Assembly (NCBI RefSeq): GCF_004661485.1
Contig: NZ_PQVH01000008.1
Coordinates: forward strand, 1-64,000
DNA: 64,000 bases
Direction: 5' to 3'
Origin: Methylotenera oryzisoli
GTDB taxonomy: Bacteria; Pseudomonadota; Gammaproteobacteria; Burkholderiales; Methylophilaceae
How positions within the stretch are numbered: the stretch's first letter is position 1; each line of letters opens with the position of its first letter. The notes under the pieces were generated by a model. It saw only the letters and a program-made list of their open reading frames with translations. It made no database searches and was not told where the DNA came from. The translations under genes were made by a program, and so were the position numbers. Below are positions 1 to 64,000 of this stretch, one piece after another.

Positions 1-177
1 GCAGCCGACCAAGCCGCAGTGAAAGTTGAGGCAGTTTTGCTGCGTGATAGCAATCTTGGTAATGCTGGCGATATTGTCAGCATTAAAGAATCAGAAGTTG
101 CAGCATATACATTGCACGGGATTTTGGATGTTCACCCAGATGCAGTGAGTTATGCAAAGTCTCAACAGCAGCAGTAA
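1..177 (+). CDS. C-terminal end of a small phage head-region protein (partial)
   Basis: The reading frame is open from base 1 and ends at TAA 175-177, leaving 59 residues of a gene that starts left of the window. The visible part has a beta-rich pattern (VKVEAVLLRD, then GDIVSIKESEVAAY, then LHGILDVH) like small phage proteins of the form 'V-L-x-G-D-x-V-x-a-x-x-L-x-x-G'. Such proteins often lie between the major capsid gene and the gp6-like connector in HK97-type phages. That position fits, because the connector gene follows at 255. The tail of the protein is a run of glutamines. An intrinsic terminator follows at once. The family is not firmly identified, so the function is inferred only from position. 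Confidence 0.6.
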   Translation, partial: AADQAAVKVEAVLLRDSNLGNAGDIVSIKESEVAAYTLHGILDVHPDAVSYAKSQQQQ

Positions 178-188
178 GCAAATTAAAA

Positions 189-212
189 AGCCTCACTTAG
201 TGGGGCTTTTTT
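189..212 (+). terminator. Rho-independent terminator after the head gene
   Basis: An 8-bp stem (AGCCTCAC / GTGGGGCT, one G-T pair) with loop TTA is followed by six T. It lies 11 bases after the stop at 177 and 42 bases before the next phage gene, so it separates the capsid-side genes from the connector genes. Confidence 0.8.
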
Positions 213-254
213 GTTTGTAGACAGATGTTAAATATTAATTAAAGGTAGTGATAA

Positions 255-827
255 ATGGGATTGAAACTAATTACAGCGCCAGCTGCTGAGCCGTTATCTC
301 TGCCTGAAGTAAAACTGCATTGCAGAATTGACCATGACGCAGAAGATACGTTATTGGCTATATTGATTAAGACGGCGCGTGAAAAGGCTGAGCACATGAC
401 TGGCCGTGTATTAATCACGCAAACGCTAGAGCTTGCGTTGGATGACTTTCCGTGCACTGAGATTGAGATGCCTGTTTCTACAGTGCAAAGCATTGCAAGC
501 ATTAAGTATCTTGATCTAACTGGTGCTGAGGTGACGTTGCCTTCGCAAAATTACAGTTTGGATAATTACGGAATAAAAAACTTTATTTGTTTGCGCCCAG
601 GCTTTTCATGGCCAAGTGTTTACTCTGATCAGAATGCTGTAAAAATTCAGTTTGTTGCTGGATATGGTGCTGCTGATAGTGTGCCATCTGGCATTAAGTC
701 TTGGATGTTGTTAACGATTGAGACCTTGTATAAGAACAGGGGTGCTGTTGTTGAGGCGCAAAACTACGATATTCCATCGCGTTTTTATGATTCTTTGTTA
801 GACCCGTTCCGCGTTTGGGGTTTTTGA
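255..827 (+). CDS. Phage gp6-like head-tail connector protein
   Basis: A 190-residue protein of the HK97 gp6 / SPP1 gp15-like connector family, whose members form a ring under the portal during head completion. The family pattern is visible at the N-terminus: PLSLPEVKLHCRID at residues 12-25, then DAEDTLLAILIKTAREKAE, an all-helical start, then the segment VLITQTLELALDDFP leading to the beta part. The C-terminal helix begins with IKSWMLLTIETLYKNRG. Length is normal for the family. The start ATG 255 is preceded by an AAGG element. It opens the string of head-completion genes and is followed 1 base later by the head closure gene, so the two are probably translationally linked. HK97-type head genes next to Mu-type tail genes mark this prophage as a mosaic. 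Confidence 0.85.
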   Translation: MGLKLITAPAAEPLSLPEVKLHCRIDHDAEDTLLAILIKTAREKAEHMTGRVLITQTLELALDDFPCTEIEMPVSTVQSIASIKYLDLTGAEVTLPSQNYSLDNYGIKNFICLRPGFSWPSVYSDQNAVKIQFVAGYGAADSVPSGIKSWMLLTIETLYKNRGAVVEAQNYDIPSRFYDSLLDPFRVWGF

Positions 828-828
828 T

Positions 829-1182
829 ATGGACGCAGGCAAACTTAACCGCCGTGTACTGATCCGCAAGCAGACGGATATTCCTGCAATGGGCGCTGCA
901 ATCACGCAAACGTTTGATGCAGGCATCCCAGCATGGGCCAATGTTGAGCCGGTTGGTAATGCCATTTTTTACGGTACCAAGCAAGTTGGCGAGAGTACAA
1001 CGCACCGCATTATTGTGCGATACCAACCTGGTACCGTCACCGATATGGTCATTACTGGTGATCATGTGATTGACCAGGTAATTGGTGGCGTGACTGTACG
1101 TTACCGTGTGAAGCGTGCGAGCGATCTGCATGATGACCGCACTTATGTATTGATTGAAGTGGAGCTGTTGGGCAATGCTTGA
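829..1182 (+). CDS. Phage head closure (head-tail adaptor) protein
   Basis: 117 residues, matching the head-tail joining family (SPP1 gp16-like). It begins MDAGKLNRRVLI, the usual 'G-x-L-x-x-R-V' opening, followed by WANVEPVG and RIIVRYQPG, typical of the small beta-barrel that plugs the connector and joins it to the tail. It lies 1 base after the connector gene and overlaps the next gene by 8 bases, as expected for tightly coupled structural genes. Assignment rests on this pattern and the synteny. Confidence 0.8.
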   Translation: MDAGKLNRRVLIRKQTDIPAMGAAITQTFDAGIPAWANVEPVGNAIFYGTKQVGESTTHRIIVRYQPGTVTDMVITGDHVIDQVIGGVTVRYRVKRASDLHDDRTYVLIEVELLGNA

Positions 1183-1630
1183 AGTTAACGCAACCATTAC
1201 AGGCTTTAGCCGTATTGACTTTGATAAAAAGAAAATACGCAAGGTGCTGCGTGCTGAAGGTGCGATCATCAGAAAAGAGTCACGTAAGCTAGTGGCTAGA
1301 CGCGCAATTGCCTCAGCGCCTGGTGATTACCCTGCAAGGCAAACCGGCACGTTGAGACACTCAATAAAGTTAAAAGTTAGTAAACCTGGATTTTTGGTGG
1401 TAATTGCACCCTATAAAACATCCGAAATGTCTGCTTTTTATCCTGCATTTCTAAATAACGGTATTACTGGATTGCCAGCCCGTAAAGATAGGAAGGCGCA
1501 ATTAAAAAACGGAAAGTGGCGTGTTGCACCGCGAAAAAACTACATGATTGAGGCCTTGAATCACAGAAGAGAAACATCACGTGCGGCGATTTTAAACGCC
1601 TTGCAAGATTCACTCATACCGAGAAAATAA
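1175..1630 (+). CDS. HK97 gp10-like tail completion protein
   Basis: 151 residues. ATG 1175 is chosen because it overlaps the end of the previous gene (stop 1180-1182) in the way phage structural genes do; a longer upstream start would only add residues encoded inside that gene. The basic N-terminal helix (KIRKVLRAEGAIIRKESRKLVARR) followed by the proline- and glycine-rich segment PGDYPARQTGTLRHSI resembles HK97 gp10-family proteins, which act at the head-proximal end of the tail. It is followed without a gap by the tail terminator gene. Family membership is likely but not certain, since gp10-like proteins are very divergent. Confidence 0.7.
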   Translation: MLEVNATITGFSRIDFDKKKIRKVLRAEGAIIRKESRKLVARRAIASAPGDYPARQTGTLRHSIKLKVSKPGFLVVIAPYKTSEMSAFYPAFLNNGITGLPARKDRKAQLKNGKWRVAPRKNYMIEALNHRRETSRAAILNALQDSLIPRK

Positions 1631-2197
1631 ATGATTATTGAGATTGTCGAAGCTTTAAAAACTCGGTGTGTGACACAGTTTACAGGCAGAGTAGCTGGCG
1701 CTGCAGAGTATCAGCAGCTAGACCCTGCTGCACATATGATGTTGCCAGCTGCTTATGTGATTCCGCTAGATGATTCAGCAGAGCCTAACACGTCAGACAA
1801 TGGTTATACCCAGGTGATTCGAGATAACTTTGCGGTGATTGTAGTGTTAAGCAATGTTGCAGACGAAATTGGTAAGGCTTCCATCAGCCAAGTCATTCCC
1901 ACACGAAATGCATTGTTTTCAGCGCTGTTAGCTTGGTCACCAGATGATGAGCATGGCCCCATTGAATATGAGGGCGGCAACCTCTTAAGCATTGACCGGG
2001 CTAGGATGTATTACCAGTTTGAGTTTTCGTGTGAGACACAGATTGGCGAGGCTGACACTTACCAGGGTGCGGCTAATGCACTGTTGCCAGATTTTACGCA
2101 GGTTGGTGTAAAGGTTGACCTTATCGACCCTAGCCTTACTGGTGAGCCTGATGGTGATTATGAGGCTGTAATTCAAATTGATGTACCCCAAACTTAA
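1631..2197 (+). CDS. Phage tail terminator-like protein (Mu gp37 position)
   Basis: 188 residues, starting directly after the stop of the gp10-like gene. The N-terminal half has the minor tail / tail terminator look (IVEALKTRC, then LPAAYVIPLDD, then QVIRDNFAVIVVLSN) with alternating strands, and the C-terminal half contains YYQFEFSCET. In phage Mu this place, just before the DUF2635 gene and the sheath, is occupied by gp37 (DUF1834), a tail terminator. Function is inferred from position and fold pattern; sequence similarity to gp37 itself could not be tested. Confidence 0.65.
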   Translation: MIIEIVEALKTRCVTQFTGRVAGAAEYQQLDPAAHMMLPAAYVIPLDDSAEPNTSDNGYTQVIRDNFAVIVVLSNVADEIGKASISQVIPTRNALFSALLAWSPDDEHGPIEYEGGNLLSIDRARMYYQFEFSCETQIGEADTYQGAANALLPDFTQVGVKVDLIDPSLTGEPDGDYEAVIQIDVPQT

Positions 2198-2207
2198 AGG
2201 ATAAATT

Positions 2208-2363
2208 ATGTTTATTGTACCTGTAGGCAAGAAGCAAATCCCAGACCCAATTCGCGGTGGTTTTTTACCGCCAGAAGGTGGTCGTGTTGATGAGCATGAC
2301 ATTTACTGGCAGCGCCGTATTGCAGATGGCGATGTTGAAGTAGTAAAAGAACCTAAGAAATAA
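2208..2363 (+). CDS. DUF2635 small tail protein (Mu gp38-like)
   Basis: A 51-residue protein. It begins MFIVPVGKK and contains IPDPIRGGFLPPEGGRV and a central YWQRRIADGDV, which is the hallmark of DUF2635, the family of Mu gp38. The ATG at 2208 is preceded by AAAGGATAA. In Mu-type tails this gene always lies immediately before the sheath gene, as here. The role is unknown. A terminator hairpin follows it. Confidence 0.8.
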   Translation: MFIVPVGKKQIPDPIRGGFLPPEGGRVDEHDIYWQRRIADGDVEVVKEPKK

Positions 2364-2392
2364 AATCCCCATTTTAAGAAACCCGACTTTGT

Positions 2393-2415
2393 AACCCGCT
2401 TAGGCGGGTTTTTTT
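2393..2415 (+). terminator. Rho-independent terminator before the sheath gene
   Basis: The stem AACCCGC / GCGGGTT (7 bp), loop TTAG, is followed by T 2411-2415. It lies between the DUF2635 gene and the sheath gene, inside the late gene string. Confidence 0.85.
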
Positions 2416-2434
2416 ATGCCTGAGAGGAATACAA

Positions 2435-3928
2435 ATGACTGTATCGTTTAACAACACGCCAAAAAATGTGCGTGTGCCATTATTTTATGCCGAGGTTGAT
2501 AACTCTCAGGCTGGCTACTTTAGCCAAAACTTACGCACGTTGATTCTTGCGCCAAAACTAGCAGCTGGTAATGCGGTTGCTGGTGCATTGCAGTTAGTTT
2601 CTAAAACAGATGAAGCTAAAACCTTGGGTGGCCTAGGCTCTATTGCTGCAAAAATGCATGAGATTTATCGCCAGAATGATGCTAGCGCTGAAGTTTGGAT
2701 GGTGATGGTCGATGATCCTGCAGGTGCAAAAGCATCAGGCACGCTGACCGTGAGCGGCAGCGCATCAGAAAGCGGGACATTAAACGTATATATCGGTGCG
2801 CAAAAAGTGCAGATTGCGGTGGTTGCAGGTGATGCTAACACTGCTATTGCAACGGCAATTAATGCAGCAATCAATGCTGATAGCACATTGCCAGTCACTT
2901 CTACGGTGGCTTCTGGCGTTGTGACTGTTACTGCGCGTCACTTTGGTTTGGTTGGCAATGATATTACCTTACAGCTTAACTACAGAGGCACTGCAGGCGG
3001 TGAAAAAACACCGGCAGGTGTAACGGTAGCCGTTGTCACTTTAACAGGAGGTACGGGCTCTCCTAGCTTATCTAGCGCATTGGCCGCGCTAGGTGATGAA
3101 GAGTTTGATTTCATTATTCATCCGTTTAGCGATACGACCTCGCTCGATGCGCTTAAAACACTAATGAATGATACTACTGGCCGCTGGGCATATAACCGCC
3201 AAATTTATGGCCATGTTTACACGGCTAAAAAAGACACTTACTCAAACTTAGTAGCTCTTGGTTTAGGGCGCAATGATCAGCATGCAACGATTGCTGGTTA
3301 TGAAAATGGCGTGCCAAACCCTGCTTATGAGTATGCGGCTGCTTACGGTGCGCGTAATGCGGTGTTTGTTGCGGCAGACCCTGCTCGTCCAACACAAACT
3401 GGTGAGTTGATTGGCATCTTGCCTGCGCCTGCTACTAGCCGTTTTATTTATGCAGAGCGTAGCAGCTTGCTGAATAGTGGCATTGCAACTAGCTTTGTGG
3501 GTGGTGGTTCGGTGCGCATTGAACGTGCAATTACTACGTATCAGAAAAACACATTCAACATTAGTGACCCAAGCTACTTAGATAGTGAAACATTGCACAC
3601 ATTGGCTTACGTGTTGCGCCGTTTGCGTTATTCAATTACGCAAAAATATCCACGCCATAAACTGGCAAATGATGGTACGCGCTTTGGCGCTGGCCAAGCA
3701 ATTGTGACGCCTGCGGTGATTCGTGGTGAGATTCTTGGTGAGTACGCAGCACTTGAGGAAGAGGGCATTGTTGAAAACGCTAAAGCCTTTGCTAAATACT
3801 TAGTGGTTGAGCGTGATATTAACGACCCAAATCGTATTAACGTGCTTTACCCACCTGACTTAGTGAACCAATTACGTGTGTTTGCAACGCTGGCTCAGTT
3901 CCGCTTGCAATATCCAGCTGCAGCATAA
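2435..3928 (+). CDS. Contractile tail sheath protein (Mu gpL-like)
   Basis: 497 residues, the usual length for Mu-type sheath subunits. The N-terminus (FNNTPKNVRVPLFYAEVDNS) and the segment LRTLILAPK are typical of gpL, as are the inserted beta domain around residues 95-200 (SGTLNVYIGAQKVQIAV) and the C-terminal LVVERDINDPNRINVLYPPDLVNQLRVFATLAQFRLQ, with the conserved final 'QFRL'. The sheath contracts to drive the tube through the host envelope. A strong ribosome site (GAGAGG, 8-13 bases before ATG 2435) and terminators on both sides suggest that its mRNA level is set separately from its neighbours. Confidence 0.95.
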   Translation: MTVSFNNTPKNVRVPLFYAEVDNSQAGYFSQNLRTLILAPKLAAGNAVAGALQLVSKTDEAKTLGGLGSIAAKMHEIYRQNDASAEVWMVMVDDPAGAKASGTLTVSGSASESGTLNVYIGAQKVQIAVVAGDANTAIATAINAAINADSTLPVTSTVASGVVTVTARHFGLVGNDITLQLNYRGTAGGEKTPAGVTVAVVTLTGGTGSPSLSSALAALGDEEFDFIIHPFSDTTSLDALKTLMNDTTGRWAYNRQIYGHVYTAKKDTYSNLVALGLGRNDQHATIAGYENGVPNPAYEYAAAYGARNAVFVAADPARPTQTGELIGILPAPATSRFIYAERSSLLNSGIATSFVGGGSVRIERAITTYQKNTFNISDPSYLDSETLHTLAYVLRRLRYSITQKYPRHKLANDGTRFGAGQAIVTPAVIRGEILGEYAALEEEGIVENAKAFAKYLVVERDINDPNRINVLYPPDLVNQLRVFATLAQFRLQYPAAA

Positions 3929-3946
3929 CCTTAGTTTGACAAATAC

Positions 3947-3970
3947 AACCCTGCTTTTGCAGGGTTTTTT
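3947..3970 (+). terminator. Rho-independent terminator between sheath and tube genes
   Basis: Stem AACCCTGC / GCAGGGTT (8 bp), loop TTTT, followed by further T to 3970. It lies 18 bases after the sheath stop and 20 bases before the tube start. Confidence 0.85.
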
Positions 3971-3990
3971 ACTTTTGAGAGGTAATAAAA

Positions 3991-4359
3991 ATGGCATCAA
4001 AACCACTTGCAGGCACTGCATACGTGAAGGTTGACGGTGATCAGCTTGAGTTAAAGAGCGATAGCGGCATTAAAGCGCCGCCGTTTGATAAAAAGCGCGA
4101 AACCATCATGGGACAAAGCGGCCCAGCTGGCTACAAAGAAACAGCACAGATGCCTTATGTAAAGGGCACGTTCTTGGTGAATAAAGACTTCCCGCGTGAA
4201 AAGTTAAATGAATCAGATGATATGACTGTCACCGTAGAGTTTATTGATAAAACGGTTTACACGTTATCTGGCGCTTACGTCGTTGGTGAGTCAGAGCGTG
4301 ATTCAGATACTGGCGAAATTGAGCTTGAGTTTAATGGTACGAAAGGCATTTGGTCATGA
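3991..4359 (+). CDS. Phage tail tube protein (Mu gpM-like)
   Basis: 122 residues, close to the about 118 of Mu gpM. The pattern GTAYVKVDGDQLELKSDSG at the N-terminus, QMPYVKGTFLVNKDF in the middle and EIELEFNGTKGIWS at the end is the tail tube family. It forms the inner rigid tube that the sheath surrounds. The ribosome site GAGAGG is nearly the same as that of the sheath gene. Its stop codon overlaps the start of the chaperone gene (ATGA at 4356-4359). Confidence 0.92.
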   Translation: MASKPLAGTAYVKVDGDQLELKSDSGIKAPPFDKKRETIMGQSGPAGYKETAQMPYVKGTFLVNKDFPREKLNESDDMTVTVEFIDKTVYTLSGAYVVGESERDSDTGEIELEFNGTKGIWS

Positions 4360-4637
4360 GATACCAACTAAGTAAGCCAGTAATGCATGGTGACACCGAG
4401 ATTGCTGAGCTTGAGCTACGTGAGATGACTGGTAAAGACATCATTGATGTTGGCTTCCCTTACTTAATTGGCGTAGATGGCGGTGGTGAGCTGAAGATTC
4501 AGGCTTCTGTGATTGTGAAATATGTCAGCCGTCTTGCAGCAGTGCCGCCAAGCGTAGTTGAAAAGCTAAGCCCATCAGACATTACTGGATTAACCGGTGT
4601 GGTGATGGGTTTTTTCGGCCAGTCAGCGGGAGCCTAG
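4356..4637 (+). CDS. Tail assembly chaperone, short form (Mu gp41-like)
   Basis: 93 residues from ATG 4356. A TTG at 4350 is in frame but less likely, because the ATG overlaps the preceding stop. The text LSKPVMHGDTEIAELELREMTGKDI is the classic opening of the gp41-type tail assembly chaperone. These proteins coat the tape measure before tube polymerisation and are not in the virion. Near its end the gene contains a slippery heptamer, so the same start probably also yields a longer product (see the -1 extension). Confidence 0.9.
   Translation: MRYQLSKPVMHGDTEIAELELREMTGKDIIDVGFPYLIGVDGGGELKIQASVIVKYVSRLAAVPPSVVEKLSPSDITGLTGVVMGFFGQSAGA
4607..4613 (+). promoter_or_regulatory. -1 ribosomal frameshift site GGGTTTT in the tail chaperone gene
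   Basis: In the chaperone reading frame the codons read ATG GGT TTT TTC, so G GGT TTT is a canonical X XXY YYZ slippery heptamer placed correctly on codon boundaries. After a -1 slip the frame stays open to 4775-4777, overlapping the tape measure start. Programmed frameshifts between chaperone and tape measure are conserved in tailed phages. Confidence 0.85.
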
Positions 4638-4777
4638 AGCAGTTTGAAAATCTGTGTTACGAGCTGGCTTACTTTTGGCGGCTCAACCCAGATACCGTTT
4701 TAGATTACACGCTGGAAAAAATAACAAAGCTTTCTGCACAAGCAGAGCGCATTGCTGAGGCAATAAGAAATGGCTAA
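4613..4777 (+). CDS. -1 frameshift extension of the tail assembly chaperone
   Basis: This reading frame has no start of its own that would explain it, but it continues the chaperone after the slippery site at 4607-4613. It adds 54 residues, including FENLCYELAYFWRLNPDTV and LEKITKLSAQAERIAEAI, a helix pattern typical of the long-form (gpT-like) extension that binds the tape measure. It ends at TAA 4775-4777, overlapping the tape measure ATG at 4770. The full long form would be encoded by 4356-4777, about 140 residues. Without the frameshift this 130-base stretch would be a gap in a phage operon that otherwise has almost none. Confidence 0.8.
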   Translation, partial: FRPVSGSLEQFENLCYELAYFWRLNPDTVLDYTLEKITKLSAQAERIAEAIRNG

Positions 4778-6326
4778 TAAAACCGAATTACGCGCAGTAT
4801 TAACCGCTGTTGACAAGATGAGCGGCCCACTAAAAAACATAGTGCGCGGCTCACAGCTTGCTCATAAATCATTGCGTGATATTGGCAATGCTGGTGGTGA
4901 GCTGATGCGTAAAATCGGCTTGCCTGCAATTGCCTCATTCACTGCAGTAACGTATGCAGCGCTGAATGCTGGCAAGGCGTCTTTAGAGTACGCTGGCAAC
5001 ATTCAAGATGCTGCAGACCGCACAGGTGCCGGTGTAGAAAATTACCAGGTATTAAGCAATATGCTTGGTTTGGTTGGTGCCTCAGCTGAAGACAGTGAGG
5101 CGTTGATCACTAAGTTTAATAAAGGAACATCAGAAGCTGCTGCAGGGGTAGATAAAAACTTTGCTGGGCTGATGAAAAAATTAAAAATCCCGCTTAAGAG
5201 TGCTAATGGCGACATTATTAGCCTAACTGATGCATTGCCAGATTTGGCTGCGGCTTTCGCTGCTAATAAAGACCCAGCACTTCAAACGCGCATGGTGATG
5301 GAGTTATTTGGCAAAAGCGGTACTAAGATGCTGCCTATTTTAAATAAAGGGCGTGAGGGCGTTAAGGCGTGGATTGCAGAGCAGTCACGCTTGGGTGCTG
5401 TGGTTAAAGAAGAGTCAGTCGGGGCATTGGATGATCTCGGTGACTCATTAGCGACCGTGCAAACGCAAGTTAAGGCAATGCAAACAAATGCGTTTGCTAA
5501 GTTGGTGCCAGCACTTAAGCCAATTGTTGACAGCATGAGCGAATGGCTTGCTGTTAACCAGGAGTGGTTACAGGCTGAAATCGTATCCACGATTACAGAT
5601 ATTTCTAATGCACTTAAAGAGGTGAATTGGAAAGAGGTTATTAAAGACCTTAAAGAGACTTTTGCCGTGATTGGCAGTGTAGTCAATGCGCTAGGTGGCC
5701 TTAAAGGGGTGGTCATAGGCATGGGGTTGGCATTCATTGCAGGGCCGATTGCTGCTGTATTAACCATTGCCGGTTCTGTATTACGGTTTGGCTCAGCTAT
5801 TGTGATGATGCTGGGTGGCTGGTCTGCAGTTGGCGCGGTGATTATGCGTGTGGTTGGTATTGGCCGAGTTTTTGTGAGCGTGCTGATGCTTGTTGGTAAG
5901 TCTATATTCTTAATTGGCCGGGCTATTTTAATGAACCCTATCGGACTTGCAATTACTGCTTTAGTGGCTGGTGCATACCTGGTTTATAAAAACTGGGACA
6001 AGATTAAAGTTTGGTGGCAAAGCTTCTCAACCTGGATAGGCGGCATTGTGACGGATATCGCTAAAAAGCTAACCAACTTAATGCCTGATTGGGTTAAGAA
6101 TATGTTTACAGGTAGTTCTATTTCAGTCATGGGTGCGCCATCTAATGTGAATAGTCCTGGCAATAAATCCAACATATTAGGCGCTAACAAACTTAATGGT
6201 GAGATGACAGTGCGCTTTGAAAACGCACCGCAAGGGCTACGGGCTGGTCAAGGTAAAACGAATCAAGCGGGGGTTGGTATGAATGCAGATGTTGGTTACA
6301 ACCCATTAGCGGCATTTTCATTATGA
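4770..6326 (+). CDS. Tail tape measure protein (Mu gp42-like)
   Basis: 518 residues. N-terminus MANKTELRAVLTAVDKMSGPLKN with LRDIGNAGGELMRKIGLPA is typical of Mu-type tape measures. Residues about 310-410 hold several hydrophobic segments (VVIGMGLAFIAGPIAAVL, FVSVLMLVGKSIFLIGRA, IGLAITALVAGAYLVY), the membrane-active part that enters the host envelope with the DNA. The C-terminal about 60 residues are Asn- and Gly-rich. The protein sets tail length; it is short for the class, predicting a tail shorter than most Mu-type phages. The start overlaps the chaperone extension and the stop overlaps the gpN-like gene (ATGA). Confidence 0.9.
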   Translation: MANKTELRAVLTAVDKMSGPLKNIVRGSQLAHKSLRDIGNAGGELMRKIGLPAIASFTAVTYAALNAGKASLEYAGNIQDAADRTGAGVENYQVLSNMLGLVGASAEDSEALITKFNKGTSEAAAGVDKNFAGLMKKLKIPLKSANGDIISLTDALPDLAAAFAANKDPALQTRMVMELFGKSGTKMLPILNKGREGVKAWIAEQSRLGAVVKEESVGALDDLGDSLATVQTQVKAMQTNAFAKLVPALKPIVDSMSEWLAVNQEWLQAEIVSTITDISNALKEVNWKEVIKDLKETFAVIGSVVNALGGLKGVVIGMGLAFIAGPIAAVLTIAGSVLRFGSAIVMMLGGWSAVGAVIMRVVGIGRVFVSVLMLVGKSIFLIGRAILMNPIGLAITALVAGAYLVYKNWDKIKVWWQSFSTWIGGIVTDIAKKLTNLMPDWVKNMFTGSSISVMGAPSNVNSPGNKSNILGANKLNGEMTVRFENAPQGLRAGQGKTNQAGVGMNADVGYNPLAAFSL

Positions 6327-7513
6327 CCTGGCGCGATAATCTACAAAAAGCCTCTTTCAGAGGTGTGGCGTTTGAAGTTGATACTGAAGACGGTACTTTT
6401 GGCAGACGTGGCACGCTGCATGAGTTCCCTCAACGTGATAAGCCTTACCGAGAAGACATGGGGCGTAAAGCTCGTGGTTTTAGCTTGGTTGGGTTTGTCA
6501 TTGGTGATGATTACATGGCCAAGCGCGATGCGCTGCTGGCTGCAGTAGAGAAAGAAGGTGCCGGGGAGTTAGTGCACCCTTGGTATGGCCGCATGATGGT
6601 GAGCGTGCAAGATGATGTGCGCGTAAGCCATAGCCATGCAGAGGGCGGAATGTGCCGATTTAACCTTAGCTTTATTGAATCTGGTGAGATTGCATTTCCA
6701 TCATCCGGCATTGCCACTGGTACGCAGTCTATTGCGGCAGTAAATGTACTAGAGCAGGCAGCGATTGCCGATTTTGCATCGTCATTTAGTGTAGATAATC
6801 TGCCTGATTTTGCGGTGCAGGATGCAGTATCTACAGCTAGTGCTGCGCTTTCGTTGGCAGATTCTGCACTGGGTAATCTTAATGTGGTGTTGCGTGATCC
6901 AATTGGTGTGCTGCAGTCTGAGTTGGGTGATTTAGTACGTGACCCGATGGCATTAGCAACGCGCATGTTTGGCATTTTGAATAAAAGCAGCGCGTTGATT
7001 GATGTGGTGGGGAGTCTTAGCGGTTTAAATTTTATGCGTGTGTTTAGCGTGCTTAACTTATCGGCTAATTTTCCAAGCCGCACGAGCGCTGCAGCAACAC
7101 CTACACGCACGGCAATGCTTGCCAACTATAACGCCACGCAGACTTTAATGCGCCGTGTGACACTCGTTCAAGCGGCTGGCATGGTGGCTAATATGAGTTT
7201 GCCAGTGTATGACGATGCTTTGTCGCTTAAATCTAAGCTATTAACGGCCCTGGATGATGAGGCGGCCGTTGCAAACGATGATGTTTACTTGGCGCTGAAT
7301 AATGTGCGCAGTAAAGCATTTATTGACGTAAACGCTAAGATTAAAAACTCAGCGCGGATTAACACAGTGCAGCCCAAAGAAGTGACGCCAGCCTTGGTGC
7401 TGGCTTATGACTTATATGAAGACGTGGCGCGTGAGAGTGAGATTGTCTCGCGCAACAAGCTGCGTCATCCTGGCTTTACGCCTGCCATTGGTATTAAGGT
7501 GCTTAGTGTATGA
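6323..7513 (+). CDS. DNA circularization / baseplate protein (Mu gpN-like)
   Basis: 396 residues. The N-terminal about 90 residues carry the DNA_circ_N family pattern (WRDNLQKASFRGVAFEVD, then GRRGTLHEFPQRD, then ARGFSLVGFVIGDDY, then ELVHPWYGRM). In Mu, gpN is a baseplate component between the tube and gpP; the 'circularization' name is historical. The C-terminal 250 residues are rich in Ala, Ser and Leu and are variable, as in other members. It overlaps both the tape measure gene and the gpP-like gene by 4 bases, showing translational coupling. Confidence 0.88.
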   Translation: MTWRDNLQKASFRGVAFEVDTEDGTFGRRGTLHEFPQRDKPYREDMGRKARGFSLVGFVIGDDYMAKRDALLAAVEKEGAGELVHPWYGRMMVSVQDDVRVSHSHAEGGMCRFNLSFIESGEIAFPSSGIATGTQSIAAVNVLEQAAIADFASSFSVDNLPDFAVQDAVSTASAALSLADSALGNLNVVLRDPIGVLQSELGDLVRDPMALATRMFGILNKSSALIDVVGSLSGLNFMRVFSVLNLSANFPSRTSAAATPTRTAMLANYNATQTLMRRVTLVQAAGMVANMSLPVYDDALSLKSKLLTALDDEAAVANDDVYLALNNVRSKAFIDVNAKIKNSARINTVQPKEVTPALVLAYDLYEDVARESEIVSRNKLRHPGFTPAIGIKVLSV

Positions 7514-8607
7514 CAGACTTAGTTTCATTGCGTGTAAATGGCGCTGATTATGCTGGTTGGCTAGATGTTGAAATCACTGCCGGCATCGAGCGCCAGGCGC
7601 GTGATTTTAAGTTAAGCATTACGCGCTCATGGCCTAATGCGCCAGCTAATGTGCGGCGTGTAAAGCAGGGTGATCTGTGTGAGTTATACATTGGTGCGGA
7701 TAAAGTGCTAACCGGATTTGTGGATGCAATGCCCATCGGTTACACCGGCACTAGCATTTCACTGTCAATCACAGGTAGAAGCAAAACGGCTGATTTAGTC
7801 GATTGCTCTGCTGACTTTGGCTCTGGCCAATGGCGCAATAGAAAGATTGAAAAAATCGCGGCTGATTTAGCCTCAAGTTACGGCATTAAGGTAATTACTG
7901 ATATTGATACAGGTGCGCTGATTAGTGATCACCAAATTGATACAGGTGAAACTGCGTTTGAAAGCATAGGCCGCTTGTTGCTGCTAAGGCAGATGTTAAG
8001 TACAGATGACGCTGAAGGCAACTTACACTTAATTTCAGCAGGCTCTGGCGGGCTAGCAAACACCGCGCTTGTATTTGGTAAGAATGTATTAGCGGCCAGT
8101 ATCGGCAATGATTACAAAGATGTGTTTAGTGACTACGTAGTGAAGGGCCAGCGAGCTGGTAATGATTACGATAGTGCTGAGTCGGTAGCATCGGTCTCTG
8201 CAGTAGCTAGTGATACAACATTAGCCAGGCATCGCAAAACAATCATCATGCTCAATGGCAACGCAACGCAGCAAGATTGCTCGCAGCGGGCAAGGTATGA
8301 GCGCTTGTATCGCGCGGCAAAGGCGATTGAAACTGTTTATACCGTGCAAGGTTGGCGGCAGGATGATGGTTCGTTATGGCGGCCAAATCAAATGGTTTCT
8401 GTGAGTGATCCAATCATTGGCTTTGAGCGCACGCTATTAATTACTGAAGTTTCTTACAGGATTAGCGAGTCTGACGGTACTACTTGCGATATTAAAGTGG
8501 CACCTAAAGAGGGGTTCATTCCATCGCCTGAAGTGGCAAAAAAAGAATCAGACAAAAAATCTGGCAAGGCTTCTACAGATTGGCCAGACGTAAAGGCGGC
8601 AACATGA
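7510..8607 (+). CDS. Baseplate hub protein (Mu gpP / gp44-like)
   Basis: 365 residues. VSLRVNGADYAGWLDVEITAGIE at the N-terminus, the strand-rich LYIGADKVLTGFVD and ISLSITGRSKTADLVDCSA, then KIAADLASSYGI, are the signature of phage hub proteins related to T4 gp27 and Mu gpP. The C-terminal part has WRPNQMVSVSDPIIG and LLITEVSYRIS. It forms the hub that carries the spike. It overlaps the following gp45-like gene by 4 bases. Confidence 0.9.
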   Translation: MTDLVSLRVNGADYAGWLDVEITAGIERQARDFKLSITRSWPNAPANVRRVKQGDLCELYIGADKVLTGFVDAMPIGYTGTSISLSITGRSKTADLVDCSADFGSGQWRNRKIEKIAADLASSYGIKVITDIDTGALISDHQIDTGETAFESIGRLLLLRQMLSTDDAEGNLHLISAGSGGLANTALVFGKNVLAASIGNDYKDVFSDYVVKGQRAGNDYDSAESVASVSAVASDTTLARHRKTIIMLNGNATQQDCSQRARYERLYRAAKAIETVYTVQGWRQDDGSLWRPNQMVSVSDPIIGFERTLLITEVSYRISESDGTTCDIKVAPKEGFIPSPEVAKKESDKKSGKASTDWPDVKAAT

Positions 8608-9137
8608 GTGAACGATTATCTAGCAGAATGATTGCATCATTGCGCCGTAGTTTACAGAACATCGCTTTGCGTGGCGTGGTAACGCTAGTGAATAGCGCCA
8701 CCAAGATGCAGTCTGTGCAAGTCTCGTTAAGAGAGGGTGAGCTTAAAGATAGCCTTGAGCATTTTGAGGCTTATGGCTTTACAAGCAACCCAAAGGCTGG
8801 TGCTGAGGCTGTTACGCTGTTTTTTAATGGTGATCGTAGTCATGGCATTGCCATTGTAATTGGTGATCGCCGTTACCGCCTTCAGGGTTTGGCATCTGGT
8901 GAAATGGCGATACATGATGACCAGAATCAAAAAGTACATATTAAACGTGACAAGATTTTAATTGAAACGCCGCTAGATATTGAAATGCGCGGCAATAACG
9001 TGCGCATACATGGCAACGCCAGCTTGATTCTTGAATGTAATGGCCACGGTGAAAAATGGCTACCTACACATAAAGAGAGCTGGACCATTGGCAGCACTGG
9101 CGCTAGTTACGCAATTAACCCGCCTCAAATCCCGTAG
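8604..9137 (+). CDS. Baseplate spike protein (Mu gp45 / gpV-like)
   Basis: 177 residues from ATG 8604, which overlaps the hub gene stop (ATGA). The text GVVTLVNSATKMQSVQVSLREGE at the N-terminus is the OB-fold, and EHFEAYGFTSNPKAGAEAVTLFFNG with SHGIAIVIGDRRYRLQGL is the conserved core of phage baseplate V/gp45 proteins. The C-terminal stretch (VHIKRDKILIETPLDIEMRGNNVRIHGNA) has the short alternating strands of the triple-stranded spike. Mu gp45 is the membrane-piercing needle. Confidence 0.9.
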   Translation: MSERLSSRMIASLRRSLQNIALRGVVTLVNSATKMQSVQVSLREGELKDSLEHFEAYGFTSNPKAGAEAVTLFFNGDRSHGIAIVIGDRRYRLQGLASGEMAIHDDQNQKVHIKRDKILIETPLDIEMRGNNVRIHGNASLILECNGHGEKWLPTHKESWTIGSTGASYAINPPQIP

Positions 9138-9146
9138 GAATTCCAG

Positions 9147-9584
9147 ATGATACAAAACGATATGACCATCACTGTTGATGGCATTGAGAGCACTTCGCTC
9201 GCGCCTGGCGATTCACTTGCTAGGGCGGTGATTATCAGCTTATTTACTTGGCGGCGTGCAAATGCAGATGATATTGCAGAAGGCCAGAAAATGGGCTGGT
9301 TTGGTGATGTTGCCGAGCCCCTGGTGGCGAACGACAAGATTGGCTCACGGCTTTGGCTGCTGAGCCGTGAGAAACTGGTGCAAAGCACATTTAACCGTGC
9401 GCGTGAATATGCGCGTGAAGCGCTGCAATGGTTGATTGATGACCAGATCGCCGTGCGCGTAGACGTGAGCGCAGAACGCTATGGTATGGATGGCATGGCG
9501 CTGGTATGCACCATCACCCGTGAAGATGGCAGCAATATCAGCCTGAGATTTAACGATGTTTGGGAGAAAGTACGTGCCATTTAG
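9147..9584 (+). CDS. Baseplate protein, GP46 family
   Basis: 145 residues. SLARAVIISLFTWRRANADDI followed by GWFGDV and IGSRLWLLSREKL are the standard family markers of Mu gp46 (T4 gp25-related wedge component). The C-terminal half (YAREALQWLIDDQIAVRVDV and CTITREDGSNISLRF) also fits. It lies between the spike and gp47 genes exactly as in Mu and overlaps the gp47 gene by 11 bases. Confidence 0.9.
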   Translation: MIQNDMTITVDGIESTSLAPGDSLARAVIISLFTWRRANADDIAEGQKMGWFGDVAEPLVANDKIGSRLWLLSREKLVQSTFNRAREYAREALQWLIDDQIAVRVDVSAERYGMDGMALVCTITREDGSNISLRFNDVWEKVRAI

Positions 9585-10623
9585 CAGACCGACTTTAAAT
9601 GAAATAATCACCAGAACACGCGCTGACGCACAATCGCGCTTGAGCGCTGAGCAGATGCGCCGCTCAGATTCTGAGGTCTATGCACGCCTAATTGCAGCAG
9701 CTTCACATGAGCTGCATGGGCATCTTGCATTTATTGCTTCACAGGTGCTTTACGATACTGCAGAGGCTGAGTTTTTGGACAGGTGGGCATCCATCTGGCT
9801 GACTACGCCACGTAAACAAGCTGTTGTTGCAATTGGTGACATAGTTTTTACTGGAGTAGACGGCACAGTAATTCCGGCTGATACCCCGGTAATTCGTGCT
9901 GACGGTGTTGAATTCACTACAATAAATGAAGTCACTATCACATCAGGCGCGGCAACGGCCACGATAGAAGCCAGCGCAGCGGGGCAAAATGGAAACACTG
10001 TCGCTGGCACAATTTTAAGTATGTCATCTCCAATATCTGGCATTGATAGTAATGCTGTTGTGAGTGTAGGTGCTATCACTCAAGGGGCTGATGTCGAAGA
10101 TGATACTAGTTTGCGAGAGCGTTTAGTTGCTCGTATTCAACAGCCTCCACAGGGGGGTGCAGCACATGATTATGTTACCTGGGCGCTTGAGGTGCCTGGT
10201 GTAACACGCGCATGGGTTTATCCGAAAGAGCTTGGCGATGGAACTGTTACCGTGCGCTTTGTGCGTGATGATGATGCCAGTTTGATTCCTGATGCTGCAG
10301 AGGTTTTGGCTGTGCAGGAGTATATCGATGCATTGCGCCCAGTTACTGCTGATTTAGCCGTAGTTGCGCCGGTGCCAGTACCGCTTGATTTTACTTTGGC
10401 GGTCACACCAAACACATTGTCAGTGAAAGCTGCAGTTGAAGCTGAGTTAAAAGACTTGCTCACGCGTGAAGCTTCGCCTAGTGCAACTATTCTATTGAGT
10501 CACATTCGTGAAGCAATCTCAATTGCTGCAGGAGAAAGTAACTACACCATGATGGTGCCAAGTGCAGATATTACGCATAGCACTGGGCAAATTGCGGTGA
10601 TGGGAGTGATTACATGGCTTTAA
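9574..10623 (+). CDS. Baseplate J-like protein (Mu gp47)
   Basis: 349 residues. The GTG at 9574 is chosen because it is preceded by GGGAG and gives the family's normal opening MPFSRPTLNEIITR; an ATG 18 bases upstream is in frame but gives an unusual N-terminus. Conserved features are RRSDSEVYARLIAAASHELHG, FLDRWASIW, TGVDGTVIPADTPVIRADG, SAAGQNGNTVAGT and DTSLRERLVARIQQPPQGGA. It builds the baseplate wedge. It overlaps the gene before (11 bases) and the gene after (10 bases). Confidence 0.92.
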   Translation: MPFSRPTLNEIITRTRADAQSRLSAEQMRRSDSEVYARLIAAASHELHGHLAFIASQVLYDTAEAEFLDRWASIWLTTPRKQAVVAIGDIVFTGVDGTVIPADTPVIRADGVEFTTINEVTITSGAATATIEASAAGQNGNTVAGTILSMSSPISGIDSNAVVSVGAITQGADVEDDTSLRERLVARIQQPPQGGAAHDYVTWALEVPGVTRAWVYPKELGDGTVTVRFVRDDDASLIPDAAEVLAVQEYIDALRPVTADLAVVAPVPVPLDFTLAVTPNTLSVKAAVEAELKDLLTREASPSATILLSHIREAISIAAGESNYTMMVPSADITHSTGQIAVMGVITWL

Positions 10624-11201
10624 CTGCTGAAAGTTATTTACAGCAACTGCAGGCTTTATTGCCGCAAGGTCCAGCATGGCCAAGAGAAGAGGGTGCGTTA
10701 AACACTAAGTTGCTGGATGCGTGGTCTGCAGAACTAGCTAGAGTAGATGCTCGTATCGAGGCGCTAATTAATGAAGCTGACCCTCGCGTAACGTCTGAGT
10801 TACTTGCAGACTGGGAGGCGCTTGCTGGTCTGCCTGATCCATGTGTGACTGTAGATCAAACAGTAGATCAGCGGCGATTGGCGCTGGTTAGTAAGCTCAC
10901 TAACCTGGGTGGCCAAAGCCGCCAATACTTCATCAACTTGGCTACAAGCATGGGTTATGCAGATGCCACGATAGATGAATACAAGCCAATGAACTGCAAT
11001 GACAATTGCAATGATGCCCTTTATTCAGATAACGACCGCTTTTATTGGACGATGAACTTGCCATCAGATGGCGGTATTTTTATTGCCAATTGCCAAAGCC
11101 CCTGCGATTCCCCGCTGCAGTCATGGGGCGACGAAGCGATTGAGTGCCGTATTAATAAATATAAACCTGCCCATACAACCGTAATTTTTGCTTACCCTTA
11201 G
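10614..11201 (+). CDS. Tail protein gp48 family (YmfQ, DUF2313)
   Basis: 195 residues. ESYLQQLQALLPQGPAWPREEGALNTKLLDAWSAELARVDAR and LLADWEALAGLPDPCV are diagnostic for the YmfQ/Mu gp48 family that links baseplate and tail fibres. The C-terminal half carries seven cysteines (CNDNCND, NCQSPCDSP, ECR), common in this family and possibly structural. It is the last of the Mu-type baseplate genes before the fibre. Confidence 0.88.
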   Translation: MALTAESYLQQLQALLPQGPAWPREEGALNTKLLDAWSAELARVDARIEALINEADPRVTSELLADWEALAGLPDPCVTVDQTVDQRRLALVSKLTNLGGQSRQYFINLATSMGYADATIDEYKPMNCNDNCNDALYSDNDRFYWTMNLPSDGGIFIANCQSPCDSPLQSWGDEAIECRINKYKPAHTTVIFAYP

Positions 11202-11214
11202 GAGATGATGAAAA

Positions 11215-12210
11215 ATGAAAAGAATTGATACATCAACCCGTGCTGTAGATTTGTTCGGCGCGGGTAAAGATGGTTATAAGGATGGCAATAAAGCACTAGG
11301 CATTGTGCCAACAGATATGAATGCTTCATCTTTAAACTCAATCCAAGAAGAGATTGCTTCCGTGATTGAAGGCACCGGCGTTGCACTCAACCCTGCTGAT
11401 AATGCGCAGTTAAGCACGGCAATTAAAGCCTTGATTGCTAATTACGGCAACGACTACATTGCCAAATTCACCACCACCGCCAATATCAACCTTAACGGGT
11501 TGGCTGCACAAGCTGGTGGTGATTGGTCAGGCGCACTTACGGCTGGTGACGTCATCCTAGTGAAAGACCAAACCACAGGTGCGCAGAATGGTTGGTATGT
11601 TGCCGCAGCTGGTGCTTGGTCACGTGTTACCTGGGCAGACGTCTCTGCTGAAATTAAGCCTGCAGTATTAACAATGGTGAGCGGTGGAGCAACGTTAGCA
11701 GACAGCATTTGGATATTAACCACGGATGCGCCAATTACATTAGGTACAACTTCACTAGTGTTTGCGCGTAAGGATGGTGGTGCAGTAACAGCGGCTAGTG
11801 ACCCAACCTTCGTTAATAACAGCTCATCACCGGCTAGTACAAGCTGGGTACGCGGTGCGATGGCAGCCATTGCTACAGCAGCAGGTTTTGCTGTTTCATT
11901 AACCGCTAATGGATATATTAAATTTCCTAGTTGGCTGGGTGGGTGGATTGTTCAATGGGCTACTGGTACTAACGATGCGGCAAATAATACAGAGGTCTCT
12001 CAAACAATTACATGGCCTTTAGCGTTCCCAACTGCAGCCTTGTTTTCAAGCGTAAGCACTCAAACAGCCACTCTATCAGGTTCTTGTGATTTATTTTATC
12101 AGTCAGCACCACCAACACTTACCAACATTCAAGTGCAACGTAATCAAACAGGGAGCGCGTCATCAAACTCAGTTTTAACTGCACCCAAAGCATGGGCAGT
12201 AGGATATTAG
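11215..12210 (+). CDS. Phage tail fibre protein
   Basis: 331 residues, short for a fibre. ATG 11215 has a GGAG ribosome site at 11201-11204; the ATG at 11205 is out of frame. The N-terminus (KRIDTSTRAVDLFGAGKDGYKDGN, then MNASSLNSIQEEIASVIEGTG) is the usual baseplate-attaching domain of Mu/P2-type fibres. The middle (GDVILVKDQTTGAQNGWYVAA) resembles repeated fibre shaft modules. The last about 85 residues (GYIKFPSWLGGWIVQWATG, then ITWPLAFPTAALF) look like a gp53-type C-terminal receptor-binding tip. This tip likely decides host range. Confidence 0.88.
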   Translation: MKRIDTSTRAVDLFGAGKDGYKDGNKALGIVPTDMNASSLNSIQEEIASVIEGTGVALNPADNAQLSTAIKALIANYGNDYIAKFTTTANINLNGLAAQAGGDWSGALTAGDVILVKDQTTGAQNGWYVAAAGAWSRVTWADVSAEIKPAVLTMVSGGATLADSIWILTTDAPITLGTTSLVFARKDGGAVTAASDPTFVNNSSSPASTSWVRGAMAAIATAAGFAVSLTANGYIKFPSWLGGWIVQWATGTNDAANNTEVSQTITWPLAFPTAALFSSVSTQTATLSGSCDLFYQSAPPTLTNIQVQRNQTGSASSNSVLTAPKAWAVGY

Positions 12211-12218
12211 GAGGAATC

Positions 12219-12680
12219 ATGTTTTATTCAGCAACAACTAAAGGCGTTTATTCAGAAAAACATCATGGGGAAAACATTCCAGCCGATGCTTTGCCTATTC
12301 CAGATTTGCTCTATCAGTCATATTTGAATGCTGAAATTTCACGCTTTGATGTGATTGATGGGGTTGTGGTTGCTTATAAAAGAGCAGAGCCAACGCCTGA
12401 AGAATTTACCGCACAAGAATTTGAGTCAGTACGCGCTAAATTGCAATCAGAGATTGATGCCAAAGCCAAGGCACTAGGCTTCAGCGGCGGCAACGCACTG
12501 ATGCTTTACGCTGGTTTCTCAAATGGCTTCCAAACGCTAGCTCAGGCGTTTGCACAATGGGAGGCGGATGTTTGGATTCAGGCCGGGGCCTATAAAGATG
12601 AGGTGTTGGCTGGCACCAAGCCGATGCTAACACCTGATGAGGCAGTCGCCATGATGCCAGAGTTGGTACTGCCGGCATGA
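12219..12680 (+). CDS. Tail fibre assembly / fibre-associated protein
   Basis: 153 residues. ATG 12219 follows a strong AGGAGG at 12209-12214, which overlaps the fibre stop codon; an upstream in-frame codon at 12192 lies inside the fibre gene and is rejected. N-terminal text FYSATTKGVYSEKHHGENIPADA is common in fibre chaperones. The C-terminal part (AKALGFSGGNALMLYAGFSNGFQTLAQAFAQWEADVW) resembles a variable effector module. Placement directly after the fibre gene supports a chaperone role. It overlaps the next gene by 4 bases. Confidence 0.7.
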   Translation: MFYSATTKGVYSEKHHGENIPADALPIPDLLYQSYLNAEISRFDVIDGVVVAYKRAEPTPEEFTAQEFESVRAKLQSEIDAKAKALGFSGGNALMLYAGFSNGFQTLAQAFAQWEADVWIQAGAYKDEVLAGTKPMLTPDEAVAMMPELVLPA

Positions 12681-12919
12681 TATTAATCTACCTAAAAAAC
12701 AACGCCATTGCCTTTGATCAGCAAGTCAATGCGTTGTTGGGTGGTTCGCCAGATGAAACGCTATCCAGCCGCGCTTACCGGGTAAGTAGGAATGGCAGCT
12801 GGTGGCGCTGGCAGATTTGCATGGTGGTGATTAATAGCTTGGCTTTTAACCGTAACCACTGTTACGAGTCTTATTTAAGTGAACTTAACCGCAGGCAGCG
12901 CCGCGCGAATTTTGGGTGA
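12677..12919 (+). CDS. Conserved small phage protein, function unknown
   Basis: 80 residues. The segment AFDQQVNALLGGSPDETLSSRAYR with a later NHCYESYLSELNRRQ is a pattern repeatedly seen in small late-region proteins of proteobacterial phages (FDQ, NxLLGG, DETLS, HCxxSYxSE). There is no signal peptide or membrane segment. It overlaps the fibre-associated gene by 4 bases, so it is expressed with the late genes. No function is known to me. Confidence 0.65.
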   Translation: MILIYLKNNAIAFDQQVNALLGGSPDETLSSRAYRVSRNGSWWRWQICMVVINSLAFNRNHCYESYLSELNRRQRRANFG

Positions 12920-12925
12920 ATTGAG

Positions 12926-13465
12926 ATGAAACTAATCATTATTTTAACTGGCCTCATCAGCTTTTTAATTAAGTTGGTGCTAGACCTTCCGTTGATGTTG
13001 CTAGGCTTGCTAGTGATCGCAATCGCTTTGCCATTCAGAAAAAACAATCACCTACCTGCATGGGCTGAGTGGTGCTGGGGTAATCGTGATCACGGCAATG
13101 ATGGTGAATCATTCTGGGCTAAGCGTACCATCGGCTGGCCATACTTCATACGATGCTGGTGGTGGTTGGCAGTGCGTAACCCTACGTTTAATTGGTCAAA
13201 GTATGTGCTTGGCCTCAAGGTGACGCAGTTGGCCGTGAGCATTGGTAATACCACTGTTGATGAAGATGAAGGCGCAACCGGCTGGCACTACTCCATTGGC
13301 GATGCGTTTGAGTTCAGGTTCATCGGCTGGCCATATACCGTTTTTGGTAAACACTTTTGCGTAAAACTAAGATTTGGCTGGAAGATTGAAGGCAAGGATA
13401 TTGGAGAGATGGCACAGTTTTGCTTTGTGCCTAATCCGGTGTGTGCTTTTACACCAAAAACATAA
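12926..13465 (+). CDS. Membrane-anchored phage protein, DUF7338-like, function unknown
   Basis: 179 residues. The first about 40 residues hold one or two hydrophobic segments (IIILTGLISFLIKLVLDLPLMLLGLLVIAIALPF). The soluble part has LPAWAEWCWGNRDHGNDGE and WWLAVRNPTFNWSKYVLG, a Trp-rich pattern I recognise from phage-encoded proteins placed near lysis genes. The C-terminus has GWPYTVFGKHFCVKLRFGWK. The family name is given with moderate confidence. A terminator follows. Confidence 0.6.
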   Translation: MKLIIILTGLISFLIKLVLDLPLMLLGLLVIAIALPFRKNNHLPAWAEWCWGNRDHGNDGESFWAKRTIGWPYFIRCWWWLAVRNPTFNWSKYVLGLKVTQLAVSIGNTTVDEDEGATGWHYSIGDAFEFRFIGWPYTVFGKHFCVKLRFGWKIEGKDIGEMAQFCFVPNPVCAFTPKT

Positions 13466-13495
13466 TAAAAATTCAATTTGTACTAGTTGATAAAT

Positions 13496-13517
13496 GCCGC
13501 CTTGAGCGGTTTTTTTT
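13496..13517 (+). terminator. Rho-independent terminator before the lysis cassette
   Basis: A short 4-bp GC stem CCGC / GCGG (plus a G-T pair) with loop CTTGA is followed by eight T. It separates the fibre-side accessory genes from the lysis cassette. Confidence 0.7.
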
Positions 13518-13547
13518 ACGTCCAAAAATAATAAAAAGGGGTGGTAA

Positions 13548-13916
13548 ATGCCAGATCCAATAACACATGCTGCTAGTCCGTTAGCTATTGCAACATTATC
13601 TACGGCGGCTAGTTTTCTATTTGATCTGCCTCTTGGGGTAGTGATTACTGCAGTCGGTGGCGCTTACTGGGCCGTATATAGAAATAAGTCACTGAAGGTG
13701 GGGCGGTCAATTCTATTGATTATTGGCGCTACGCTTATTGCCGTGACCTTAGTGCATGGTGTTACATGGATGTTCGATACTTTACTCAACATGAAAGACA
13801 TCCCTCAGCGTCCGGTAGCTTTCTTGCTAGGTTTCGCTGTGATAGATAAGCCTTTTAGGGATTCATTAATCGCCTGGGCTAAATCTAAATTTGACTTCCT
13901 GCAGGTGCAAAAATGA
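13548..13916 (+). CDS. Putative phage holin (three membrane segments)
   Basis: 122 residues with about three hydrophobic stretches: around residues 13-40 (LAIATLSTAASFLFDL and LGVVITAVGGAYWAVY), 53-75 (ILLIIGATLIAVTLVHGV) and 88-100 (VAFLLGFAVI). The C-terminus is short and charged. Small size, several membrane segments and position two genes before the endolysin are what is expected of a holin. AAGGGG precedes ATG 13548. The stop overlaps the next gene (ATGA). Family not recognised from sequence. Confidence 0.6.
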   Translation: MPDPITHAASPLAIATLSTAASFLFDLPLGVVITAVGGAYWAVYRNKSLKVGRSILLIIGATLIAVTLVHGVTWMFDTLLNMKDIPQRPVAFLLGFAVIDKPFRDSLIAWAKSKFDFLQVQK

Positions 13917-14224
13917 GTGCAATTTTAAGTATTTTAATTGGAATATATATCGTGGTGGACGCAGCATATCTGGCTGCAATTGCAGACAGTGAAACTAGGC
14001 ATTGCATGATTGGGAAACACGCTGGCGCAGTTATGAGCGGGTTGTACATGATTGTTGGTTTTCACAATGACTTTACCATTTTGTTTGGAGTGACCATCGC
14101 ACTATTCATGTGGCCAGATACTTACTTTAGGTTGCTAGATTACCTGCAGGCAAAAAATCACCGAGTGTACCTCTTTGTTATTGGGCTTTTTAAACATAGA
14201 TCACGTAGAAAGAGCGGGTCGTAA
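13913..14224 (+). CDS. Small phage membrane protein, holin or antiholin candidate
   Basis: 103 residues with three hydrophobic segments (ILSILIGIYIVVDAAYLAAI, AGAVMSGLYMIVGF, FTILFGVTIALFMWP) and a basic C-terminal tail (KHRSRRKSGS). It is translationally coupled on both sides: ATGA overlap with the holin candidate before it and TAATG overlap with the amidase after it. Two adjacent multi-pass proteins in front of the endolysin could be a holin/antiholin pair, but nothing in the sequence says which is which. Confidence 0.55.
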   Translation: MSAILSILIGIYIVVDAAYLAAIADSETRHCMIGKHAGAVMSGLYMIVGFHNDFTILFGVTIALFMWPDTYFRLLDYLQAKNHRVYLFVIGLFKHRSRRKSGS

Positions 14225-14760
14225 TGAAAAGAACTATTAATGCAATTGTGATCCATTGTGCTGCCACCCCCAATGGTAAGGCTTTTGAGGCGCTAGATAT
14301 TGACCGGATGCACAAGCTGAGAGGATTTAAACGTGATAGCCAGGCTGTGCGGAACTTCAACCCAGAACTAAAGAGTATTGGGTACCACTTTGTTGTTGGT
14401 GTAGACGGCAAGACTCAAACGGGCAGGGGCCTTGAAGAGATTGGTGCGCATGTGCAGGGCAGTAATGCCAAATCAATTGGAATATGCATGATTGGAACGG
14501 ACCAATATAGCCAGGCGCAATGGTTGGGATTGCGCGAATGCTTAGTTAATCTGTCAAGCAAGATATTAGGCCGCACTATTTTAACGCCTGCATCGATGCT
14601 GCAGTCATTAAATGATGCTGGTATCAGCATTAAAGGCCACCGAGATTATTCGCCTGACTTAAATGGCAATGGCGTGATTGAGCGGAATGAGTGGATTAAA
14701 ACCTGCCCAGGTTTTGATGTTGCTGCATGGATTAAAGGCGGCATGGTTCCTTTGAAATAA
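14224..14760 (+). CDS. Phage endolysin, N-acetylmuramoyl-L-alanine amidase
   Basis: 178 residues of the Amidase_2 / T7 lysozyme fold, cleaving the amide bond between MurNAc and L-Ala in peptidoglycan. Zinc ligands can be placed by pattern at H11 (IVIHCAAT), H139 (KGHRDYSPD) and C161 (IKTCPGFD), with Y54 (SIGYHFVV) and K159 near the catalytic positions of T7 lysozyme. There is no signal peptide, so it needs a holin to cross the inner membrane. The insert NGNGVIERNEW before the last ligand is typical of this subgroup. Confidence 0.92.
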   Translation: MKRTINAIVIHCAATPNGKAFEALDIDRMHKLRGFKRDSQAVRNFNPELKSIGYHFVVGVDGKTQTGRGLEEIGAHVQGSNAKSIGICMIGTDQYSQAQWLGLRECLVNLSSKILGRTILTPASMLQSLNDAGISIKGHRDYSPDLNGNGVIERNEWIKTCPGFDVAAWIKGGMVPLK

Positions 14761-14774
14761 GTTGGAGATAAATA

Positions 14775-15284
14775 ATGATAGGTTTTCTTTCTGGATTAAG
14801 TCTGCAGACAAAAGCATTAATTGCTATTGGTTTGTTTCTAAGTGGACTTGCCTCTGGCTGGGTAGTGCATGGATGGAAAACAGACTCCAGTGCAGCCAAA
14901 AGTATCAACAATCAAATTAAAACGGCCACAGCGCTTCAAAATGAATCTAAGCCAATTATTAACAAGAAAATAAATGATCTACAAAAGGCCGAGATTGTTT
15001 ATAGAACGATTAAGGAGAAAATCTATGAAAAGAATGATACTGACATCTGCTTTGATGCTGAGTCTCTCAGCTTGTGGAACAGTGCCATCGCAGGTGCCGA
15101 TAGTAATCGACCAGAGCCTGCTAGAGAGGCCGCAGAAAATGAAGCCATTGTCGCCAGTGTTGAAGAAGTCCTTGTCAACGCCTCAGACAACTTTGAAACC
15201 TGCAACAAAAACATTATCAAGCACAACGCTTTAATTGATAAAGTTGAATCCCTTGATGGTAAAATGTGCGCCTGCAGCAGATGA
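14775..15284 (+). CDS. Rz-like inner membrane spanin (i-spanin)
   Basis: 169 residues. One N-terminal membrane anchor (about residues 13-33, LIAIGLFLSGLASGWVVHGW) is followed by a helical periplasmic domain (KSINNQIKTATALQNE and INDLQKAEIVYRTIKEKIYEKN) typical of Rz proteins. Another frame inside this gene encodes a small lipoprotein, the matching Rz1. Together they fuse inner and outer membranes at the end of lysis. GGAG precedes ATG 14775. The protein is longer than the usual 150 residues and ends CACSR. Confidence 0.85.
   Translation: MIGFLSGLSLQTKALIAIGLFLSGLASGWVVHGWKTDSSAAKSINNQIKTATALQNESKPIINKKINDLQKAEIVYRTIKEKIYEKNDTDICFDAESLSLWNSAIAGADSNRPEPAREAAENEAIVASVEEVLVNASDNFETCNKNIIKHNALIDKVESLDGKMCACSR
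15025..15234 (+). CDS. Rz1-like outer membrane spanin, nested in Rz
   Basis: 69 residues encoded in another frame wholly inside the Rz gene. ATG 15025 has a near-perfect ribosome site TAAGGAG (15011-15017). The N-terminus MKRMILTSALMLSLSAC is a lipoprotein signal with lipobox LSAC and lipidated Cys17; the mature part is short and Pro/Ser/Thr-rich, as in known Rz1 proteins (about 40-60 residues). A longer frame start upstream (14974) lacks the signal peptide at the N-terminus and is rejected. Complete nesting is the lambda arrangement. Confidence 0.85.
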   Translation: MKRMILTSALMLSLSACGTVPSQVPIVIDQSLLERPQKMKPLSPVLKKSLSTPQTTLKPATKTLSSTTL

Positions 15285-15321
15285 TCATTTTGTTGGCTTC
15301 ACCAATATGATCATCTGTTTT
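15278..15321 (+). terminator. Hairpin terminator at the end of the lysis genes
   Basis: The perfect 11-bp arms CAGATGATCAT and ATGATCATCTG enclose a further TTGG/CCAA pair with loop CTTCA, followed by TTTT. The left arm overlaps the Rz stop codon (15282-15284). It is the right-hand transcription end of the prophage late region. Confidence 0.75.
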
Positions 15322-15349
15322 GCGGAGCGGCCCTAAAATTGCGGAGCGG
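15321..15349. repeat. 10-bp direct repeat at the prophage right edge
   Basis: TGCGGAGCGG occurs at 15321-15330 and again at 15340-15349, 19 bases apart, in the 120-base stretch between the lysis terminator and tRNA-Arg. It could be part of an attachment site or protein-binding arm sites; nothing more can be concluded without the other prophage end. Confidence 0.5.
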
Positions 15350-15404
15350 AATATTTTATAAAATAGCCTGAATCCATTGTTAAATAAGGCTCGTAAGCAA
15401 CAAC

Positions 15405-15480
15405 GCCCCCGTAGCTCAGTGGATAGAGCATCCCCCTCCTAAGGGGAGGGTCACACGTTCGATTCGTGTCGGGGGCACCA
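15405..15480 (+). tRNA. tRNA-Arg (anticodon CCT)
   Basis: A complete 76-base cloverleaf with encoded CCA. Acceptor GCCCCCG / CGGGGGC, D arm GCTC/GAGC, anticodon stem TCCCC / GGGGA with loop CTCCTAA (anticodon CCT, reading AGG), T arm ACACG / CGTGT with TTCGATT. tRNA-Arg genes are frequent prophage integration sites. Here the prophage lies on the 5' side, unlike the usual case in which the element sits beyond the 3' end. Confidence 0.97.
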
Positions 15481-15593
15481 CATTCAATATTGTTTGCAGT
15501 TGTTTAAGTACAGTTAAAACATGTTAACTAGCTGTGTTTGATTATTTGTGTTTAGAAATTGGCGTATTTGGAAATTAAGTAGAGTTGGAAGTT

Positions 15594-15619
15594 AAGTATG
15601 CTTATGAATAAGCATACTT
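15594..15619. promoter_or_regulatory. Perfect 11-bp inverted repeat upstream of the glycosyltransferase operon
   Basis: AAGTATGCTTA (15594-15604) and TAAGCATACTT (15609-15619) are exact inverted repeats around a TGAA centre, 25 bases before the first gene of the operon. No T-run follows, so it is not a terminator. It could be an operator or a leader hairpin that controls the operon. No matching regulator gene is nearby. Confidence 0.5.
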
Positions 15620-15644
15620 GGGAGTAACTGCATAACCTTAGCGA

Positions 15645-17279
15645 GTGACCACTAGAAAACCTATAAAAATGACATCAACAGTATTTCAAAGATTATCTCT
15701 AGCACTATTTTCATTACTAACTGTTTTTATTGTGGTGACTTTTAAGCAATACGGTATTAGTAATGATGAGCAGGTGCAGCACGTTTATGGGCAGCTGCTA
15801 CTTAATTTTTACAGTAGCGGGTTTGTGGATCACGCAGCGTTTACTTACAAGAACCTCTATTTGTATGGTGGTTTATTTGACCTAATTGCCGCCATGTTAG
15901 AGAAGCTTTTACCGCTTTGGGTGTGGGATATACGTCATTTACTTTCAGCATTGTTTGGTTTAGCAGGCATTGTGGCAGTGCATAAAATTACCAACGAGCT
16001 AGCAGGTGCACGGGCAGCTTTTATTGCAGCGTTTTTACTTACCATTACTGGTGCATGGACCGGTGCAATGTTTACGCACACTAAAGACGTGTCTTTTGCT
16101 GCTTGTATGGTTTGGGCTTTATATTACACATTGCTTATTGCTAAACAGTTGCCTCGCATCCCATTGGTCTTGAGTTTAAAGCTTGGCGTGGCAGTCGGCC
16201 TAGCGTTAGGTTTGAGAATTGGCGGTGCCTTTGCCGTTATTTATTTGCTATTAATGGTACTGGTCGCCGGGTGCTTAACTGCCGAAGGTTGCAAACTGAA
16301 AATAACGTTTTATTGGCAAAGTTTTATTGGTCTATTGCCGGCAGGTGCCATGGCTTTAGGTTTAATGGCTATTTTCTGGCCGTGGTCGGTGATGGGCTCT
16401 GATCATATTCTAATTGCTGTTAAGTCTTTTTCACACTTTTCTTTCGATATGAATACTATTGTGAATGGTCAGTTTGTTAGCATCGGGGAGGTGCCACGTA
16501 CTTACTTATTTCAGTATTTGGGTATCCGCTTGCCTGAGATTTTTCTGCTTGGCTTAATAAGCTTAGTTATCGTGCTGGGGCTGAGATTAAAGCAAGCATC
16601 GTTTTTGAAGCTAAATTTGTTGCCAGAGATTACGGTGAGTATCGCTTTACTTACCCCTTTAGTCTTTGTGTTGTTGGATCGTCCTGCGCTTTACAATGGC
16701 GTACGGCATTTTACTTTTGTGATTCCTACATTAGCGATTGTTGCCGGGGTTGGTTTATCCAAAATGTTTGATGTTTTGGTAGGCTATAAAAAATGGCGCT
16801 TAGGCTTTGTTGCAGTATGTACGCTACTGAGTGTGAACACGATATGTACGCTTTACGCGCTGCATCCATATCAATATCTTTACTACAACCATTTTGCAGG
16901 CGCTGATTTTAAACATGCCCAACATAATTGGGAGGGGGATTATTGGTCTAGCAGTTTGATTGACGCGACTAAAATGTTAGAACAGTATGTAGATGCAGAG
17001 GCTGTGAGTTTGCCAAAGAAAAGTGACGCTGTATATTCAGTCGCGGTTTGCGCAGAAGCTTTTCAAGGGCAGGCGTATTTAGACAAGCGGTTTAGTATCA
17101 CTGAAAATTGGGTGACTGCTGATTTCTTTATTTCTAGTACTAATATGAATTGCGATAAAGTGTTGCAAGGTGAGGTTATTGGTGTGGTAGAACGTTTAGG
17201 CGCACCACTTGCGGTCGTGAAAGATCGTAGAAGATTAATAGGCGATGCACGGATACCACGTGCCGCACCACGGGATTAG
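15645..17279 (+). CDS. GT39/ArnT-like membrane glycosyltransferase (GT-C fold)
   Basis: 544 residues from GTG 15645 (an ATG at 15669 is also possible; neither has a clear ribosome site). About ten membrane segments run to residue 400. The first periplasmic loop carries GISNDEQVQHVYG, with the acidic pair DE expected for GT-C catalysis, and THTKDVSFAA comes later. The C-terminal soluble part has HPYQYLYYNHFAG and WEGDYWSSS, a pattern seen in uncharacterised GT39 relatives. Enzymes of this type move a sugar from a polyprenyl phosphate carrier to lipid A, O-antigen or protein on the periplasmic side. It leads a four-gene operon with a GT2, a GtrA and a deacetylase, which together supply such a carrier. 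Acceptor and sugar are unknown. Confidence 0.8.
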   Translation: MTTRKPIKMTSTVFQRLSLALFSLLTVFIVVTFKQYGISNDEQVQHVYGQLLLNFYSSGFVDHAAFTYKNLYLYGGLFDLIAAMLEKLLPLWVWDIRHLLSALFGLAGIVAVHKITNELAGARAAFIAAFLLTITGAWTGAMFTHTKDVSFAACMVWALYYTLLIAKQLPRIPLVLSLKLGVAVGLALGLRIGGAFAVIYLLLMVLVAGCLTAEGCKLKITFYWQSFIGLLPAGAMALGLMAIFWPWSVMGSDHILIAVKSFSHFSFDMNTIVNGQFVSIGEVPRTYLFQYLGIRLPEIFLLGLISLVIVLGLRLKQASFLKLNLLPEITVSIALLTPLVFVLLDRPALYNGVRHFTFVIPTLAIVAGVGLSKMFDVLVGYKKWRLGFVAVCTLLSVNTICTLYALHPYQYLYYNHFAGADFKHAQHNWEGDYWSSSLIDATKMLEQYVDAEAVSLPKKSDAVYSVAVCAEAFQGQAYLDKRFSITENWVTADFFISSTNMNCDKVLQGEVIGVVERLGAPLAVVKDRRRLIGDARIPRAAPRD

Positions 17280-17283
17280 GGTC

Positions 17284-18261
17284 ATGAATAAAAACATTTT
17301 TCCACGAGTAGGCACTGAAGCGCATATTAGCGTGATTGTTCCGGCCTTTAATGAAGAGGCCGCAATTGTTAGCACTATCCATACCATTGTGGATCGTCTA
17401 AAGCAGCTCAGTGAAAACTGGGAAATCATTGTGATTGATGATGGAAGCCGTGACCAAACAGCTAATATAGTACGTAATTTACCTGAAAGTTTACGAACAA
17501 CCCTAGTACGTTTTTCGCGTAATTTTGGTAAAGAGTATGCCATCACAGCCGGTTTGGAATATGCGACGGGCAATGTGGTGATATGCATGGATGCCGATGG
17601 ACAGCACTCATCTGAGTTGTTAGCGCAAATGTTAGAAAAATGGCGTGAAGGATATGACATGGTCTATGCATACAGGCAAGACCGTGATGTAGAGTCGCGA
17701 TTTAAGCGTTGGGGCTCACGTATTTTTTACCGAGCAATTAGTCTAGGTGGTCAGATTCATATTCCACGCGATGCTGGTGATTTCCGCTTAATGGATAGGC
17801 AAGTGGTCAATGCTCTGCTTTCTTTGCCTGAGCGTAATCGCTTTATGAAGGGTATTTATGCATGGGTTGGCTACCATTCTATTGGTATTCCATTTATACC
17901 ATTGCCTCGCTCACATGGTGAAAGTGCATTCTCGAAGTTAAAACTGATTCAGCTGGCTTGGACTGGGGTCACCAGTTTCTCTGTGATGCCATTGCGATTG
18001 GCAAGTGCAGTAGGGGCTTTACTTGCTTTGCTGTCTTTCACCTATGGGATGTACGTAGTGGTTGATCATATGTTTTTTGATGAGTCAGTGCCAGGTTGGC
18101 CCACTATTATTGCCAGCATGATGTTTTTTGCCGGAGTGCAATTGTTGTTTATTGGTATATTAGGCGAGTACCTATCACGTATTTATGACGAGGTTAAAGG
18201 GCGGCCACCTTATATTGTGGCAGAAGTGCTTAAGCCTAAAGTGATCACGCAGCACCAATGA
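17284..18261 (+). CDS. Polyprenyl-phosphate glycosyltransferase, GT2 (GtrB/ArnC-like)
   Basis: 325 residues from ATG 17284, 4 bases after the previous stop; an in-frame ATG at 17245 lies inside that gene. The GT-A fold is plain: ISVIVPAFNEEAAIV, EIIVIDDGSRD, FSRNFGKEYAITAGL and ICMDADGQH (DXD-like metal site). The last 90 residues have two membrane segments (ASAVGALLALLSFTYGMYVVV and ASMMFFAGVQLLFIGILGEYLSR), the GtrB/ArnC/DPM type that loads a sugar onto undecaprenyl phosphate at the cytoplasmic face. It overlaps the GtrA gene by 4 bases. Confidence 0.92.
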   Translation: MNKNIFPRVGTEAHISVIVPAFNEEAAIVSTIHTIVDRLKQLSENWEIIVIDDGSRDQTANIVRNLPESLRTTLVRFSRNFGKEYAITAGLEYATGNVVICMDADGQHSSELLAQMLEKWREGYDMVYAYRQDRDVESRFKRWGSRIFYRAISLGGQIHIPRDAGDFRLMDRQVVNALLSLPERNRFMKGIYAWVGYHSIGIPFIPLPRSHGESAFSKLKLIQLAWTGVTSFSVMPLRLASAVGALLALLSFTYGMYVVVDHMFFDESVPGWPTIIASMMFFAGVQLLFIGILGEYLSRIYDEVKGRPPYIVAEVLKPKVITQHQ

Positions 18262-18647
18262 CACAAACCCATCGACATTCCATTTCCTGGTTTGCAGTAA
18301 TTGGTGCACTGGCTGCTGGTGTGCATTATGTTGTTGCCGTCGGCTTAGAGCTTAGCCACTTACTTACAGCTATTCATGCAAACACAATAGGTTTTTTGTT
18401 TGCATTCCCTGTGAGCTATTTTGGGCATCGTAAATTAAGTTTTTCTGGGCAGACATCTACACACTTGCATGCATTTCCGCGTTTTTTTGCCGTTGCAGTA
18501 TCCGGTTTCTTAGCGAATCAATTTTTAGTGATTAATGCCATTTACTTTACGAACATTCCATTTTGGTTGGTGCTGGGGGTGGTGATGGTGATTGTTGCTG
18601 TTTCAACTTATTTTTTGAGCCGTTACTGGGCATTTAAAGGCAAATAG
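18258..18647 (+). CDS. GtrA-family flippase
   Basis: 129 residues with four membrane segments. FAVIGALAAGVHYVVAVGLEL at the N-terminus, then NTIGFLFAFPVSYFGHRKLSF, and the end VSTYFLSRYWAFKG are the GtrA family marks. GtrA proteins are thought to flip polyprenyl-phosphate-linked sugars across the inner membrane. It overlaps the GT2 gene by an ATGA and precedes the deacetylase by 2 bases. Confidence 0.92.
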   Translation: MTQTHRHSISWFAVIGALAAGVHYVVAVGLELSHLLTAIHANTIGFLFAFPVSYFGHRKLSFSGQTSTHLHAFPRFFAVAVSGFLANQFLVINAIYFTNIPFWLVLGVVMVIVAVSTYFLSRYWAFKGK

Positions 18648-18649
18648 TC

Positions 18650-19435
18650 ATGAAGCTTATTATCTGTGCTGACGATTTTGCACAAAGCCCAAGTATTGAC
18701 GCTGCTATTGTGCGCCTTATCGAAAATAACAGACTGACCGCAGCGTCCTGTATGGTCAATAGCCCACACTGGGCATCATCTGCCAAATTGCTCACTTCAG
18801 ATATTAGAGACAAAGCGCATATTGGCTTGCATCTTGATTTTACGTTATTTGGATATCGCTACCCACACGGTATATTGACCTTGCTGAGCCTGTTACGCTG
18901 CCTGCCAAAAGCTTCAATTCAAAACAGTATTGAACATCAGTTGAATCAGTTTGAAGTGGCGTTAGGCACGCAGCCTGATTATGTTGATGGGCATCAGCAT
19001 GTGCATCAGCTTCCACAAATTCGTCAGGTTTTGTTGGCGGTGTTAAAACAGCGTTATCACCATCAATTACCTTGGATAAGAATTGCGAAGCCCAATGATG
19101 AAAGCGGCATTAAAGGCCGCATCATTAAAATGCTTGGTGCCAGTGCGCTGGAGCGGGAAGCTAAACAGCTGGGGTTTAAGTGCAGTAATGTGCTATTAGG
19201 CGTTTATAATTTTAGCGGAGATGTGCAAGATTATAAAAAGCGCTTAATTGATTGGGCAACACAAGCTAAGCATAGTGTTGGTACATCGGTGTTGATGTGT
19301 CATCCAGCCGTGGCGGCAGCAGAAGGGTACATCAATGATCCTATTTACCCTGCCAGAGTGAATGAGTTTAGCGTACTGAACAGTGATGCTTTCGCCACAA
19401 TATTTAATGACGTTAAGATTGTGCGAGAGCCATAG
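18650..19435 (+). CDS. YdjC/ChbG-family carbohydrate deacetylase
   Basis: 261 residues. Metal and catalytic motifs are visible: ICADDFAQS at residues 4-12 (Asp pair), HIGLHLDFT around 64, DGHQHVHQ around 121, and the late MCHPA. The family hydrolyses N-acetyl groups from sugars. In Francisella the homologue NaxD deacetylates undecaprenyl-phosphate-GalNAc before galactosamine is put on lipid A, and Bordetella has a similar enzyme for glucosamine; the neighbours here fit that scheme exactly. Alternative: deacetylation of a free oligosaccharide such as chitobiose (ChbG). The operon context favours the lipid-linked substrate. Confidence 0.85.
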   Translation: MKLIICADDFAQSPSIDAAIVRLIENNRLTAASCMVNSPHWASSAKLLTSDIRDKAHIGLHLDFTLFGYRYPHGILTLLSLLRCLPKASIQNSIEHQLNQFEVALGTQPDYVDGHQHVHQLPQIRQVLLAVLKQRYHHQLPWIRIAKPNDESGIKGRIIKMLGASALEREAKQLGFKCSNVLLGVYNFSGDVQDYKKRLIDWATQAKHSVGTSVLMCHPAVAAAEGYINDPIYPARVNEFSVLNSDAFATIFNDVKIVREP

Positions 19436-19442
19436 TTTGTAC

Positions 19443-19498
19443 GAGTGCTGCTATTGCCTAGTAACTACTCTTAGTAGCTACTGATTGGTGCAGCACTC
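19443..19498. repeat. Long nested inverted repeat between convergent genes
   Basis: Outer arms GAGTGCTGC (19443-19451) and GCAGCACTC (19490-19498) are perfect. Inside, TAGTAACTACT and AGTAGCTACTG pair over 11 positions with one mismatch and a CTT loop. No T-run follows on either side. Such a hairpin between convergent ends may stop or stabilise transcripts. Confidence 0.6.
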
Positions 19499-19544
19499 AC
19501 ATTAACTAGTGGTTTATGGTTTGTTGGTATTGAATGCTATAGGT

Positions 19545-20012
19545 TTAAGCCGGTTTGGGTAATTTTTTGTTTGATTGTGCGCTTTTTTGCATGACGCAGG
19601 TTTCCTTGCCATAAGTGCCAACATTAGAATCTACTTCATAGTAATGATTGGTGTAAGCATACTTACCAGCCGGGTTTTTGCTGATATTCGCAATGCCGGT
19701 ACTGAATTCTGCAGAGCTGACCTCAGACATACTTAAATTAAAGGCAATCTTGTTTGCGTTAGCGACTGCTTTGCCTTTGTATGTGAAAGAGTTTTCTGTT
19801 TCGAGTGCAAAATCATAAATGCCGATGCTGCCTCTGCTCGCTGCGCGATTTAATGTGAGTTTTGCTAGCACTTGATAGTCACCAACTTTACTGTTGTTGC
19901 CTTTGCATGAATAAGTGCCACTGTAGTTTACGCCAACAAAATTAGGTTTTGCTTCCGCTATCTGAATGGTGCTGATGGTGATTAATAAAGAGGTAAGAAT
20001 CGCACGTTTCAT
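19545..20012 (-). CDS. Small secreted protein, paralogue of the one at 34294
   Basis: 155 residues. Signal peptide MKRAILTSLLITISTIQIAEA, so periplasmic or extracellular. The mature part (YSGTYSCKGN, then GDYQVLAKLTL, YDFALETENSFTYKGKAVANANKIAF, FSTGIANISKNPAG, NHYYEVD, YGKETCVMQ) contains two cysteines that probably form a disulfide. The same motif series recurs in the protein encoded at 34294-34710. The last about 12 residues are Lys/Pro-rich. Mostly beta, lipocalin-like by eye. A tandem 10-bp repeat (GGATATTTTA twice, 20016-20035) sits just upstream of the start. Function unknown; it stands alone between two operons. Confidence 0.75.
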   Translation of the reverse strand: MKRAILTSLLITISTIQIAEAKPNFVGVNYSGTYSCKGNNSKVGDYQVLAKLTLNRAASRGSIGIYDFALETENSFTYKGKAVANANKIAFNLSMSEVSSAEFSTGIANISKNPAGKYAYTNHYYEVDSNVGTYGKETCVMQKSAQSNKKLPKPA

Positions 20013-20187
20013 GATGGATATTTTAGGATATTTTAAAAGCGTCTATTGTAGCGTGAGGCTGGTATGTGATGAAACTTACTTTTTATATTTTTTATGCCTT
20101 AATGTTTTGTTTTGTTTATGTGCTTGCATTATGATGGGCGCCTAAATCAATTTTTAATCGATTATTTGACTTAATACATCAAAATTT

Positions 20188-21771
20188 ATGCAAATTTCCC
20201 CAGTTAAGGCATTATCGACCAAGTTACTTTGGCGTTTCTGTATCTTCAATATTGCTTTGCTATTAGGGTTGATATTCTGGCTTTGGCAAGCAAGTCAACC
20301 CGTTAACTTAATACAGCCTCAATTGCCGAACGATGGCAAGTTGCAGTGCGTTTCTTACTCCCCTTATTACCACCCAGGACAAACACCACTTAACCCTAAC
20401 AGTTTTATCCAGCCAGCACAGATTGATCATGACCTTGCTGCACTTTCCAAGCGGTTTAATTGCGTACGAATTTATTCGGTCTCTCAAGGCCTTAGTTATG
20501 TGCCGGAAGCAGCCTCTAAATTAGGGATTCAGGTATATCTGGGGGCTTGGATAGGCTGGGTAGCTGCGAACAACGATAAAGAGTTGGATTTGGCCATAAG
20601 TGTTGCGAATAAATATCCGAAGACTGTGAAGGCACTGATTGTCGGTAATGAGGTTTTATTACGTGGTGAGCAATCTGAGGCCGCGATGCAGGCGTATTTG
20701 GAAAAAGCACAACGCTCAACCTTAGTACCAGTGACTTATGCTGATGTTTGGGAGTTCTGGCGAAAACATCCAAAACTAGAGGCTAATGTGGATTTTGTGA
20801 CGGTGCATATACTTCCGTATTGGGAAGATGATCCGCAGGCAATCACTGAAGCAACCCAGCATGTAGTGAATGTGATGAGTTTACTTGCAGAGACCTTCAA
20901 AAAGCCTATTTTAATTGGTGAAACTGGCTGGCCATCCGTAGGTAGGCAGCGTCAGGCTTCTGAGCCCAGCTTAATTAATCAAGCGAGTTATTTACGTGGA
21001 TTTTTACAACTCGCACATGATCATGCTTGGCAATACAACTTGATTGAAGCAATTGATCAGCCATGGAAGCGAGATCTTGAAGGTACCGTTGGTGGTTATT
21101 GGGGTATTTTCGATACGGAGCTAACGCCTAAGTTTGCCTTTACTGGTGATATACAGCCACGTCATGATATAAAGGCTATCGGGCTGTCTGGCGCATTGGG
21201 CTTTGCCTTATTTCTAGGCTTGGCGTTTTTATTTAAAGCGCGTCAAGTTTATATGAAGTTAGGTTTATGTGCGGCCGGCATCGTGTTTGGCATCTCAGTC
21301 TGGCTACAGACTCAATACTTGATCAGTGCTTGTCGAAACATCACTGAATGGCTAACCTTGAGCGGGTTAGCTTTTGTTGGCTGGCTACTGGTGGTTGGTT
21401 TGATATGGCGCATATGCCAACCCAGTAAGCATCATGCGCTAGTTTTAAAAACAGGCGTATTTATACTTTCAGTTGCGGCAATCAGCGCCACAGTTTTATT
21501 GATTGTCGATGGAAGGTATCGTGATTTCCCCATCAGCTTATATGTCTTGCCGATTTTACTGTTATCATTTTCCTCTGTATTTTTAGAGGTCGATGTGAAA
21601 CCAAAGCGCTGGCTGGGCTATGTGCTTAGCTCAGTTCTAATGGCTGCGGCACTGTATTGTGTTTATTTAGAAATTGAAAATATATCTACTTATTATTGGC
21701 TTGGTCTGTGTGGCTTACTTATAGCTGCATTATGGCCAAAATCTCAAGCTTCAATTCGTTCATCACTTTGA
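20188..21771 (+). CDS. Membrane-bound glycoside hydrolase family 17 protein
   Basis: 527 residues. An N-terminal membrane anchor (about 15-34) is followed by a GH17 (beta-1,3-glucanase / glucanosyltransferase) domain at about 50-310. The acid/base E155 lies in VGNEVLLRG and the nucleophile E245 in IGETGWPS; both are present. AIDQPWKRDLEGTVGGYWG ends the domain. Then come about six membrane segments (325-520). This is an unusual arrangement, with a periplasmic hydrolase at the front and a membrane bundle behind. It precedes a GH17-GT2 glucan synthase by 22 bases. It may trim, branch or cyclise the glucan made by that enzyme. Confidence 0.85.
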   Translation: MQISPVKALSTKLLWRFCIFNIALLLGLIFWLWQASQPVNLIQPQLPNDGKLQCVSYSPYYHPGQTPLNPNSFIQPAQIDHDLAALSKRFNCVRIYSVSQGLSYVPEAASKLGIQVYLGAWIGWVAANNDKELDLAISVANKYPKTVKALIVGNEVLLRGEQSEAAMQAYLEKAQRSTLVPVTYADVWEFWRKHPKLEANVDFVTVHILPYWEDDPQAITEATQHVVNVMSLLAETFKKPILIGETGWPSVGRQRQASEPSLINQASYLRGFLQLAHDHAWQYNLIEAIDQPWKRDLEGTVGGYWGIFDTELTPKFAFTGDIQPRHDIKAIGLSGALGFALFLGLAFLFKARQVYMKLGLCAAGIVFGISVWLQTQYLISACRNITEWLTLSGLAFVGWLLVVGLIWRICQPSKHHALVLKTGVFILSVAAISATVLLIVDGRYRDFPISLYVLPILLLSFSSVFLEVDVKPKRWLGYVLSSVLMAAALYCVYLEIENISTYYWLGLCGLLIAALWPKSQASIRSSL

Positions 21772-21793
21772 TAGAAATTCTCAGCGTAACCTT

Positions 21794-24364
21794 ATGATTA
21801 ACAAAACTAAACGCTATTTAATTCCACTTTTGTTTGCAGTGCTAGTGGCTGCGATCCACTTTAGTCTTTGGTATATTTCCAATCGCGCGCTACCTTTAAT
21901 TAATGCGCCAGAAATTGTAAATGGCTTTGCCTTTAGTGGATTTCAGGAAAATCAGAGCCCATTGCGGAAAGAGTATCCGAGTACGGCTGAGTTGGAAAAA
22001 GATTTACGCTTACTCAAACCTTTGACTCATCGTGTTCGTATTTATGGTGCGCTGGAGAATAGTGAAGTTACTGCGCTTGCTTCTAGTTTAGGGTTCCATG
22101 TAACAGCTGGTGCTTGGTTGGGTAGTGATGCCGCTGCAAACTATCGTGAAGTTGAGGCGCTGAAGGCCAAGATTAAAATCTATCCAAAAATTGAGCGTGC
22201 CATTGTGGGTAATGAGGTTTTACTTCGTAACGACCTAACGCCTGAGCAATTGATTGGTTACATAGAAGACGTTCGTAAAACCACGAAACTGCCAATTTCT
22301 ACCGCAGAGCCTTGGCATGTCTGGCTGAAAAACCCTGAACTGGTCAAGCACGTAGATTTTATTGCGGTGCACTTGTTGCCTTACCATGAAGGCGTACCGG
22401 TAGAGGATGCCGTAGATTACTCACTGAAGCGTTATCAAGAGTTAATGGATGTGTATCCAAGAAAAAAAATCGTGATTACAGAGATTGGTTGGCCTAGTAA
22501 TGGGCCAACATTAGGTGCAGCAGTAGCCTCTAAAGTGAACCAAGCGCTTTTTGTCCGGGAATTTTTGGCTAAAACAGCACATAAAAACTACGATTATTAC
22601 TTAATGGAAGCATTTGACCAGCCTTGGAAAAAAGAGCTGGAAGGTTGGGCTGGCGCCTACTGGGGCATGTTTGATGCCGAGCGCAATGAGAAATACTCAT
22701 TGCACGGCGCAGTCCCTAAAGATGATCGCTGGAAAGCAAAAGCACTTTGGGCAAGTCTGTTAGGTTTGTTGCCAATATTCTTTATTGCTTATCGCTTCAG
22801 GCATTGGGGTTTACGCGCCCGTAGTTCGATGGCGGTGTTACTGCAAGCTTGTATTACCACTTTAGTGGTTGCTTGGAATTTACCTGGAGATTATTACTAT
22901 ACGATGAAGGATTTTGTCGTGTTGATTGCATTACTGATCGGCATGGGGTTAACGTCTGCAGTATTGATGATTTATGCGGTTGAGTTTAGTGAAGTGATGT
23001 TCAAGAAGGGCTGGAATCGTGCATTTAAGCGTGCAAAGCCACTGCCTGCGGATGAAGAGCTGTTTGTTTCTGTACATTTGGCATGCTACAACGAGCCACC
23101 AGAAATGGTGATCACCACCATTGAAAGCTTGGCTAAACTTAACTACACCAACTTTGAAGTGATTGTGGTTGATAACAACACTAAAGATGAAGCGAAATGG
23201 AAGCCGCTTGAAGCCTATATGGCAAAAATGCCGGAGAATTTTAAATTCTTCCATCTGCCGCAGTGGCCTGGCTTTAAGGCCGGTGCTTTAAACTTTGCAC
23301 TAGAGCAAACAAACCCTAATGCGCAGGTAGTGGGGGTAGTGGATGCCGATTATGAAGTAACCCCTGATTGGCTGTCTGATTTAGTACCACATTTCCTTGA
23401 GCAAAAAGTGGCTGTGGTGCAAGCGCCTCAGGCCCATAGAGACTGGGAGCATAGTTTCTTCCGCAGTATGGGTAACTGGGAGTTTGAGGGTTTCTTCCGC
23501 ATTGGTATGCACCACAGGCACGAACGTAATGCCTTGATTCAGCATGGTACGATGACCTTAGTGAGATACCAAGCGTTAATGACTAGCGGAAAATGGTCTG
23601 AATGGTGCATCTGCGAAGATACCGAGTTAGGCTTACGTTTACTGGAAGACGGCTATGAACTACGCTACATTGATGATACGTTTGGCCGTGGCTTAACACC
23701 TGCAGACTTTAAAGCACTCAAGTCACAACGCTTCCGTTGGGCATTTGGTGCGATGCAAATTTTGAAACATCACATACCTAAGTTGTTAGGGGATTCAACC
23801 TTGACCTTTGGGCAGCGTTATCACTTTTTAACGGGTTGGTTCGGCTGGTTAGGTGAGGCTTTGCAGCTAGGCTTTACCATAGGCTCTATCGCATGGTCTG
23901 TGGCTATGCTGTTATTCCCAGAAGAGGCGAGTTTGCCGGTTTCTCTGATGATTACCACCATTATTTGCTTCTTGGTGATTAAAGCGATTATGGGCCCGAT
24001 GTTGTATCTAAAAACCATGACGTGTCGCTGGATTGATATCTTTGGTGCATCTGTCGCCAGTCTTGGGCTATCACATGCTATTGCCAGAGGCATTATCAGC
24101 GGCATCATTAAAAAAGATGGCGTGTTTAAAGTGACTGCAAAAGGCAAGGGGCTCAAAAAATCCAACTGGTATGATTGGATTGCACCAATTCAAGAAGAGT
24201 TATTTCTACTGAGTGCGTTAACGCTGAGCAGTATCGCGATGCTAGCTACCCGCGGAGTTGGTAATAGCGATGCTCAAATCTGGGTGGCTATGTTGAGCTT
24301 GCAATCATTACCTTACATAAGTGCGGTTGCCTGCCAAATTATTAGTAAAAGAGAAAACGGTTAA
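21794..24364 (+). CDS. Beta-glucan synthase: GH17 domain fused to processive GT2 (NdvB-like)
   Basis: 856 residues. Residues 11-29 form a membrane anchor, 40-310 a GH17 domain with E141 (VGNEVLLR) and E230 (VITEIGWPS). Two or three membrane segments at about 315-400 lead into a GT2 domain (420-660) with all processive-synthase marks: HLACYNEPPEM, VVDNNT, DAD at 517-519, ED at 608-609 and QRFRW at 645-649. Four to five membrane segments follow. Pseudomonas NdvB and the Bradyrhizobium cyclic beta-1,3/1,6-glucan system have related enzymes. Expected reaction: UDP-glucose polymerised and exported as beta-1,3-linked glucan, remodelled on the periplasmic side by the GH17 parts. Confidence 0.88.
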   Translation: MINKTKRYLIPLLFAVLVAAIHFSLWYISNRALPLINAPEIVNGFAFSGFQENQSPLRKEYPSTAELEKDLRLLKPLTHRVRIYGALENSEVTALASSLGFHVTAGAWLGSDAAANYREVEALKAKIKIYPKIERAIVGNEVLLRNDLTPEQLIGYIEDVRKTTKLPISTAEPWHVWLKNPELVKHVDFIAVHLLPYHEGVPVEDAVDYSLKRYQELMDVYPRKKIVITEIGWPSNGPTLGAAVASKVNQALFVREFLAKTAHKNYDYYLMEAFDQPWKKELEGWAGAYWGMFDAERNEKYSLHGAVPKDDRWKAKALWASLLGLLPIFFIAYRFRHWGLRARSSMAVLLQACITTLVVAWNLPGDYYYTMKDFVVLIALLIGMGLTSAVLMIYAVEFSEVMFKKGWNRAFKRAKPLPADEELFVSVHLACYNEPPEMVITTIESLAKLNYTNFEVIVVDNNTKDEAKWKPLEAYMAKMPENFKFFHLPQWPGFKAGALNFALEQTNPNAQVVGVVDADYEVTPDWLSDLVPHFLEQKVAVVQAPQAHRDWEHSFFRSMGNWEFEGFFRIGMHHRHERNALIQHGTMTLVRYQALMTSGKWSEWCICEDTELGLRLLEDGYELRYIDDTFGRGLTPADFKALKSQRFRWAFGAMQILKHHIPKLLGDSTLTFGQRYHFLTGWFGWLGEALQLGFTIGSIAWSVAMLLFPEEASLPVSLMITTIICFLVIKAIMGPMLYLKTMTCRWIDIFGASVASLGLSHAIARGIISGIIKKDGVFKVTAKGKGLKKSNWYDWIAPIQEELFLLSALTLSSIAMLATRGVGNSDAQIWVAMLSLQSLPYISAVACQIISKRENG

Positions 24365-24373
24365 TATCATTTG

Positions 24374-25912
24374 ATGAACACGAATACACCAGAGCCGCAT
24401 AAAATGAATACGGATCATCGTGGCCGCCATGTTTTACGCGGTGCCATTAGGTTTGCAACCTATTTATGCGCATTCTTTTTAGTGGCCGTAGCTTATTGGG
24501 TGGCTGATAACTTTGGCGAGCCTTCACTAGAACAACTGTTCTATCATGCGCAGTTTGGCATGGGCGGTTTGATTGATACCGATGCCGCAATTATTAAGAG
24601 TTTCGTCATTTGGTGTATTGCGCTACCTATATTTATCGCATTGTTATTGGTGTTGATTGAGTATTCAATTGCGCTATTTCTCACGCATGGATCTTCACAC
24701 TGGTTAACCAAGCCTGCCAGGCTTGCCAATATTCATTTCATCAAGGTGTTTTATTGGTTTATTGGACACAGAGCCCCTTTATACGCATTAACCGTAGCAA
24801 CAGTGTATTTTGGAGTGCAGTTCTCCGTTACTGTTTTTCTACATAATCTATTTGGTAAAGATTATTTTTCGGCACACTATCTAAACCCGGCGGAGGTGCA
24901 AGTAGAAACCACAAAACCTAAGAACCTAGTGTTGATTTATGTAGAGAGTTTAGAAAATAGTTATCAACAACCTGAGCTGTTTGGTAAAAACTTGCTCAGC
25001 AGCCTAGATCGTTTAAAAGGTTTAAGTTTTACTGACTATAGAAAAGCGCCAGGTACATGGTGGACGATTGCCGGTATTACCGCAACGCAATGTGCCGTAC
25101 CGCTGAAAAGTGTTAGCTTATATGACGGTAATGACCAAGGTGAAAAAATTAAAAGCTTTTTGCCGAATGCGGTTTGCTTAGGCGATATTTTGCATGATGC
25201 CGGTTATCACAATGTTTATATGGGCGGTGATGCACTTGGCTTTGCAGGTAAGGGCATGTTTTTTCAAGATCATCACTATGATGAGGTGTATGGTCGTGAT
25301 GAGTTAAAAGGCAAGCTCACCGATGCGCAATTGAATTTCTGGGGTTTGTATGATGATGATCTATTTGCATCAGCCAAGACTAAGTTGATTGCGCTACATA
25401 AAAGTAAGCAGCCTTTTAATCTAACCGTGACCACTATTGACACGCATGGCCCAGACGGACATTTTTCTAAATACTGTAAGTCTGTAGGGACTAAAACGTT
25501 TGAAGGTATTGTAGAGTGCACCTCAAATCAGGTAGTTAGTTTTGTTAAATTCATTCAGAAAAGTGGCTACTTAAAAGATACTAATGTTGTCATTCTTGGT
25601 GACCATTTAGCGATGGAAAATCCAGTGAGTGAGAAGTTGGATTTGATTAAAGAGCGCCATATTTATAATCAGTTTATTTCAAATGATCACTTTGAAAAGA
25701 ACCGTAATCAGATATTGCCATTTGACATGTTTCCGACCATTTTAAACTTTATTGGTTTTAGCGTGCCAGGAGGGAAGTTAGGCTTAGGTTATACCGCTTT
25801 GTCTAAAGAGGCTGATTTGTCGTTGCTACTTAACTATGAGGAAATGAATGAAGACCTGCTTAATCAATCGGATATGTATCTAGACCTTTGGAGGGATGAA
25901 GCTAAGCTGTAG
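24374..25912 (+). CDS. Phosphoglycerol transferase, OpgB/MdoB-like
   Basis: 512 residues from ATG 24374 (the TTG one codon earlier is not needed). About four N-terminal membrane segments (25-160) precede an alkaline-phosphatase-superfamily domain. Signatures match E. coli OpgB: LIYVESLENSY (metal-binding Glu), then GTWWTIAGITATQC (catalytic Thr region), YMGGDALGFAGKG, DTHGPDGHFSKYC and ILGDHLAM. OpgB transfers phosphoglycerol from phosphatidylglycerol to periplasmic glucans. Position 10 bases after the glucan synthase supports the same role here, giving an anionic osmoregulated glucan. Alternative: a lipoteichoic-acid-synthase-like enzyme, unlikely in a Gram-negative. Confidence 0.88.
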   Translation: MNTNTPEPHKMNTDHRGRHVLRGAIRFATYLCAFFLVAVAYWVADNFGEPSLEQLFYHAQFGMGGLIDTDAAIIKSFVIWCIALPIFIALLLVLIEYSIALFLTHGSSHWLTKPARLANIHFIKVFYWFIGHRAPLYALTVATVYFGVQFSVTVFLHNLFGKDYFSAHYLNPAEVQVETTKPKNLVLIYVESLENSYQQPELFGKNLLSSLDRLKGLSFTDYRKAPGTWWTIAGITATQCAVPLKSVSLYDGNDQGEKIKSFLPNAVCLGDILHDAGYHNVYMGGDALGFAGKGMFFQDHHYDEVYGRDELKGKLTDAQLNFWGLYDDDLFASAKTKLIALHKSKQPFNLTVTTIDTHGPDGHFSKYCKSVGTKTFEGIVECTSNQVVSFVKFIQKSGYLKDTNVVILGDHLAMENPVSEKLDLIKERHIYNQFISNDHFEKNRNQILPFDMFPTILNFIGFSVPGGKLGLGYTALSKEADLSLLLNYEEMNEDLLNQSDMYLDLWRDEAKL

Positions 25913-26030
25913 TTTTTAATGATTAGCGCCGTTTGTATCGTCATCCTTACCACTGGTACCGTACTTTATGATCAAAATGATATGCGTACAGTGAACCAAA
26001 TATAACTGAAATACATATCAATTAACGTAA

Positions 26031-26059
26031 AAAAACCAGCTGAATCTTAGCTGGTTTTT
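26031..26059. terminator. Bidirectional terminator between opgB-like gene and uup
   Basis: AAAAACCAGCT (26031-26041) pairs with AGCTGGTTTTT (26049-26059), loop GAATCTT. The A-run on one side and the T-run on the other let it act on both strands, serving the + strand glucan operon and the - strand uup gene. Confidence 0.85.
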
Positions 26060-26077
26060 TAGTTTGAGACTTTGTAA

Positions 26078-27985
26078 TTATGCGTTACGTTTATCTAGCG
26101 CTTCCCAACGCGTCATCTTGGCTTCAACCTCGGTATCAATTGCAGTTAACCGAGCTTGCAGTACTTTCACCTTGTCAGGGTCTTGCACATAGATATTAGG
26201 GTCAGCCAGCGTTGCATTAATACTGCTTTGCTCAGCTTCTAAGTCTTCAATCAACGCCGGTATTTCATCTAGCTCTTTTTGTTCTTTAAAGCTAAGTTTG
26301 TTGGCCGGAGTTTTAGGGGAAGCCTCTTTCGTGACAGGCTTGCTTGTTTGGGCTTTCGCTAGAGCGGCCTTATCTGCTTCACGTTTAGTGCTAAAGCGCT
26401 GCCAGTCATCATAACCACCGCCAAACTCGGTCAACACACCGTTACCTTCAAATGCAATCACTTGCGTTACTGTGTTTTCCAAGAACGCACGGTCATGGCT
26501 CACTAGGAACAATGTGCCGTTAAAGTCTTGTAATAGGTTTTCCAATAATTCTAGGGTGTCAATATCCAGATCATTGGTGGGCTCATCTAGTACTAAAATA
26601 TTAGCAGGACGTGCAAACAGACGTGCTAATAGTAGCCGGTTGCGTTCGCCACCGGAGAGTGATTTAACTGGTGAGCGTGAGCGTTGTGGTGGGAACAAGA
26701 AGTCCTCCAGATAGCTAATCACATGTTTACGCTCCTCACCAATTTGCACAAAGTCAGAGCCTGGGCTAATGGTGTCTGCCAATGTGGCTTCTTCATTGAG
26801 CTGTTCACGCATTTGGTCAAAATAGGCGACGCTTTGTTTGCTACCGCGCTCAATCGAGCCGCTATCTGGCTCAATATCACCGAGGATTAGTTTAAGTAGT
26901 GTGGTTTTGCCTACGCCGTTAGGGCCTAGCAAGCCAATTTTATCGCCACGTAAAATACGTGTGCTGAAGTCTTTAATCAGCACTTTATTACCATAGGCCT
27001 TGCTGACGTTTTCCAGCTCCGCAATCAGTTTGCCACTACGTTCGCCCACATCTACATTTAGTTTCACGTTGCCTTGGCGTTCGCGACGTGCGGCGCGCTC
27101 TAATCTCAGCGCTTCCAGCCTGCGTACGCGGCCCTCATTACGTGTGCGGCGTGCTTTAATACCTTGGCGTATCCAAACTTCTTCCTGTGCGAGTATTTTG
27201 TCAAACTTGGCTGCATGGGTTTCTTCAACGGCAAGCAGTTCTTCTTTTTTAACTTGGTAGGCGGTGAAATTGCCGACAAAATCTGTGAGTTTGCCACGGT
27301 CTAGCTCAGTAATGCGTGTCGCAAGTTTGTCCAGAAAGCGTCTGTCATGGGTAATAAACAGTACGCTGCCATTAAAGCCTAGTAATAAATCCTCTAGCCA
27401 TTCAATAGCACTTAAATCCAAATGGTTGGTTGGCTCGTCTAGTAACAGTACTTCAGGTTCTGCCACTAAAGCACGACCCAAAGCCACACGCTTACGCCAG
27501 CCACCTGACAGCGTGCTGATAAGCGCATCTGCATCTAAGTTTAAGCGGCTAAGCACGGCCTCTACACGGGATTGTGCTGCCCAGCCATTTTGCGCATCTA
27601 AATCATGCTGTAGCGCCTGCATTTTTGTCATTAGGGCTTCAATGTCGGCATCTGGCATTCCCATGTCATGGGTAACTTGATGGTAATCAACGAGAATCTG
27701 TTGCAGATTGCCCAAACCTTCTGCTACTGCTTCAAACACCGTGTGCGTTGCTACCAGCTCTGGTTCTTGTGGTACATAAACCACGCGTGCATTAGGTGCG
27801 CGCCAAACCGTACCATCATCTAGTTTAATGGTGCCTGCGATGGCTTTTAATAAGCTGGATTTCCCTGCGCCGTTGCGGCCAATTAAACCAACGCGTTCAC
27901 CTGCATCTAGCTGAAATGCAGCATGGTCGAGCAGGGCATGGTGACCAAAAGCGAGGCAGGCGTTATCGAGGGTAATGTATGGCAT
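26078..27985 (-). CDS. uup: ABC-F ATPase Uup
   Basis: 635 residues with two ABC domains and no membrane part. First Walker A GRNGAGKSS near residue 37, signature LSGGWRKR, Walker B LLLDEPTNHLD. Second Walker A GPNGVGKTT near 352, signature LSGGERNRLL, Walker B VLDEPTNDLD. The linker between domains is the basic ABC-F interdomain region (TRNEGRVRRLEALRLERAARRER). The C-terminal 80 residues form a charged coiled coil (EQKELDEIPALIEDLEAEQ) that binds DNA or ribosome in E. coli Uup. ABC-F proteins act on the ribosome E site. It is preceded on the - strand by rep, which ends 59 bases upstream of this start. Confidence 0.93.
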   Translation of the reverse strand: MPYITLDNACLAFGHHALLDHAAFQLDAGERVGLIGRNGAGKSSLLKAIAGTIKLDDGTVWRAPNARVVYVPQEPELVATHTVFEAVAEGLGNLQQILVDYHQVTHDMGMPDADIEALMTKMQALQHDLDAQNGWAAQSRVEAVLSRLNLDADALISTLSGGWRKRVALGRALVAEPEVLLLDEPTNHLDLSAIEWLEDLLLGFNGSVLFITHDRRFLDKLATRITELDRGKLTDFVGNFTAYQVKKEELLAVEETHAAKFDKILAQEEVWIRQGIKARRTRNEGRVRRLEALRLERAARRERQGNVKLNVDVGERSGKLIAELENVSKAYGNKVLIKDFSTRILRGDKIGLLGPNGVGKTTLLKLILGDIEPDSGSIERGSKQSVAYFDQMREQLNEEATLADTISPGSDFVQIGEERKHVISYLEDFLFPPQRSRSPVKSLSGGERNRLLLARLFARPANILVLDEPTNDLDIDTLELLENLLQDFNGTLFLVSHDRAFLENTVTQVIAFEGNGVLTEFGGGYDDWQRFSTKREADKAALAKAQTSKPVTKEASPKTPANKLSFKEQKELDEIPALIEDLEAEQSSINATLADPNIYVQDPDKVKVLQARLTAIDTEVEAKMTRWEALDKRNA

Positions 27986-28043
27986 GAGTGACTTTCAAAT
28001 TTTTACTTAAGTATATTAAATGCTAGTAGAAGAGATGGAAAAT

Positions 28044-30062
28044 TTATTGTTTATTCAGCATGGCCCTGATGTTTGCCATTTTTGATTTACCAAAATCTTT
28101 ACTCGCTTCTGGGTCTTTATTAAATGGGTTACCAAAGTGGCGCAGATCATCTTTAGGAATTTCCGCAATAAAACGGCTGGGCTCGCACATTTCCATTTCA
28201 CCCGCACGTTTGCGTTTTTTACACCATGATATGTTGAGTGATTTTTGTGCGCGGGTAATGCCTACATACATTAGGCGGCGCTCTTCTTCAATCTTGTCAT
28301 TATCAATTGATTCGCGGTGTGGCAGTATGCCTTCCTCGGCACCAATCAAAAACACATGACCAAACTCTAAGCCTTTAGAGGCATGTAGCGTTGATAGTTT
28401 GACCGCATCTGGCTCGCCGTTTTCACGGCCCTCCAGCATGCTCATGAGAGATACCATCTGGGTGAGTTCTAGCAGATTTTTGCCTTCTTTTTCATTACCA
28501 TACTCAGTGCTAGGCTCACCTTTTTTAGACAGCCAGCCGGTGAAGTCCAGTACGTTTGCCCATTTCACTTCTGCCGCACGCGGCTCTTCAGAGTCGTATA
28601 AAAACGCCTCGTAATGTATGGATGATAACAAGTCATTCAGTACTTCATTGGCAGGGTCTCTTACCGCACGTGTTTGCAGTTTATTGATGTATTGGCAAAA
28701 GTTAAGCAGGTCTTCTAATTGCTTATTCCCAATTTCGCTTTGAAAACCGCCTTCGAATGCTGCCGCGAATAGTGAAATTTTATGCGCGCTGGCGTATTCA
28801 CCTAGGCGCTCTAGTGTGGTATTGCCGATCCCTTTTTTAGGGGTGGTTGCGGCACGAATAAATGCTGGGTCGTCATCTTCATTGGCAATTAATCTTAAAT
28901 AACTGATGAGGTCTTTAATTTCAGCTTTATCAAAAAAAGATTGCCCGCCAGATACGGTGTAGGGGATTTTATGGTTACGTAGATGTTGCTCAAGTATACG
29001 GGCTTGATGGTTCCCACGATAAAGAATGGCGTAATCTTTGTAGAAAGTACGATGCTCAAATTTATGTGCTTGTAGCTTCATGACCACGCTTTCAGCCTCA
29101 TGCTCTTCACTCATGGCTGCTGTCACTTGAATTAAATCACCCGTGCCTAGCTCACTCCAAAGCTTCTTCTCAAATAACTTAGGGTTATTTGAAATGACTT
29201 GGTTTGCCGCACGTAAAATGCGTACGGTAGAGCGGTAATTTTGCTCAAGCTTAATGACTTTAAGTTTGCTGAAGTCTGTGGTCAGTTGGCGCAGGTTTTC
29301 AACATCGGCACCGCGCCAGCCGTAAATAGCCTGGTCATCATCACCTACTGCGGTAAATTGGCCGCGTAAGCCCGTTAGCATTTTTACCAGTTTATACTGG
29401 CAGGCATTGGTATCTTGGTATTCGTCAATTAATAGATACTGTAACTTACGTTGCCATTTGTTGAGTGCTTCTTCGTGCTGCTCAAATAGCTCTACAGGAA
29501 GTTTGATTAAGTCATCAAAATCCACCGCCTGATACGCTTTTAGGGTTTGCTGGTAAATCTGGTACACCCTGGCAGCGGCATGGGTGAGCTCTTCGTCCGC
29601 CTGTGCTTTGGCTTGGTCCGGATTAATAAACGCGTTTTTCCAGCTGGAAATCTGCCATTGTGTTTTACGCAGCAACTGTTTATCTGTGGTGGCCAACACA
29701 TCTGCCAAGATTTTAAAACTATCGGACGAGTCTAGAATCGAGAACTGTGGTTTATAGCCAAGTAAAGATGCCTCAGCCCGTAGCATTTGTAAGCCTAGGG
29801 AGTGGAAGGTGGCAATGGTTAAACCTTTGATGTTAGTGCCTTGCATCAGCTTACCAACACGCTCTTGCATCTCTAACGCAGCTTTGTTGGTGAAAGTAAT
29901 CGCTGCTATTTCTTTTGGCGCGTAACCAGCCTCATTAATCAGGTAGCTGATTTTTTGCGTAATCACGCGTGTTTTGCCACTACCGGCACCGGCAAGTACC
30001 AGAAGAGGGCCGTCTAAATACTTTACTGCCTCACGCTGGGGCGCATTCATTGAATTTAACAT
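28044..30062 (-). CDS. rep: ATP-dependent DNA helicase Rep
   Basis: 672 residues, almost the same length as E. coli Rep (673). UvrD-family motifs in order: Q-motif and start MLNSMNAPQREAVKY, Walker A LAGAGSGKTRV, motif II LIDEYQDTNACQ, motif III VGDDDQAIYGWRGAD, motif IV QNYRS, motif V LSTLHASKGLEF and motif VI EERRLMYVGITRA. It translocates 3' to 5' and clears proteins ahead of the replication fork. No frame breaks. It begins 10 bases downstream of the RbgA-like GTPase gene on the same strand, so the two are probably co-transcribed. Confidence 0.95.
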   Translation of the reverse strand: MLNSMNAPQREAVKYLDGPLLVLAGAGSGKTRVITQKISYLINEAGYAPKEIAAITFTNKAALEMQERVGKLMQGTNIKGLTIATFHSLGLQMLRAEASLLGYKPQFSILDSSDSFKILADVLATTDKQLLRKTQWQISSWKNAFINPDQAKAQADEELTHAAARVYQIYQQTLKAYQAVDFDDLIKLPVELFEQHEEALNKWQRKLQYLLIDEYQDTNACQYKLVKMLTGLRGQFTAVGDDDQAIYGWRGADVENLRQLTTDFSKLKVIKLEQNYRSTVRILRAANQVISNNPKLFEKKLWSELGTGDLIQVTAAMSEEHEAESVVMKLQAHKFEHRTFYKDYAILYRGNHQARILEQHLRNHKIPYTVSGGQSFFDKAEIKDLISYLRLIANEDDDPAFIRAATTPKKGIGNTTLERLGEYASAHKISLFAAAFEGGFQSEIGNKQLEDLLNFCQYINKLQTRAVRDPANEVLNDLLSSIHYEAFLYDSEEPRAAEVKWANVLDFTGWLSKKGEPSTEYGNEKEGKNLLELTQMVSLMSMLEGRENGEPDAVKLSTLHASKGLEFGHVFLIGAEEGILPHRESIDNDKIEEERRLMYVGITRAQKSLNISWCKKRKRAGEMEMCEPSRFIAEIPKDDLRHFGNPFNKDPEASKDFGKSKMANIRAMLNKQ

Positions 30063-30071
30063 TGCAGATTA

Positions 30072-31013
30072 CTATTGTGCGGAGTTGGTTGAATCGTCTG
30101 TTTCGGCGGCTTGCTCTGAGTTATTGGCTGGGCTAATTTGTGAAATGGCCATCATTTCTGCCCTAGATGTGGGCGTTTCTAAGCTGACACGGCCAATCGC
30201 ACCGCTGCGGTAATCAGTTAAAAATGCAACTGCAGTTTTTTCCATATCCCATAAACCATCATGCCGTTTGTAAGATCTGCGCTTTGCAATTGCATCAAGT
30301 AGATCAACACCATCCATTTGTGTGACATCAAGCTTCATTGCGTCTAGTTTATAACGCGCATTCAACAGAGCAGGGTAGCTCTTTAATAGGTTGTTGGCTA
30401 AAAATGTAGCGACATCTTCATCAATCACCGCATTTCTACCAATGGCATGACTAGCAGCCAGCATGTAGCCATCTGACTCGTAAGCGATTCTAGGCCACAT
30501 CATGCCTGGTGTATCGGTAATGCTCATCGTGTCGTCTAAATCAAAACGTTGCTGGTTTTTAGTCACCGCTGGTTCATCACCCACTTTTGCCACGCGGCGA
30601 TTGAGTAGGGCGTTCATGAGGGTAGATTTCCCCACGTTAGGGATGCCCATAATCAACATGCGTAATGGTTTTAAATGCGTGCCACGGTGTGGTGTGATTT
30701 TTTTACAGATGGCAGGTATTTTTTTAGCATCACCCGCTTTTTTACAGGAAAGCGCCACAGCTTTAGTATTAGGCTGCGCGTTAAAGTAGTTTAGCCAAGC
30801 TTGGGTAGCGGCTGGGTCTGCTAAGTCTGCCTTATTTAAAATTTTAAGCTGAGGGCGTTGGCGGAACAGCCGCATTTCATCAATCATTGGGTTATGGCTG
30901 GCTGCTGGTACACGCGCATCTAATACCTCAATCACCATGTCGGTAAACTCCATGGTCTCTTCAGCTTTTTTACGCGCTTGGGTCATGTGACCCGGGTACC
31001 ATTGAATTGCCAT
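30072..31013 (-). CDS. Ribosome-biogenesis GTPase, YlqF/RbgA family
   Basis: 313 residues. It begins IQWYPGHMTQARKKA, the family hallmark. G motifs are in circularly permuted order: G4 ILNKADLAD, then G1 GIPNVGKSTLMN, then G3 DTPGMMWP. The C-terminal helical domain includes LLDAIAKRR and AVAFLTDYRSGAIG, which in Bacillus RbgA contacts the 50S subunit. The last 20 residues are a Glu/Ser/Asp-rich tail of no known role. RbgA is needed for late assembly of the large ribosomal subunit. The 216 bases upstream of the start (31014-31228) show no gene. Confidence 0.92.
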   Translation of the reverse strand: MAIQWYPGHMTQARKKAEETMEFTDMVIEVLDARVPAASHNPMIDEMRLFRQRPQLKILNKADLADPAATQAWLNYFNAQPNTKAVALSCKKAGDAKKIPAICKKITPHRGTHLKPLRMLIMGIPNVGKSTLMNALLNRRVAKVGDEPAVTKNQQRFDLDDTMSITDTPGMMWPRIAYESDGYMLAASHAIGRNAVIDEDVATFLANNLLKSYPALLNARYKLDAMKLDVTQMDGVDLLDAIAKRRSYKRHDGLWDMEKTAVAFLTDYRSGAIGRVSLETPTSRAEMMAISQISPANNSEQAAETDDSTNSAQ

Positions 31014-31228
31014 GTATTTTTTCCCTCAATAATTCTGACTATGTTGCCTACTGCTTGGCTGACATAAAAGTGTAGTGTCTAAAGTATGGTTTCTTTGGCT
31101 TTATGCCTTGTTATCTTGCGATGTTGAAACGAAAATTGCTTTAAACTAATTTCGCTATTTTAGCATCGACGGCTTCAATTCAAGTTTTTATCTGTGATTC
31201 TCCATGGAATATTTATGTAATCATCTGG

Positions 31229-31711
31229 TTATTGTGCTTGTTCCATTTTTCTTTCTTTAATTTGTTCACGCAATTCACGACGCTGCTCTGGACTCATATT
31301 CCTGATGCGGTTTTTAAACGCCTCTTTTTGCTCAGGCGACATATTTTTCCAGCGCTCACGTAGCGCGCTGCGTTGCTCAGGGGGTAATTGTCTAAATTTT
31401 TGTATGTGCTCTTTCACCCGCGCCTTGTCCTCTGGCGATAAGTTCTTAAAGCGTGCGATATTTTCTTGAGCGCGCGCTCTTTGTTCAGGTGGCATGTTTG
31501 CCCATTTATCTGCACCTTTGCTTAGTCTTTCCTGACGGTGCGGCGGCAACTCATTCCAGTGATCTTTCACAGCACTTAGCGTCTGCTGTTGCTGCGGATT
31601 GAGTGATTCCCAAGCAACGCCTTCTGCCATGGCTGAGTTTGCAAATAAACTGATCCCAAGCAAGAAGGTGTATGCCATTACACGTTGCTGAAAATATAAA
31701 GTGGTATTCAT
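31229..31711 (-). CDS. DUF3106 periplasmic repeat protein
   Basis: 160 residues. Signal peptide (MAYTFLLGISLFANSAMA within the first 30), then a helical, highly charged protein. It is made of tandem units of about 16 residues that each contain a PEQ(R/K) or PEDK core: MPPEQRARAQ, LSPEDKARVK, LPPEQRSALR, MSPEQKEAFK, MSPEQRRELR. This is the DUF3106 pattern. It is the last gene of the sigma-factor operon and overlaps the preceding gene by an ATGA. Resemblance to helical periplasmic stress proteins such as Spy/CpxP is only general. Function unknown. Confidence 0.85.
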   Translation of the reverse strand: MNTTLYFQQRVMAYTFLLGISLFANSAMAEGVAWESLNPQQQQTLSAVKDHWNELPPHRQERLSKGADKWANMPPEQRARAQENIARFKNLSPEDKARVKEHIQKFRQLPPEQRSALRERWKNMSPEQKEAFKNRIRNMSPEQRRELREQIKERKMEQAQ

Positions 31712-31962
31712 TTTTTGTTGCCTCCTGCAGGTGTGGCTGTGTCAGTGTTTTGTTTGCTGCTGTTTTGGTTGTTGATTATTTTCAGGTTTTTACTCGGCTT
31801 GTTTTCCAGCTCACTTAATGCTGCGGCCAGCATGCTGTCATCCTCTATTTCTCCCAGCAGCTCAATGACATCTAATGGTGGGTTGGAGGCTGCAGTGGCT
31901 GCAAATGAGTAGTTAAAATTGATGAGTATTAGTAAGGCGATGGCTGGTAATTTAAACTGCAT
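31708..31962 (-). CDS. Small periplasmic protein of the sigma-factor operon
   Basis: 84 residues. A signal peptide (about 1-22, LPAIALLILINFNYSFA) is followed by DVIELLGEIEDDSMLAAALSELE, an acidic helix, and a disordered Asn/Lys-rich tail. Overlap of 11 bases with the preceding anti-sigma-like gene and ATGA overlap with the DUF3106 gene show tight coupling. I recognise similar tiny proteins in the same place in other proteobacterial sigma/DUF3106 loci but know no function. Confidence 0.7.
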   Translation of the reverse strand: MQFKLPAIALLILINFNYSFAATAASNPPLDVIELLGEIEDDSMLAAALSELENKPSKNLKIINNQNSSKQNTDTATPAGGNKK

Positions 31963-32368
31963 TTTTCATACCTTCAGTTGCTAGCACCTCATCTATCCAG
32001 ACATAAAAGTCTGGGTCAGTCGCAGTCTCCAAGTCTTCTGTATTCGTTATTAGTTCTAGCATAGTGAGATGCTCAGGCTGTTCGTGACTAATGTTTTGTT
32101 GGCTTGCTACGCGCTGTAATGCATCATCCAAACTATTTGGTTGATAGACAAACAATATCGCGAGTAAAGCACTGAGTGCAAAAGCGCTTGCAGGTCTCCA
32201 TGCATTGAAGTTGAACCAAGTGCGATGTTGTTGTTTTTTTAGCGATATTTCGCGTATAGCTGCTAATGCCTGCTGGGTATCTTGATCTAAGGAAATGACG
32301 CTAGCATCCAGGCTGGATTTAATTTTGGATTCTAATTGTGTCGGTTCCATTGTCTGTTTGGTGGTCAT
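31952..32368 (-). CDS. Single-pass membrane protein, putative anti-sigma factor
   Basis: 138 residues with one membrane segment near 60-78 (ASAFALSALLAILFVY). The N-terminal cytoplasmic part (LESKIKSSLDASVISLDQDTQQALAAIRE) and the periplasmic end with TDPDFYVWIDEVLA resemble the short proteins (DUF3619-like) encoded directly after ECF sigma genes in beta- and gammaproteobacteria. ATGA overlap with the sigma gene suggests equal expression, usual for a sigma/anti-sigma pair. No zinc anti-sigma motif is present, so its inhibitory role is inference. Confidence 0.65.
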   Translation of the reverse strand: MTTKQTMEPTQLESKIKSSLDASVISLDQDTQQALAAIREISLKKQQHRTWFNFNAWRPASAFALSALLAILFVYQPNSLDDALQRVASQQNISHEQPEHLTMLELITNTEDLETATDPDFYVWIDEVLATEGMKNAV

Positions 32369-32928
32369 TGGTGATCCCCTAGCTTTTCACGTAACTTTTC
32401 TAACGCGCGTGCATAGTGCGTTTTTACACTGCTTGCCGAGCATTGCATGATGGAAGCGGCTTCATTGATATCCATTCCTTCCCATACGCGCAGTAAAAAT
32501 ACTTGTTGCTGGCGTAGCGGGAGTGCGCTCAGTGCAACATTTAAACTTGCCATGAACTGATTATCCTGTAGCTTGGCATCTGGCGTTTGGTTTGTATCAT
32601 CCGGATGCTGTGCTAATGCGTCTTCAATACTCTCATCATCGTCATCATGCCAGTTCAGCCAACTTCTAAAACGGTTACGTACCGATTGCCTGCGGTGCCA
32701 ATCTAAAATGCGTGTATTCAGTATGCTGTAAAACAATGCTTTCCATTCGGTGGTAGGCTGATGGCTGTATTTTTGCACCAGCTTCATCATCGTGTCCTGT
32801 ACTATTTCCAGCGCATCGTCACGATTGCCTGTGGCAATTTGTGCCATACGAAAAGCGCGACCTTCAATATCTGCAAGAAAATGATTCATACTCAGGTATT
32901 GTTTATCAAAATCGCGCTCCATAGGCAT
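32365..32928 (-). CDS. ECF-type RNA polymerase sigma factor
   Basis: 187 residues. Region 2: FLADIEGRAFRMAQIATGNRDDALEIVQDTMMKLV and WKALFYSILNTRILDWHRRQ, with the core-binding and -10 recognition helices. Region 4: LNVALSALPLRQQQVFLLRVWEGMDINEAASIMQCSASSVKTHYARALEKL, a clear helix-turn-helix for -35 recognition. The linker is acidic (DDDDESIEDA). The start may be ATG 32928 or the ATG two codons on. It begins 16 bases after the end of the hendecad-repeat gene, which is probably the first gene of the operon. Confidence 0.92.
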   Translation of the reverse strand: MPMERDFDKQYLSMNHFLADIEGRAFRMAQIATGNRDDALEIVQDTMMKLVQKYSHQPTTEWKALFYSILNTRILDWHRRQSVRNRFRSWLNWHDDDDESIEDALAQHPDDTNQTPDAKLQDNQFMASLNVALSALPLRQQQVFLLRVWEGMDINEAASIMQCSASSVKTHYARALEKLREKLGDHQ

Positions 32929-32943
32929 AGATATTCGCTGCGT

Positions 32944-33321
32944 TTATTTACGTTTAGCGCGTCTGTCCAGGCGGTTGTTGATACGCTCGCCCTGTCTATC
33001 CATATGATTATTAACGCGCTCGCCACGGTTATCTAAGTGCTGGTTAATTTGATCACCTTTGTTTTCTAAATGGTTAGCACGTTTCATGTTGCCATTTTCA
33101 CGCGCTCTATCAGCTTTGGTATCTAAGTGGTTTTCAATTGCGTCTCCACGGTTGTCAAGACGTTGTTCAACGCGATCACCTTTATTATCTAAACGCTGCT
33201 CTATACGATCACCACGCTCATCTAAGCCAACTTTTCCATGTGTGGTCTCATCAGCCGTTGCAGATGCTGAAGCAAGTATTGTGAGTAAAATGGTTGTGAT
33301 TGAGAGTATGTTTTTCATCAT
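32944..33321 (-). CDS. Periplasmic hendecad-repeat protein, function unknown
   Basis: 125 residues. Signal peptide (to about residue 23, ILLTILASASATA). The mature protein is almost wholly built from 11-residue units of the form (R/K)GDRIEQRLDN: RGDRIEQRLDN, KGDRVEQRLDN, RGDAIENHLDT, then a broken section, then RGERVNNHMDR and QGERINNRLDR. An 11-residue period suits a right-handed coiled coil or a tape binding a repetitive partner. No cysteines. AAGGA precedes the double ATG start; the second ATG (33318) has the better spacing. It lies just before the sigma gene on the same strand. Confidence 0.75.
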   Translation of the reverse strand: MMKNILSITTILLTILASASATADETTHGKVGLDERGDRIEQRLDNKGDRVEQRLDNRGDAIENHLDTKADRARENGNMKRANHLENKGDQINQHLDNRGERVNNHMDRQGERINNRLDRRAKRK

Positions 33322-33408
33322 GATGTCCTTATCTTGTCTAATTGGTTTTTGCTATCGGAACACCAATGCATAAGTGCCCTTGCTATATAAAACGCAGTAA
33401 TGATTTGT

Positions 33409-33436
33409 TTGACGACAAGTCAGATAAAAATATTAT
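33409..33436 (+). promoter_or_regulatory. Sigma70-type promoter for the methyltransferase gene
   Basis: -35 TTGACG (33409-33414), 16-base spacer, -10 TATTAT (33431-33436). Transcription would begin near 33443, about 13 bases before the ATG at 33456, giving a very short leader. Confidence 0.5.
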
Positions 33437-33455
33437 TTTCCATTAAAATAGCGAG

Positions 33456-34280
33456 ATGCAAAATATTCCAGAAATAAAGCCTAATCAATCCATTGAGTTA
33501 CTTAAAGCGTTACATATACTCACGCGTGATGGCAAGCTTAACCAAGATAGCCGTCGTAAACTCAAGCAAGTGTATCACTTGGTCAATTTTATCGAGCCAT
33601 TATTCAATGATGTGTTGGCGCATAATGCAACCCCAATTTTGGTGGATCATGGTGCGGGTAAGTCATATCTTGGGTTTATCCTTTATGATTTGTTGCTGAA
33701 GCAGTTAGCGGCAGGAGAGGTGGTTGGCATTGAGACACGGGCGGAATTAGTTGAGAAATCAAAAGATTTAGCACAGCAGCTTAGCTTTGCACGTATGCGC
33801 TTTGAGCACTTAACGGTAGAAGAGTCGACCACGTCCCATGTTATCCCTAATAAAGTCGATATTGTGACCGCTTTGCATGCATGCAACACCGCAACCGATG
33901 ATGCGATTCAATTTGCATTGAAAAAACATGCTAAATATATGGTGTTAGTGCCATGCTGTCAGGCTGAGGTGGCGGAAGCATTAAGGCAGCATAAAAATGA
34001 AAGCTTCGGTAAAACCCCATTGAGTGAGATTTGGCGTCATCCTATTCATACCCGTGAGTTTGGCAGCCAAATTACCAATGTGTTACGTTGCTTGCAATTA
34101 GAGGCTGCTGGTTACAGTGTGACAGTGACTGAACTTGTGGGGTGGGAGCACTCCATGAAAAACGAGTTAATCATTGCAAAATATACGGGCCAGCCGCGTA
34201 AAAATGCAAAAGAGCGTATTGCCGATATTTTGAGCGAGCTGAATCTGGAAAGCATGAAGCCTAGATTTTTAGGGCAGTAA
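33456..34280 (+). CDS. SAM-dependent methyltransferase, Methyltransf_32 (METTL25-like)
   Basis: 274 residues. The Rossmann-type SAM site reads ILVDHGAGKSYLGFILYDLLL (glycine motif) followed by VVGIETRAELVEKS (acidic residue at the end of strand 2). VDIVTALHACNTATDDAI and YMVLVPCCQAEV follow; the H-x-C and PCCQ residues are typical of the group that includes METTL25 and TRMT13-like domains. The substrate is unknown; an RNA or a protein is most likely. It carries its own promoter and is 13 bases upstream of a small secreted protein gene. Confidence 0.8.
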   Translation: MQNIPEIKPNQSIELLKALHILTRDGKLNQDSRRKLKQVYHLVNFIEPLFNDVLAHNATPILVDHGAGKSYLGFILYDLLLKQLAAGEVVGIETRAELVEKSKDLAQQLSFARMRFEHLTVEESTTSHVIPNKVDIVTALHACNTATDDAIQFALKKHAKYMVLVPCCQAEVAEALRQHKNESFGKTPLSEIWRHPIHTREFGSQITNVLRCLQLEAAGYSVTVTELVGWEHSMKNELIIAKYTGQPRKNAKERIADILSELNLESMKPRFLGQ

Positions 34281-34293
34281 TGAGGATTTAATA

Positions 34294-34710
34294 ATGAAAT
34301 ACTTTATTTACAGTCTATTCTTGTTAATGAGCTTTAACAGTGATGCGGAGCAAACTGTTGCGCCAGACTTTAGCGGTGTCTACAACTGTGTGGGAGATGA
34401 TACACACGAAGGAAAGTATACTGGCGTTGTTACCATGGCATTAAAACCATCACACAGTAAAGGTAATTACGCGAGCTATGACTTCAAGCTGGAGGTGCCG
34501 GGTTACGGCACCTATTTAGGACACGCTGCGGCAAATGGCTACCATGTTGCCATGCACTTTGCGCTGCAGGATCAAAGCACTAAAGACTACGGCACAGGGA
34601 TTGCCGAAATGAAAAAGAATGCCAGTGGTCAGTGGGGCTTTCATAAGTTTTACTTTGAACCAGAATTTAAAGGTGGCAATACTGGGGTTGAAGACTGCAC
34701 TATTCAATAA
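34294..34710 (+). CDS. Small secreted protein, paralogue of the one at 19545
   Basis: 138 residues. Signal peptide MKYFIYSLFLLMSFNSDA. The mature part reads FSGVYNCVGDD, GKYTGVVTMALK, YDFKLEVPGYGTYLGHAAANGYHVAM, YGTGIAEMKKNASGQ, KFYFEPE and VEDCTIQ. It shares a long string of positions with the protein encoded at 19545-20012: SG-Y-C-G, G-Y, YDF-LE, Y-G-A-AN, TGIA, KN-G, Y-E, E-C-Q. Two conserved cysteines could form a disulfide linking the ends. Probably periplasmic. The methyltransferase gene 13 bases upstream may share its transcript. Confidence 0.75.
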   Translation: MKYFIYSLFLLMSFNSDAEQTVAPDFSGVYNCVGDDTHEGKYTGVVTMALKPSHSKGNYASYDFKLEVPGYGTYLGHAAANGYHVAMHFALQDQSTKDYGTGIAEMKKNASGQWGFHKFYFEPEFKGGNTGVEDCTIQ

Positions 34711-34819
34711 GCTTATAAGCAATAAGTTATCAGGCGATAACGACTAAACTTGAGCTTGATGGTTTCAAGTGATACGTATGAGCTAAACTTAATTTTTAGC
34801 GTCTAACTCTACATGCGTT

Positions 34820-34825
34820 TATAAT
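34820..34825 (+). promoter_or_regulatory. -10 element of the tRNA-Lys promoter
   Basis: A perfect TATAAT lies 12 bases before the tRNA 5' end, right for a start a few bases upstream of the mature tRNA. The -35 region is weak (TTTAGC at 34795 or TAGCGT at 34797). Confidence 0.55.
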
Positions 34826-34837
34826 AGAGCTGTATTT

Positions 34838-34913
34838 GGGAGATTAGCTCAGCTGGTAGAGCAGCGGACTCTTAATCCGTTTGTCGCGAGTTCGAGCCTC
34901 GCATCTCCTACCA
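34838..34913 (+). tRNA. tRNA-Lys (anticodon CTT)
   Basis: A complete 76-base cloverleaf with encoded CCA. Acceptor GGGAGAT / ATCTCCT, so the terminal pair is G1-U72 rather than a Watson-Crick pair. D arm GCTC/GAGC, anticodon stem GCGGA / TCCGT with loop CTCTTAA (anticodon CTT, reading AAG), T arm GCGAG / CTCGC. Confidence 0.97.
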
Positions 34914-34999
34914 AAATATATAAAGCTTCTAACGAGTTTTTTTACATTGTACTTATGTCGCAATACTGGGCTTAACGCGCCAAAATAAACACTTTTAAA

Positions 35000-37477
35000 C
35001 TAAGCACAAACAGCACGCACTTGTGTGATGTCTGTATTGCCATTTAAGATTTTGATAATTCCATCTTGTTTAAGCGTGTTCATGCCGCTTGCTAAGGCTT
35101 CATGTGTAATCTCACTAACAAGTGCGCGTTTTTGAATCATCCGTTTTATTGCGGGCGTTACAGTCATTAACTCATACAGGCCGATGCGGCCACGATAGCC
35201 AGTCTGGTTGCAAGATTTGCAGCCCTTAGCTTTATACAAGGTCAGTTTATGATCTTTTGTGTACTCTTGTTTCCACTGTTGTAGTGTGACGTTTGCATCA
35301 CCATCTGTGTTATCAACAAACTCTGCCGCGAGCGATTCCAACTCACTCTCGGCAGGTTCGTAAGCTTCCTTGCATTTTGGGCAGAGTGATTTTGCAAGAC
35401 GTTGAGCCAATATTGCAAGCAAGGCATCAGCAAAGTTAAACGGATCCATTCCCATATCTAACATACGTACTATACTTTCAGGGGCACTGTTTGTATGTAA
35501 TGTTGATAGTACTAGGTGGCCTGTTAGCGATGCTTCAATTCCTATTCTTGTTGTTTCTTCATCTCGCATCTCTCCAACCATAATGACATCTGGGTCAGCA
35601 CGAAGAAAGCTTCTCATTGCCGCTGCAAAAGTAAGTCCTATTTTTGGATTCACCTGAACTTGCCTTAAGCCAGTTTGTGAAATTTCGATAGGGTCTTCTG
35701 CCGTCCATATTTTACGCTCGGGCGTGTTGATATGTCCTAGAAGCGAATGCAGTGTGGTAGTTTTACCTGAGCCTGTGGGGCCACATACTAGAATTAAGCC
35801 ATACGGGCGTTCGGATAGATTCTTAATGGTGTTATACGCGTTTGGATTTAACCCCAGCTTTTCCATTGGTAATGGTTTCGACGCGGCAAGTAAACGCATC
35901 ACGATATCTTCAAGGTTATTAGAGGTAGGGATTGTCGCAACCCTCAACTCAATTTTTGCTGGACCAAATTGCTGAAAATCTAATTTACCATCTTGCGGCT
36001 TACGGCGTTCAGAAATATCTAGTTGCGACATAATCTTTATACGCGATATCAAAGCATTGCGGAAATTGGCTGGGATCTCAAGATAGGGGGTAAGTGATCC
36101 ATCTTTACGGAAGCGTACTTGTGTATTTTTCTTACCAGGATAAGTTTCAATATGAATGTCAGACACACCGTCTTTATACGCGTCTAGAATCATTTTGTTT
36201 ACAAGCTGTACTAACGTATTGTCAGACTCCTCGATTGGTTCTGAGGCAATTTCTACGTTATGCGATTGTTCTTCACTGAATAATTTGCTTGCAAGTGCAT
36301 TAATGCCAGATTCGGATGAAATACTATCATTTAAATCGAATTCAATTGAACCATCGAAGTTAGCGTGGTGGTTGCTTAAATCATCTGTGCCGTAATTGTT
36401 TTCTATAGCGGATAAAATATCTGAACGTGATGCCATGACTGACAGCACTTTCATCTGCGTTACAAAACGTAGCTCATCAATTGCTTTTGAATCCATCGGA
36501 TCCTCAATGGCAGCGACCAGCATGCCATCATGGATGCACAATGGCATTAGCATTAACTTTCTTGCGAGTTGCTTATTGACCAATTTGATCGCATTCAGGT
36601 CAAAATTGAATTTGCTTAAATTGACAAATGGAATCCCTAATTTTTTTGAGAGCGTGCTTTTTAGTGTATTGTCATCAACAATTCCCATGTCGATGATGAT
36701 CTCACCAAGTTTTAATGAACGATTGAGCTTTTGTTTAGCTAGTGCCTCTGCTAGCTGCTCTTCGGTGAGAAGATTAAGCTGTATGAGTGCTTCCCCCAGT
36801 CTAAGTACTGGTCGCTGTTCTTGGTGGACAATTGCCTGCCTGAGTTGCTCGGCCGTCAGGATCTGATTTTCATTTAAATAGTCACCAATTCGTTTGGTGC
36901 GCAATTCTTGTTGGTATTGCAAAGCACTTTCAACTTCAGTTGCTGTTGCAAGATTCTCATAAATTAATATTTCACCAATGTGCATGCCTGTATTGAAGCT
37001 TTTAATTGCATGGTGTGGGATAAAATGCCGCTCTACTTTTTCATTGCCAGTAAGTGGGTAAATGTATAAACCAGCATCTGTGTTGACAGAACCAAAAGTT
37101 TCACCGGTCTTTGTTATGTCATTTGTAAATACGAGTTTATACGGTTGTTTATCCGACAATTCAAATACATCTTGAGCACGAGCCTCAAGAAAGCTCTGCT
37201 CTCGCACAAAACTAATCGGCTTTAGTAATTGCAGTTCTCTAAATTGGTTAAAGCTTATAATTTCGCTACTATTACCCGTCACTGGCTGAAATAAAATGCG
37301 TGACTCTGTCGGTGAGAATCTAATGAGGTAGCCAGCTAACTCTTGCCCATCGTTCAAATGCACAAAGCATGTTTCTTTTTGTGACTTTCCAGTACTTTGT
37401 GTAAATTTAAAGTAAGGCGGCTCCGGCCATTCAAGGCTGTTGCCGTTATATGCTGTGTTTAAATTTACATTTTCCAT
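35000..37477 (-). CDS. GspE/PilB-type secretion ATPase with MshEN-like repeats
   Basis: 825 residues, longer than PilB (about 570). Residues 1-165 are an unrecognised N-terminal domain with PilZ-like strand pattern (VHLNDGQELAGYLIRFSP). Residues 168-290 carry tandem helical units: MHIGEILIYENLATATEVESAL, KRIGDYLNENQILTAEQLRQAI, LRLGEALIQLNLLTEEQLAEAL, LKLGEIIIDMGIVDDNTL. These match the MshEN/T2SSE_N form that binds cyclic-di-GMP in MshE. The ATPase core has Walker A GPTGSGKTTT, an Asp box, Walker B-like VIMVGEMRDEET and the zinc site CPKC ... CKSC. It lacks any pilin, platform or secretin gene nearby. Confidence 0.88.
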   Translation of the reverse strand: MENVNLNTAYNGNSLEWPEPPYFKFTQSTGKSQKETCFVHLNDGQELAGYLIRFSPTESRILFQPVTGNSSEIISFNQFRELQLLKPISFVREQSFLEARAQDVFELSDKQPYKLVFTNDITKTGETFGSVNTDAGLYIYPLTGNEKVERHFIPHHAIKSFNTGMHIGEILIYENLATATEVESALQYQQELRTKRIGDYLNENQILTAEQLRQAIVHQEQRPVLRLGEALIQLNLLTEEQLAEALAKQKLNRSLKLGEIIIDMGIVDDNTLKSTLSKKLGIPFVNLSKFNFDLNAIKLVNKQLARKLMLMPLCIHDGMLVAAIEDPMDSKAIDELRFVTQMKVLSVMASRSDILSAIENNYGTDDLSNHHANFDGSIEFDLNDSISSESGINALASKLFSEEQSHNVEIASEPIEESDNTLVQLVNKMILDAYKDGVSDIHIETYPGKKNTQVRFRKDGSLTPYLEIPANFRNALISRIKIMSQLDISERRKPQDGKLDFQQFGPAKIELRVATIPTSNNLEDIVMRLLAASKPLPMEKLGLNPNAYNTIKNLSERPYGLILVCGPTGSGKTTTLHSLLGHINTPERKIWTAEDPIEISQTGLRQVQVNPKIGLTFAAAMRSFLRADPDVIMVGEMRDEETTRIGIEASLTGHLVLSTLHTNSAPESIVRMLDMGMDPFNFADALLAILAQRLAKSLCPKCKEAYEPAESELESLAAEFVDNTDGDANVTLQQWKQEYTKDHKLTLYKAKGCKSCNQTGYRGRIGLYELMTVTPAIKRMIQKRALVSEITHEALASGMNTLKQDGIIKILNGNTDITQVRAVCA

Positions 37478-37630
37478 TTATGGTTCTTAATTGTTCGTTA
37501 TTTGTGATTCAATCGATAAACTATATTATGAAATGTGAGTAAAGTCCAAATGCAATATTTTACGTCACTGTTAAATAACAGTAGTTTTGATGTGCGGATA
37601 GAAAAATTAATGGCGACTCAACTCAAGGAT

Positions 37631-39514
37631 TTATTCTCGGCCTATCAATGTACTAAGCTGATAAGTGTGCATTTGCCTTAATTTGTTTTCAAATGCGTCC
37701 ACAGGCAAAGGCTGGCTAAACAAGTAGCCTTGGCACAGATTGCATTTGTTTTGCTCCAGAAACTCACGCTGAGTCTCTGATTCTACCCCTTCTGCAATCA
37801 CTTCAATGCCTAGATTGTTAGCCATGCCAATAATGGTTTGCACGACTACAGCATCTCTATTATTCATACACATATTCCGTATAAAGGACTGGTCGATTTT
37901 TAGCTGATCCAACGGCAGTTTGGTTAAATAAGAGAGTGATGAAAACCCAGTGCCAAAGTCATCCATAGAGAAGAGTACGCCATAAGATTTAAGTGCCTGC
38001 ATTTTCATAATGGCTTCTTCTACATTATCTAACACTAGACTTTCTGTGAGTTCCAGCTTGAGGTTGCCAGGCTTGATTTTGTGGCGGCTCAGCATTTCAA
38101 TTACTCGCTCGACAAAGCTCGAGTCATGAAATTGGCATGCACTCACATTAACCGCAACTTGCAAATCACGGGTTGCTGGGTCACTTTCCCAACGTTTAAT
38201 TTGCGCACATGCCGTTTCCATTACCCAGTGTCCAATTGGAATAATCAGTCCAGTTTCTTCGGTAAGTGGGATAAATTGTAACGGGGGGACTAGCCCTTTT
38301 TGAGGGTGCTGCCAACGAATGAGTGCCTCCGCACCATGCACATTACCTGAGTGGTCAACTTGCATCTGATAGTACAGTCTGAACTGATTCTTTTTGATAG
38401 CCAATCGCAAGTCAGTTTCTAATGCGGCGCGAGCCTCTAGTGCTGCTTGCATGGTGGGGTCATAAAAGCGTTGTGTGTTGCGCCCCGCATTTTTTGCCTG
38501 ATACATGGCTATATCAGCTCTTTTCAGTAACTCATCTACCGTGAATTCTTGGTTTCGAAATAGGCATACACCAACACTAGTAGAGCTGTGATATAAATAA
38601 CTGTCTAAGTAGTAGGGTAAATTGATCGCAGAAATGATCTTAGCGCAAACTGTTTCTGCTTGAACCGCTGCTTGGGATGAATCCTCACTTAGGTCTTGCA
38701 GTATCACTACAAACTCATCACCACCTAATCTTGCTAAGGTGTCTCCTTCCCGCATGCAGGTTTGTAATCGCTTAGCAACCTCCACTAGCAATAAATCTCC
38801 AACGCTATGGCCTTTGGTGTCGTTTAGTGTTTTAAAATGGTCTAAGTCGATAAAGAGCAGGGCACCATGGTTGTGATGTCTGGCACTCATTGCTAAAGTG
38901 TGTTGCAGGCGATCAATCAGGAGTAGTCTGTTAGGCAGGTTCGTTAGTAAATCATAGTAGGCCAAATGTTGAATTTTATCTTCGGCTTCCTTCCTTCTGG
39001 CAATGTCTTGCTGTAGAAATTGGTTGGCTTCTTCTAACTGCAGCGTTTTCTCTTCTAGTTTGCGGATAAGTATCACGCTGTAGTCTTTGAGCGTGTCACT
39101 ATGATCGTTATTCGTCTCGCTGGTGCTGTCTGGCGTGGCTACTACACCTTTAGCCAGAACTTCAACAAATCGGGCAATAAAATCTTCGGGCTCGCATGGT
39201 TTAAGAATAAATGCATCAGCGCCAAGACTAAGCGCCAGTTTTTCATCTTCAGGCTCTGTATAAGTGGCGGTGTAAACGATAAACGGAATTTTTTTTAGCT
39301 TAGCATCACTCTTCCAGTGACGTAGCAAGGTGTAGCCATCCATGACCGGCATAAGTAGATCAGAGACAATCAGTTGAGGTGGATTCTGGCGCGCTTTGAC
39401 TAGTGCCTCAGCACCATGGCGAGCGAGCTCAACAATATACCCATTACCAGTGAGCAGGGCTTGTAGGTAATAAAGGTTCTCCTCTTTGTCGTCAACAATC
39501 AAAATATGCTTCAT
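37631..39514 (-). CDS. Response regulator with GGDEF and EAL domains
   Basis: 627 residues from ATG 39514, which has AAGGAAG just upstream; a TTG eight codons earlier is in frame but unneeded. REC domain at 1-125 with phospho-acceptor Asp in IVSDLLMPVMDG. A short coiled coil (LIRKLEEKTLQLEEANQFLQQDI) leads to GGDEF: LARLGGDEFVV is intact and an RxxD inhibitory site (REGD) stands five residues before. The EAL domain has GAEALIRWQHP and DDFGTGFSSL. Both halves look active, so output could be synthesis or breakdown of c-di-GMP, switched by phosphorylation. Last of a three-gene operon with a kinase and a stand-alone REC. Confidence 0.9.
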   Translation of the reverse strand: MKHILIVDDKEENLYYLQALLTGNGYIVELARHGAEALVKARQNPPQLIVSDLLMPVMDGYTLLRHWKSDAKLKKIPFIVYTATYTEPEDEKLALSLGADAFILKPCEPEDFIARFVEVLAKGVVATPDSTSETNNDHSDTLKDYSVILIRKLEEKTLQLEEANQFLQQDIARRKEAEDKIQHLAYYDLLTNLPNRLLLIDRLQHTLAMSARHHNHGALLFIDLDHFKTLNDTKGHSVGDLLLVEVAKRLQTCMREGDTLARLGGDEFVVILQDLSEDSSQAAVQAETVCAKIISAINLPYYLDSYLYHSSTSVGVCLFRNQEFTVDELLKRADIAMYQAKNAGRNTQRFYDPTMQAALEARAALETDLRLAIKKNQFRLYYQMQVDHSGNVHGAEALIRWQHPQKGLVPPLQFIPLTEETGLIIPIGHWVMETACAQIKRWESDPATRDLQVAVNVSACQFHDSSFVERVIEMLSRHKIKPGNLKLELTESLVLDNVEEAIMKMQALKSYGVLFSMDDFGTGFSSLSYLTKLPLDQLKIDQSFIRNMCMNNRDAVVVQTIIGMANNLGIEVIAEGVESETQREFLEQNKCNLCQGYLFSQPLPVDAFENKLRQMHTYQLSTLIGRE

Positions 39515-39534
39515 AAACTTCCTTGTACAGCTAA

Positions 39535-39903
39535 TCAAGCGGTTAGATAAAGGGAAATCTCAGCTACAAAAGTTTCAGGATTGATTGGTTTTTCAATATA
39601 CCCATTACAACCGGCGGCTAGGCATTTTTCACGGTCGCCAACCATGGCGTATGATGTGACAGCAATAATGGGAACTTGTTTTAATGATTCTATTTTTCTT
39701 AAGGCCGTAGCAACAGCGTAACCATCCATCATGGGAAGTTGTATATCCAGCAGTATCAGGTCAGGTAATATTTTTTTTGTTAAATCAATACCAGTCGGGC
39801 CATCTGCCGCGGTAACCACATTCATGCCATTCGTTTCTAAAAGAAAAGTGGTCAGATAACTATTCTGTTCATTATCTTCAATCAGTAGTATGTTTTTTTT
39901 CAT
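39535..39903 (-). CDS. Single-domain response regulator (DivK/CheY-like)
   Basis: 122 residues, only a REC domain. Acidic pocket IEDNEQN, phospho-acceptor in LILLDIQLPMMDG, Thr switch in AVTSYAM and Lys in YIEKPINPE, all present. The 'LLDIQLPMMDGY' style is DivK-like. It overlaps the kinase gene by an ATGA and ends 20 bases before the GGDEF-EAL regulator. It may relay phosphate between the kinase and other targets. Confidence 0.92.
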   Translation of the reverse strand: MKKNILLIEDNEQNSYLTTFLLETNGMNVVTAADGPTGIDLTKKILPDLILLDIQLPMMDGYAVATALRKIESLKQVPIIAVTSYAMVGDREKCLAAGCNGYIEKPINPETFVAEISLYLTA

Positions 39904-42437
39904 GATTTGACCGCACCCTCCATCGGCAGTAGAACCGTAAACTTGCTACCTGCTGACCATTCACTCTCAGCTGAAATTTGCCCACCCATGAGCTCCAGTA
40001 GACGCCGACAGATGGCAAGCCCTAGCCCTGTGCCTTCGTGCAGGCGTGAAAGCCCACTATCAATTTGATGAAACGGTTGGAATAGCAAGTCCAGATCGTC
40101 AGGCTTAATACCTATGCCTGTATCGATGACGCTTAGTTTTAAGAATGGGGCAGGGGTGGTGTCTAATGATGCTTTGAAGTCACTGACTAACTCTGCGGTA
40201 ATGGTGATACTGCCTTTTTCTGTGAATTTGGCTGCGTTGTTGACTAAATTAATGAGTATCTGTTCAAGTCGCCTGCGATCACTCACAATTAAACCTAACT
40301 CTTTGCTAATTGAGGTGCGAAGCAGTAAGCCTTTTTTTTCTATTATTGGCGTTAATGAATTCACCACTCGTTCAATGAGTGCTACCAGATCAAAGGCTTC
40401 GGTACTCACCTCTAATTGGCCTGCTTCAATTTTAGAAATATCGAGTACATCATTAATTAACTCCAGTAGATGCCTGGCGCTGCCTCTAACCATTCCAAGC
40501 TGTTTGGTTTGTTCGGTATTCAATGGGCCAGCCATGCCTTGTAAAATAATGCCAGTAAACCCGATAATTGAGTTTAATGGTGTTCTTAACTCATGCGACA
40601 TCGTAGCTAAAAAGGCTGATTTAATTTTATCTGCTGCTTCTGCTCTAACCAGCGCCGTTTGTAGTTCTTCTGTACGTTCTGTAACACGTTTTTCTAGGCT
40701 TGCATTCAGCTCTCGAATCTCTTGTTCGGCGAGTAATCTTTCCGTGATGTCATTACCAATGCTAAGTATTTCTACCACTTTGCCTTGTGCATCCAGCACT
40801 ACCTTGTTTGTCCAAGAGATCCATACGCTTTCACCATTGCTACGTATATTCTCGTTGATGTTTTGTTCAAACACTTTCGTATCCAGACAGATCTGTTGCA
40901 TCAGCACTTGCAGATCGCGTCCGGCGCTATCTGTATTAGGCACTATCGTGCCGATTACATGCTTGCCGACGATTTCATCAAATGCATACCCAAAGAAATG
41001 CAGCCCGAATGAATTAAGAAAAGTGATGTAACCTTGAGCGTTCCAGCGCAAGATGATGCTATTAGCCGACTCTACTAGTTCACCATACTTTTGCTCACTT
41101 TCATTGAGTCTAAGCTCTGCATTCTTTCGTTCGCTAATATCTATGCCCATGCCAACTAAGCAGTCGGTGCCCTTGAAAGTAACATTTCTACCTGTAAATA
41201 AATAAGGTGTTTTTTTACCGTCTTTGGATAACAGCGACGCCTCTACAAATGCTTGTCCTTTGGTAAACACCTCTGATATTTTATTTGCAATAGCCGTTTT
41301 TTCTTCAGGTGCAAAAAAATCTAACGGATGCATCTTGGTGATTTCTCTGCTGGAGTAGCCAGAAACAGTTTGAAAATTATGATTCCAACGTAAGAACCTG
41401 CCTTCGTGGTTATAGAAGTAGAGAATTCCTGGCATGCTCTCAATCATCATGTCTGAAAATAATGATTCATTTTTAGCATTAAGCTCTGCTTCTTTACGCT
41501 TTTCTTCACGCTCTAAGTTTTCTAAGGAAAAAGAAATATTGCCGGCTGCTTCTGCCAACAATGCAATTTCTTTATCATGGAAAAATAAAGCTTGGTTGGT
41601 GTAAACGCTTAGAATGCCACTTACTTTATCTTTTGCTTGAATCGGAAAAGCGGCAGAAGCGCGAAAGCCTAAGCGCACTAAATCATCACACCAAATCTGT
41701 GTTGCTGGGTCTGCCAGCATATCGTTGCAAATGTAGGGTTCCCCGGTGCTAAAAGCTAGGGTAATTGGTCTTTTGACTGCACGTTTATCGTCTGCATAAA
41801 TTTTGATGTTGTTAAAGTAATCGTAATGTTCACCCCAAGATGCAACTGGCGCTATTTGCTGAGTCTTGCTGTTATGCCAGCCAATCCAAGCCATGTGAAA
41901 GCCGCCTTCATCCACCAGAATCTGGCATACTCGCTTAAAGAGCTCTTCTCTGGTAGGTAGCCAAATAATGGCCTGATTGATTTTAGTGAGTGCAGCGTAA
42001 AGCCGAGATAGTTGTGAGATTTCACGTTGCTGCTCTTTCAGCACAGTAATGTCTCGTATCAAGCCTAGCAGATTGCCATCAGGCATAGTGGTTGCCATGA
42101 TTTCAGCACTAAAAACGGAGCCGTCTTTGCGCCTTAGCAACCATTCCCGCATGTAGTCAGATTGTGTTTTGATGGTATCCAGCGCGGATTGGATATGGGG
42201 GACTTCAGTTTGAATAACGATATCAGTGGCGTGCATGCCGATCAGTTCATCTCGGGTGTAGCCTAACATGTTGCAGATGCTTGGGTTAGCATCCAGATAG
42301 TAGCTTTGAGCGTCAGCAATAAGAATGCCGTCTGGCGCATATTCAAAGAGTGCCCGATAGCTCGCCTCACCAATCTGATGCACTGATTGGCTACGTAGCT
42401 CTTCGGTTGATTGATTCTTAACACTATGTTTTGTCAA
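39900..42437 (-). CDS. PAS-GAF-PAS-PAS histidine kinase
   Basis: 845 residues, no membrane segment, so a cytoplasmic sensor. The only usable start is TTG 42437, because TGA is in frame 9 bases upstream. PAS at about 28-135 (ALFEYAPDGILIADAQSYYLDANP), GAF at about 150-305, PAS at about 330-440 and PAS at about 450-575, then a coiled coil ending ERTEELQTAL. The HisKA motif is FLATMSHELRTPLNSIIG; ATP lid boxes NLVNNAAKFT, DTGIGIKPDDL and GTGLGLAICRRL are present. No receiver domain of its own; the two REC proteins encoded directly after it are the obvious partners. Signal unknown. Confidence 0.9.
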   Translation of the reverse strand: MTKHSVKNQSTEELRSQSVHQIGEASYRALFEYAPDGILIADAQSYYLDANPSICNMLGYTRDELIGMHATDIVIQTEVPHIQSALDTIKTQSDYMREWLLRRKDGSVFSAEIMATTMPDGNLLGLIRDITVLKEQQREISQLSRLYAALTKINQAIIWLPTREELFKRVCQILVDEGGFHMAWIGWHNSKTQQIAPVASWGEHYDYFNNIKIYADDKRAVKRPITLAFSTGEPYICNDMLADPATQIWCDDLVRLGFRASAAFPIQAKDKVSGILSVYTNQALFFHDKEIALLAEAAGNISFSLENLEREEKRKEAELNAKNESLFSDMMIESMPGILYFYNHEGRFLRWNHNFQTVSGYSSREITKMHPLDFFAPEEKTAIANKISEVFTKGQAFVEASLLSKDGKKTPYLFTGRNVTFKGTDCLVGMGIDISERKNAELRLNESEQKYGELVESANSIILRWNAQGYITFLNSFGLHFFGYAFDEIVGKHVIGTIVPNTDSAGRDLQVLMQQICLDTKVFEQNINENIRSNGESVWISWTNKVVLDAQGKVVEILSIGNDITERLLAEQEIRELNASLEKRVTERTEELQTALVRAEAADKIKSAFLATMSHELRTPLNSIIGFTGIILQGMAGPLNTEQTKQLGMVRGSARHLLELINDVLDISKIEAGQLEVSTEAFDLVALIERVVNSLTPIIEKKGLLLRTSISKELGLIVSDRRRLEQILINLVNNAAKFTEKGSITITAELVSDFKASLDTTPAPFLKLSVIDTGIGIKPDDLDLLFQPFHQIDSGLSRLHEGTGLGLAICRRLLELMGGQISAESEWSAGSKFTVLLPMEGAVKS

Positions 42438-42772
42438 GATATTTCACTCTTTAGAGTTTTTTGTTTTTCAATTTTATAATCATTAAGAAAATAAAATTGC
42501 GTATTGTTAATAATCTACACGTAATTTTATTTAAGCGAAATAAGAAAACAGCATATATGCTTAATTATTATTAAGTTTTTCCGGCAAGGAATGAAGTTAA
42601 GTGCGTTTATCTGCATTAAACGGGCAGTGAACCATCAGAAATAGCGACACTCGAATAGTTAAATACAAACAACTTAAATATAAACGACAAAACGCACTGT
42701 CAGATTCAAATAAGCTTATCCATTGAGTTATGGTGGTGCGTATGAATAATTAAGCGTAGCCTGCATATACTT

Positions 42773-42801
42773 TTGCACATATTTGGTGCGTTATGTATAC
42801 T
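42773..42801 (+). promoter_or_regulatory. Sigma70-type promoter of the CHASE3-GGDEF gene
   Basis: -35 TTGCAC (42773-42778), 17-base spacer, -10 TATACT (42796-42801). A start near 42808 gives a leader of about 87 bases before the proposed AUU start. Confidence 0.6.
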
Positions 42802-42884
42802 GTAATAGGTTGAATATTTTGATATTCCGCACCTTTTAATGTAATTCAGGCTGTTGTAGCTATAGGTTTTGGTGTTTTCAGAAA

Positions 42885-42889
42885 GGGAG
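42885..42889 (+). promoter_or_regulatory. Ribosome binding site pointing to an AUU start
   Basis: GGGAG at 42885-42889 stands 5 bases before ATT 42895. No ATG, GTG or TTG in this frame lies between the upstream stop (TGA 42820) and the membrane segment coding region. Confidence 0.6.
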
Positions 42890-42894
42890 TCTCT

Positions 42895-44055
42895 ATTCTA
42901 AATTACCGAAAACAGATTCTACTGCCACCGATTGTTGCATCAATCATACTGTTGATTGCAATGTCATGGGTCTTTTTTAGCGCGCAGAGTTTGTTGGTGC
43001 TGAGTGACCGCAAGGTTAAAATTGCAGACACGCGTTACGAAGTGGTCAAACTCATGAACACGGTTGTGAATGCAGAAACCGGGCTAAGGGGCTATCTCCT
43101 CACCGGCAGTGTGCAATTTCTTGAGCCATATAATCGCTCATCTAAAGATACGGCTTTACTTTTCTCTCAAATCAAAAGTCGTGAAAAAGACTTTGCCGAG
43201 TTTACCCCCATTCTGATTACGCTTGATCAACTGATTAAGGAAAAATTCAGTGCTATCGAGTCAACGCTTCAGGTTCAACTTACAGCAGGGTCATACTCAC
43301 CTCATTTAAAATTTACGACGGGCGCTAGTAAGCTGCTGACGGATGAAATTTCTAATGAGGTGAATAAGCTCGATAAGATTTTACGAGATGAGAATGATCG
43401 CATTGAGGTAACGCTGTCTTTAACCATTAATCGCTTGAAATTAGCCTCGCTAGTGGTTGTATTCTTAATCATCAGTATATTGCTTGTTAATTATAAAAGA
43501 ACCATTTCGCTGTTTGAGCATGCATCTTCTAGCCAAGAGCTTGCTGAGGAGTTTGGTTACCTTGCCATGCATGATGCGTTGACGCATTTGCCAAACAGAA
43601 GAAATTTTGAGCAATACCTCAAAAAATCGATTTCACAGGCAGCGCGCAGTAAACAAAAAGTTGGTTTGTTATATATGGATCTTGATGGGTTTAAATTAAT
43701 CAATGACCAGTTTGGACATGATGCAGGTGATGATGCACTGATTGGTGCTGTGACTAAAATTAATCATGTATTGCGTGATTCTGATTTTATTGCACGGGTG
43801 GGTGGAGATGAGTTTGCGCTAGTGGCACACAACTTTAATGATTCTAGTGAGTTGTTAATTTTGGCTAATCGTATTATTCAAGCGCTCAAAGAGCCGGTTA
43901 TTGCAATAGCTGGCAGGGATGTTTTTATGGGGATCAGCATAGGCATTGCGATCTACCCTGATCAAGTGAAAAGCATTAAATCTTTAATTTCTGCCGCAGA
44001 TGAGGCAATGTATAAAGCAAAATCAACAGGCAAAAACCAGGCAGTTCTCCATTAG
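42895..44055 (+). CDS. CHASE3-GGDEF diguanylate cyclase, probable AUU start
   Basis: 386 residues if translation starts at ATT 42895. A TTG at 42952 is the first common start codon but would cut the first membrane segment in half and has no ribosome site. With ATT the protein begins with a short basic stretch (NYRKQ) and a full membrane helix (PPIVASIILLIAMSWVFF). A CHASE3 sensor follows (about 45-185, with NAETGLRGYLLTGSVQFLEPYN), then a second membrane helix (LASLVVVFLIISILLVNY) and a GGDEF domain with RVGGDEFALV. The inhibitory RxxD site (RDSD) is in place. It faces the kinase operon divergently. Product: c-di-GMP synthase sensing a periplasmic signal. Confidence 0.82.
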   Translation: MLNYRKQILLPPIVASIILLIAMSWVFFSAQSLLVLSDRKVKIADTRYEVVKLMNTVVNAETGLRGYLLTGSVQFLEPYNRSSKDTALLFSQIKSREKDFAEFTPILITLDQLIKEKFSAIESTLQVQLTAGSYSPHLKFTTGASKLLTDEISNEVNKLDKILRDENDRIEVTLSLTINRLKLASLVVVFLIISILLVNYKRTISLFEHASSSQELAEEFGYLAMHDALTHLPNRRNFEQYLKKSISQAARSKQKVGLLYMDLDGFKLINDQFGHDAGDDALIGAVTKINHVLRDSDFIARVGGDEFALVAHNFNDSSELLILANRIIQALKEPVIAIAGRDVFMGISIGIAIYPDQVKSIKSLISAADEAMYKAKSTGKNQAVLH

Positions 44056-44453
44056 TCACTGGCTGTTGTGAAACGCGACGGTTGTTTTTCTATTTGCTAA
44101 TCTAAAGTCGCTTTTAGCTTTATACACACCATGTGCGCATGGTGCCTTGCAAGCCTTAATCATGCTTTTCTCCACCCCATGGTTTAGTTTTTATGGATAT
44201 CTCGGCTATATATACAGTGTTTGTAAATTTTTAATTATTATTAATATTCAATATATTAATAACTTTTATTAAAGTTTAAGTTTAACTATTTCGCACAGTT
44301 TTTTATTGCTGTATTTAAGTGGCTTTGATGCGTATTTCTTAGGATTCATGTAACCTTGTGAAGCAATAGTTTATTTAACAATTACAATGCAGCTTATGTT
44401 TAACGGCATGACAAACAGCTCCACATTATTAATTATAAAAACAATTACTTCCT
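44056..44453. other. AT-rich intergenic region with a hairpin
   Basis: About 400 bases without a gene. CACCATG / CATGGTG (44127-44133 and 44138-44144, loop TGCG) is a perfect 7-bp inverted repeat, followed by the palindrome CTTGCAAG at 44146-44153. There is no T-run directly behind, so it is not a clear terminator. The last 250 bases are very AT-rich and should hold the promoter of the antiporter gene. Confidence 0.5.
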
Positions 44454-46232
44454 ATGGGCACTTCTAATTTTCTGATTCAAACGATGATTTATCTATCATC
44501 AGCCATACTGCTCGTGCCAATTTTTAAAAGATTAGGCTTGGGCTCGGTGCTGGGTTATTTAATCGCAGGGATATTGATAGGTCCTTACGCGTTGAAGCTT
44601 ATTCCTGATCCTGAGCATGTGCTGCATTTTGCTGAGTTTGGTGTTGTGCTTATGCTGTTTTTGATTGGGCTAGAGCTTGAGTCCCAAAAGGTTTGGGAGC
44701 TACGAAAGATCTTATTCGGGTTAGGTGGGCTGCAAGTACTTGGTACATTAGGTCTGGTAGCAGTCGTTGCGCACATGATGCATTTTTCATGGCCAGTGGC
44801 TATTGTGATTGGCATGGGTGTTGCGATGTCATCTACGGCAATTGGGCTTACTGCACTTGCAGAGAAAAAACAGTTAAGTACACCTGGCGGGCAGGCATCA
44901 TTTGCCACATTGCTGTTTCAGGATTTGTCAGTCATTCCGTTGTTTATGGTGCTGGCGTTTATTGCGCCTGATAGTGGCCAATCCAGCTTTGATGTCTGGG
45001 CCGTGGCCAAGGCGTTGGCTGTGATAGCTGCCATTATTGTTGCTAGCAGAACTTTGCTGCGACCGATTATGCGCATTGTTGCGCAGACGGAAATCCGCGA
45101 GATTTTCGTGGCATTCTCATTACTTCTGGTGATTGGTGTATCACTAGCTATGCAGTCTGTAGGCTTATCGATGGCGCTAGGGACCTTTTTGGCCGGTGTA
45201 CTGTTAGCAGACTCAGAGTATCGCTATGAACTCAGGCTGGATATCGAGCCGGTAAAAGGTTTGCTGCTAGGCTTGTTTTTTATTGCGGTTGGGATGTCTG
45301 TGGATTTGTCGTTATTGGCGAATTCACCAGTGATGATTTTTGGATTAGCTTTACTGGTCGTGATGGTCAAGATAGCCATATTGTTAGGCCTAGCATATTT
45401 ATTTAAATACTCGTTGAGAGATGGTTTGTTATATGGTGCCGCGCTCTCGCAAATTGGTGAATTTGCGTTTGTGATATTTGGTATCGCTTTCACACAAAAC
45501 ACCATTCCGCGTGAGACTTACAATGTGCTCAATGCAATTGTGGCAGTATCTATGCTCATCACACCGATATTATTATTGCTTTATGATCGGTTTTTAACGC
45601 TGCAATGTGGCGAGCGCCCTAAAGATAGCATTGACGAAAATAATTCAGTAATCATTGCCGGATTTGGTCGTTTTGGGCAAATCGTTGGTAGGGTGTTGCT
45701 GGCTAAGGGAATTGCGGCAACCTTAATTGATAATGACCCAAATCAGGTTGACTTGATGCGCAAGTTTAAGTGGCGTTGTTATTATGGCGATGCATCTAGG
45801 CTAGATCTGCTAGAGGAGGCTGGGATAGCCACTGCTAAGTTATTGGTGATTTCGGTGAACGACCCTGTGGCTGCACTCCATATTGGTAAACTGGTAAAAG
45901 AGCGATGGCCTCAGCTTGCTGTTGTGACTAGGGCGCGCAGCAGAACCGATGCTTTTGATTTGCTAGATGTGGGCTTAGACCCTATTCGCGAGACTTTTTA
46001 TTCTTCATTAGTTGCAGCTAAGCAAGCTTTGTTGGCGCTTGGTGAAACACCAACCTCTGCTGCAAAAATCATTAAACACTTTGAGCGCCATGATATAGAG
46101 CAGCTAGAGGCTGCTCGCAACGTCAAGCACGATATGAATGCACTGCTGAGCATGTCAGAAAAGGGGCGCCAAGATCTTAAAGATTTACTCGCGCTTGAGT
46201 TGGATGAGGCAGGGAAGCCTAGTGGTAGCTAA
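44454..46232 (+). CDS. CPA2-family cation:proton antiporter with NAD-binding domain (KefB/YbaL-like)
   Basis: 592 residues. About twelve membrane segments fill residues 1-380, with LGYLIAGILIGPYALK and FAEFGVVLMLFLIGLELE, both standard for CPA2 antiporters, and LFQDLSVIPLFMVL. A RCK_N/TrkA-N domain starts near 395 with VIIAGFGRFGQIVGRVLL and YYGDASRLDLLEEAG. KefB/KefC export potassium in exchange for protons under electrophile stress and are gated by glutathione; whether this one is gated that way is not visible. The C-terminal tail is short. The stop is 7 bases from the convergent LysR gene, with no terminator between. Confidence 0.88.
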   Translation: MGTSNFLIQTMIYLSSAILLVPIFKRLGLGSVLGYLIAGILIGPYALKLIPDPEHVLHFAEFGVVLMLFLIGLELESQKVWELRKILFGLGGLQVLGTLGLVAVVAHMMHFSWPVAIVIGMGVAMSSTAIGLTALAEKKQLSTPGGQASFATLLFQDLSVIPLFMVLAFIAPDSGQSSFDVWAVAKALAVIAAIIVASRTLLRPIMRIVAQTEIREIFVAFSLLLVIGVSLAMQSVGLSMALGTFLAGVLLADSEYRYELRLDIEPVKGLLLGLFFIAVGMSVDLSLLANSPVMIFGLALLVVMVKIAILLGLAYLFKYSLRDGLLYGAALSQIGEFAFVIFGIAFTQNTIPRETYNVLNAIVAVSMLITPILLLLYDRFLTLQCGERPKDSIDENNSVIIAGFGRFGQIVGRVLLAKGIAATLIDNDPNQVDLMRKFKWRCYYGDASRLDLLEEAGIATAKLLVISVNDPVAALHIGKLVKERWPQLAVVTRARSRTDAFDLLDVGLDPIRETFYSSLVAAKQALLALGETPTSAAKIIKHFERHDIEQLEAARNVKHDMNALLSMSEKGRQDLKDLLALELDEAGKPSGS

Positions 46233-46238
46233 TTTACG

Positions 46239-47171
46239 TTAAATCACATCCCAACTGGCAGGAAGGGCGGAAGTTAAATGATTGATGAAGGTTTTAACTT
46301 TTAATGTCATAGCGTGATGGTCACGAAAGCACGCATAAAACTCCAGTGGCTCATTATCCGCATGCACGATTGAAGGGTTACTTATATCTTGCTGGAACAA
46401 CGAGATTAATTGCCCACTCTTGATTAGGGGATTGGCAATAAATGCAGCAAGCCTTGCGATGCCAGCGCCGGCAATGGCTAACTCGGCCAATGCGTTGATA
46501 TCATTGCTGATAATAGACGGTTTAAGTTCAGGCTCAAAACGTAGTTCGTCGCGCAGAAATCCCCAGTTTAATAACAGCCCGCTGGTGGGCATGCGAAACA
46601 TCAGACAATCGTGTCGTTGTAATTCCTCAGGTGTGCGTGGCTCTCCCTTACGAGCAATATAAGCTGGGGATGCACAAAATAATACTGGAATGACAGCAAT
46701 CCTTTTTGCAACCAAGCCAAGCTCTAATTGTTGCTTGAATCGGATGCTGATATCAATATCCTGTTTGACGTGATCAATGTTCTGATCGGTAAGAATCAAT
46801 TCAATTGATAGTTTTGGATACATGGCAGTGAATGACGGGATAATGCTGGAGAGTACATGCCGACCAAATGCCGCGGATGTTGCTATTCTCAGCCGTCCTT
46901 GAGGTTCACCTTGGAACTCTGTCACTAATGACTGTGCGTTTTCAATATCATTGATGACATGACGCACTTTTTCATAATAGATTTCACCAGCCTCCGTTAA
47001 GGCTAGGCTACGCGTTGTCCTAGTCAGCAAACGCGCGTTCAGTGACGCCTCAAGCCTGATAATGTTTTGGCTGGCCGCCGCCGGGGTAATGCCTTGCAGA
47101 CGCGCGGCAGCTGCAATACTTCCGCCTTCAATTGCTTTTACAAAGCTTTCAATGCTTCTTAATGTGTCCAT
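46239..47171 (-). CDS. LysR-family transcriptional regulator
   Basis: 310 residues. N-terminal winged helix-turn-helix: MDTLRSIESFVKAIEGGSIAAAARLQGITPAAASQNIIRLEASL, then RLLTRTTRSLALTEAGEIYYE. The effector domain begins with GRLRIATSAAFGRHVL and has HDCLMFRMPTSG. It is the PA-type (TrpI/GcvA-like) LysR layout with the helix 'TPAAASQ'. It is divergent from a DUF2798 gene, and palindromes lie in the 122 bases between them; regulation of that gene and of itself is likely. Effector unknown. Confidence 0.9.
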   Translation of the reverse strand: MDTLRSIESFVKAIEGGSIAAAARLQGITPAAASQNIIRLEASLNARLLTRTTRSLALTEAGEIYYEKVRHVINDIENAQSLVTEFQGEPQGRLRIATSAAFGRHVLSSIIPSFTAMYPKLSIELILTDQNIDHVKQDIDISIRFKQQLELGLVAKRIAVIPVLFCASPAYIARKGEPRTPEELQRHDCLMFRMPTSGLLLNWGFLRDELRFEPELKPSIISNDINALAELAIAGAGIARLAAFIANPLIKSGQLISLFQQDISNPSIVHADNEPLEFYACFRDHHAMTLKVKTFINHLTSALPASWDVI

Positions 47172-47201
47172 CTGGCTATCGATTTTGTGTGGTGATTCGA
47201 T

Positions 47202-47217
47202 AGTTTATATTTAAACT
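47202..47217. promoter_or_regulatory. Candidate LysR operator between the divergent genes
   Basis: AGTTTA (47202-47207) and TAAACT (47212-47217) form a perfect interrupted palindrome. A second pair, GCATAG (47220-47225) and CTATGC (47236-47241), follows. Paired dyads between a LysR gene and its divergent target fit LysR-type binding (T-N11-A). Confidence 0.5.
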
Positions 47218-47293
47218 GAGCATAGTGTTAGTGCTCTATGCATGGATTTAGTTAGGCGTTACAGTGGCACCCTAATCTTTACCTTCAAGGACT

Positions 47294-47527
47294 ATGATGA
47301 AAATTCCTCACCGATATACTGGTTATGTGTTCGCATTTTTTATGGCTATGATTATGGCACTATTGATGTGTACCATTATTGTGGCGGCCAATAGCGGTAT
47401 TGGCGCTGGTTACTTGCAGCGCGTCATTCATGCCTACACATTGGCTATGCCATCGGCCTTTGTATGCATATTGTTTGTAAGGCCTATTGTCGTTAAATTG
47501 ATGTCATGGGTTGTTGAGGCACAATAA
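47294..47527 (+). CDS. DUF2798 small membrane protein
   Basis: 77 residues (the second ATG at 47297 is equally possible). Two membrane segments: FAFFMAMIMALLMCTIIVAAN and LAMPSAFVCILFVRPIVVKLM, with the R-x-I-V-x-K ending of DUF2798. Function unknown. It is often found beside a LysR or TetR regulator, as here; the divergent LysR at 46239 is the likely controller. Confidence 0.85.
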   Translation: MMKIPHRYTGYVFAFFMAMIMALLMCTIIVAANSGIGAGYLQRVIHAYTLAMPSAFVCILFVRPIVVKLMSWVVEAQ

Positions 47528-48021
47528 CCATTAGTTTTTTATTGATGGCTTCTGCCACTAGCTCATCTTTCGATTTAAAGCGAGCATAGAATCCACTTAA
47601 TAATCTTTGACGAGTAAGCTGCCTGTGTTCATTTCTTAACTTTACGGTAAATGTTCACTTTGGAGTGAATATCACTGGGCATATTTAATTACTTTAAGAA
47701 TTACCTATAATTTTTAGATAAAACTGGAAATAAGTAAGAATCTAGATTTTTCTGATATCATTAATTAAATGTAATTATTTGTAACAAATTGTTCGGTGCG
47801 CATATCCAAAGGCGGAATGTTGTACTAAAGCAAGTTACGCAAGTTATTAGGGCCAACGTAGGCTCATATTGGATAAGTAGTTCAAGACAAAGGCGTCTTG
47901 ATAACTGACTAAACTTTTTTAAAGAGTTAGTCGGTTGTCATGCGCCTTTTTTTTTCGTCTAAATTTTGTGTCATTAATGATTCAGTTGCAGCGGTGTTGA
48001 TTCGATATAAAGGTAACAAAG
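47528..48021. other. Long leader region with structured RNA signs before the CheW gene
   Basis: About 494 bases without a gene. The first half is unremarkable and AT-rich. From 47803 an RNA-like fold can be drawn: TATCCAA (47803-47809) pairs with TTGGATA (47869-47875). Inside lie a tandem repeat (GCAAGTTAC GCAAGTTAT) and GGCC/GGCT pairing. This is followed directly by the large hairpin with T-run at 47889-47955. It does not match the c-di-GMP-I riboswitch consensus. Confidence 0.5.
47889..47955 (+). terminator. Large hairpin with T-run in the CheW gene leader
   Basis: Outer stem AAAGGCG / CGCCTTT and an inner stem of about 15 pairs (TGATAACTGACTAA with TTAGTCGGTTGTCA, G-T pairs included) enclose an A/T loop. 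Nine T follow (47947-47955). It sits 67 bases before the start at 48022, so it may end an upstream transcript or act as an attenuator. Confidence 0.7.
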
Positions 48022-50607
48022 ATGAGCTATTACAAAGGTTTTGAGGTGGATGATCGTTTGTATGGAGTGATTCGACATATGAACGGTGTTGAAAAATATC
48101 GAGATGATTTACATAAGCAGCAGGTGGCATGGGATTACTTATCGGTATTAGGGCAACTGGCTAAGTTGGACACGGAGCTATCTCAAACACGTAAAGAGTT
48201 TACTCAGTTGACGGGGACCTTGCTGAATCAATTGGGGTTGGAGTTGTTAAATAAGTCGGTACGTCAGTACGCGTTTAAGGCGCAGGTCGCGATTAACATT
48301 ATGATTCGCAATCTGTTTGAGCGTACTGCCGATATTGGTTTTATTGCAACGGACGATGACGTTTGTGCTTACTTGAAACAACTGGAGTCTGACCCTGACT
48401 CTGAAGTTTTAAATGAGAAACGCCAGTACTTACTGGACAGATTTGAACAGTATGTTGCTAAATATTCTGTGTATCACAATATCATTCTGCTAGATACGCA
48501 AGGCAATGTGGTGCTGCAGTTAGACCAGCACAATCCAGTGACGCAATCTAAAGACCCTTTAATCATGGAGTCTTTGCATACGGAAAACGCTTATGTAGAA
48601 AATTTCAGGTATAGCGATTTATTACCCAATGAACAAAATAGTTTGATTTACTCATATCGTGTTGTATCGCCAGAGGATGGTCATGCCCTGGGGGTGATAT
48701 GCCTGTGCTTTAAATTTAAAAATGAGTGTGATGGCATTTTTGCTGGTTTACTTAGTGATGATCAATTAGCAATTGTTACCTTACTCAATAAAGAGGGTAA
48801 GGTCATTGCGAGCAGTTCTGATAAGGTGGCCTTAAACGCAAGGTTTAAACCAGAGCTTAGCCAGGATTACAGCGTGGTGAATTATGAAGGCGTTGAATAC
48901 TTTTGTTGTACACGCCAGACCGATGGTTTCCAAGGCTATCATGGTTCAGGCTGGCTTGGCTTTGTGATGGTGCCACTTAGGAAAATATTTGGCCAGCAGT
49001 CTAATGTGGCTATAGATTTACCAGCCGCATTGCTTGATTCTGTAATGCAGGGGGCGTTATTTAATGCGGAGATTAAAAATATCCCTGTTAGTGCAAGTCA
49101 AATTCAGCGTGAGTTGAATAGGTTGGTTTGGAATGGAAACGTACAGCAAGCAACTGATAAAAGCAGCAGTGATGCGGTTGTGTCTAAAGTGCTGCTGAGC
49201 GAGATTAAACACACCGGCGTATTGACCAAACACATATTCGAGAACTCAATTGCGGATATTCAAAAAACCGTGATTGCATCTGTATTACAAGGCAGCATGA
49301 ATATGGCTGCGCTTGCCATTGATATTATGGATCGTAATTTATACGAACGAGCCAATGACTGCCGCTGGTGGGCTCTCACCACAACCTTCAGAAGTTTGAT
49401 GAGTAAACAAGCCTTACAAACGCAAGATGTGGGCGAGATACAGTCTGTACTGCATTACATTAATAGCTTATACACTGTCTATGGCAATATTATTGTGTTT
49501 GATACCCAGGGCAGGGTGATTGCTGTATCTAACCCGCAAGAGCAGAGCTTGCAGGGGCAGGTACTGACAGAGCCTTGGGTGAGAAAAGCACTGGCCTTAA
49601 GGTCTGCGCAGGATTACGTAGTGTCTGACTTTGTTACAACCCCTTTGTATAACGCCTTGCCCAGCTACATCTATGCGGCGGCTATCCATGCAATCGAGGA
49701 TGAGAAAGTATTAGGTGGAATTGGTATTGTATTTGACGCTGCACCGCAATTTTTGGCAATGTTGCAGGATGTACTGCCACATGGAAAATTGGATAGAGAG
49801 CAGGAAGTGCAGCTTGATTACAGCTTTGCGGTTTACACTGATGCAGATAAATCGGTGATTGCCTCTACGCACAAGCGCTTTTCAGCGGGCGATTTACTTG
49901 ATATTAGCGATGACTTTTTTGCGCTGACGCATGGGCAGTCTATGTGTAAAGTAGTTACATTCCACCATAAGAACTATGCAGTGGGGTGCAGTAAATCCGC
50001 TGGGTATCGTGAGTACAAAGGCACTGCCGATCATTACCAGCAAGAGGTGTTTGCGTTTGTGTTGATTTATCTGGGTGAGGAGACGCAGGCTGTGCAGCAG
50101 CCGGCATCGCTCAAGCCAGTGTATGTGCAGCATAGTATGCATAACAGTATTTACAACCTACAGCTCGCTACATTTTATGTTGGCAATAACTGGTTAGCAC
50201 TGAGTGCAAATCAGGTTGCAAGTGCGATTCAAGTAGATACGCACCTGCCAATTTCAGGTGGCGAGCAAGATATAGTAGCGGGCTATTTGATGTACAGAGG
50301 TAACTCATTGGCGCTCGTGCATACCTCTATGTTGCTGGGTGGTGCAAAGCCTGTGAATCAAAAGATTACGGAAGTCGTCGTTGTTAAAATAGACAGTGAA
50401 TATATTGGACTGGTTGTAGATGCACTGGGTGAAATGATGGATGTTGCGATGGAGCAGATTCGACCAGTAGGTACTGAAATTTCAGCTTACAACCAGATAG
50501 TGAAATCGTTGGTGCTATCTAGCTCACAGAACCCGCAAGAACCTATGCTGCAAATTATTGATGTTGAGCAGTTGAGTTATTGCTTGCAAGAGACTGCCGA
50601 AGCTTAA
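48022..50607 (+). CDS. Double-sensor CheW protein (soluble)
   Basis: 861 residues, no signal peptide or membrane segment. Two related sensor regions are visible. The first has IMIRNLFERTADIGFIA (near 92) and YSVYHNIILLDTQGNVVLQLD; the second has DIMDRNLYERANDCRWWA (near 435) and YTVYGNIIVFDTQGRVIAVSN, i.e. an internal duplication of a Cache-like module placed in the cytoplasm. The C-terminal about 150 residues are a CheW domain (LQLATFYVGNNWLALSANQV, then VAGYLMYRGNSLALVHTSMLLG, then VVVKIDSEYIGLVVDALGEMMDV). CheW couples receptors to the CheA kinase. Here sensor and adaptor are on one chain. No cheA or receptor gene is near. Confidence 0.82.
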   Translation: MSYYKGFEVDDRLYGVIRHMNGVEKYRDDLHKQQVAWDYLSVLGQLAKLDTELSQTRKEFTQLTGTLLNQLGLELLNKSVRQYAFKAQVAINIMIRNLFERTADIGFIATDDDVCAYLKQLESDPDSEVLNEKRQYLLDRFEQYVAKYSVYHNIILLDTQGNVVLQLDQHNPVTQSKDPLIMESLHTENAYVENFRYSDLLPNEQNSLIYSYRVVSPEDGHALGVICLCFKFKNECDGIFAGLLSDDQLAIVTLLNKEGKVIASSSDKVALNARFKPELSQDYSVVNYEGVEYFCCTRQTDGFQGYHGSGWLGFVMVPLRKIFGQQSNVAIDLPAALLDSVMQGALFNAEIKNIPVSASQIQRELNRLVWNGNVQQATDKSSSDAVVSKVLLSEIKHTGVLTKHIFENSIADIQKTVIASVLQGSMNMAALAIDIMDRNLYERANDCRWWALTTTFRSLMSKQALQTQDVGEIQSVLHYINSLYTVYGNIIVFDTQGRVIAVSNPQEQSLQGQVLTEPWVRKALALRSAQDYVVSDFVTTPLYNALPSYIYAAAIHAIEDEKVLGGIGIVFDAAPQFLAMLQDVLPHGKLDREQEVQLDYSFAVYTDADKSVIASTHKRFSAGDLLDISDDFFALTHGQSMCKVVTFHHKNYAVGCSKSAGYREYKGTADHYQQEVFAFVLIYLGEETQAVQQPASLKPVYVQHSMHNSIYNLQLATFYVGNNWLALSANQVASAIQVDTHLPISGGEQDIVAGYLMYRGNSLALVHTSMLLGGAKPVNQKITEVVVVKIDSEYIGLVVDALGEMMDVAMEQIRPVGTEISAYNQIVKSLVLSSSQNPQEPMLQIIDVEQLSYCLQETAEA

Positions 50608-50622
50608 ATTCGCCATATTTAC

Positions 50623-50653
50623 TGCGTTGGCCTTGTTAGCTAACGCATTTTTT
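50623..50653 (+). terminator. Terminator after the CheW gene
   Basis: TGCGTT(G)GC pairs with GC(T)AACGCA, loop CTTGTTA region, followed by TTTTTT at 50648-50653. It lies between the convergent CheW and PAS-GGDEF-EAL genes. Confidence 0.75.
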
Positions 50654-53600
50654 ATGATTTAAGTGCTGACTCAAACTCATGTATAGGTAATGGTTTGCCA
50701 AGCAGATAGCCTTGGAAGTGTGTGCAGCCATTGTTGAGTAAATACGCACGTTGGGCTTCGGTTTCTACGCCTTCAGCAATCGTTTCTAAACCAAGGCTTT
50801 GTGCCATGGCAATAATGGTACGAATAATCACTCGGTTGCTTTCATCCACCGTAATGTCGCGCACAAATGACTGATCTATTTTTAATTGGTTAAGCGGCAA
50901 TCGCTTGAGATATTGGAGTGATGAGTAGCCAGTACCAAAGTCATCGAGTGAGAACCGAACGCCAGTGGTTTGTAATCTACTCATGATACTAATCGTGTCT
51001 TCAATCGAGTTGAGCAGCATACTTTCAGTAATCTCAAGTTTAAGTAAATTAGGGTTTATTGCATACTTGTCAATGGTGTTTTTTACAGTAGAGGTGAAAT
51101 CTACTTGATGCAGCTGCTTTGCGCTGACATTCACAGACAACACTAAATCCTGAGTGCGTGCGTTTTGCTGCCATTGTTTAAGTTGCGCACAGGCTGTATC
51201 CAGTACCCATGAGCCGATAGGGATGATTAAATCATTTTCCTCTGCCAGCGGGATAAATTTAGCTGGCGAAATTAAGCCCATTTCAGGGTGTGGCCAGCGG
51301 ATAAGTGCTTCAGCGCCTATGGCTTGCCCGTGGCTGTCTAGCTGTATTTGGTAGTAAAGCTGAAACTGCTGCTCATTGATAGCAATGTTTAAATCGCGCT
51401 CAAGTTCAACGCGAGCATTAATGCTGGTTTGCATTTCGGGGTCAAAGAAGCATATTGCATTACGTCCAAGTTTTTTAGCTTGGTACATGGCAATATCAGC
51501 TTGTTTGAGTAGTTCATCTTGCGATTGTTCGTGATGGTGAAATAGCGCTGCGCCAATACTGCAAGTGATTTGGTACTCATACTCGCCCAGGTTGTAAGGC
51601 TGACTTAATCGTTGCAAAATCTTTTCACCGATTAATTTGGTTTTAGACGCGGCCTCATCTAGCTGTAGGCTTAAATCTTCTAAAGTAATCACAAACTCGT
51701 CGCCACCCAGTCTCGCTACGGTGTCACCTTCGCGTACACAGCTATTTAACCTCTCCGCTACATGAAGCAACAGCATGTCACCTACTGCATGCCCTAGTGA
51801 GTCGTTAAGGTTTTTAAAATTATCTAAATCAATAAATAATAAAGCCCCTTTACTTTGACTGCGCGCGCTTGAGGCGAGGGCATGGCTTAAGCGGTCTATG
51901 AATAAGCGTCTATTTGGAAGGTGTGTGAGTGGGTCGTAAAAAGCTAATATTTCTATTTCTTTTGCAGCTGCCTTGTTCGAGGTAATGTCTGCCATGGTCG
52001 CTACATAATTAGTCACGGTGCCATGCTGGTCTTTTACTGCGGTAATCGTCAGGTATTCCGGGTAAATTTCACCATTTTTACGCCGATTCCATATTTCTCC
52101 GCTCCACGAGCCTTTATTGGTAATACTTTCCCACATGGCGCGATAAAAGTCAGCATTATTCTTACTGGAGCTAAGTATTCTTGGATTTTTACCAATGACC
52201 TCTGTAGCCGAGTAGCCGGTAATGGCAGTAAATGCATGATTAACGCGCAAGATGATATTGTTTGCGTCCGTGACAATCATTCCCTCTTGCGCCTCAAACA
52301 CATAAGCGGAAATTTTTAGTTCATTCTCTATACTTTTGCGTTCGGTGATATCGTGACTAATGCCAAGCACGCCGGTAACGTTGCCTTGCTCATCATAGAT
52401 TGCAGTCTTAGTGGTTTCCAATAGTTCAGAGTGACCATCATCGGCGAAAGTAATCCATTCTTCATTAATGCACGGTACGCTGCTTGCCATTGCTTTTTTA
52501 TCATTTTCTCGGAAAGAGTCAGCAAGCATGATATCAACAAAGTCATAATCCGTTTTTCCAACAATCTCAGATTCTTTTTTACCAAAGAACTTCTCAAAAC
52601 GTGAGTTACAAGTGAGATATATACCATCAGGGCTTTTTAGCCAGACCAAATCTGGAATCGCGGTCAGCAACCCTCTGAGGCGTGATTCGCTATCCTGAAG
52701 CGCGTGCCTGGAGAGTTGATGTTCAGTTGTATCTCTAAGTACGCCAATAATACGTGTAGGCTCTCCAGCCGAGTTGCGGGCGACTGCTACCCCTTGTTCC
52801 AATATCCATTTGGTATTTCCATTGTGATCAATAATGCGATGCTCACTGATGTAGGTTTTTGTTTTATTATTTAAATAGTCGTGTACGCTTGAAAACACAC
52901 AAGGTTTATCCTCAGGGTGAATGTTGCTCTCCCAAGTTACCATGTCATTGTTGATGATGTCATTGCTTAAGCCATGAATCTCTGCCCATTTACTTGAGTA
53001 GTACGTTTTATTGGTTTCCAAGTTCCAATCCCAAACCCCGTCACTTGTTCCTTCAATTGCAAATCTCCATCTATTTTCTGTTTCAATGCGTTTGGTTATT
53101 TCATCACGCAATGTTTTTAGTGTATAGAACAAAATTCCAATACCAATCAGCAAGCTGATCAGCATAACTACTTGCGCGATGCCTACTTTCAGCGATGCTA
53201 GACTCTGACGTTCATTTGATCTGTTTTGCACGGCGATATCAAACGCATGCAGCTTTGAAGTCAGCAAGTTAGTAAGGTGATTGATGTTGCCTTCAGTAAT
53301 GATAGAAATACTCGGGCCAACAATGACTAAGCCACCTTTGGTCGGCAAGATAGACTCAGACTCATTAATGGACTCTCTAAAAATCCCTTCGACGCTTTTA
53401 ATCTGGCTTTGCATTTCAAGGTTTTGTCCCGCCATTTTTTTAATTGTAGACAATGACTGGAATACATTGGAACGTATGGACTGCAGGTTTTCTAACAGGC
53501 TAGGGCTTGGGTTGTGTAGATACTGAGTAATCAGGGATTTATGGTCGTAAAATCCGCTCTGTAGATTTTTAGATAGATTGAGTAACTGGTAGGTTTGTTC

Positions 53601-53750
53601 TAACGTATATGCAGAGATTTTGCTTTGCTCTGTACTGGTGAGCATAGCCACAGACGAGATGATTAACATGCCCAGCGACAGCATGATATTAAAAACAATA
53701 AATCTGGGGTGCTTGAATGAAAGTTTTAAAGACAGACTTTCATTCATCAT
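50652..53750 (-). CDS. Membrane PAS-GGDEF-EAL protein
   Basis: 1032 residues from ATG 53750, chosen for AGG just upstream; an in-frame ATG at 53807 adds 19 residues without a good ribosome site. Membrane helix near 15-40 (FIVFNIMLSLGMLIISSVAML), a helical periplasmic sensor, and a second helix near 190-215. Three PAS/PAC units follow (RFAIEGTSDGVWDWNLE; LLTAIPDLVWLKSPDG; VFEAQEGMIVTDANN). GGDEF reads VARLGGDEFVI with RxxD (REGD) before it, and EAL reads GAEALIRWPHP and DDFGTGYSSLQYL. Both catalytic motifs look intact. A perfect FNR-type box lies 127-146 bases upstream, so expression may respond to oxygen or nitric oxide. Confidence 0.88.
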   Translation of the reverse strand: MMNESLSLKLSFKHPRFIVFNIMLSLGMLIISSVAMLTSTEQSKISAYTLEQTYQLLNLSKNLQSGFYDHKSLITQYLHNPSPSLLENLQSIRSNVFQSLSTIKKMAGQNLEMQSQIKSVEGIFRESINESESILPTKGGLVIVGPSISIITEGNINHLTNLLTSKLHAFDIAVQNRSNERQSLASLKVGIAQVVMLISLLIGIGILFYTLKTLRDEITKRIETENRWRFAIEGTSDGVWDWNLETNKTYYSSKWAEIHGLSNDIINNDMVTWESNIHPEDKPCVFSSVHDYLNNKTKTYISEHRIIDHNGNTKWILEQGVAVARNSAGEPTRIIGVLRDTTEHQLSRHALQDSESRLRGLLTAIPDLVWLKSPDGIYLTCNSRFEKFFGKKESEIVGKTDYDFVDIMLADSFRENDKKAMASSVPCINEEWITFADDGHSELLETTKTAIYDEQGNVTGVLGISHDITERKSIENELKISAYVFEAQEGMIVTDANNIILRVNHAFTAITGYSATEVIGKNPRILSSSKNNADFYRAMWESITNKGSWSGEIWNRRKNGEIYPEYLTITAVKDQHGTVTNYVATMADITSNKAAAKEIEILAFYDPLTHLPNRRLFIDRLSHALASSARSQSKGALLFIDLDNFKNLNDSLGHAVGDMLLLHVAERLNSCVREGDTVARLGGDEFVITLEDLSLQLDEAASKTKLIGEKILQRLSQPYNLGEYEYQITCSIGAALFHHHEQSQDELLKQADIAMYQAKKLGRNAICFFDPEMQTSINARVELERDLNIAINEQQFQLYYQIQLDSHGQAIGAEALIRWPHPEMGLISPAKFIPLAEENDLIIPIGSWVLDTACAQLKQWQQNARTQDLVLSVNVSAKQLHQVDFTSTVKNTIDKYAINPNLLKLEITESMLLNSIEDTISIMSRLQTTGVRFSLDDFGTGYSSLQYLKRLPLNQLKIDQSFVRDITVDESNRVIIRTIIAMAQSLGLETIAEGVETEAQRAYLLNNGCTHFQGYLLGKPLPIHEFESALKS

Positions 53751-53876
53751 ATTGCCTGTGTTGGACAAATACAATATGGCTGACGTTGCTAGTTTCATTA
53801 CGGGCATTGGTAACAGCGCCTAGGTTCAAATATACTCATGGAGTGTGGCTCAGAGTATTTTGTTTTGCCGAAGTCT

Positions 53877-53896
53877 GATTTGATGTATATCAAATC
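53877..53896. promoter_or_regulatory. FNR/Anr-type binding site
   Basis: TTGAT GTAT ATCAA (53880-53893) matches the FNR consensus TTGAT-N4-ATCAA exactly. The symmetry extends to 8-bp arms, GATTTGAT and ATCAAATC. It lies between the divergent PAS-GGDEF-EAL gene and hrpA, about 130 bases from each start. Confidence 0.6.
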
Positions 53897-54025
53897 GTGA
53901 GTGTTTTGCTTTTAATTAAGCAAGTCGCTGCTTATTTCTAGCATTTTCCGCAGATTTACTACAGATTCTTTGTACTCATCGTATGCAAAAGTGGCATATT
54001 AAGCGCTATTTGCAAATGCTTTTGT

Positions 54026-57000
54026 ATGATTATTAAAGTAGAACAGCACGGCATGATAAAATTTGCGCCTATGAATGTGAGTAAACCTGATAATTTAATC
54101 CCTGCTAATTTTGAACACGCGTTACAAAGCTGCATGTTGGCCGATCGCTATACATTGCGCCGTAAAATGCAGGAAATCAAATCGCTACAAAAACTTGGGG
54201 ATGAAAAGTCGCTAGCCAAGGCTCAGCGCATGGTCAATGAAGTCTTGCAAAAGATGCACGCTTCACAGCAGAAGTATCAATTACGTTTAGCGCAATTGCC
54301 TAGGCCTGAGTATCCGCTAGAGCTGCCAGTAAGCGGCAAGCGTGATGAAATTGCGACCGCAATCAGTAAACACCAAGTGGTGATTGTGTGCGGTGAAACC
54401 GGCTCAGGTAAAACCACGCAATTACCTAAAATCTGCTTAGAGCTCGGGCGCGGGGTTTCCGGATTTATTGGCCATACCCAGCCGCGGCGCATTGCCGCAA
54501 GATCAGTCGCCAGCCGTATTGCACAAGAGCTAAAAACGCCGCTGGGTGAGGCAGTGGGCTACAAAGTACGATTTAACGATAAGCTATCTGAGTCCAGCTA
54601 TGTGAAGCTGATGACAGATGGTATTTTGCTTGCAGAAACACAGGGTGATAAGTTTTTAAACGCTTACGACACCATTATCATCGATGAGGCACACGAGCGT
54701 AGCCTCAACATCGACTTCTTACTCGGCTACCTTAAGCAGCTGTTACCCAAACGCCCTGATTTAAAAGTGATTGTTACGTCAGCAACGATTGATGCTGATC
54801 GCTTTTCGCAGCACTTTAATGGCGCCCCTGTGATTGAAGTGTCCGGCCGCACTTTCCCCGTAGAAATTCGTTACCGACCATTAGGCGCAGCCGGATTCCG
54901 TGCACGTGAGGTGGCTGAGGCTGAGAATGCACAGTTTGACCTAGAAGATGACACTATTTTTGGTATTGCACGTAAAGCCAAAACAGAGGCGCGCTGGCTA
55001 GAAGAGGATGATGAAGAAGAAGCGATTGAAGAGGCTATTTTAGATGCGGCCGATGATTTATTGCGACAGGGAGATGGTGATATTCTGGTGTTTTTACCAG
55101 GTGAGCGCGAGATTCGTGATGTGGCAGAGCATTTGCGCAAGTATCAAGGACGCTCAGCTAAGCTGAAGCACATAGAAGTGCTACCTTTGTTTGCCCGGTT
55201 AAGTATTGAAGACCAGCAGAAAATATTTAGAAGCCATAGTAGCAGGCGCATTGTGTTGGCAACCAACGTGGCCGAAACCTCGCTGACCGTCCCCGGCATC
55301 AAATACGTGATTGATGCTGGACTGGCGCGGGTAAACCGTTACAGTACGCGAGCAAAAGTTGAACAGCTGCAGATTGAGAAAATTAGCCAAGCTGCTGCTA
55401 AGCAGCGCGCAGGGCGCTGTGGCCGTGTTTCAAACGGTATTTGTGTGCGGCTCTATTCTGAGCAGGACTTTAACGGCCGCCCAGAGTTTACTGAGCCGGA
55501 AATCTTGCGCAGTTCGCTGGCTGCAGTGATTTTACGCATGGCAGCCCTGCGTTTAGGTGATGTAACCGAGTTCCCGTTTATCGAGGCCCCTTCATCGCGC
55601 CTGATTGCAGATGGCTATTTGCTATTGCAGGAGCTTGGCGCAGTAGATGCACGCCGCCAAATTACAGATACCGGCTTGCAATTGGCGAAGCTGCCGCTGG
55701 ACCCGCGTGTAGGTCGTATGATTCTGGCGGCCAAACGCGAGCATTGCTTAAAAGAAATCTTGATTATTGCAAGTGTGCTGAGCATACAAGACCCACGTGA
55801 GCGCCCAATGGATAAGCGCGAAGCGGCGGATAATGCACATGCCAAATTTGCGGGTGAGGGCTCAGATTTTATGAGCTATCTCAAGCTGTGGGACTTCTTC
55901 GATAACGCACTCAAAACTAAAAAATCTAATAAAGACTTGCTCAATCAATGCCATAGCAATTTTTTATCATTTTTACGCTTAAAAGAGTGGCGTGAGTTAC
56001 ACGGGCAGTTGCTAGAGATTGTTTCCGAGATGGAGTTTAAGCTGAATGAGCAAGAGGCTAATTTTGAGCAGATTCACAAAGCGCTGCTCGCCGGCCTGCT
56101 AGGTAATATTGGATTTAAAGATGGCGACAGTGACTCCTACGCCGGTGCACGTGGTATTCGTTTCCATGTTGCACCAGGCTCTACACTCAAGAAAACGCGT
56201 CCAAAATGGGTAATGGCTGCCGAGTTGGTAGATACCACCAAGCTATATGCGCGATGTGTCGCTAAAATTGAGCCTGACTGGATCGAGCCGCTAGCCAGAG
56301 GCCTTACCGATAGCCATTATTCAGACCCGCGCTGGGATAGAAAAATGGGCATGGTTAACGCTTGGGAGCGCGTCAGCTTGTATGGTCTGACAATTATTCC
56401 AAAACGTCGTGTGCATTATGGCCCGATTAACGCTGCAGAATCGCGTGAAATATTTATACGTGAAGCGCTTGCGAACGGAGAGTTTGACACCAAAGCAGCA
56501 TTTTTTACTGCTAACGAGCGCTTGATTGCAGAGGTTGAAGAGCTAGAGCATAAGGCTCGCCGGCAAGACGTATTGGTGGATGAGCATAAACTTTTTGCTT
56601 TTTACGATGCCAAAATACCAGTGGATATTTTTAATGCCGCCAGTTTTGAAAAGTGGCGGGCAGATGCTGAGAAAATATCACCGAGGCTGTTGTACTTAAC
56701 GCGTGATGATTTAATGCGCCATGGTGCAGATGCCATCACTGCAGTACAGTTTCCTGAGAAAGTCATGTTAGATGGTGTTGAAACTAATTTGAAGTATCGT
56801 TTTGAGCCGGGCCACGTGCTGGATGGTGTAACTGCGACGGTGCCGCTTGCCTTATTGAATCAGCTAAACCCGGTGCAAACCGAGTGGCTAGTCCCAGGCA
56901 TGTTGCGTGAGAAGATCACATATTTGATTAAAGCGTTGCCTAAAACATTTAGGCGTGTATGTGTGCCTGTGCCCGAGTTCGTCACCGGTTTTTTGGACGA

Positions 57001-58111
57001 AGTGAACCAGCAGTTCTCACAGCCTGTACTTGAGGCCTTGGCCTCTTATATACAGCGTAAAACTACGCTCAAAATTAGCAAAGAGGATTGGAACCTGAGC
57101 GATATTCCGTCACATCATTTGATGAATTTTAGTGTGCTGGATGATGGTGGCAGGGAGTTGGCCATGGGGCGTGACTGGAACGCCCTGAAAAAGCAGTTGG
57201 GGTCAGCCGCGCAGCTTACGTTTAGAAATACCTCGCCAGATATAGAAAAAACGGGTTTAAAACAATGGGATTTTGGTGATTTGCCACAGACCCTTAGTTT
57301 TGAACGTGATGGACTAAAAGTGACAGGCTACCCTGCGCTTGAAGATGCGCATGACAGTATTGCCGTTAAGCTGTTTGACACAGAGCGTGAGGCTGCACTT
57401 AGTCATCGCAAGGGCGTGTGCCGCCTGATGCGATTTGAACTAAAAGAGCAGATGAAGCAGCTGGAAAAAAGCCTGCCAAACTTTAATCAGTATGCGATGG
57501 TCTTGCGTAATGTGATGTCGGCAGATGATTTGCGTGAGGACATGATTCTAGCGATTGCAGACCGTGCGTTTATCGGCGAAGATGATTTGCCGCGTAATAA
57601 TGCTGAGTTTATGGTACTGAAGCAACGTGCTAGAACACGCTTGCCAGCCGTGACACAAGCGGTAGCAAGGCAAGCACAGGCAATTGCTACCGAATACCAG
57701 TTGCTAGTGCAGAAGCAAGGGCAAATGGCCTCCACCGCCAACCGGCTAAAACGTGATTTAGAGCAGCAAATTGGTTTGTTAGTATACAAAGGAAGCTTTC
57801 ACCAAACACCTTGGGAGCAATTGCAACATATTCCGCGTTATTTAAAAGCACTGCGACTACGTATCGAGAAGCATCCGGCTAACCCGGATCGCGATGGTAA
57901 AAATGCGGCAAGCGTTGGCTTGGTTTGGCAAAAATGGCAAGATAAAGTCAATGCTTTAAATACTGCGAATTTGGATATTCCACAGCATTTGCAGGATTTT
58001 AGATGGCTAATTGAAGAGCTGCGTGTGTCTTTATTTGCACAAGAGCTTAAAACACCGTTTCCTGTGTCGCTCAAACGCCTTGAAAAAACTTGGGCAGACA
58101 TGCGCTTTTAA
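54026..58111 (+). CDS. hrpA: ATP-dependent RNA helicase HrpA
   Basis: 1361 residues, close to E. coli HrpA (1300). The start is uncertain (ATG 54026, 54053 or 54071). DEAH-box motifs: VVIVCGETGSGKTTQLPKI (I), TQPRRIAARSVA (Ia), IIIDEAHERSLNIDF (II, DEAH), VTSATIDADRFS (III), FLPGEREI (IV), LATNVAETSLTVPGI (V) and AAAKQRAGRCGRV (VI). HA2 and OB-fold regions follow, then the long C-terminal DUF3418 part (MRFELKEQMKQLEKSLPNF and the end LKTPFPVSLKRLEKTWADM) that marks HrpA rather than HrpB. In E. coli it rescues stalled ribosomes. The gene ends 5 bases before the TonB-like gene. Confidence 0.95.
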   Translation: MIIKVEQHGMIKFAPMNVSKPDNLIPANFEHALQSCMLADRYTLRRKMQEIKSLQKLGDEKSLAKAQRMVNEVLQKMHASQQKYQLRLAQLPRPEYPLELPVSGKRDEIATAISKHQVVIVCGETGSGKTTQLPKICLELGRGVSGFIGHTQPRRIAARSVASRIAQELKTPLGEAVGYKVRFNDKLSESSYVKLMTDGILLAETQGDKFLNAYDTIIIDEAHERSLNIDFLLGYLKQLLPKRPDLKVIVTSATIDADRFSQHFNGAPVIEVSGRTFPVEIRYRPLGAAGFRAREVAEAENAQFDLEDDTIFGIARKAKTEARWLEEDDEEEAIEEAILDAADDLLRQGDGDILVFLPGEREIRDVAEHLRKYQGRSAKLKHIEVLPLFARLSIEDQQKIFRSHSSRRIVLATNVAETSLTVPGIKYVIDAGLARVNRYSTRAKVEQLQIEKISQAAAKQRAGRCGRVSNGICVRLYSEQDFNGRPEFTEPEILRSSLAAVILRMAALRLGDVTEFPFIEAPSSRLIADGYLLLQELGAVDARRQITDTGLQLAKLPLDPRVGRMILAAKREHCLKEILIIASVLSIQDPRERPMDKREAADNAHAKFAGEGSDFMSYLKLWDFFDNALKTKKSNKDLLNQCHSNFLSFLRLKEWRELHGQLLEIVSEMEFKLNEQEANFEQIHKALLAGLLGNIGFKDGDSDSYAGARGIRFHVAPGSTLKKTRPKWVMAAELVDTTKLYARCVAKIEPDWIEPLARGLTDSHYSDPRWDRKMGMVNAWERVSLYGLTIIPKRRVHYGPINAAESREIFIREALANGEFDTKAAFFTANERLIAEVEELEHKARRQDVLVDEHKLFAFYDAKIPVDIFNAASFEKWRADAEKISPRLLYLTRDDLMRHGADAITAVQFPEKVMLDGVETNLKYRFEPGHVLDGVTATVPLALLNQLNPVQTEWLVPGMLREKITYLIKALPKTFRRVCVPVPEFVTGFLDEVNQQFSQPVLEALASYIQRKTTLKISKEDWNLSDIPSHHLMNFSVLDDGGRELAMGRDWNALKKQLGSAAQLTFRNTSPDIEKTGLKQWDFGDLPQTLSFERDGLKVTGYPALEDAHDSIAVKLFDTEREAALSHRKGVCRLMRFELKEQMKQLEKSLPNFNQYAMVLRNVMSADDLREDMILAIADRAFIGEDDLPRNNAEFMVLKQRARTRLPAVTQAVARQAQAIATEYQLLVQKQGQMASTANRLKRDLEQQIGLLVYKGSFHQTPWEQLQHIPRYLKALRLRIEKHPANPDRDGKNAASVGLVWQKWQDKVNALNTANLDIPQHLQDFRWLIEELRVSLFAQELKTPFPVSLKRLEKTWADMRF

Positions 58112-58116
58112 TCTCC

Positions 58117-59052
58117 ATGTATTCAGATCAAATTAATCACAATCAAGTCGAAGAAAACTTTGATGAATTTCTAGCGCGGGCGCTCAAATTCAAGCCTGTC
58201 AACGAGCAGCTGATTCGCGTGAATATCAGCCGTAATACTTTATTCGCGATTGTTATTTCTATCCTAGTTCATTTGGCCATCTTCTTTCTAGCACCCAAAG
58301 TTCAGTTTGATCAGCCGCCGGCTAGCACATCCAGCCCGATTGAAGTAAGCCTAGTGCCGCCCAAGCGTGCACCAGTCGCTGCGGCAGCATCCCAGCCTAA
58401 AACAGAACCTCCGGCTAAAGTTGAGCCCAAGGTAGAGCCTGTAAAAAGAAAACCGGTAGTAAAACCAAAGCAAAAAGTGATTGCAAATATACCCACCACG
58501 ACGGCTGACTCAAGCTTAAAGGTACCAGATACGCCTAAGCCCCCACCACCCGTACAGGAAAATAAGCTGGATCCCACTAAGTTCCCGGATATGGCCTCTT
58601 ACATGAAAGCAGTACAAGCCAGCAGACAGGGCACTGAGTACGATGCCGCTCGGCAAAATGCGGAGGCAATTGCCAAGGAGCGTGGGCCGAGTGCAGAGCA
58701 AATGCGGGATGAACGCATTAAAAACAACTTTAAAAGCGGTACTAACGGTATTTTTGAGATTACCAGCAGAAGCTCACGTCACGCGACTTTTGCCTTTAAG
58801 GGTTGGACTAATGACTATAGCAACGCCAAGCTGCAATACTTTGAAGTTGAAGCCGGCAGCGGCCAAGATATTCGTTTGATGATAGTGAAACGTATGATTG
58901 CGTTGATCCGTGAACATTATCAGGGTGATTTCACTTGGGAGTCTCATCGACTTGCGCGTTCGGTCACGCAGTCTGCACGCTTGGAAGACAATGCCGGTTT
59001 GGAGGACTTCTTAATGATGGAGTTTTTTGGCAGTAACTACCGTAATAACTAA
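58117..59052 (+). CDS. TonB-like proline-rich membrane protein, function unknown
   Basis: 311 residues from ATG 58117 (a longer in-frame start lies inside hrpA). A cytoplasmic head of about 40 residues precedes a single membrane helix at about 42-60 (LFAIVISILVHLAIFFLA). A Pro/Lys/Val-rich stretch (80-165) follows, like the periplasm-spanning arm of TonB, then a globular domain (FEITSRSSRHATFAFKGWTND, then EVEAGSGQDIRLMIVKRMIALIREHYQGDFTWESHRL). The C-terminal domain is not that of TonB as far as I can tell. It probably shares hrpA's transcript. Spanning the periplasm is likely; the role is unknown. Confidence 0.7.
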   Translation: MYSDQINHNQVEENFDEFLARALKFKPVNEQLIRVNISRNTLFAIVISILVHLAIFFLAPKVQFDQPPASTSSPIEVSLVPPKRAPVAAAASQPKTEPPAKVEPKVEPVKRKPVVKPKQKVIANIPTTTADSSLKVPDTPKPPPPVQENKLDPTKFPDMASYMKAVQASRQGTEYDAARQNAEAIAKERGPSAEQMRDERIKNNFKSGTNGIFEITSRSSRHATFAFKGWTNDYSNAKLQYFEVEAGSGQDIRLMIVKRMIALIREHYQGDFTWESHRLARSVTQSARLEDNAGLEDFLMMEFFGSNYRNN

Positions 59053-59082
59053 GCGGATTAAATATGGTGTTTAATCCGCTTA
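59050..59082. repeat. Perfect 13-bp hairpin at the end of the TonB-like gene
   Basis: TAAGCGGATTAAA (59050-59062) and TTTAATCCGCTTA (59070-59082) pair fully, loop TATGGTG. The left arm contains the stop codon. The first T-run comes only 11 bases later (59093-59097), so it is not a textbook terminator, but it lies between convergent genes. Confidence 0.65.
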
Positions 59083-59128
59083 GATTTGCTACGTTTTTGA
59101 GTTGGATTTGCTTTTACTTTGCTATTGA

Positions 59129-59716
59129 TTACTTTTCTTTATTCAGCGCGCGTCTGTACTCTTCAAGTCTTTCCTGATAATTTTCTGCATCCCCGTAATC
59201 AATAAAGCGCGAATAGCGTGAGTGTGTGCCTAATATCTTTCTGGCATGTTTAATCGGGCAAAAGTATTGTTCCGTGCGTGCCACAATTTCACTAATGTAG
59301 GCAATCATGCCGCTACCATAGGCGCAGTAGGTGCAATGAAATTTTTCTATAAAGTTTAGGTACTGTAACTGCTGCCGATCATAAATAATGTAATCAGCCC
59401 GGCGTACTTTTTTAATGCCGTAAATCGGGAAGCAAGTTAACTGGTAAAACGTGATGAAAATATCGGTAATAACCAACGGAATAATCATGGCATAGATGAT
59501 GGGCCCCGTAATCAAGTTTTGTGGGCGGTTAGTGATAAGCCACGTAAAAAAATTTCTTTTAAGGTGCTTGTGGGTATCTTTGATTGATTTTTCAAACTCA
59601 ACACGCTTTCCTTTGATTTGAAAAAATATGGTGGACTGTTGTTCATTTAGTGCGCTGCGTAAATCATCTTCAAGTTCGGTAATTTGATTTAGTAATTGTT
59701 GAATCCGTTCGTTCAT
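59129..59716 (-). CDS. Membrane protein with Cys/His cluster, function unknown
   Basis: 195 residues. N-terminal coiled coil (IQQLLNQITELEDDLRSALNEQ), one long or two short membrane segments at about 70-105 (LITGPIIYAMIIPLVITDIFITFYQL), then a cytoplasmic or periplasmic part with FHCTYCAYGSG and EQYFCPIKHARK. The C-x2-C plus C-x3-H arrangement could hold a metal or an iron-sulfur cluster. I have seen the 'HCxYCxY...EQYxCPIKH' pattern in uncharacterised bacterial proteins. No operon partner. Confidence 0.65.
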   Translation of the reverse strand: MNERIQQLLNQITELEDDLRSALNEQQSTIFFQIKGKRVEFEKSIKDTHKHLKRNFFTWLITNRPQNLITGPIIYAMIIPLVITDIFITFYQLTCFPIYGIKKVRRADYIIYDRQQLQYLNFIEKFHCTYCAYGSGMIAYISEIVARTEQYFCPIKHARKILGTHSRYSRFIDYGDAENYQERLEEYRRALNKEK

Positions 59717-59794
59717 GCAAACCCCTTGCGCAGTTAAATAACTTATATAAATTACAGCACAGTATGTGATACTCCCTGTTGACGAGTATAGCGC

Positions 59795-59818
59795 TATATC
59801 AGTTAATTAGCTGATATA
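59795..59818. promoter_or_regulatory. 24-bp near-perfect palindrome upstream of the PQQ gene
   Basis: TATATCAG (59795-59802) and CTGATATA (59811-59818) flank a central TAATTA, with only one mismatched position. It is in the divergent region, overlapping a possible TTGACG -35 at 59779. Looks like an operator for one or both genes; the cognate regulator is unknown. Confidence 0.5.
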
Positions 59819-59840
59819 TAGTAATTTGCCATAGGTTACG

Positions 59841-59869
59841 TTGGCAAAAACTATACACATCTGTATACT
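59841..59869 (+). promoter_or_regulatory. Sigma70-type promoter of the PQQ-propeller gene
   Basis: -35 TTGGCA (59841-59846), 17-base spacer, -10 TATACT (59864-59869). The transcript would start near 59876, about 39 bases before ATG 59915. Confidence 0.65.
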
Positions 59870-59914
59870 TTAAGTTGAATCTTGCCTATTTAAGCTAAAT
59901 TAAGGATGCTTTTT

Positions 59915-61717
59915 ATGTATCAGCAATTGAGTGTCAAGCAGTTAAAGCCTGTCGTTAATGTGTTGTTAATGGCAACTACTGTTTTAGTGACCGCATGTTC
60001 CGGCTTGGAAAACCAGCACTCATCATCCACACAAAAAGATTGGCCTATCCATGGTGGCGATTACACCAACCAGCGTTTATCACCTCTGACGCAAATTAAT
60101 ACGCAAACGGTTAGCAGGCTATCATTAGCCTGGTCTTTTAAAACCGGCGTATCCGCTAGCTTTCAAGCTACGCCAATCGTGCAGGGTGGCATCATGTATG
60201 TCGCTTTACCTTTTAATCATGTAGCCGCGCTTGATGCTAAGACCGGTAAGCAGATTTGGCGTTACGAGCATACCCGCAAAGCAGATTGGAAAATGTGTTG
60301 TGGGCCAGCTAATCGTGGCGTGGCGGTGAGCGATGGCAAAGTATTTATTGGTACTGTGGATGCAAGGCTCATTGCTTTGGATGCAAAATCGGGGCGTAAA
60401 CTGTGGGACATTGATGTCGCTGAAGATACCGCGTTAACTGAAAATACAGGTTTACTCAGCAAAGCAGACGCTAAAAGTAAAAAGGAAATGTATGGCGGTA
60501 CCGGAATTGGCATTGCAATGGCACCGGTGGTATATAACGGCAAGGTCATTGTAGGTGTTACTGGCGTTGGCTATGGGCTGCATATTGACCAGCCAAGATT
60601 AGATGCACCACTCGGTGCTGTTGTCGGGGTGAGTGGTCAATATGGGCGCCCTGGTTTCTTGGCCGCCTATGATGTACATAATGGCGAAAAAGTATGGCAG
60701 TTTGACACGATTCCATCCCAAGGCTGGGAAGGAAAGTTCGCTGAAACCACCTCTGATGGTGTATCACTTAATCGTAATATTGCTGCTGAAAAAGAAAATC
60801 TGAAAACACATCAAGATGCCTGGAAGTTTGGTGGCGGTTCTGCGTGGACTACCCCAGCGATTGATACAAAAACCAATACGCTATTTTTTGGCACAGGCAA
60901 TCCTTCACCACAGATGAATGATGTATCTCGTCCGGGTGATAATTTATATACCGTATCTCTGGTTGCCTTAAATACCGAAACAGGAAAGATTAAATGGCAT
61001 TATCAGCAAGTGCCCCATGATATTTGGGGCTACGATGTAGCGAGCCCGCCAGTGCTGTTTGATTATGTGAAAAATGGTAAAAAAATTGCTGCGGTTGGAC
61101 AGGCTGGTAAAACCGGCTGGTACTACGTGAATGACCGAGCAACTGGCGCTTTGTTAAACAAGTCCGATGCTTTTGTACCGCAGCATAATATGTTTGCCAA
61201 AGCAACGAAAGAGGGCACCGTATTGTATCCAGGCATACTAGGCGGCTCAAACTGGAGCCCCAGTGCATTGGATGAAAGTAGCCAAACCAGCTATGTGGCT
61301 GGCATACATGCGCCGATTAAATATACTTTAGTGGAAGAACCAGCCAAGGGCGATTTACCTGCCATACAGTATGTCTCGTCTGAGCCAACCAATGATGCGC
61401 GCTGGGGTGTGTTGTCTGCAATTAATTTAAGCACCGGCAAAATGCGCTGGCAGGTGAAAACGGAGCAGCCGTTAATGGGTGGTCTGCTGGTCACACGCGG
61501 CGGCCTAGTGTTTATGGGGGAAGGCAATGGCTACTTTAAAGCTTATAACAGTCTTACCGGCCAACAAGTTTGGCAGTCAAAAGCCACTGCAGGAGTTAAT
61601 GCACCGCCCATTAGTTATGAGGTTGATGGTGTGCAATATGTTGCCGTAGTCGCTGGAGGCAATGCTATTTTTGGTTTTCCTGCTGGGGATGAAGTTCTGG
61701 TTTACGCACTCCATTAA
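59915..61717 (+). CDS. PQQ-type beta-propeller lipoprotein with atypical metal site
   Basis: 600 residues from ATG 59915, eight bases after AAGGA; an in-frame ATG at 59906 overlaps that site. Lipoprotein signal with VTAC, lipidated Cys28. The propeller shows repeated units (HVAALDAKTGKQIWRYE, RLIALDAKSGRKLWDID, FLAAYDVHNGEKVWQFD) and the vicinal Cys pair C128-C129 (KMCCGPAN) of quinoprotein alcohol dehydrogenases. N329 (GTGNPSP) is kept. The catalytic Asp of the usual W-D-Y is Gly372 (HDIWGYDV) and the metal-binding Glu of SGAE is replaced (SGQYG). So it may bind PQQ yet not work as a methanol-type dehydrogenase. It is followed 16 bases on by a GDSL lipoprotein. Confidence 0.82.
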   Translation: MYQQLSVKQLKPVVNVLLMATTVLVTACSGLENQHSSSTQKDWPIHGGDYTNQRLSPLTQINTQTVSRLSLAWSFKTGVSASFQATPIVQGGIMYVALPFNHVAALDAKTGKQIWRYEHTRKADWKMCCGPANRGVAVSDGKVFIGTVDARLIALDAKSGRKLWDIDVAEDTALTENTGLLSKADAKSKKEMYGGTGIGIAMAPVVYNGKVIVGVTGVGYGLHIDQPRLDAPLGAVVGVSGQYGRPGFLAAYDVHNGEKVWQFDTIPSQGWEGKFAETTSDGVSLNRNIAAEKENLKTHQDAWKFGGGSAWTTPAIDTKTNTLFFGTGNPSPQMNDVSRPGDNLYTVSLVALNTETGKIKWHYQQVPHDIWGYDVASPPVLFDYVKNGKKIAAVGQAGKTGWYYVNDRATGALLNKSDAFVPQHNMFAKATKEGTVLYPGILGGSNWSPSALDESSQTSYVAGIHAPIKYTLVEEPAKGDLPAIQYVSSEPTNDARWGVLSAINLSTGKMRWQVKTEQPLMGGLLVTRGGLVFMGEGNGYFKAYNSLTGQQVWQSKATAGVNAPPISYEVDGVQYVAVVAGGNAIFGFPAGDEVLVYALH

Positions 61718-61732
61718 TGCACTGGATGTTAA

Positions 61733-62374
61733 ATGATTAAACGCTTATTAGTTGCTGCAACTTTGCTCTTGTTGGCAGCTTGCGGCTCAGGCCAGCAGTT
61801 TACTGCACTCTCAGCCAATGCCAATGTTGTCGTTCTAGGAGATAGCCTAACTTATGGTACGGGTGCCGCAAGTGGTGAAGATTACGTGAGCTTATTGAGC
61901 AACAGTACTGGTTGGAATATCATGAATGCAGGTATTCCAGGCAATACCTCTGCAGATGGTTTGGATAGGCTTGACGCACTATTAGCACCACATGATGATG
62001 GCTCACAGAAAATCGATTTGCTCATTGTCGAGCTTGGCGGTAATGACTTTTTACGGCACATTCCTGAAGCAGAAACTGTGCATAACTTAAGTGCAATACT
62101 GGCAAAAAGCAAAGCGCGCAGCATTAACACAGTGTTAATTGCGATCCCAAAGTTTAGTCCGATAGGAGCAGCGTTGGGTAGTCTTGAAGATCATCCTTTG
62201 TATGAAAAGCTCGCGGAGCAGACTAATACGCCGCTGGTAGAAGATGTGTTTTCTGATGTGCTGGCAAAAAATAGCCTGAAAGCAGACCCAGTGCATCCTA
62301 ATGCAGATGGTTATCGCATCGTAGCAAGTGGCTTAAAAAGTGCTTTATCGGACTTGGGATTGTTAAAGCACTAA
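61733..62374 (+). CDS. GDSL/SGNH-family lipoprotein hydrolase
   Basis: 213 residues. Lipoprotein signal MIKRLLVAATLLLLAAC. All four SGNH blocks are present: VVLGDSLTYGTG (nucleophile Ser), NAGIPGNTSADG, ELGGNDFLRHIP and the catalytic DPVHPNADGY. This resembles TesA-type arylesterase / lysophospholipase. As a lipoprotein it probably faces the periplasm. It lies 16 bases after the PQQ gene, so the two are likely co-transcribed, though no shared pathway is evident. Confidence 0.88.
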   Translation: MIKRLLVAATLLLLAACGSGQQFTALSANANVVVLGDSLTYGTGAASGEDYVSLLSNSTGWNIMNAGIPGNTSADGLDRLDALLAPHDDGSQKIDLLIVELGGNDFLRHIPEAETVHNLSAILAKSKARSINTVLIAIPKFSPIGAALGSLEDHPLYEKLAEQTNTPLVEDVFSDVLAKNSLKADPVHPNADGYRIVASGLKSALSDLGLLKH

Positions 62375-62381
62375 AATCCGC

Positions 62382-62642
62382 TTAATTCGAATGCGTGATT
62401 TTCAGATATAGCACTACACACGCCAGTATGAAGGTGATACTGTTGGCAATAATAATTGGCCAACATGTCATCAGGACGCCATACACCAGCCAGCCAAACA
62501 CGCCTAAGCTAAATATGCTGTACATAGGTAGAGATACGCCAGATAAATCCCTAGTTTTCCAAGAGTGTAGTGCTTGCGGCACAAAGGCAAATGTCGTTAA
62601 AAATGCTGATAAATAACCTATAAAATCTGTCATGTTCAGCAT
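62382..62642 (-). CDS. SemiSWEET-type small transporter
   Basis: 86 residues with three membrane helices, the SemiSWEET layout: IGYLSAFLTTFAFVPQALHSWKTRDLSGVSL (PQ motif in the first helix), YSIFSLGVFGWLVYGVLM and IIANSITFILACVVLYL. SemiSWEETs work as dimers moving sugars. It ends close to the + strand GDSL gene (7-base gap, convergent) and its start abuts the stop of the DUF808 gene, so the two form one - strand unit. Confidence 0.9.
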   Translation of the reverse strand: MLNMTDFIGYLSAFLTTFAFVPQALHSWKTRDLSGVSLPMYSIFSLGVFGWLVYGVLMTCWPIIIANSITFILACVVLYLKITHSN

Positions 62643-63574
62643 TAGCTCGCCTTAGTTACTGGTAATAGTTTTTTAACAGCCAGCATTGCTACCAAGGCCG
62701 CAATTCCTGCAACTACACCAAATAATCCATTTAATAAGGTTGGGGTAATGCTTTGCAGAAAACCACTACTCATGCCATTACCGATATGCTCAATGGCGTG
62801 ATGTACCACTGGTATACCGTGAACCAAAATCGCACCACCTACTAAGAACATGGCAGCAGTGCCAACCACTGATAACGTTTTCATCATGTGCGGTGCAAAC
62901 CATAAAATGCCGAAGCCAAGTTTACGTTTTAAGCTGGCGAGTATGGTGTGGCCTTTGCAGCTCGCTAGATATAAACCACCATCATCCAATTTTACAATCC
63001 CAGCGACTAAGCCATAAACACCAACGGTCATTATGACGGCAATCCCTGTTAGCACTAATATTTGCTGCGTAAAGGCTGCGGTTGCCACCGTGCCTAAAGT
63101 AATGACAATGATTTCAGCTGAGAGCACAAAGTCTGTGCGAATGGCACCTTTGATTTTTTCTGTCTCGAGTACTTCTAAGGTTTTACTCTCGTCCAGACCA
63201 ATCATTTTTTTAGGATCATGATGTACGGTTTCTTCAGCATGAAAATACTTATGAAACAGCTTTTCAACACCTTCAAAGCACAAAAATAAACCACCTAGCA
63301 TCAGTAGCGGTGTAACTAGCCAATTGGCTAAAGCGCTGATCACCAGTGCCAAAGGTACTAAAATGACCTTGTTCACAGCAGAGCCTTTGGCTACAGCCCA
63401 AACCACGGGCAATTCTCTATCGGCATTCACGCCAGCAACTTGCTGAGCATTCAGCGCCAAGTCATCTCCCAATACCCCCGCGGTTTTTTTTGCCGCAACT
63501 TTAGTCATGACAGATACATCATCTAAGATGGTTGCGATATCATCAATCAGCGTTAAAAGACTTGCCCCGGCCAT
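62642..63574 (-). CDS. DUF808 membrane protein (YedI-like)
   Basis: 310 residues. It begins [46 protein letters not shown], the invariant DUF808 opening, followed by [13 protein letters not shown]. Six or so membrane segments ([61 protein letters not shown], and more). Function unknown; E. coli YedI is the namesake. It shares its last base with the SemiSWEET start and is divergent from the P-type ATPase. Confidence 0.9.
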
Positions 63575-63669
63575 GATTGCTCGTTTCTACACAAAAGTTA
63601 AAGGTTAATTAGGTTGACGAGGATTATAATGGATTACCAACATAATCATCTTTACTGATACTAAAAATC

Positions 63670-64000
63670 ATGGCTAATCAAGCAAATAGTGAACGGGCAT
63701 TAGCGATTAAAGGCATGACTTGTGCATCTTGCGCGAACCGAGTCGAAAAGGCACTACTTAAAGTGTCAGGGGTGCTCAGTGCGGAGGTTAACCTCGCTTT
63801 AGAAACTGCGCAGGTTGCTGCTGTAGACAACGTCACAATAAAGCAGTTAATCGATGCCGTGGTCGCTGCAGGCTACCAAGCGCAGTCATTAAACGCAGAG
63901 CAGGACAGAGTTGAACATCTGGCAAGTGTGGTCCAACAGCATCAGTGGTGGCCGAGTGCGCTTGCAGCCATGTTCTCGCTACCGCTAGTGATTGCAATGA
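63670..64000 (+). CDS. Heavy-metal (copper) P-type ATPase, N-terminal part
   Basis: The first 110 codons of a gene that runs out of the window. Residues 9-75 are a heavy-metal-associated domain with the metal site GMTCASCANRVEKAL, followed by SGVLSAEVNLALETAQV. A first membrane segment begins near WWPSALAAMFSLPLVIAM. CopA-type copper exporters have this layout, but the part that fixes the ion (CPC motif) is outside the window. Confidence 0.85.
   Translation, partial: MANQANSERALAIKGMTCASCANRVEKALLKVSGVLSAEVNLALETAQVAAVDNVTIKQLIDAVVAAGYQAQSLNAEQDRVEHLASVVQQHQWWPSALAAMFSLPLVIAM

Follow-up and report, generated by a model that had tools for sequence, protein, structure and literature searches.

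Three tandem genes lie on the forward strand at 20188–25912 of the window, the 64,000-nucleotide stretch of Methylotenera oryzisoli DNA analysed here: gene 1 (ndvC, 20188–21771, a 527-aa open reading frame), gene 2 (ndvB, 21794–24364, 856 aa) and gene 3 (opgB-like, 24374–25912, 512–513 aa, with a TTG at 24371 as an alternative start). Intergenic gaps of 22 and 6–9 bases separate them, and the opgB-type gene and ndvCB form one apparent operon. Upstream of the trio lies a divergent gene for a secreted 155-aa barrel protein (19545–20012, reverse strand); a convergent ABC-F gene follows the trio downstream. A stem–loop at 26034–26060, with an 8-bp stem and T runs on both sides, separates opgB from the ABC-F gene and reads as a probable bidirectional terminator.

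Gene 1 consists of a first transmembrane (TM) helix, a periplasmic GH17 domain (residues about 48–320) and a seven-TM bundle, and its AlphaFold2 model shows the same TM helix, GH17 domain and seven TM helices with a pLDDT of 93.4. The GH17 domain matches 4wtp, the solved structure of a Rhizomucor GH17 β-1,3-glucanosyltransferase, both by sequence (phmmer E 2.6e-20) and by structure comparison (Z 32.3, rmsd 1.9, 254 residues), so that the closest relative found by structure search is a transglycosylating GH17; Foldseek and VIA matches to the model span the GH17 part only. The catalytic glutamates E155 and E245 are invariant among 44 aligned homologues. Within the membrane bundle, D441, R443 and F447 are invariant and E495 and N498 nearly so, and by helix count these residues would occupy loops on the GH17 side. 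A DGRYRDF motif at residues 441–447 of the bundle is nearly invariant, is likewise placed on the GH17 side by helix count, and may be part of the glucan site.

Gene 2 comprises a TM segment and a GH17 domain (Pfam PF00332, 41 bits against a cut-off of 28.2) fused to a GT2 glucan synthase (85.7 bits) with DAD, ED and QxxRW motifs. Its GNEV and TEIGW motifs, which contain the GH17 catalytic glutamates, line up with GH17 structures. In one relative (G029, locus L197, 6204–8756), an in-frame stop interrupts ndvB, which may therefore be a decaying copy.

A search of named genomes returned 80 Bradyrhizobium, Rhodopseudomonas and Afipia loci, in 56 of which the gene-1 homologue adjoins a divergent gene-2 homologue. 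These proteins are about 36% identical to gene 1 (mostly 510–590 aa) and about 35% identical to gene 2 (mostly 880–965 aa), and both window proteins align over their full length with the named Bradyrhizobium copies. In a maximum-likelihood tree built from the N-terminal 400 residues, NdvC and NdvB, window proteins included, are reciprocally monophyletic with 100/100 support. Judged by these comparisons, gene 1 is NdvC and gene 2 is NdvB, together the Bradyrhizobium-type pair. The Bradyrhizobium pathway combines a GH17–GT2 NdvB with a separate membrane GH17, NdvC (PMC10514313), and represents the Group 4 periplasmic glucans; NdvC is required for β-1,6 linkages, which are lost in ndvC mutants of B. 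japonicum (PMC10514313, PMC4881576). The window thus shares orthologous GH17–GT2 NdvB and GH17–membrane NdvC proteins with this cyclic β-(1,3)/(1,6)-glucan system but differs in orientation: here ndvCB is co-directional with opgB and the barrel gene is near, whereas in Bradyrhizobium ndvC and ndvB are divergent. Within about 8 kb of ndvC, the named Bradyrhizobium loci contain no GT2, GtrA, YdjC, OpgB or barrel homologue, and the substituent on record for the Bradyrhizobium glucan, as PMC12423599 cites it from Rolin 1992, is phosphocholine. In whole-genome searches, 54 of the 100 genomes of the family survey contain a GH17 match, and about half the family carries a gene-1 homologue that resembles gene 1 in length and architecture; in the phylum survey, 62 of the 397 genomes have a GH17 match.

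Gene 3 belongs to the sulfatase-fold OpgB family (NF003000, 214.8 bits). Because this score lies under the NCBIfam equivalog cut-off of 574, which describes the long enterobacterial form, we call the protein OpgB-like rather than OpgB proper. Over 346 residues of the catalytic domain it shares 36% identity with OpgB of E. coli K-12, and it represents a short form, without the long C-terminal part of the enterobacterial enzyme. All 20 aligned OpgB sequences, E. coli OpgB among them, have E191, T231, D410 and H411 in common; by analogy with LtaS and OpgB, T231 would be the nucleophile and the other three metal ligands. While the catalytic residues of E. coli OpgB/MdoB are thus kept, the C-terminal domain is missing and the partner glucan would be made by NdvB/C, not by OpgGH. 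OpgG (PF04349) has no match at E 1 in the M. oryzisoli genome, which rules out OpgGH as a back-up pathway, and is missing from 98 of the 100 family genomes (present in 2). A parallel in product is the Pseudomonas NdvB 'Orphan' glucan synthase, likewise a GH17–GT2 protein: the P. aeruginosa NdvB product is a glycerol-phosphorylated β-(1,3)-glucan (Sadovskaya 2010, as cited in PMC10237404). There, however, ndvB stands apart from its distant (22–27% identical) MdoB homologues rather than in an operon with them, whereas here the opgB-like gene lies beside ndvCB; one Desulfofustis ndvB also adjoins an MdoB/OpgB homologue (PMC10237404).

A preliminary description of this DNA had proposed three adjacent genes for a GH17 protein with its own membrane bundle, a GH17–GT2 fusion and an OpgB-like transferase, on a route distinct from OpgGH, and the gene order, domain content and absence of OpgG bear this out. 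It had also set the locus apart from NdvB alone on the strength of two GH17 domains; this overlooked NdvC. With gene 1 as NdvC and gene 2 as NdvB, the two GH17 domains are the known Bradyrhizobium layout, and the full-length alignments and the tree rule them out as a novelty.

We propose, with a probability of about 0.7, that the locus encodes an NdvB/NdvC periplasmic glucan system of the osmoregulated type with its own phosphoglycerol transferase. The reactions, linkages, cyclisation and phosphoglycerol group in the following scheme are drawn from the protein families, and we infer them by analogy. The GT2 domain of NdvB would polymerise β-1,3-glucan from UDP-glucose and move the chain through the membrane, and its GH17 domain would cut and rejoin the chain, leading to elongation or cyclisation. 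NdvC, as a membrane-held periplasmic GH17 transglycosylase, would introduce β-1,6 branches or links. GH17 enzymes of the NdvB/C group vary in product, elongating in Pseudomonas and branching in Bradyrhizobium, so linkage and ring closure are not readable from sequence. Gene 3 probably puts phosphoglycerol on the glucan: by analogy with OpgB, it would transfer sn-glycerol-1-phosphate from phosphatidylglycerol, making the glucan anionic. A phosphoglycerol-decorated β-glucan is therefore the best reading of the product by family analogy, and the likely product is a periplasmic β-1,3(1,6)-glucan with phosphoglycerol, possibly also bearing an aminosugar delivered by undecaprenyl phosphate.

The three-gene pathway of the preliminary description proves too small. 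The conserved cluster extends upstream of the trio, beyond the interval then described, across 15645–20012, and its five genes are tied to ndvCB as tightly as opgB is, or tighter. On the forward strand these begin with a GT-C membrane glycosyltransferase (15645–17279), PMT_2-like under the Pfam cut-off, with a D41-E42 pair that is invariant and follows its first hydrophobic segment. It is followed by a GT2 of the GtrB/ArnC/DPM type (17245–18261), a predicted undecaprenyl-phosphate glycosyltransferase whose C-terminal part bears two hydrophobic segments, by a GtrA-family putative flippase of undecaprenyl-phosphate sugars (18258–18647; PF04138, 60 bits), whose place in the order is conserved, and by a YdjC/NaxD-type carbohydrate deacetylase (18650–19435; PF04794, 168 bits), in which the conserved D8, D9, H61, H115, H117 and H119 form a probable metal site. 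The order GT-C, GT2, GtrA, YdjC, barrel (divergent), ndvC, ndvB recurs in genera g1, g20, g2, g3, g4, g10, g16 and others; the gene-order comparison did not recover the GtrA reading frame in g17. The genome location of the cluster differs among its members, so its conservation is not the simple synteny of one chromosome region. A contractile-tail prophage on the forward strand (2435–15284; sheath, DNA circularisation protein, baseplate J, tail fibre and an amidase-like gene) stops just before a tRNA-Arg(CCT) at 15405, adjoining the glycosylation block.

The GtrB-type GT2, GtrA and GT-C proteins sit together in one block, as in three-component periplasmic glycosylation (compare PMC11127046), but here a YdjC deacetylase is added and the tie is to a glucan synthase, not to O antigen or teichoic acid. 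The block probably makes, flips and transfers a further sugar, which may be an aminosugar, with undecaprenyl phosphate as its carrier. Its GT2, YdjC deacetylase and GT-C equally recall the NaxD/FlmK-type lipid A aminosugar pathway, and the block could be such a pathway, of the Francisella FlmK/NaxD or the ArnCDT type, that simply adjoins the glucan genes, leaving ndvC-ndvB-opgB as the only glucan enzymes. For lipid A, the YdjC-superfamily enzyme NaxD removes the acetyl group from undecaprenyl-phosphate GalNAc (PMC11279074), the GT2 of the block also matches ArnC (183 bits), and the OPG decorations named in the surveyed literature include no sugar delivered by undecaprenyl phosphate. The genomic association, however, is with NdvB/C. 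YdjC occurs in 41 of the 100 family genomes and never without NdvB/C (41/41), lying within 3 kb of it in 31 (p 5.5e-17, uncorrected for phylogeny), while NdvB/C is also present in family genomes without YdjC. Across the phylum, 20 of the 28 genomes with a GT-C homologue (among 397) carry NdvB/C (p 5e-12, phylogeny ignored), as do 11 of 14 genera (p 3e-8, or 8e-7 without the organism's own family; phylogeny ignored). This association is also seen among Bradyrhizobium relatives, and an alphaproteobacterium-like genome with NdvB/C (G190) has a YdjC-GT2-GT-C block. Because a lipid A pathway is not expected to depend on a glucan synthase, these ties count against the lipid A explanation, which we consider a serious candidate at somewhat less than even odds. 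The dependence of the sugar block on NdvB/C instead suggests, from linkage alone, that the glucan is the acceptor of the second sugar.

Two Bradyrhizobium-like genomes (G273 and G284) also have a second, more distant GT-C about 7–12 kb from ndvB (L252, 8188–9882; L251, 7660–9351), beside a gene of weak GT2 similarity. Hopanoid glycosylation, considered for the YdjC/GT block from its resemblance to HpnK, is disfavoured, as the M. oryzisoli genome has no squalene-hopene cyclase; the enzyme is found in 3 of 60 family genomes.

In 50 family genomes the divergent barrel gene is found no more than 3 kb from ndvB/C, and it keeps its place next to ndvB in genomes from which ndvC and the sugar block are gone or have moved (G022, G038, G050 and G061). 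The model of its secreted product is an eight-stranded barrel of the calycin/streptavidin type (pLDDT 85.5; fold search Z 12–15) with two invariant cysteines, C36 and C139. Sequence searches of Pfam and the PDB returned nothing useful, and the fold does not reveal a ligand. The window contains a second, shorter homologue (34303–34722, forward strand) near tRNA-Lys, and family genomes without NdvB/C also hold a single unlinked copy. Taken at its widest, the whole of 15645–25912 would be one pathway, in which NdvB/C makes the backbone, the block adds a sugar from undecaprenyl phosphate (probably deacetylated to an aminosugar), OpgB adds phosphoglycerol and the barrel protein binds or chaperones the product; we offer this extended reading tentatively and hold it to be less likely than not in full.

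The cluster could also produce an exported or capsular β-1,3-glucan or a biofilm matrix, not a periplasmic osmoregulated glucan. P. aeruginosa ndvB has a role in biofilm antibiotic tolerance (PMC10237404), and gene 2 is cellulose-synthase-like across its GT2 and membrane part. Against this, the cluster lacks an outer-membrane exporter and a PilZ domain (none was matched in a domain search of gene 2), a GH17 fused to or beside the synthase favours short or cyclic products, and E. coli OpgB works on periplasmic glucans. We therefore judge export improbable and retain the periplasmic glucan as the product.

The distribution of opgB bears on the phosphoglycerol step. With a threshold of over 600 bits, an OpgB orthologue is present in 20 of the 100 family genomes, all 20 with NdvB/C (hypergeometric p 6e-7, phylogeny ignored), including about ten in which the genes are unlinked; as 34 of the 54 NdvB/C genomes have no opgB, it is optional. 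Two genera, g1 and g22, together include at least eight genomes with opgB next to ndvB. The order ndvC-ndvB-opgB is kept in four genomes of the organism's own genus (G000, G060, G069 and G078), G040 has collinear coordinates equal to those of the trio, and in G096 the trio is divided between two contig ends, one with ndvC and the other with ndvB-opgB. In g22 the opgB-ndvB arrangement is tandem in G038 and convergent in G022 and G050, and two genomes (G038 and G061, the latter 76% complete) have ndvB and opgB but no ndvC. The ndvB-opgB-ABC-F neighbourhood common to the two genera favours old inheritance with losses and moves over a mobile cassette. That gene 3 acts on another envelope acceptor or recycles phosphoglycerol, with no glucan decoration, would agree with its being optional (20/54 NdvB/C genomes) and often unlinked and with the several acceptors among sulfatase-fold transferases, but it is the least probable alternative given that the nearest family is OpgB with its full catalytic residue set, that every sampled genome with the orthologue also has NdvB/C (20/20), and that the gene repeatedly adjoins ndvB. 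Two genomes of family f27 encode a larger sulfatase-fold protein, 27–28% identical to gene 3, about 4 kb from ndvC (L207, 2485–4587; L209, 14062–16053).

As envelope molecules, periplasmic glucans are general; the question here is which enzymes decorate those of the NdvB type. In Pseudomonas, the candidates for decoration are the distant MdoB homologues and the one Desulfofustis neighbour, nothing more (PMC10237404). The system at the core of the M. oryzisoli locus is known and its combination new; the more interesting part of the locus is the upstream cluster. To our knowledge, there is no earlier case of a three-component system acting on a periplasmic glucan. If the doubly decorated reading is true, the glucan would be zwitterionic. 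From the wider conserved cluster we predict a so far unreported way of decorating a periplasmic glucan, by way of undecaprenyl phosphate.
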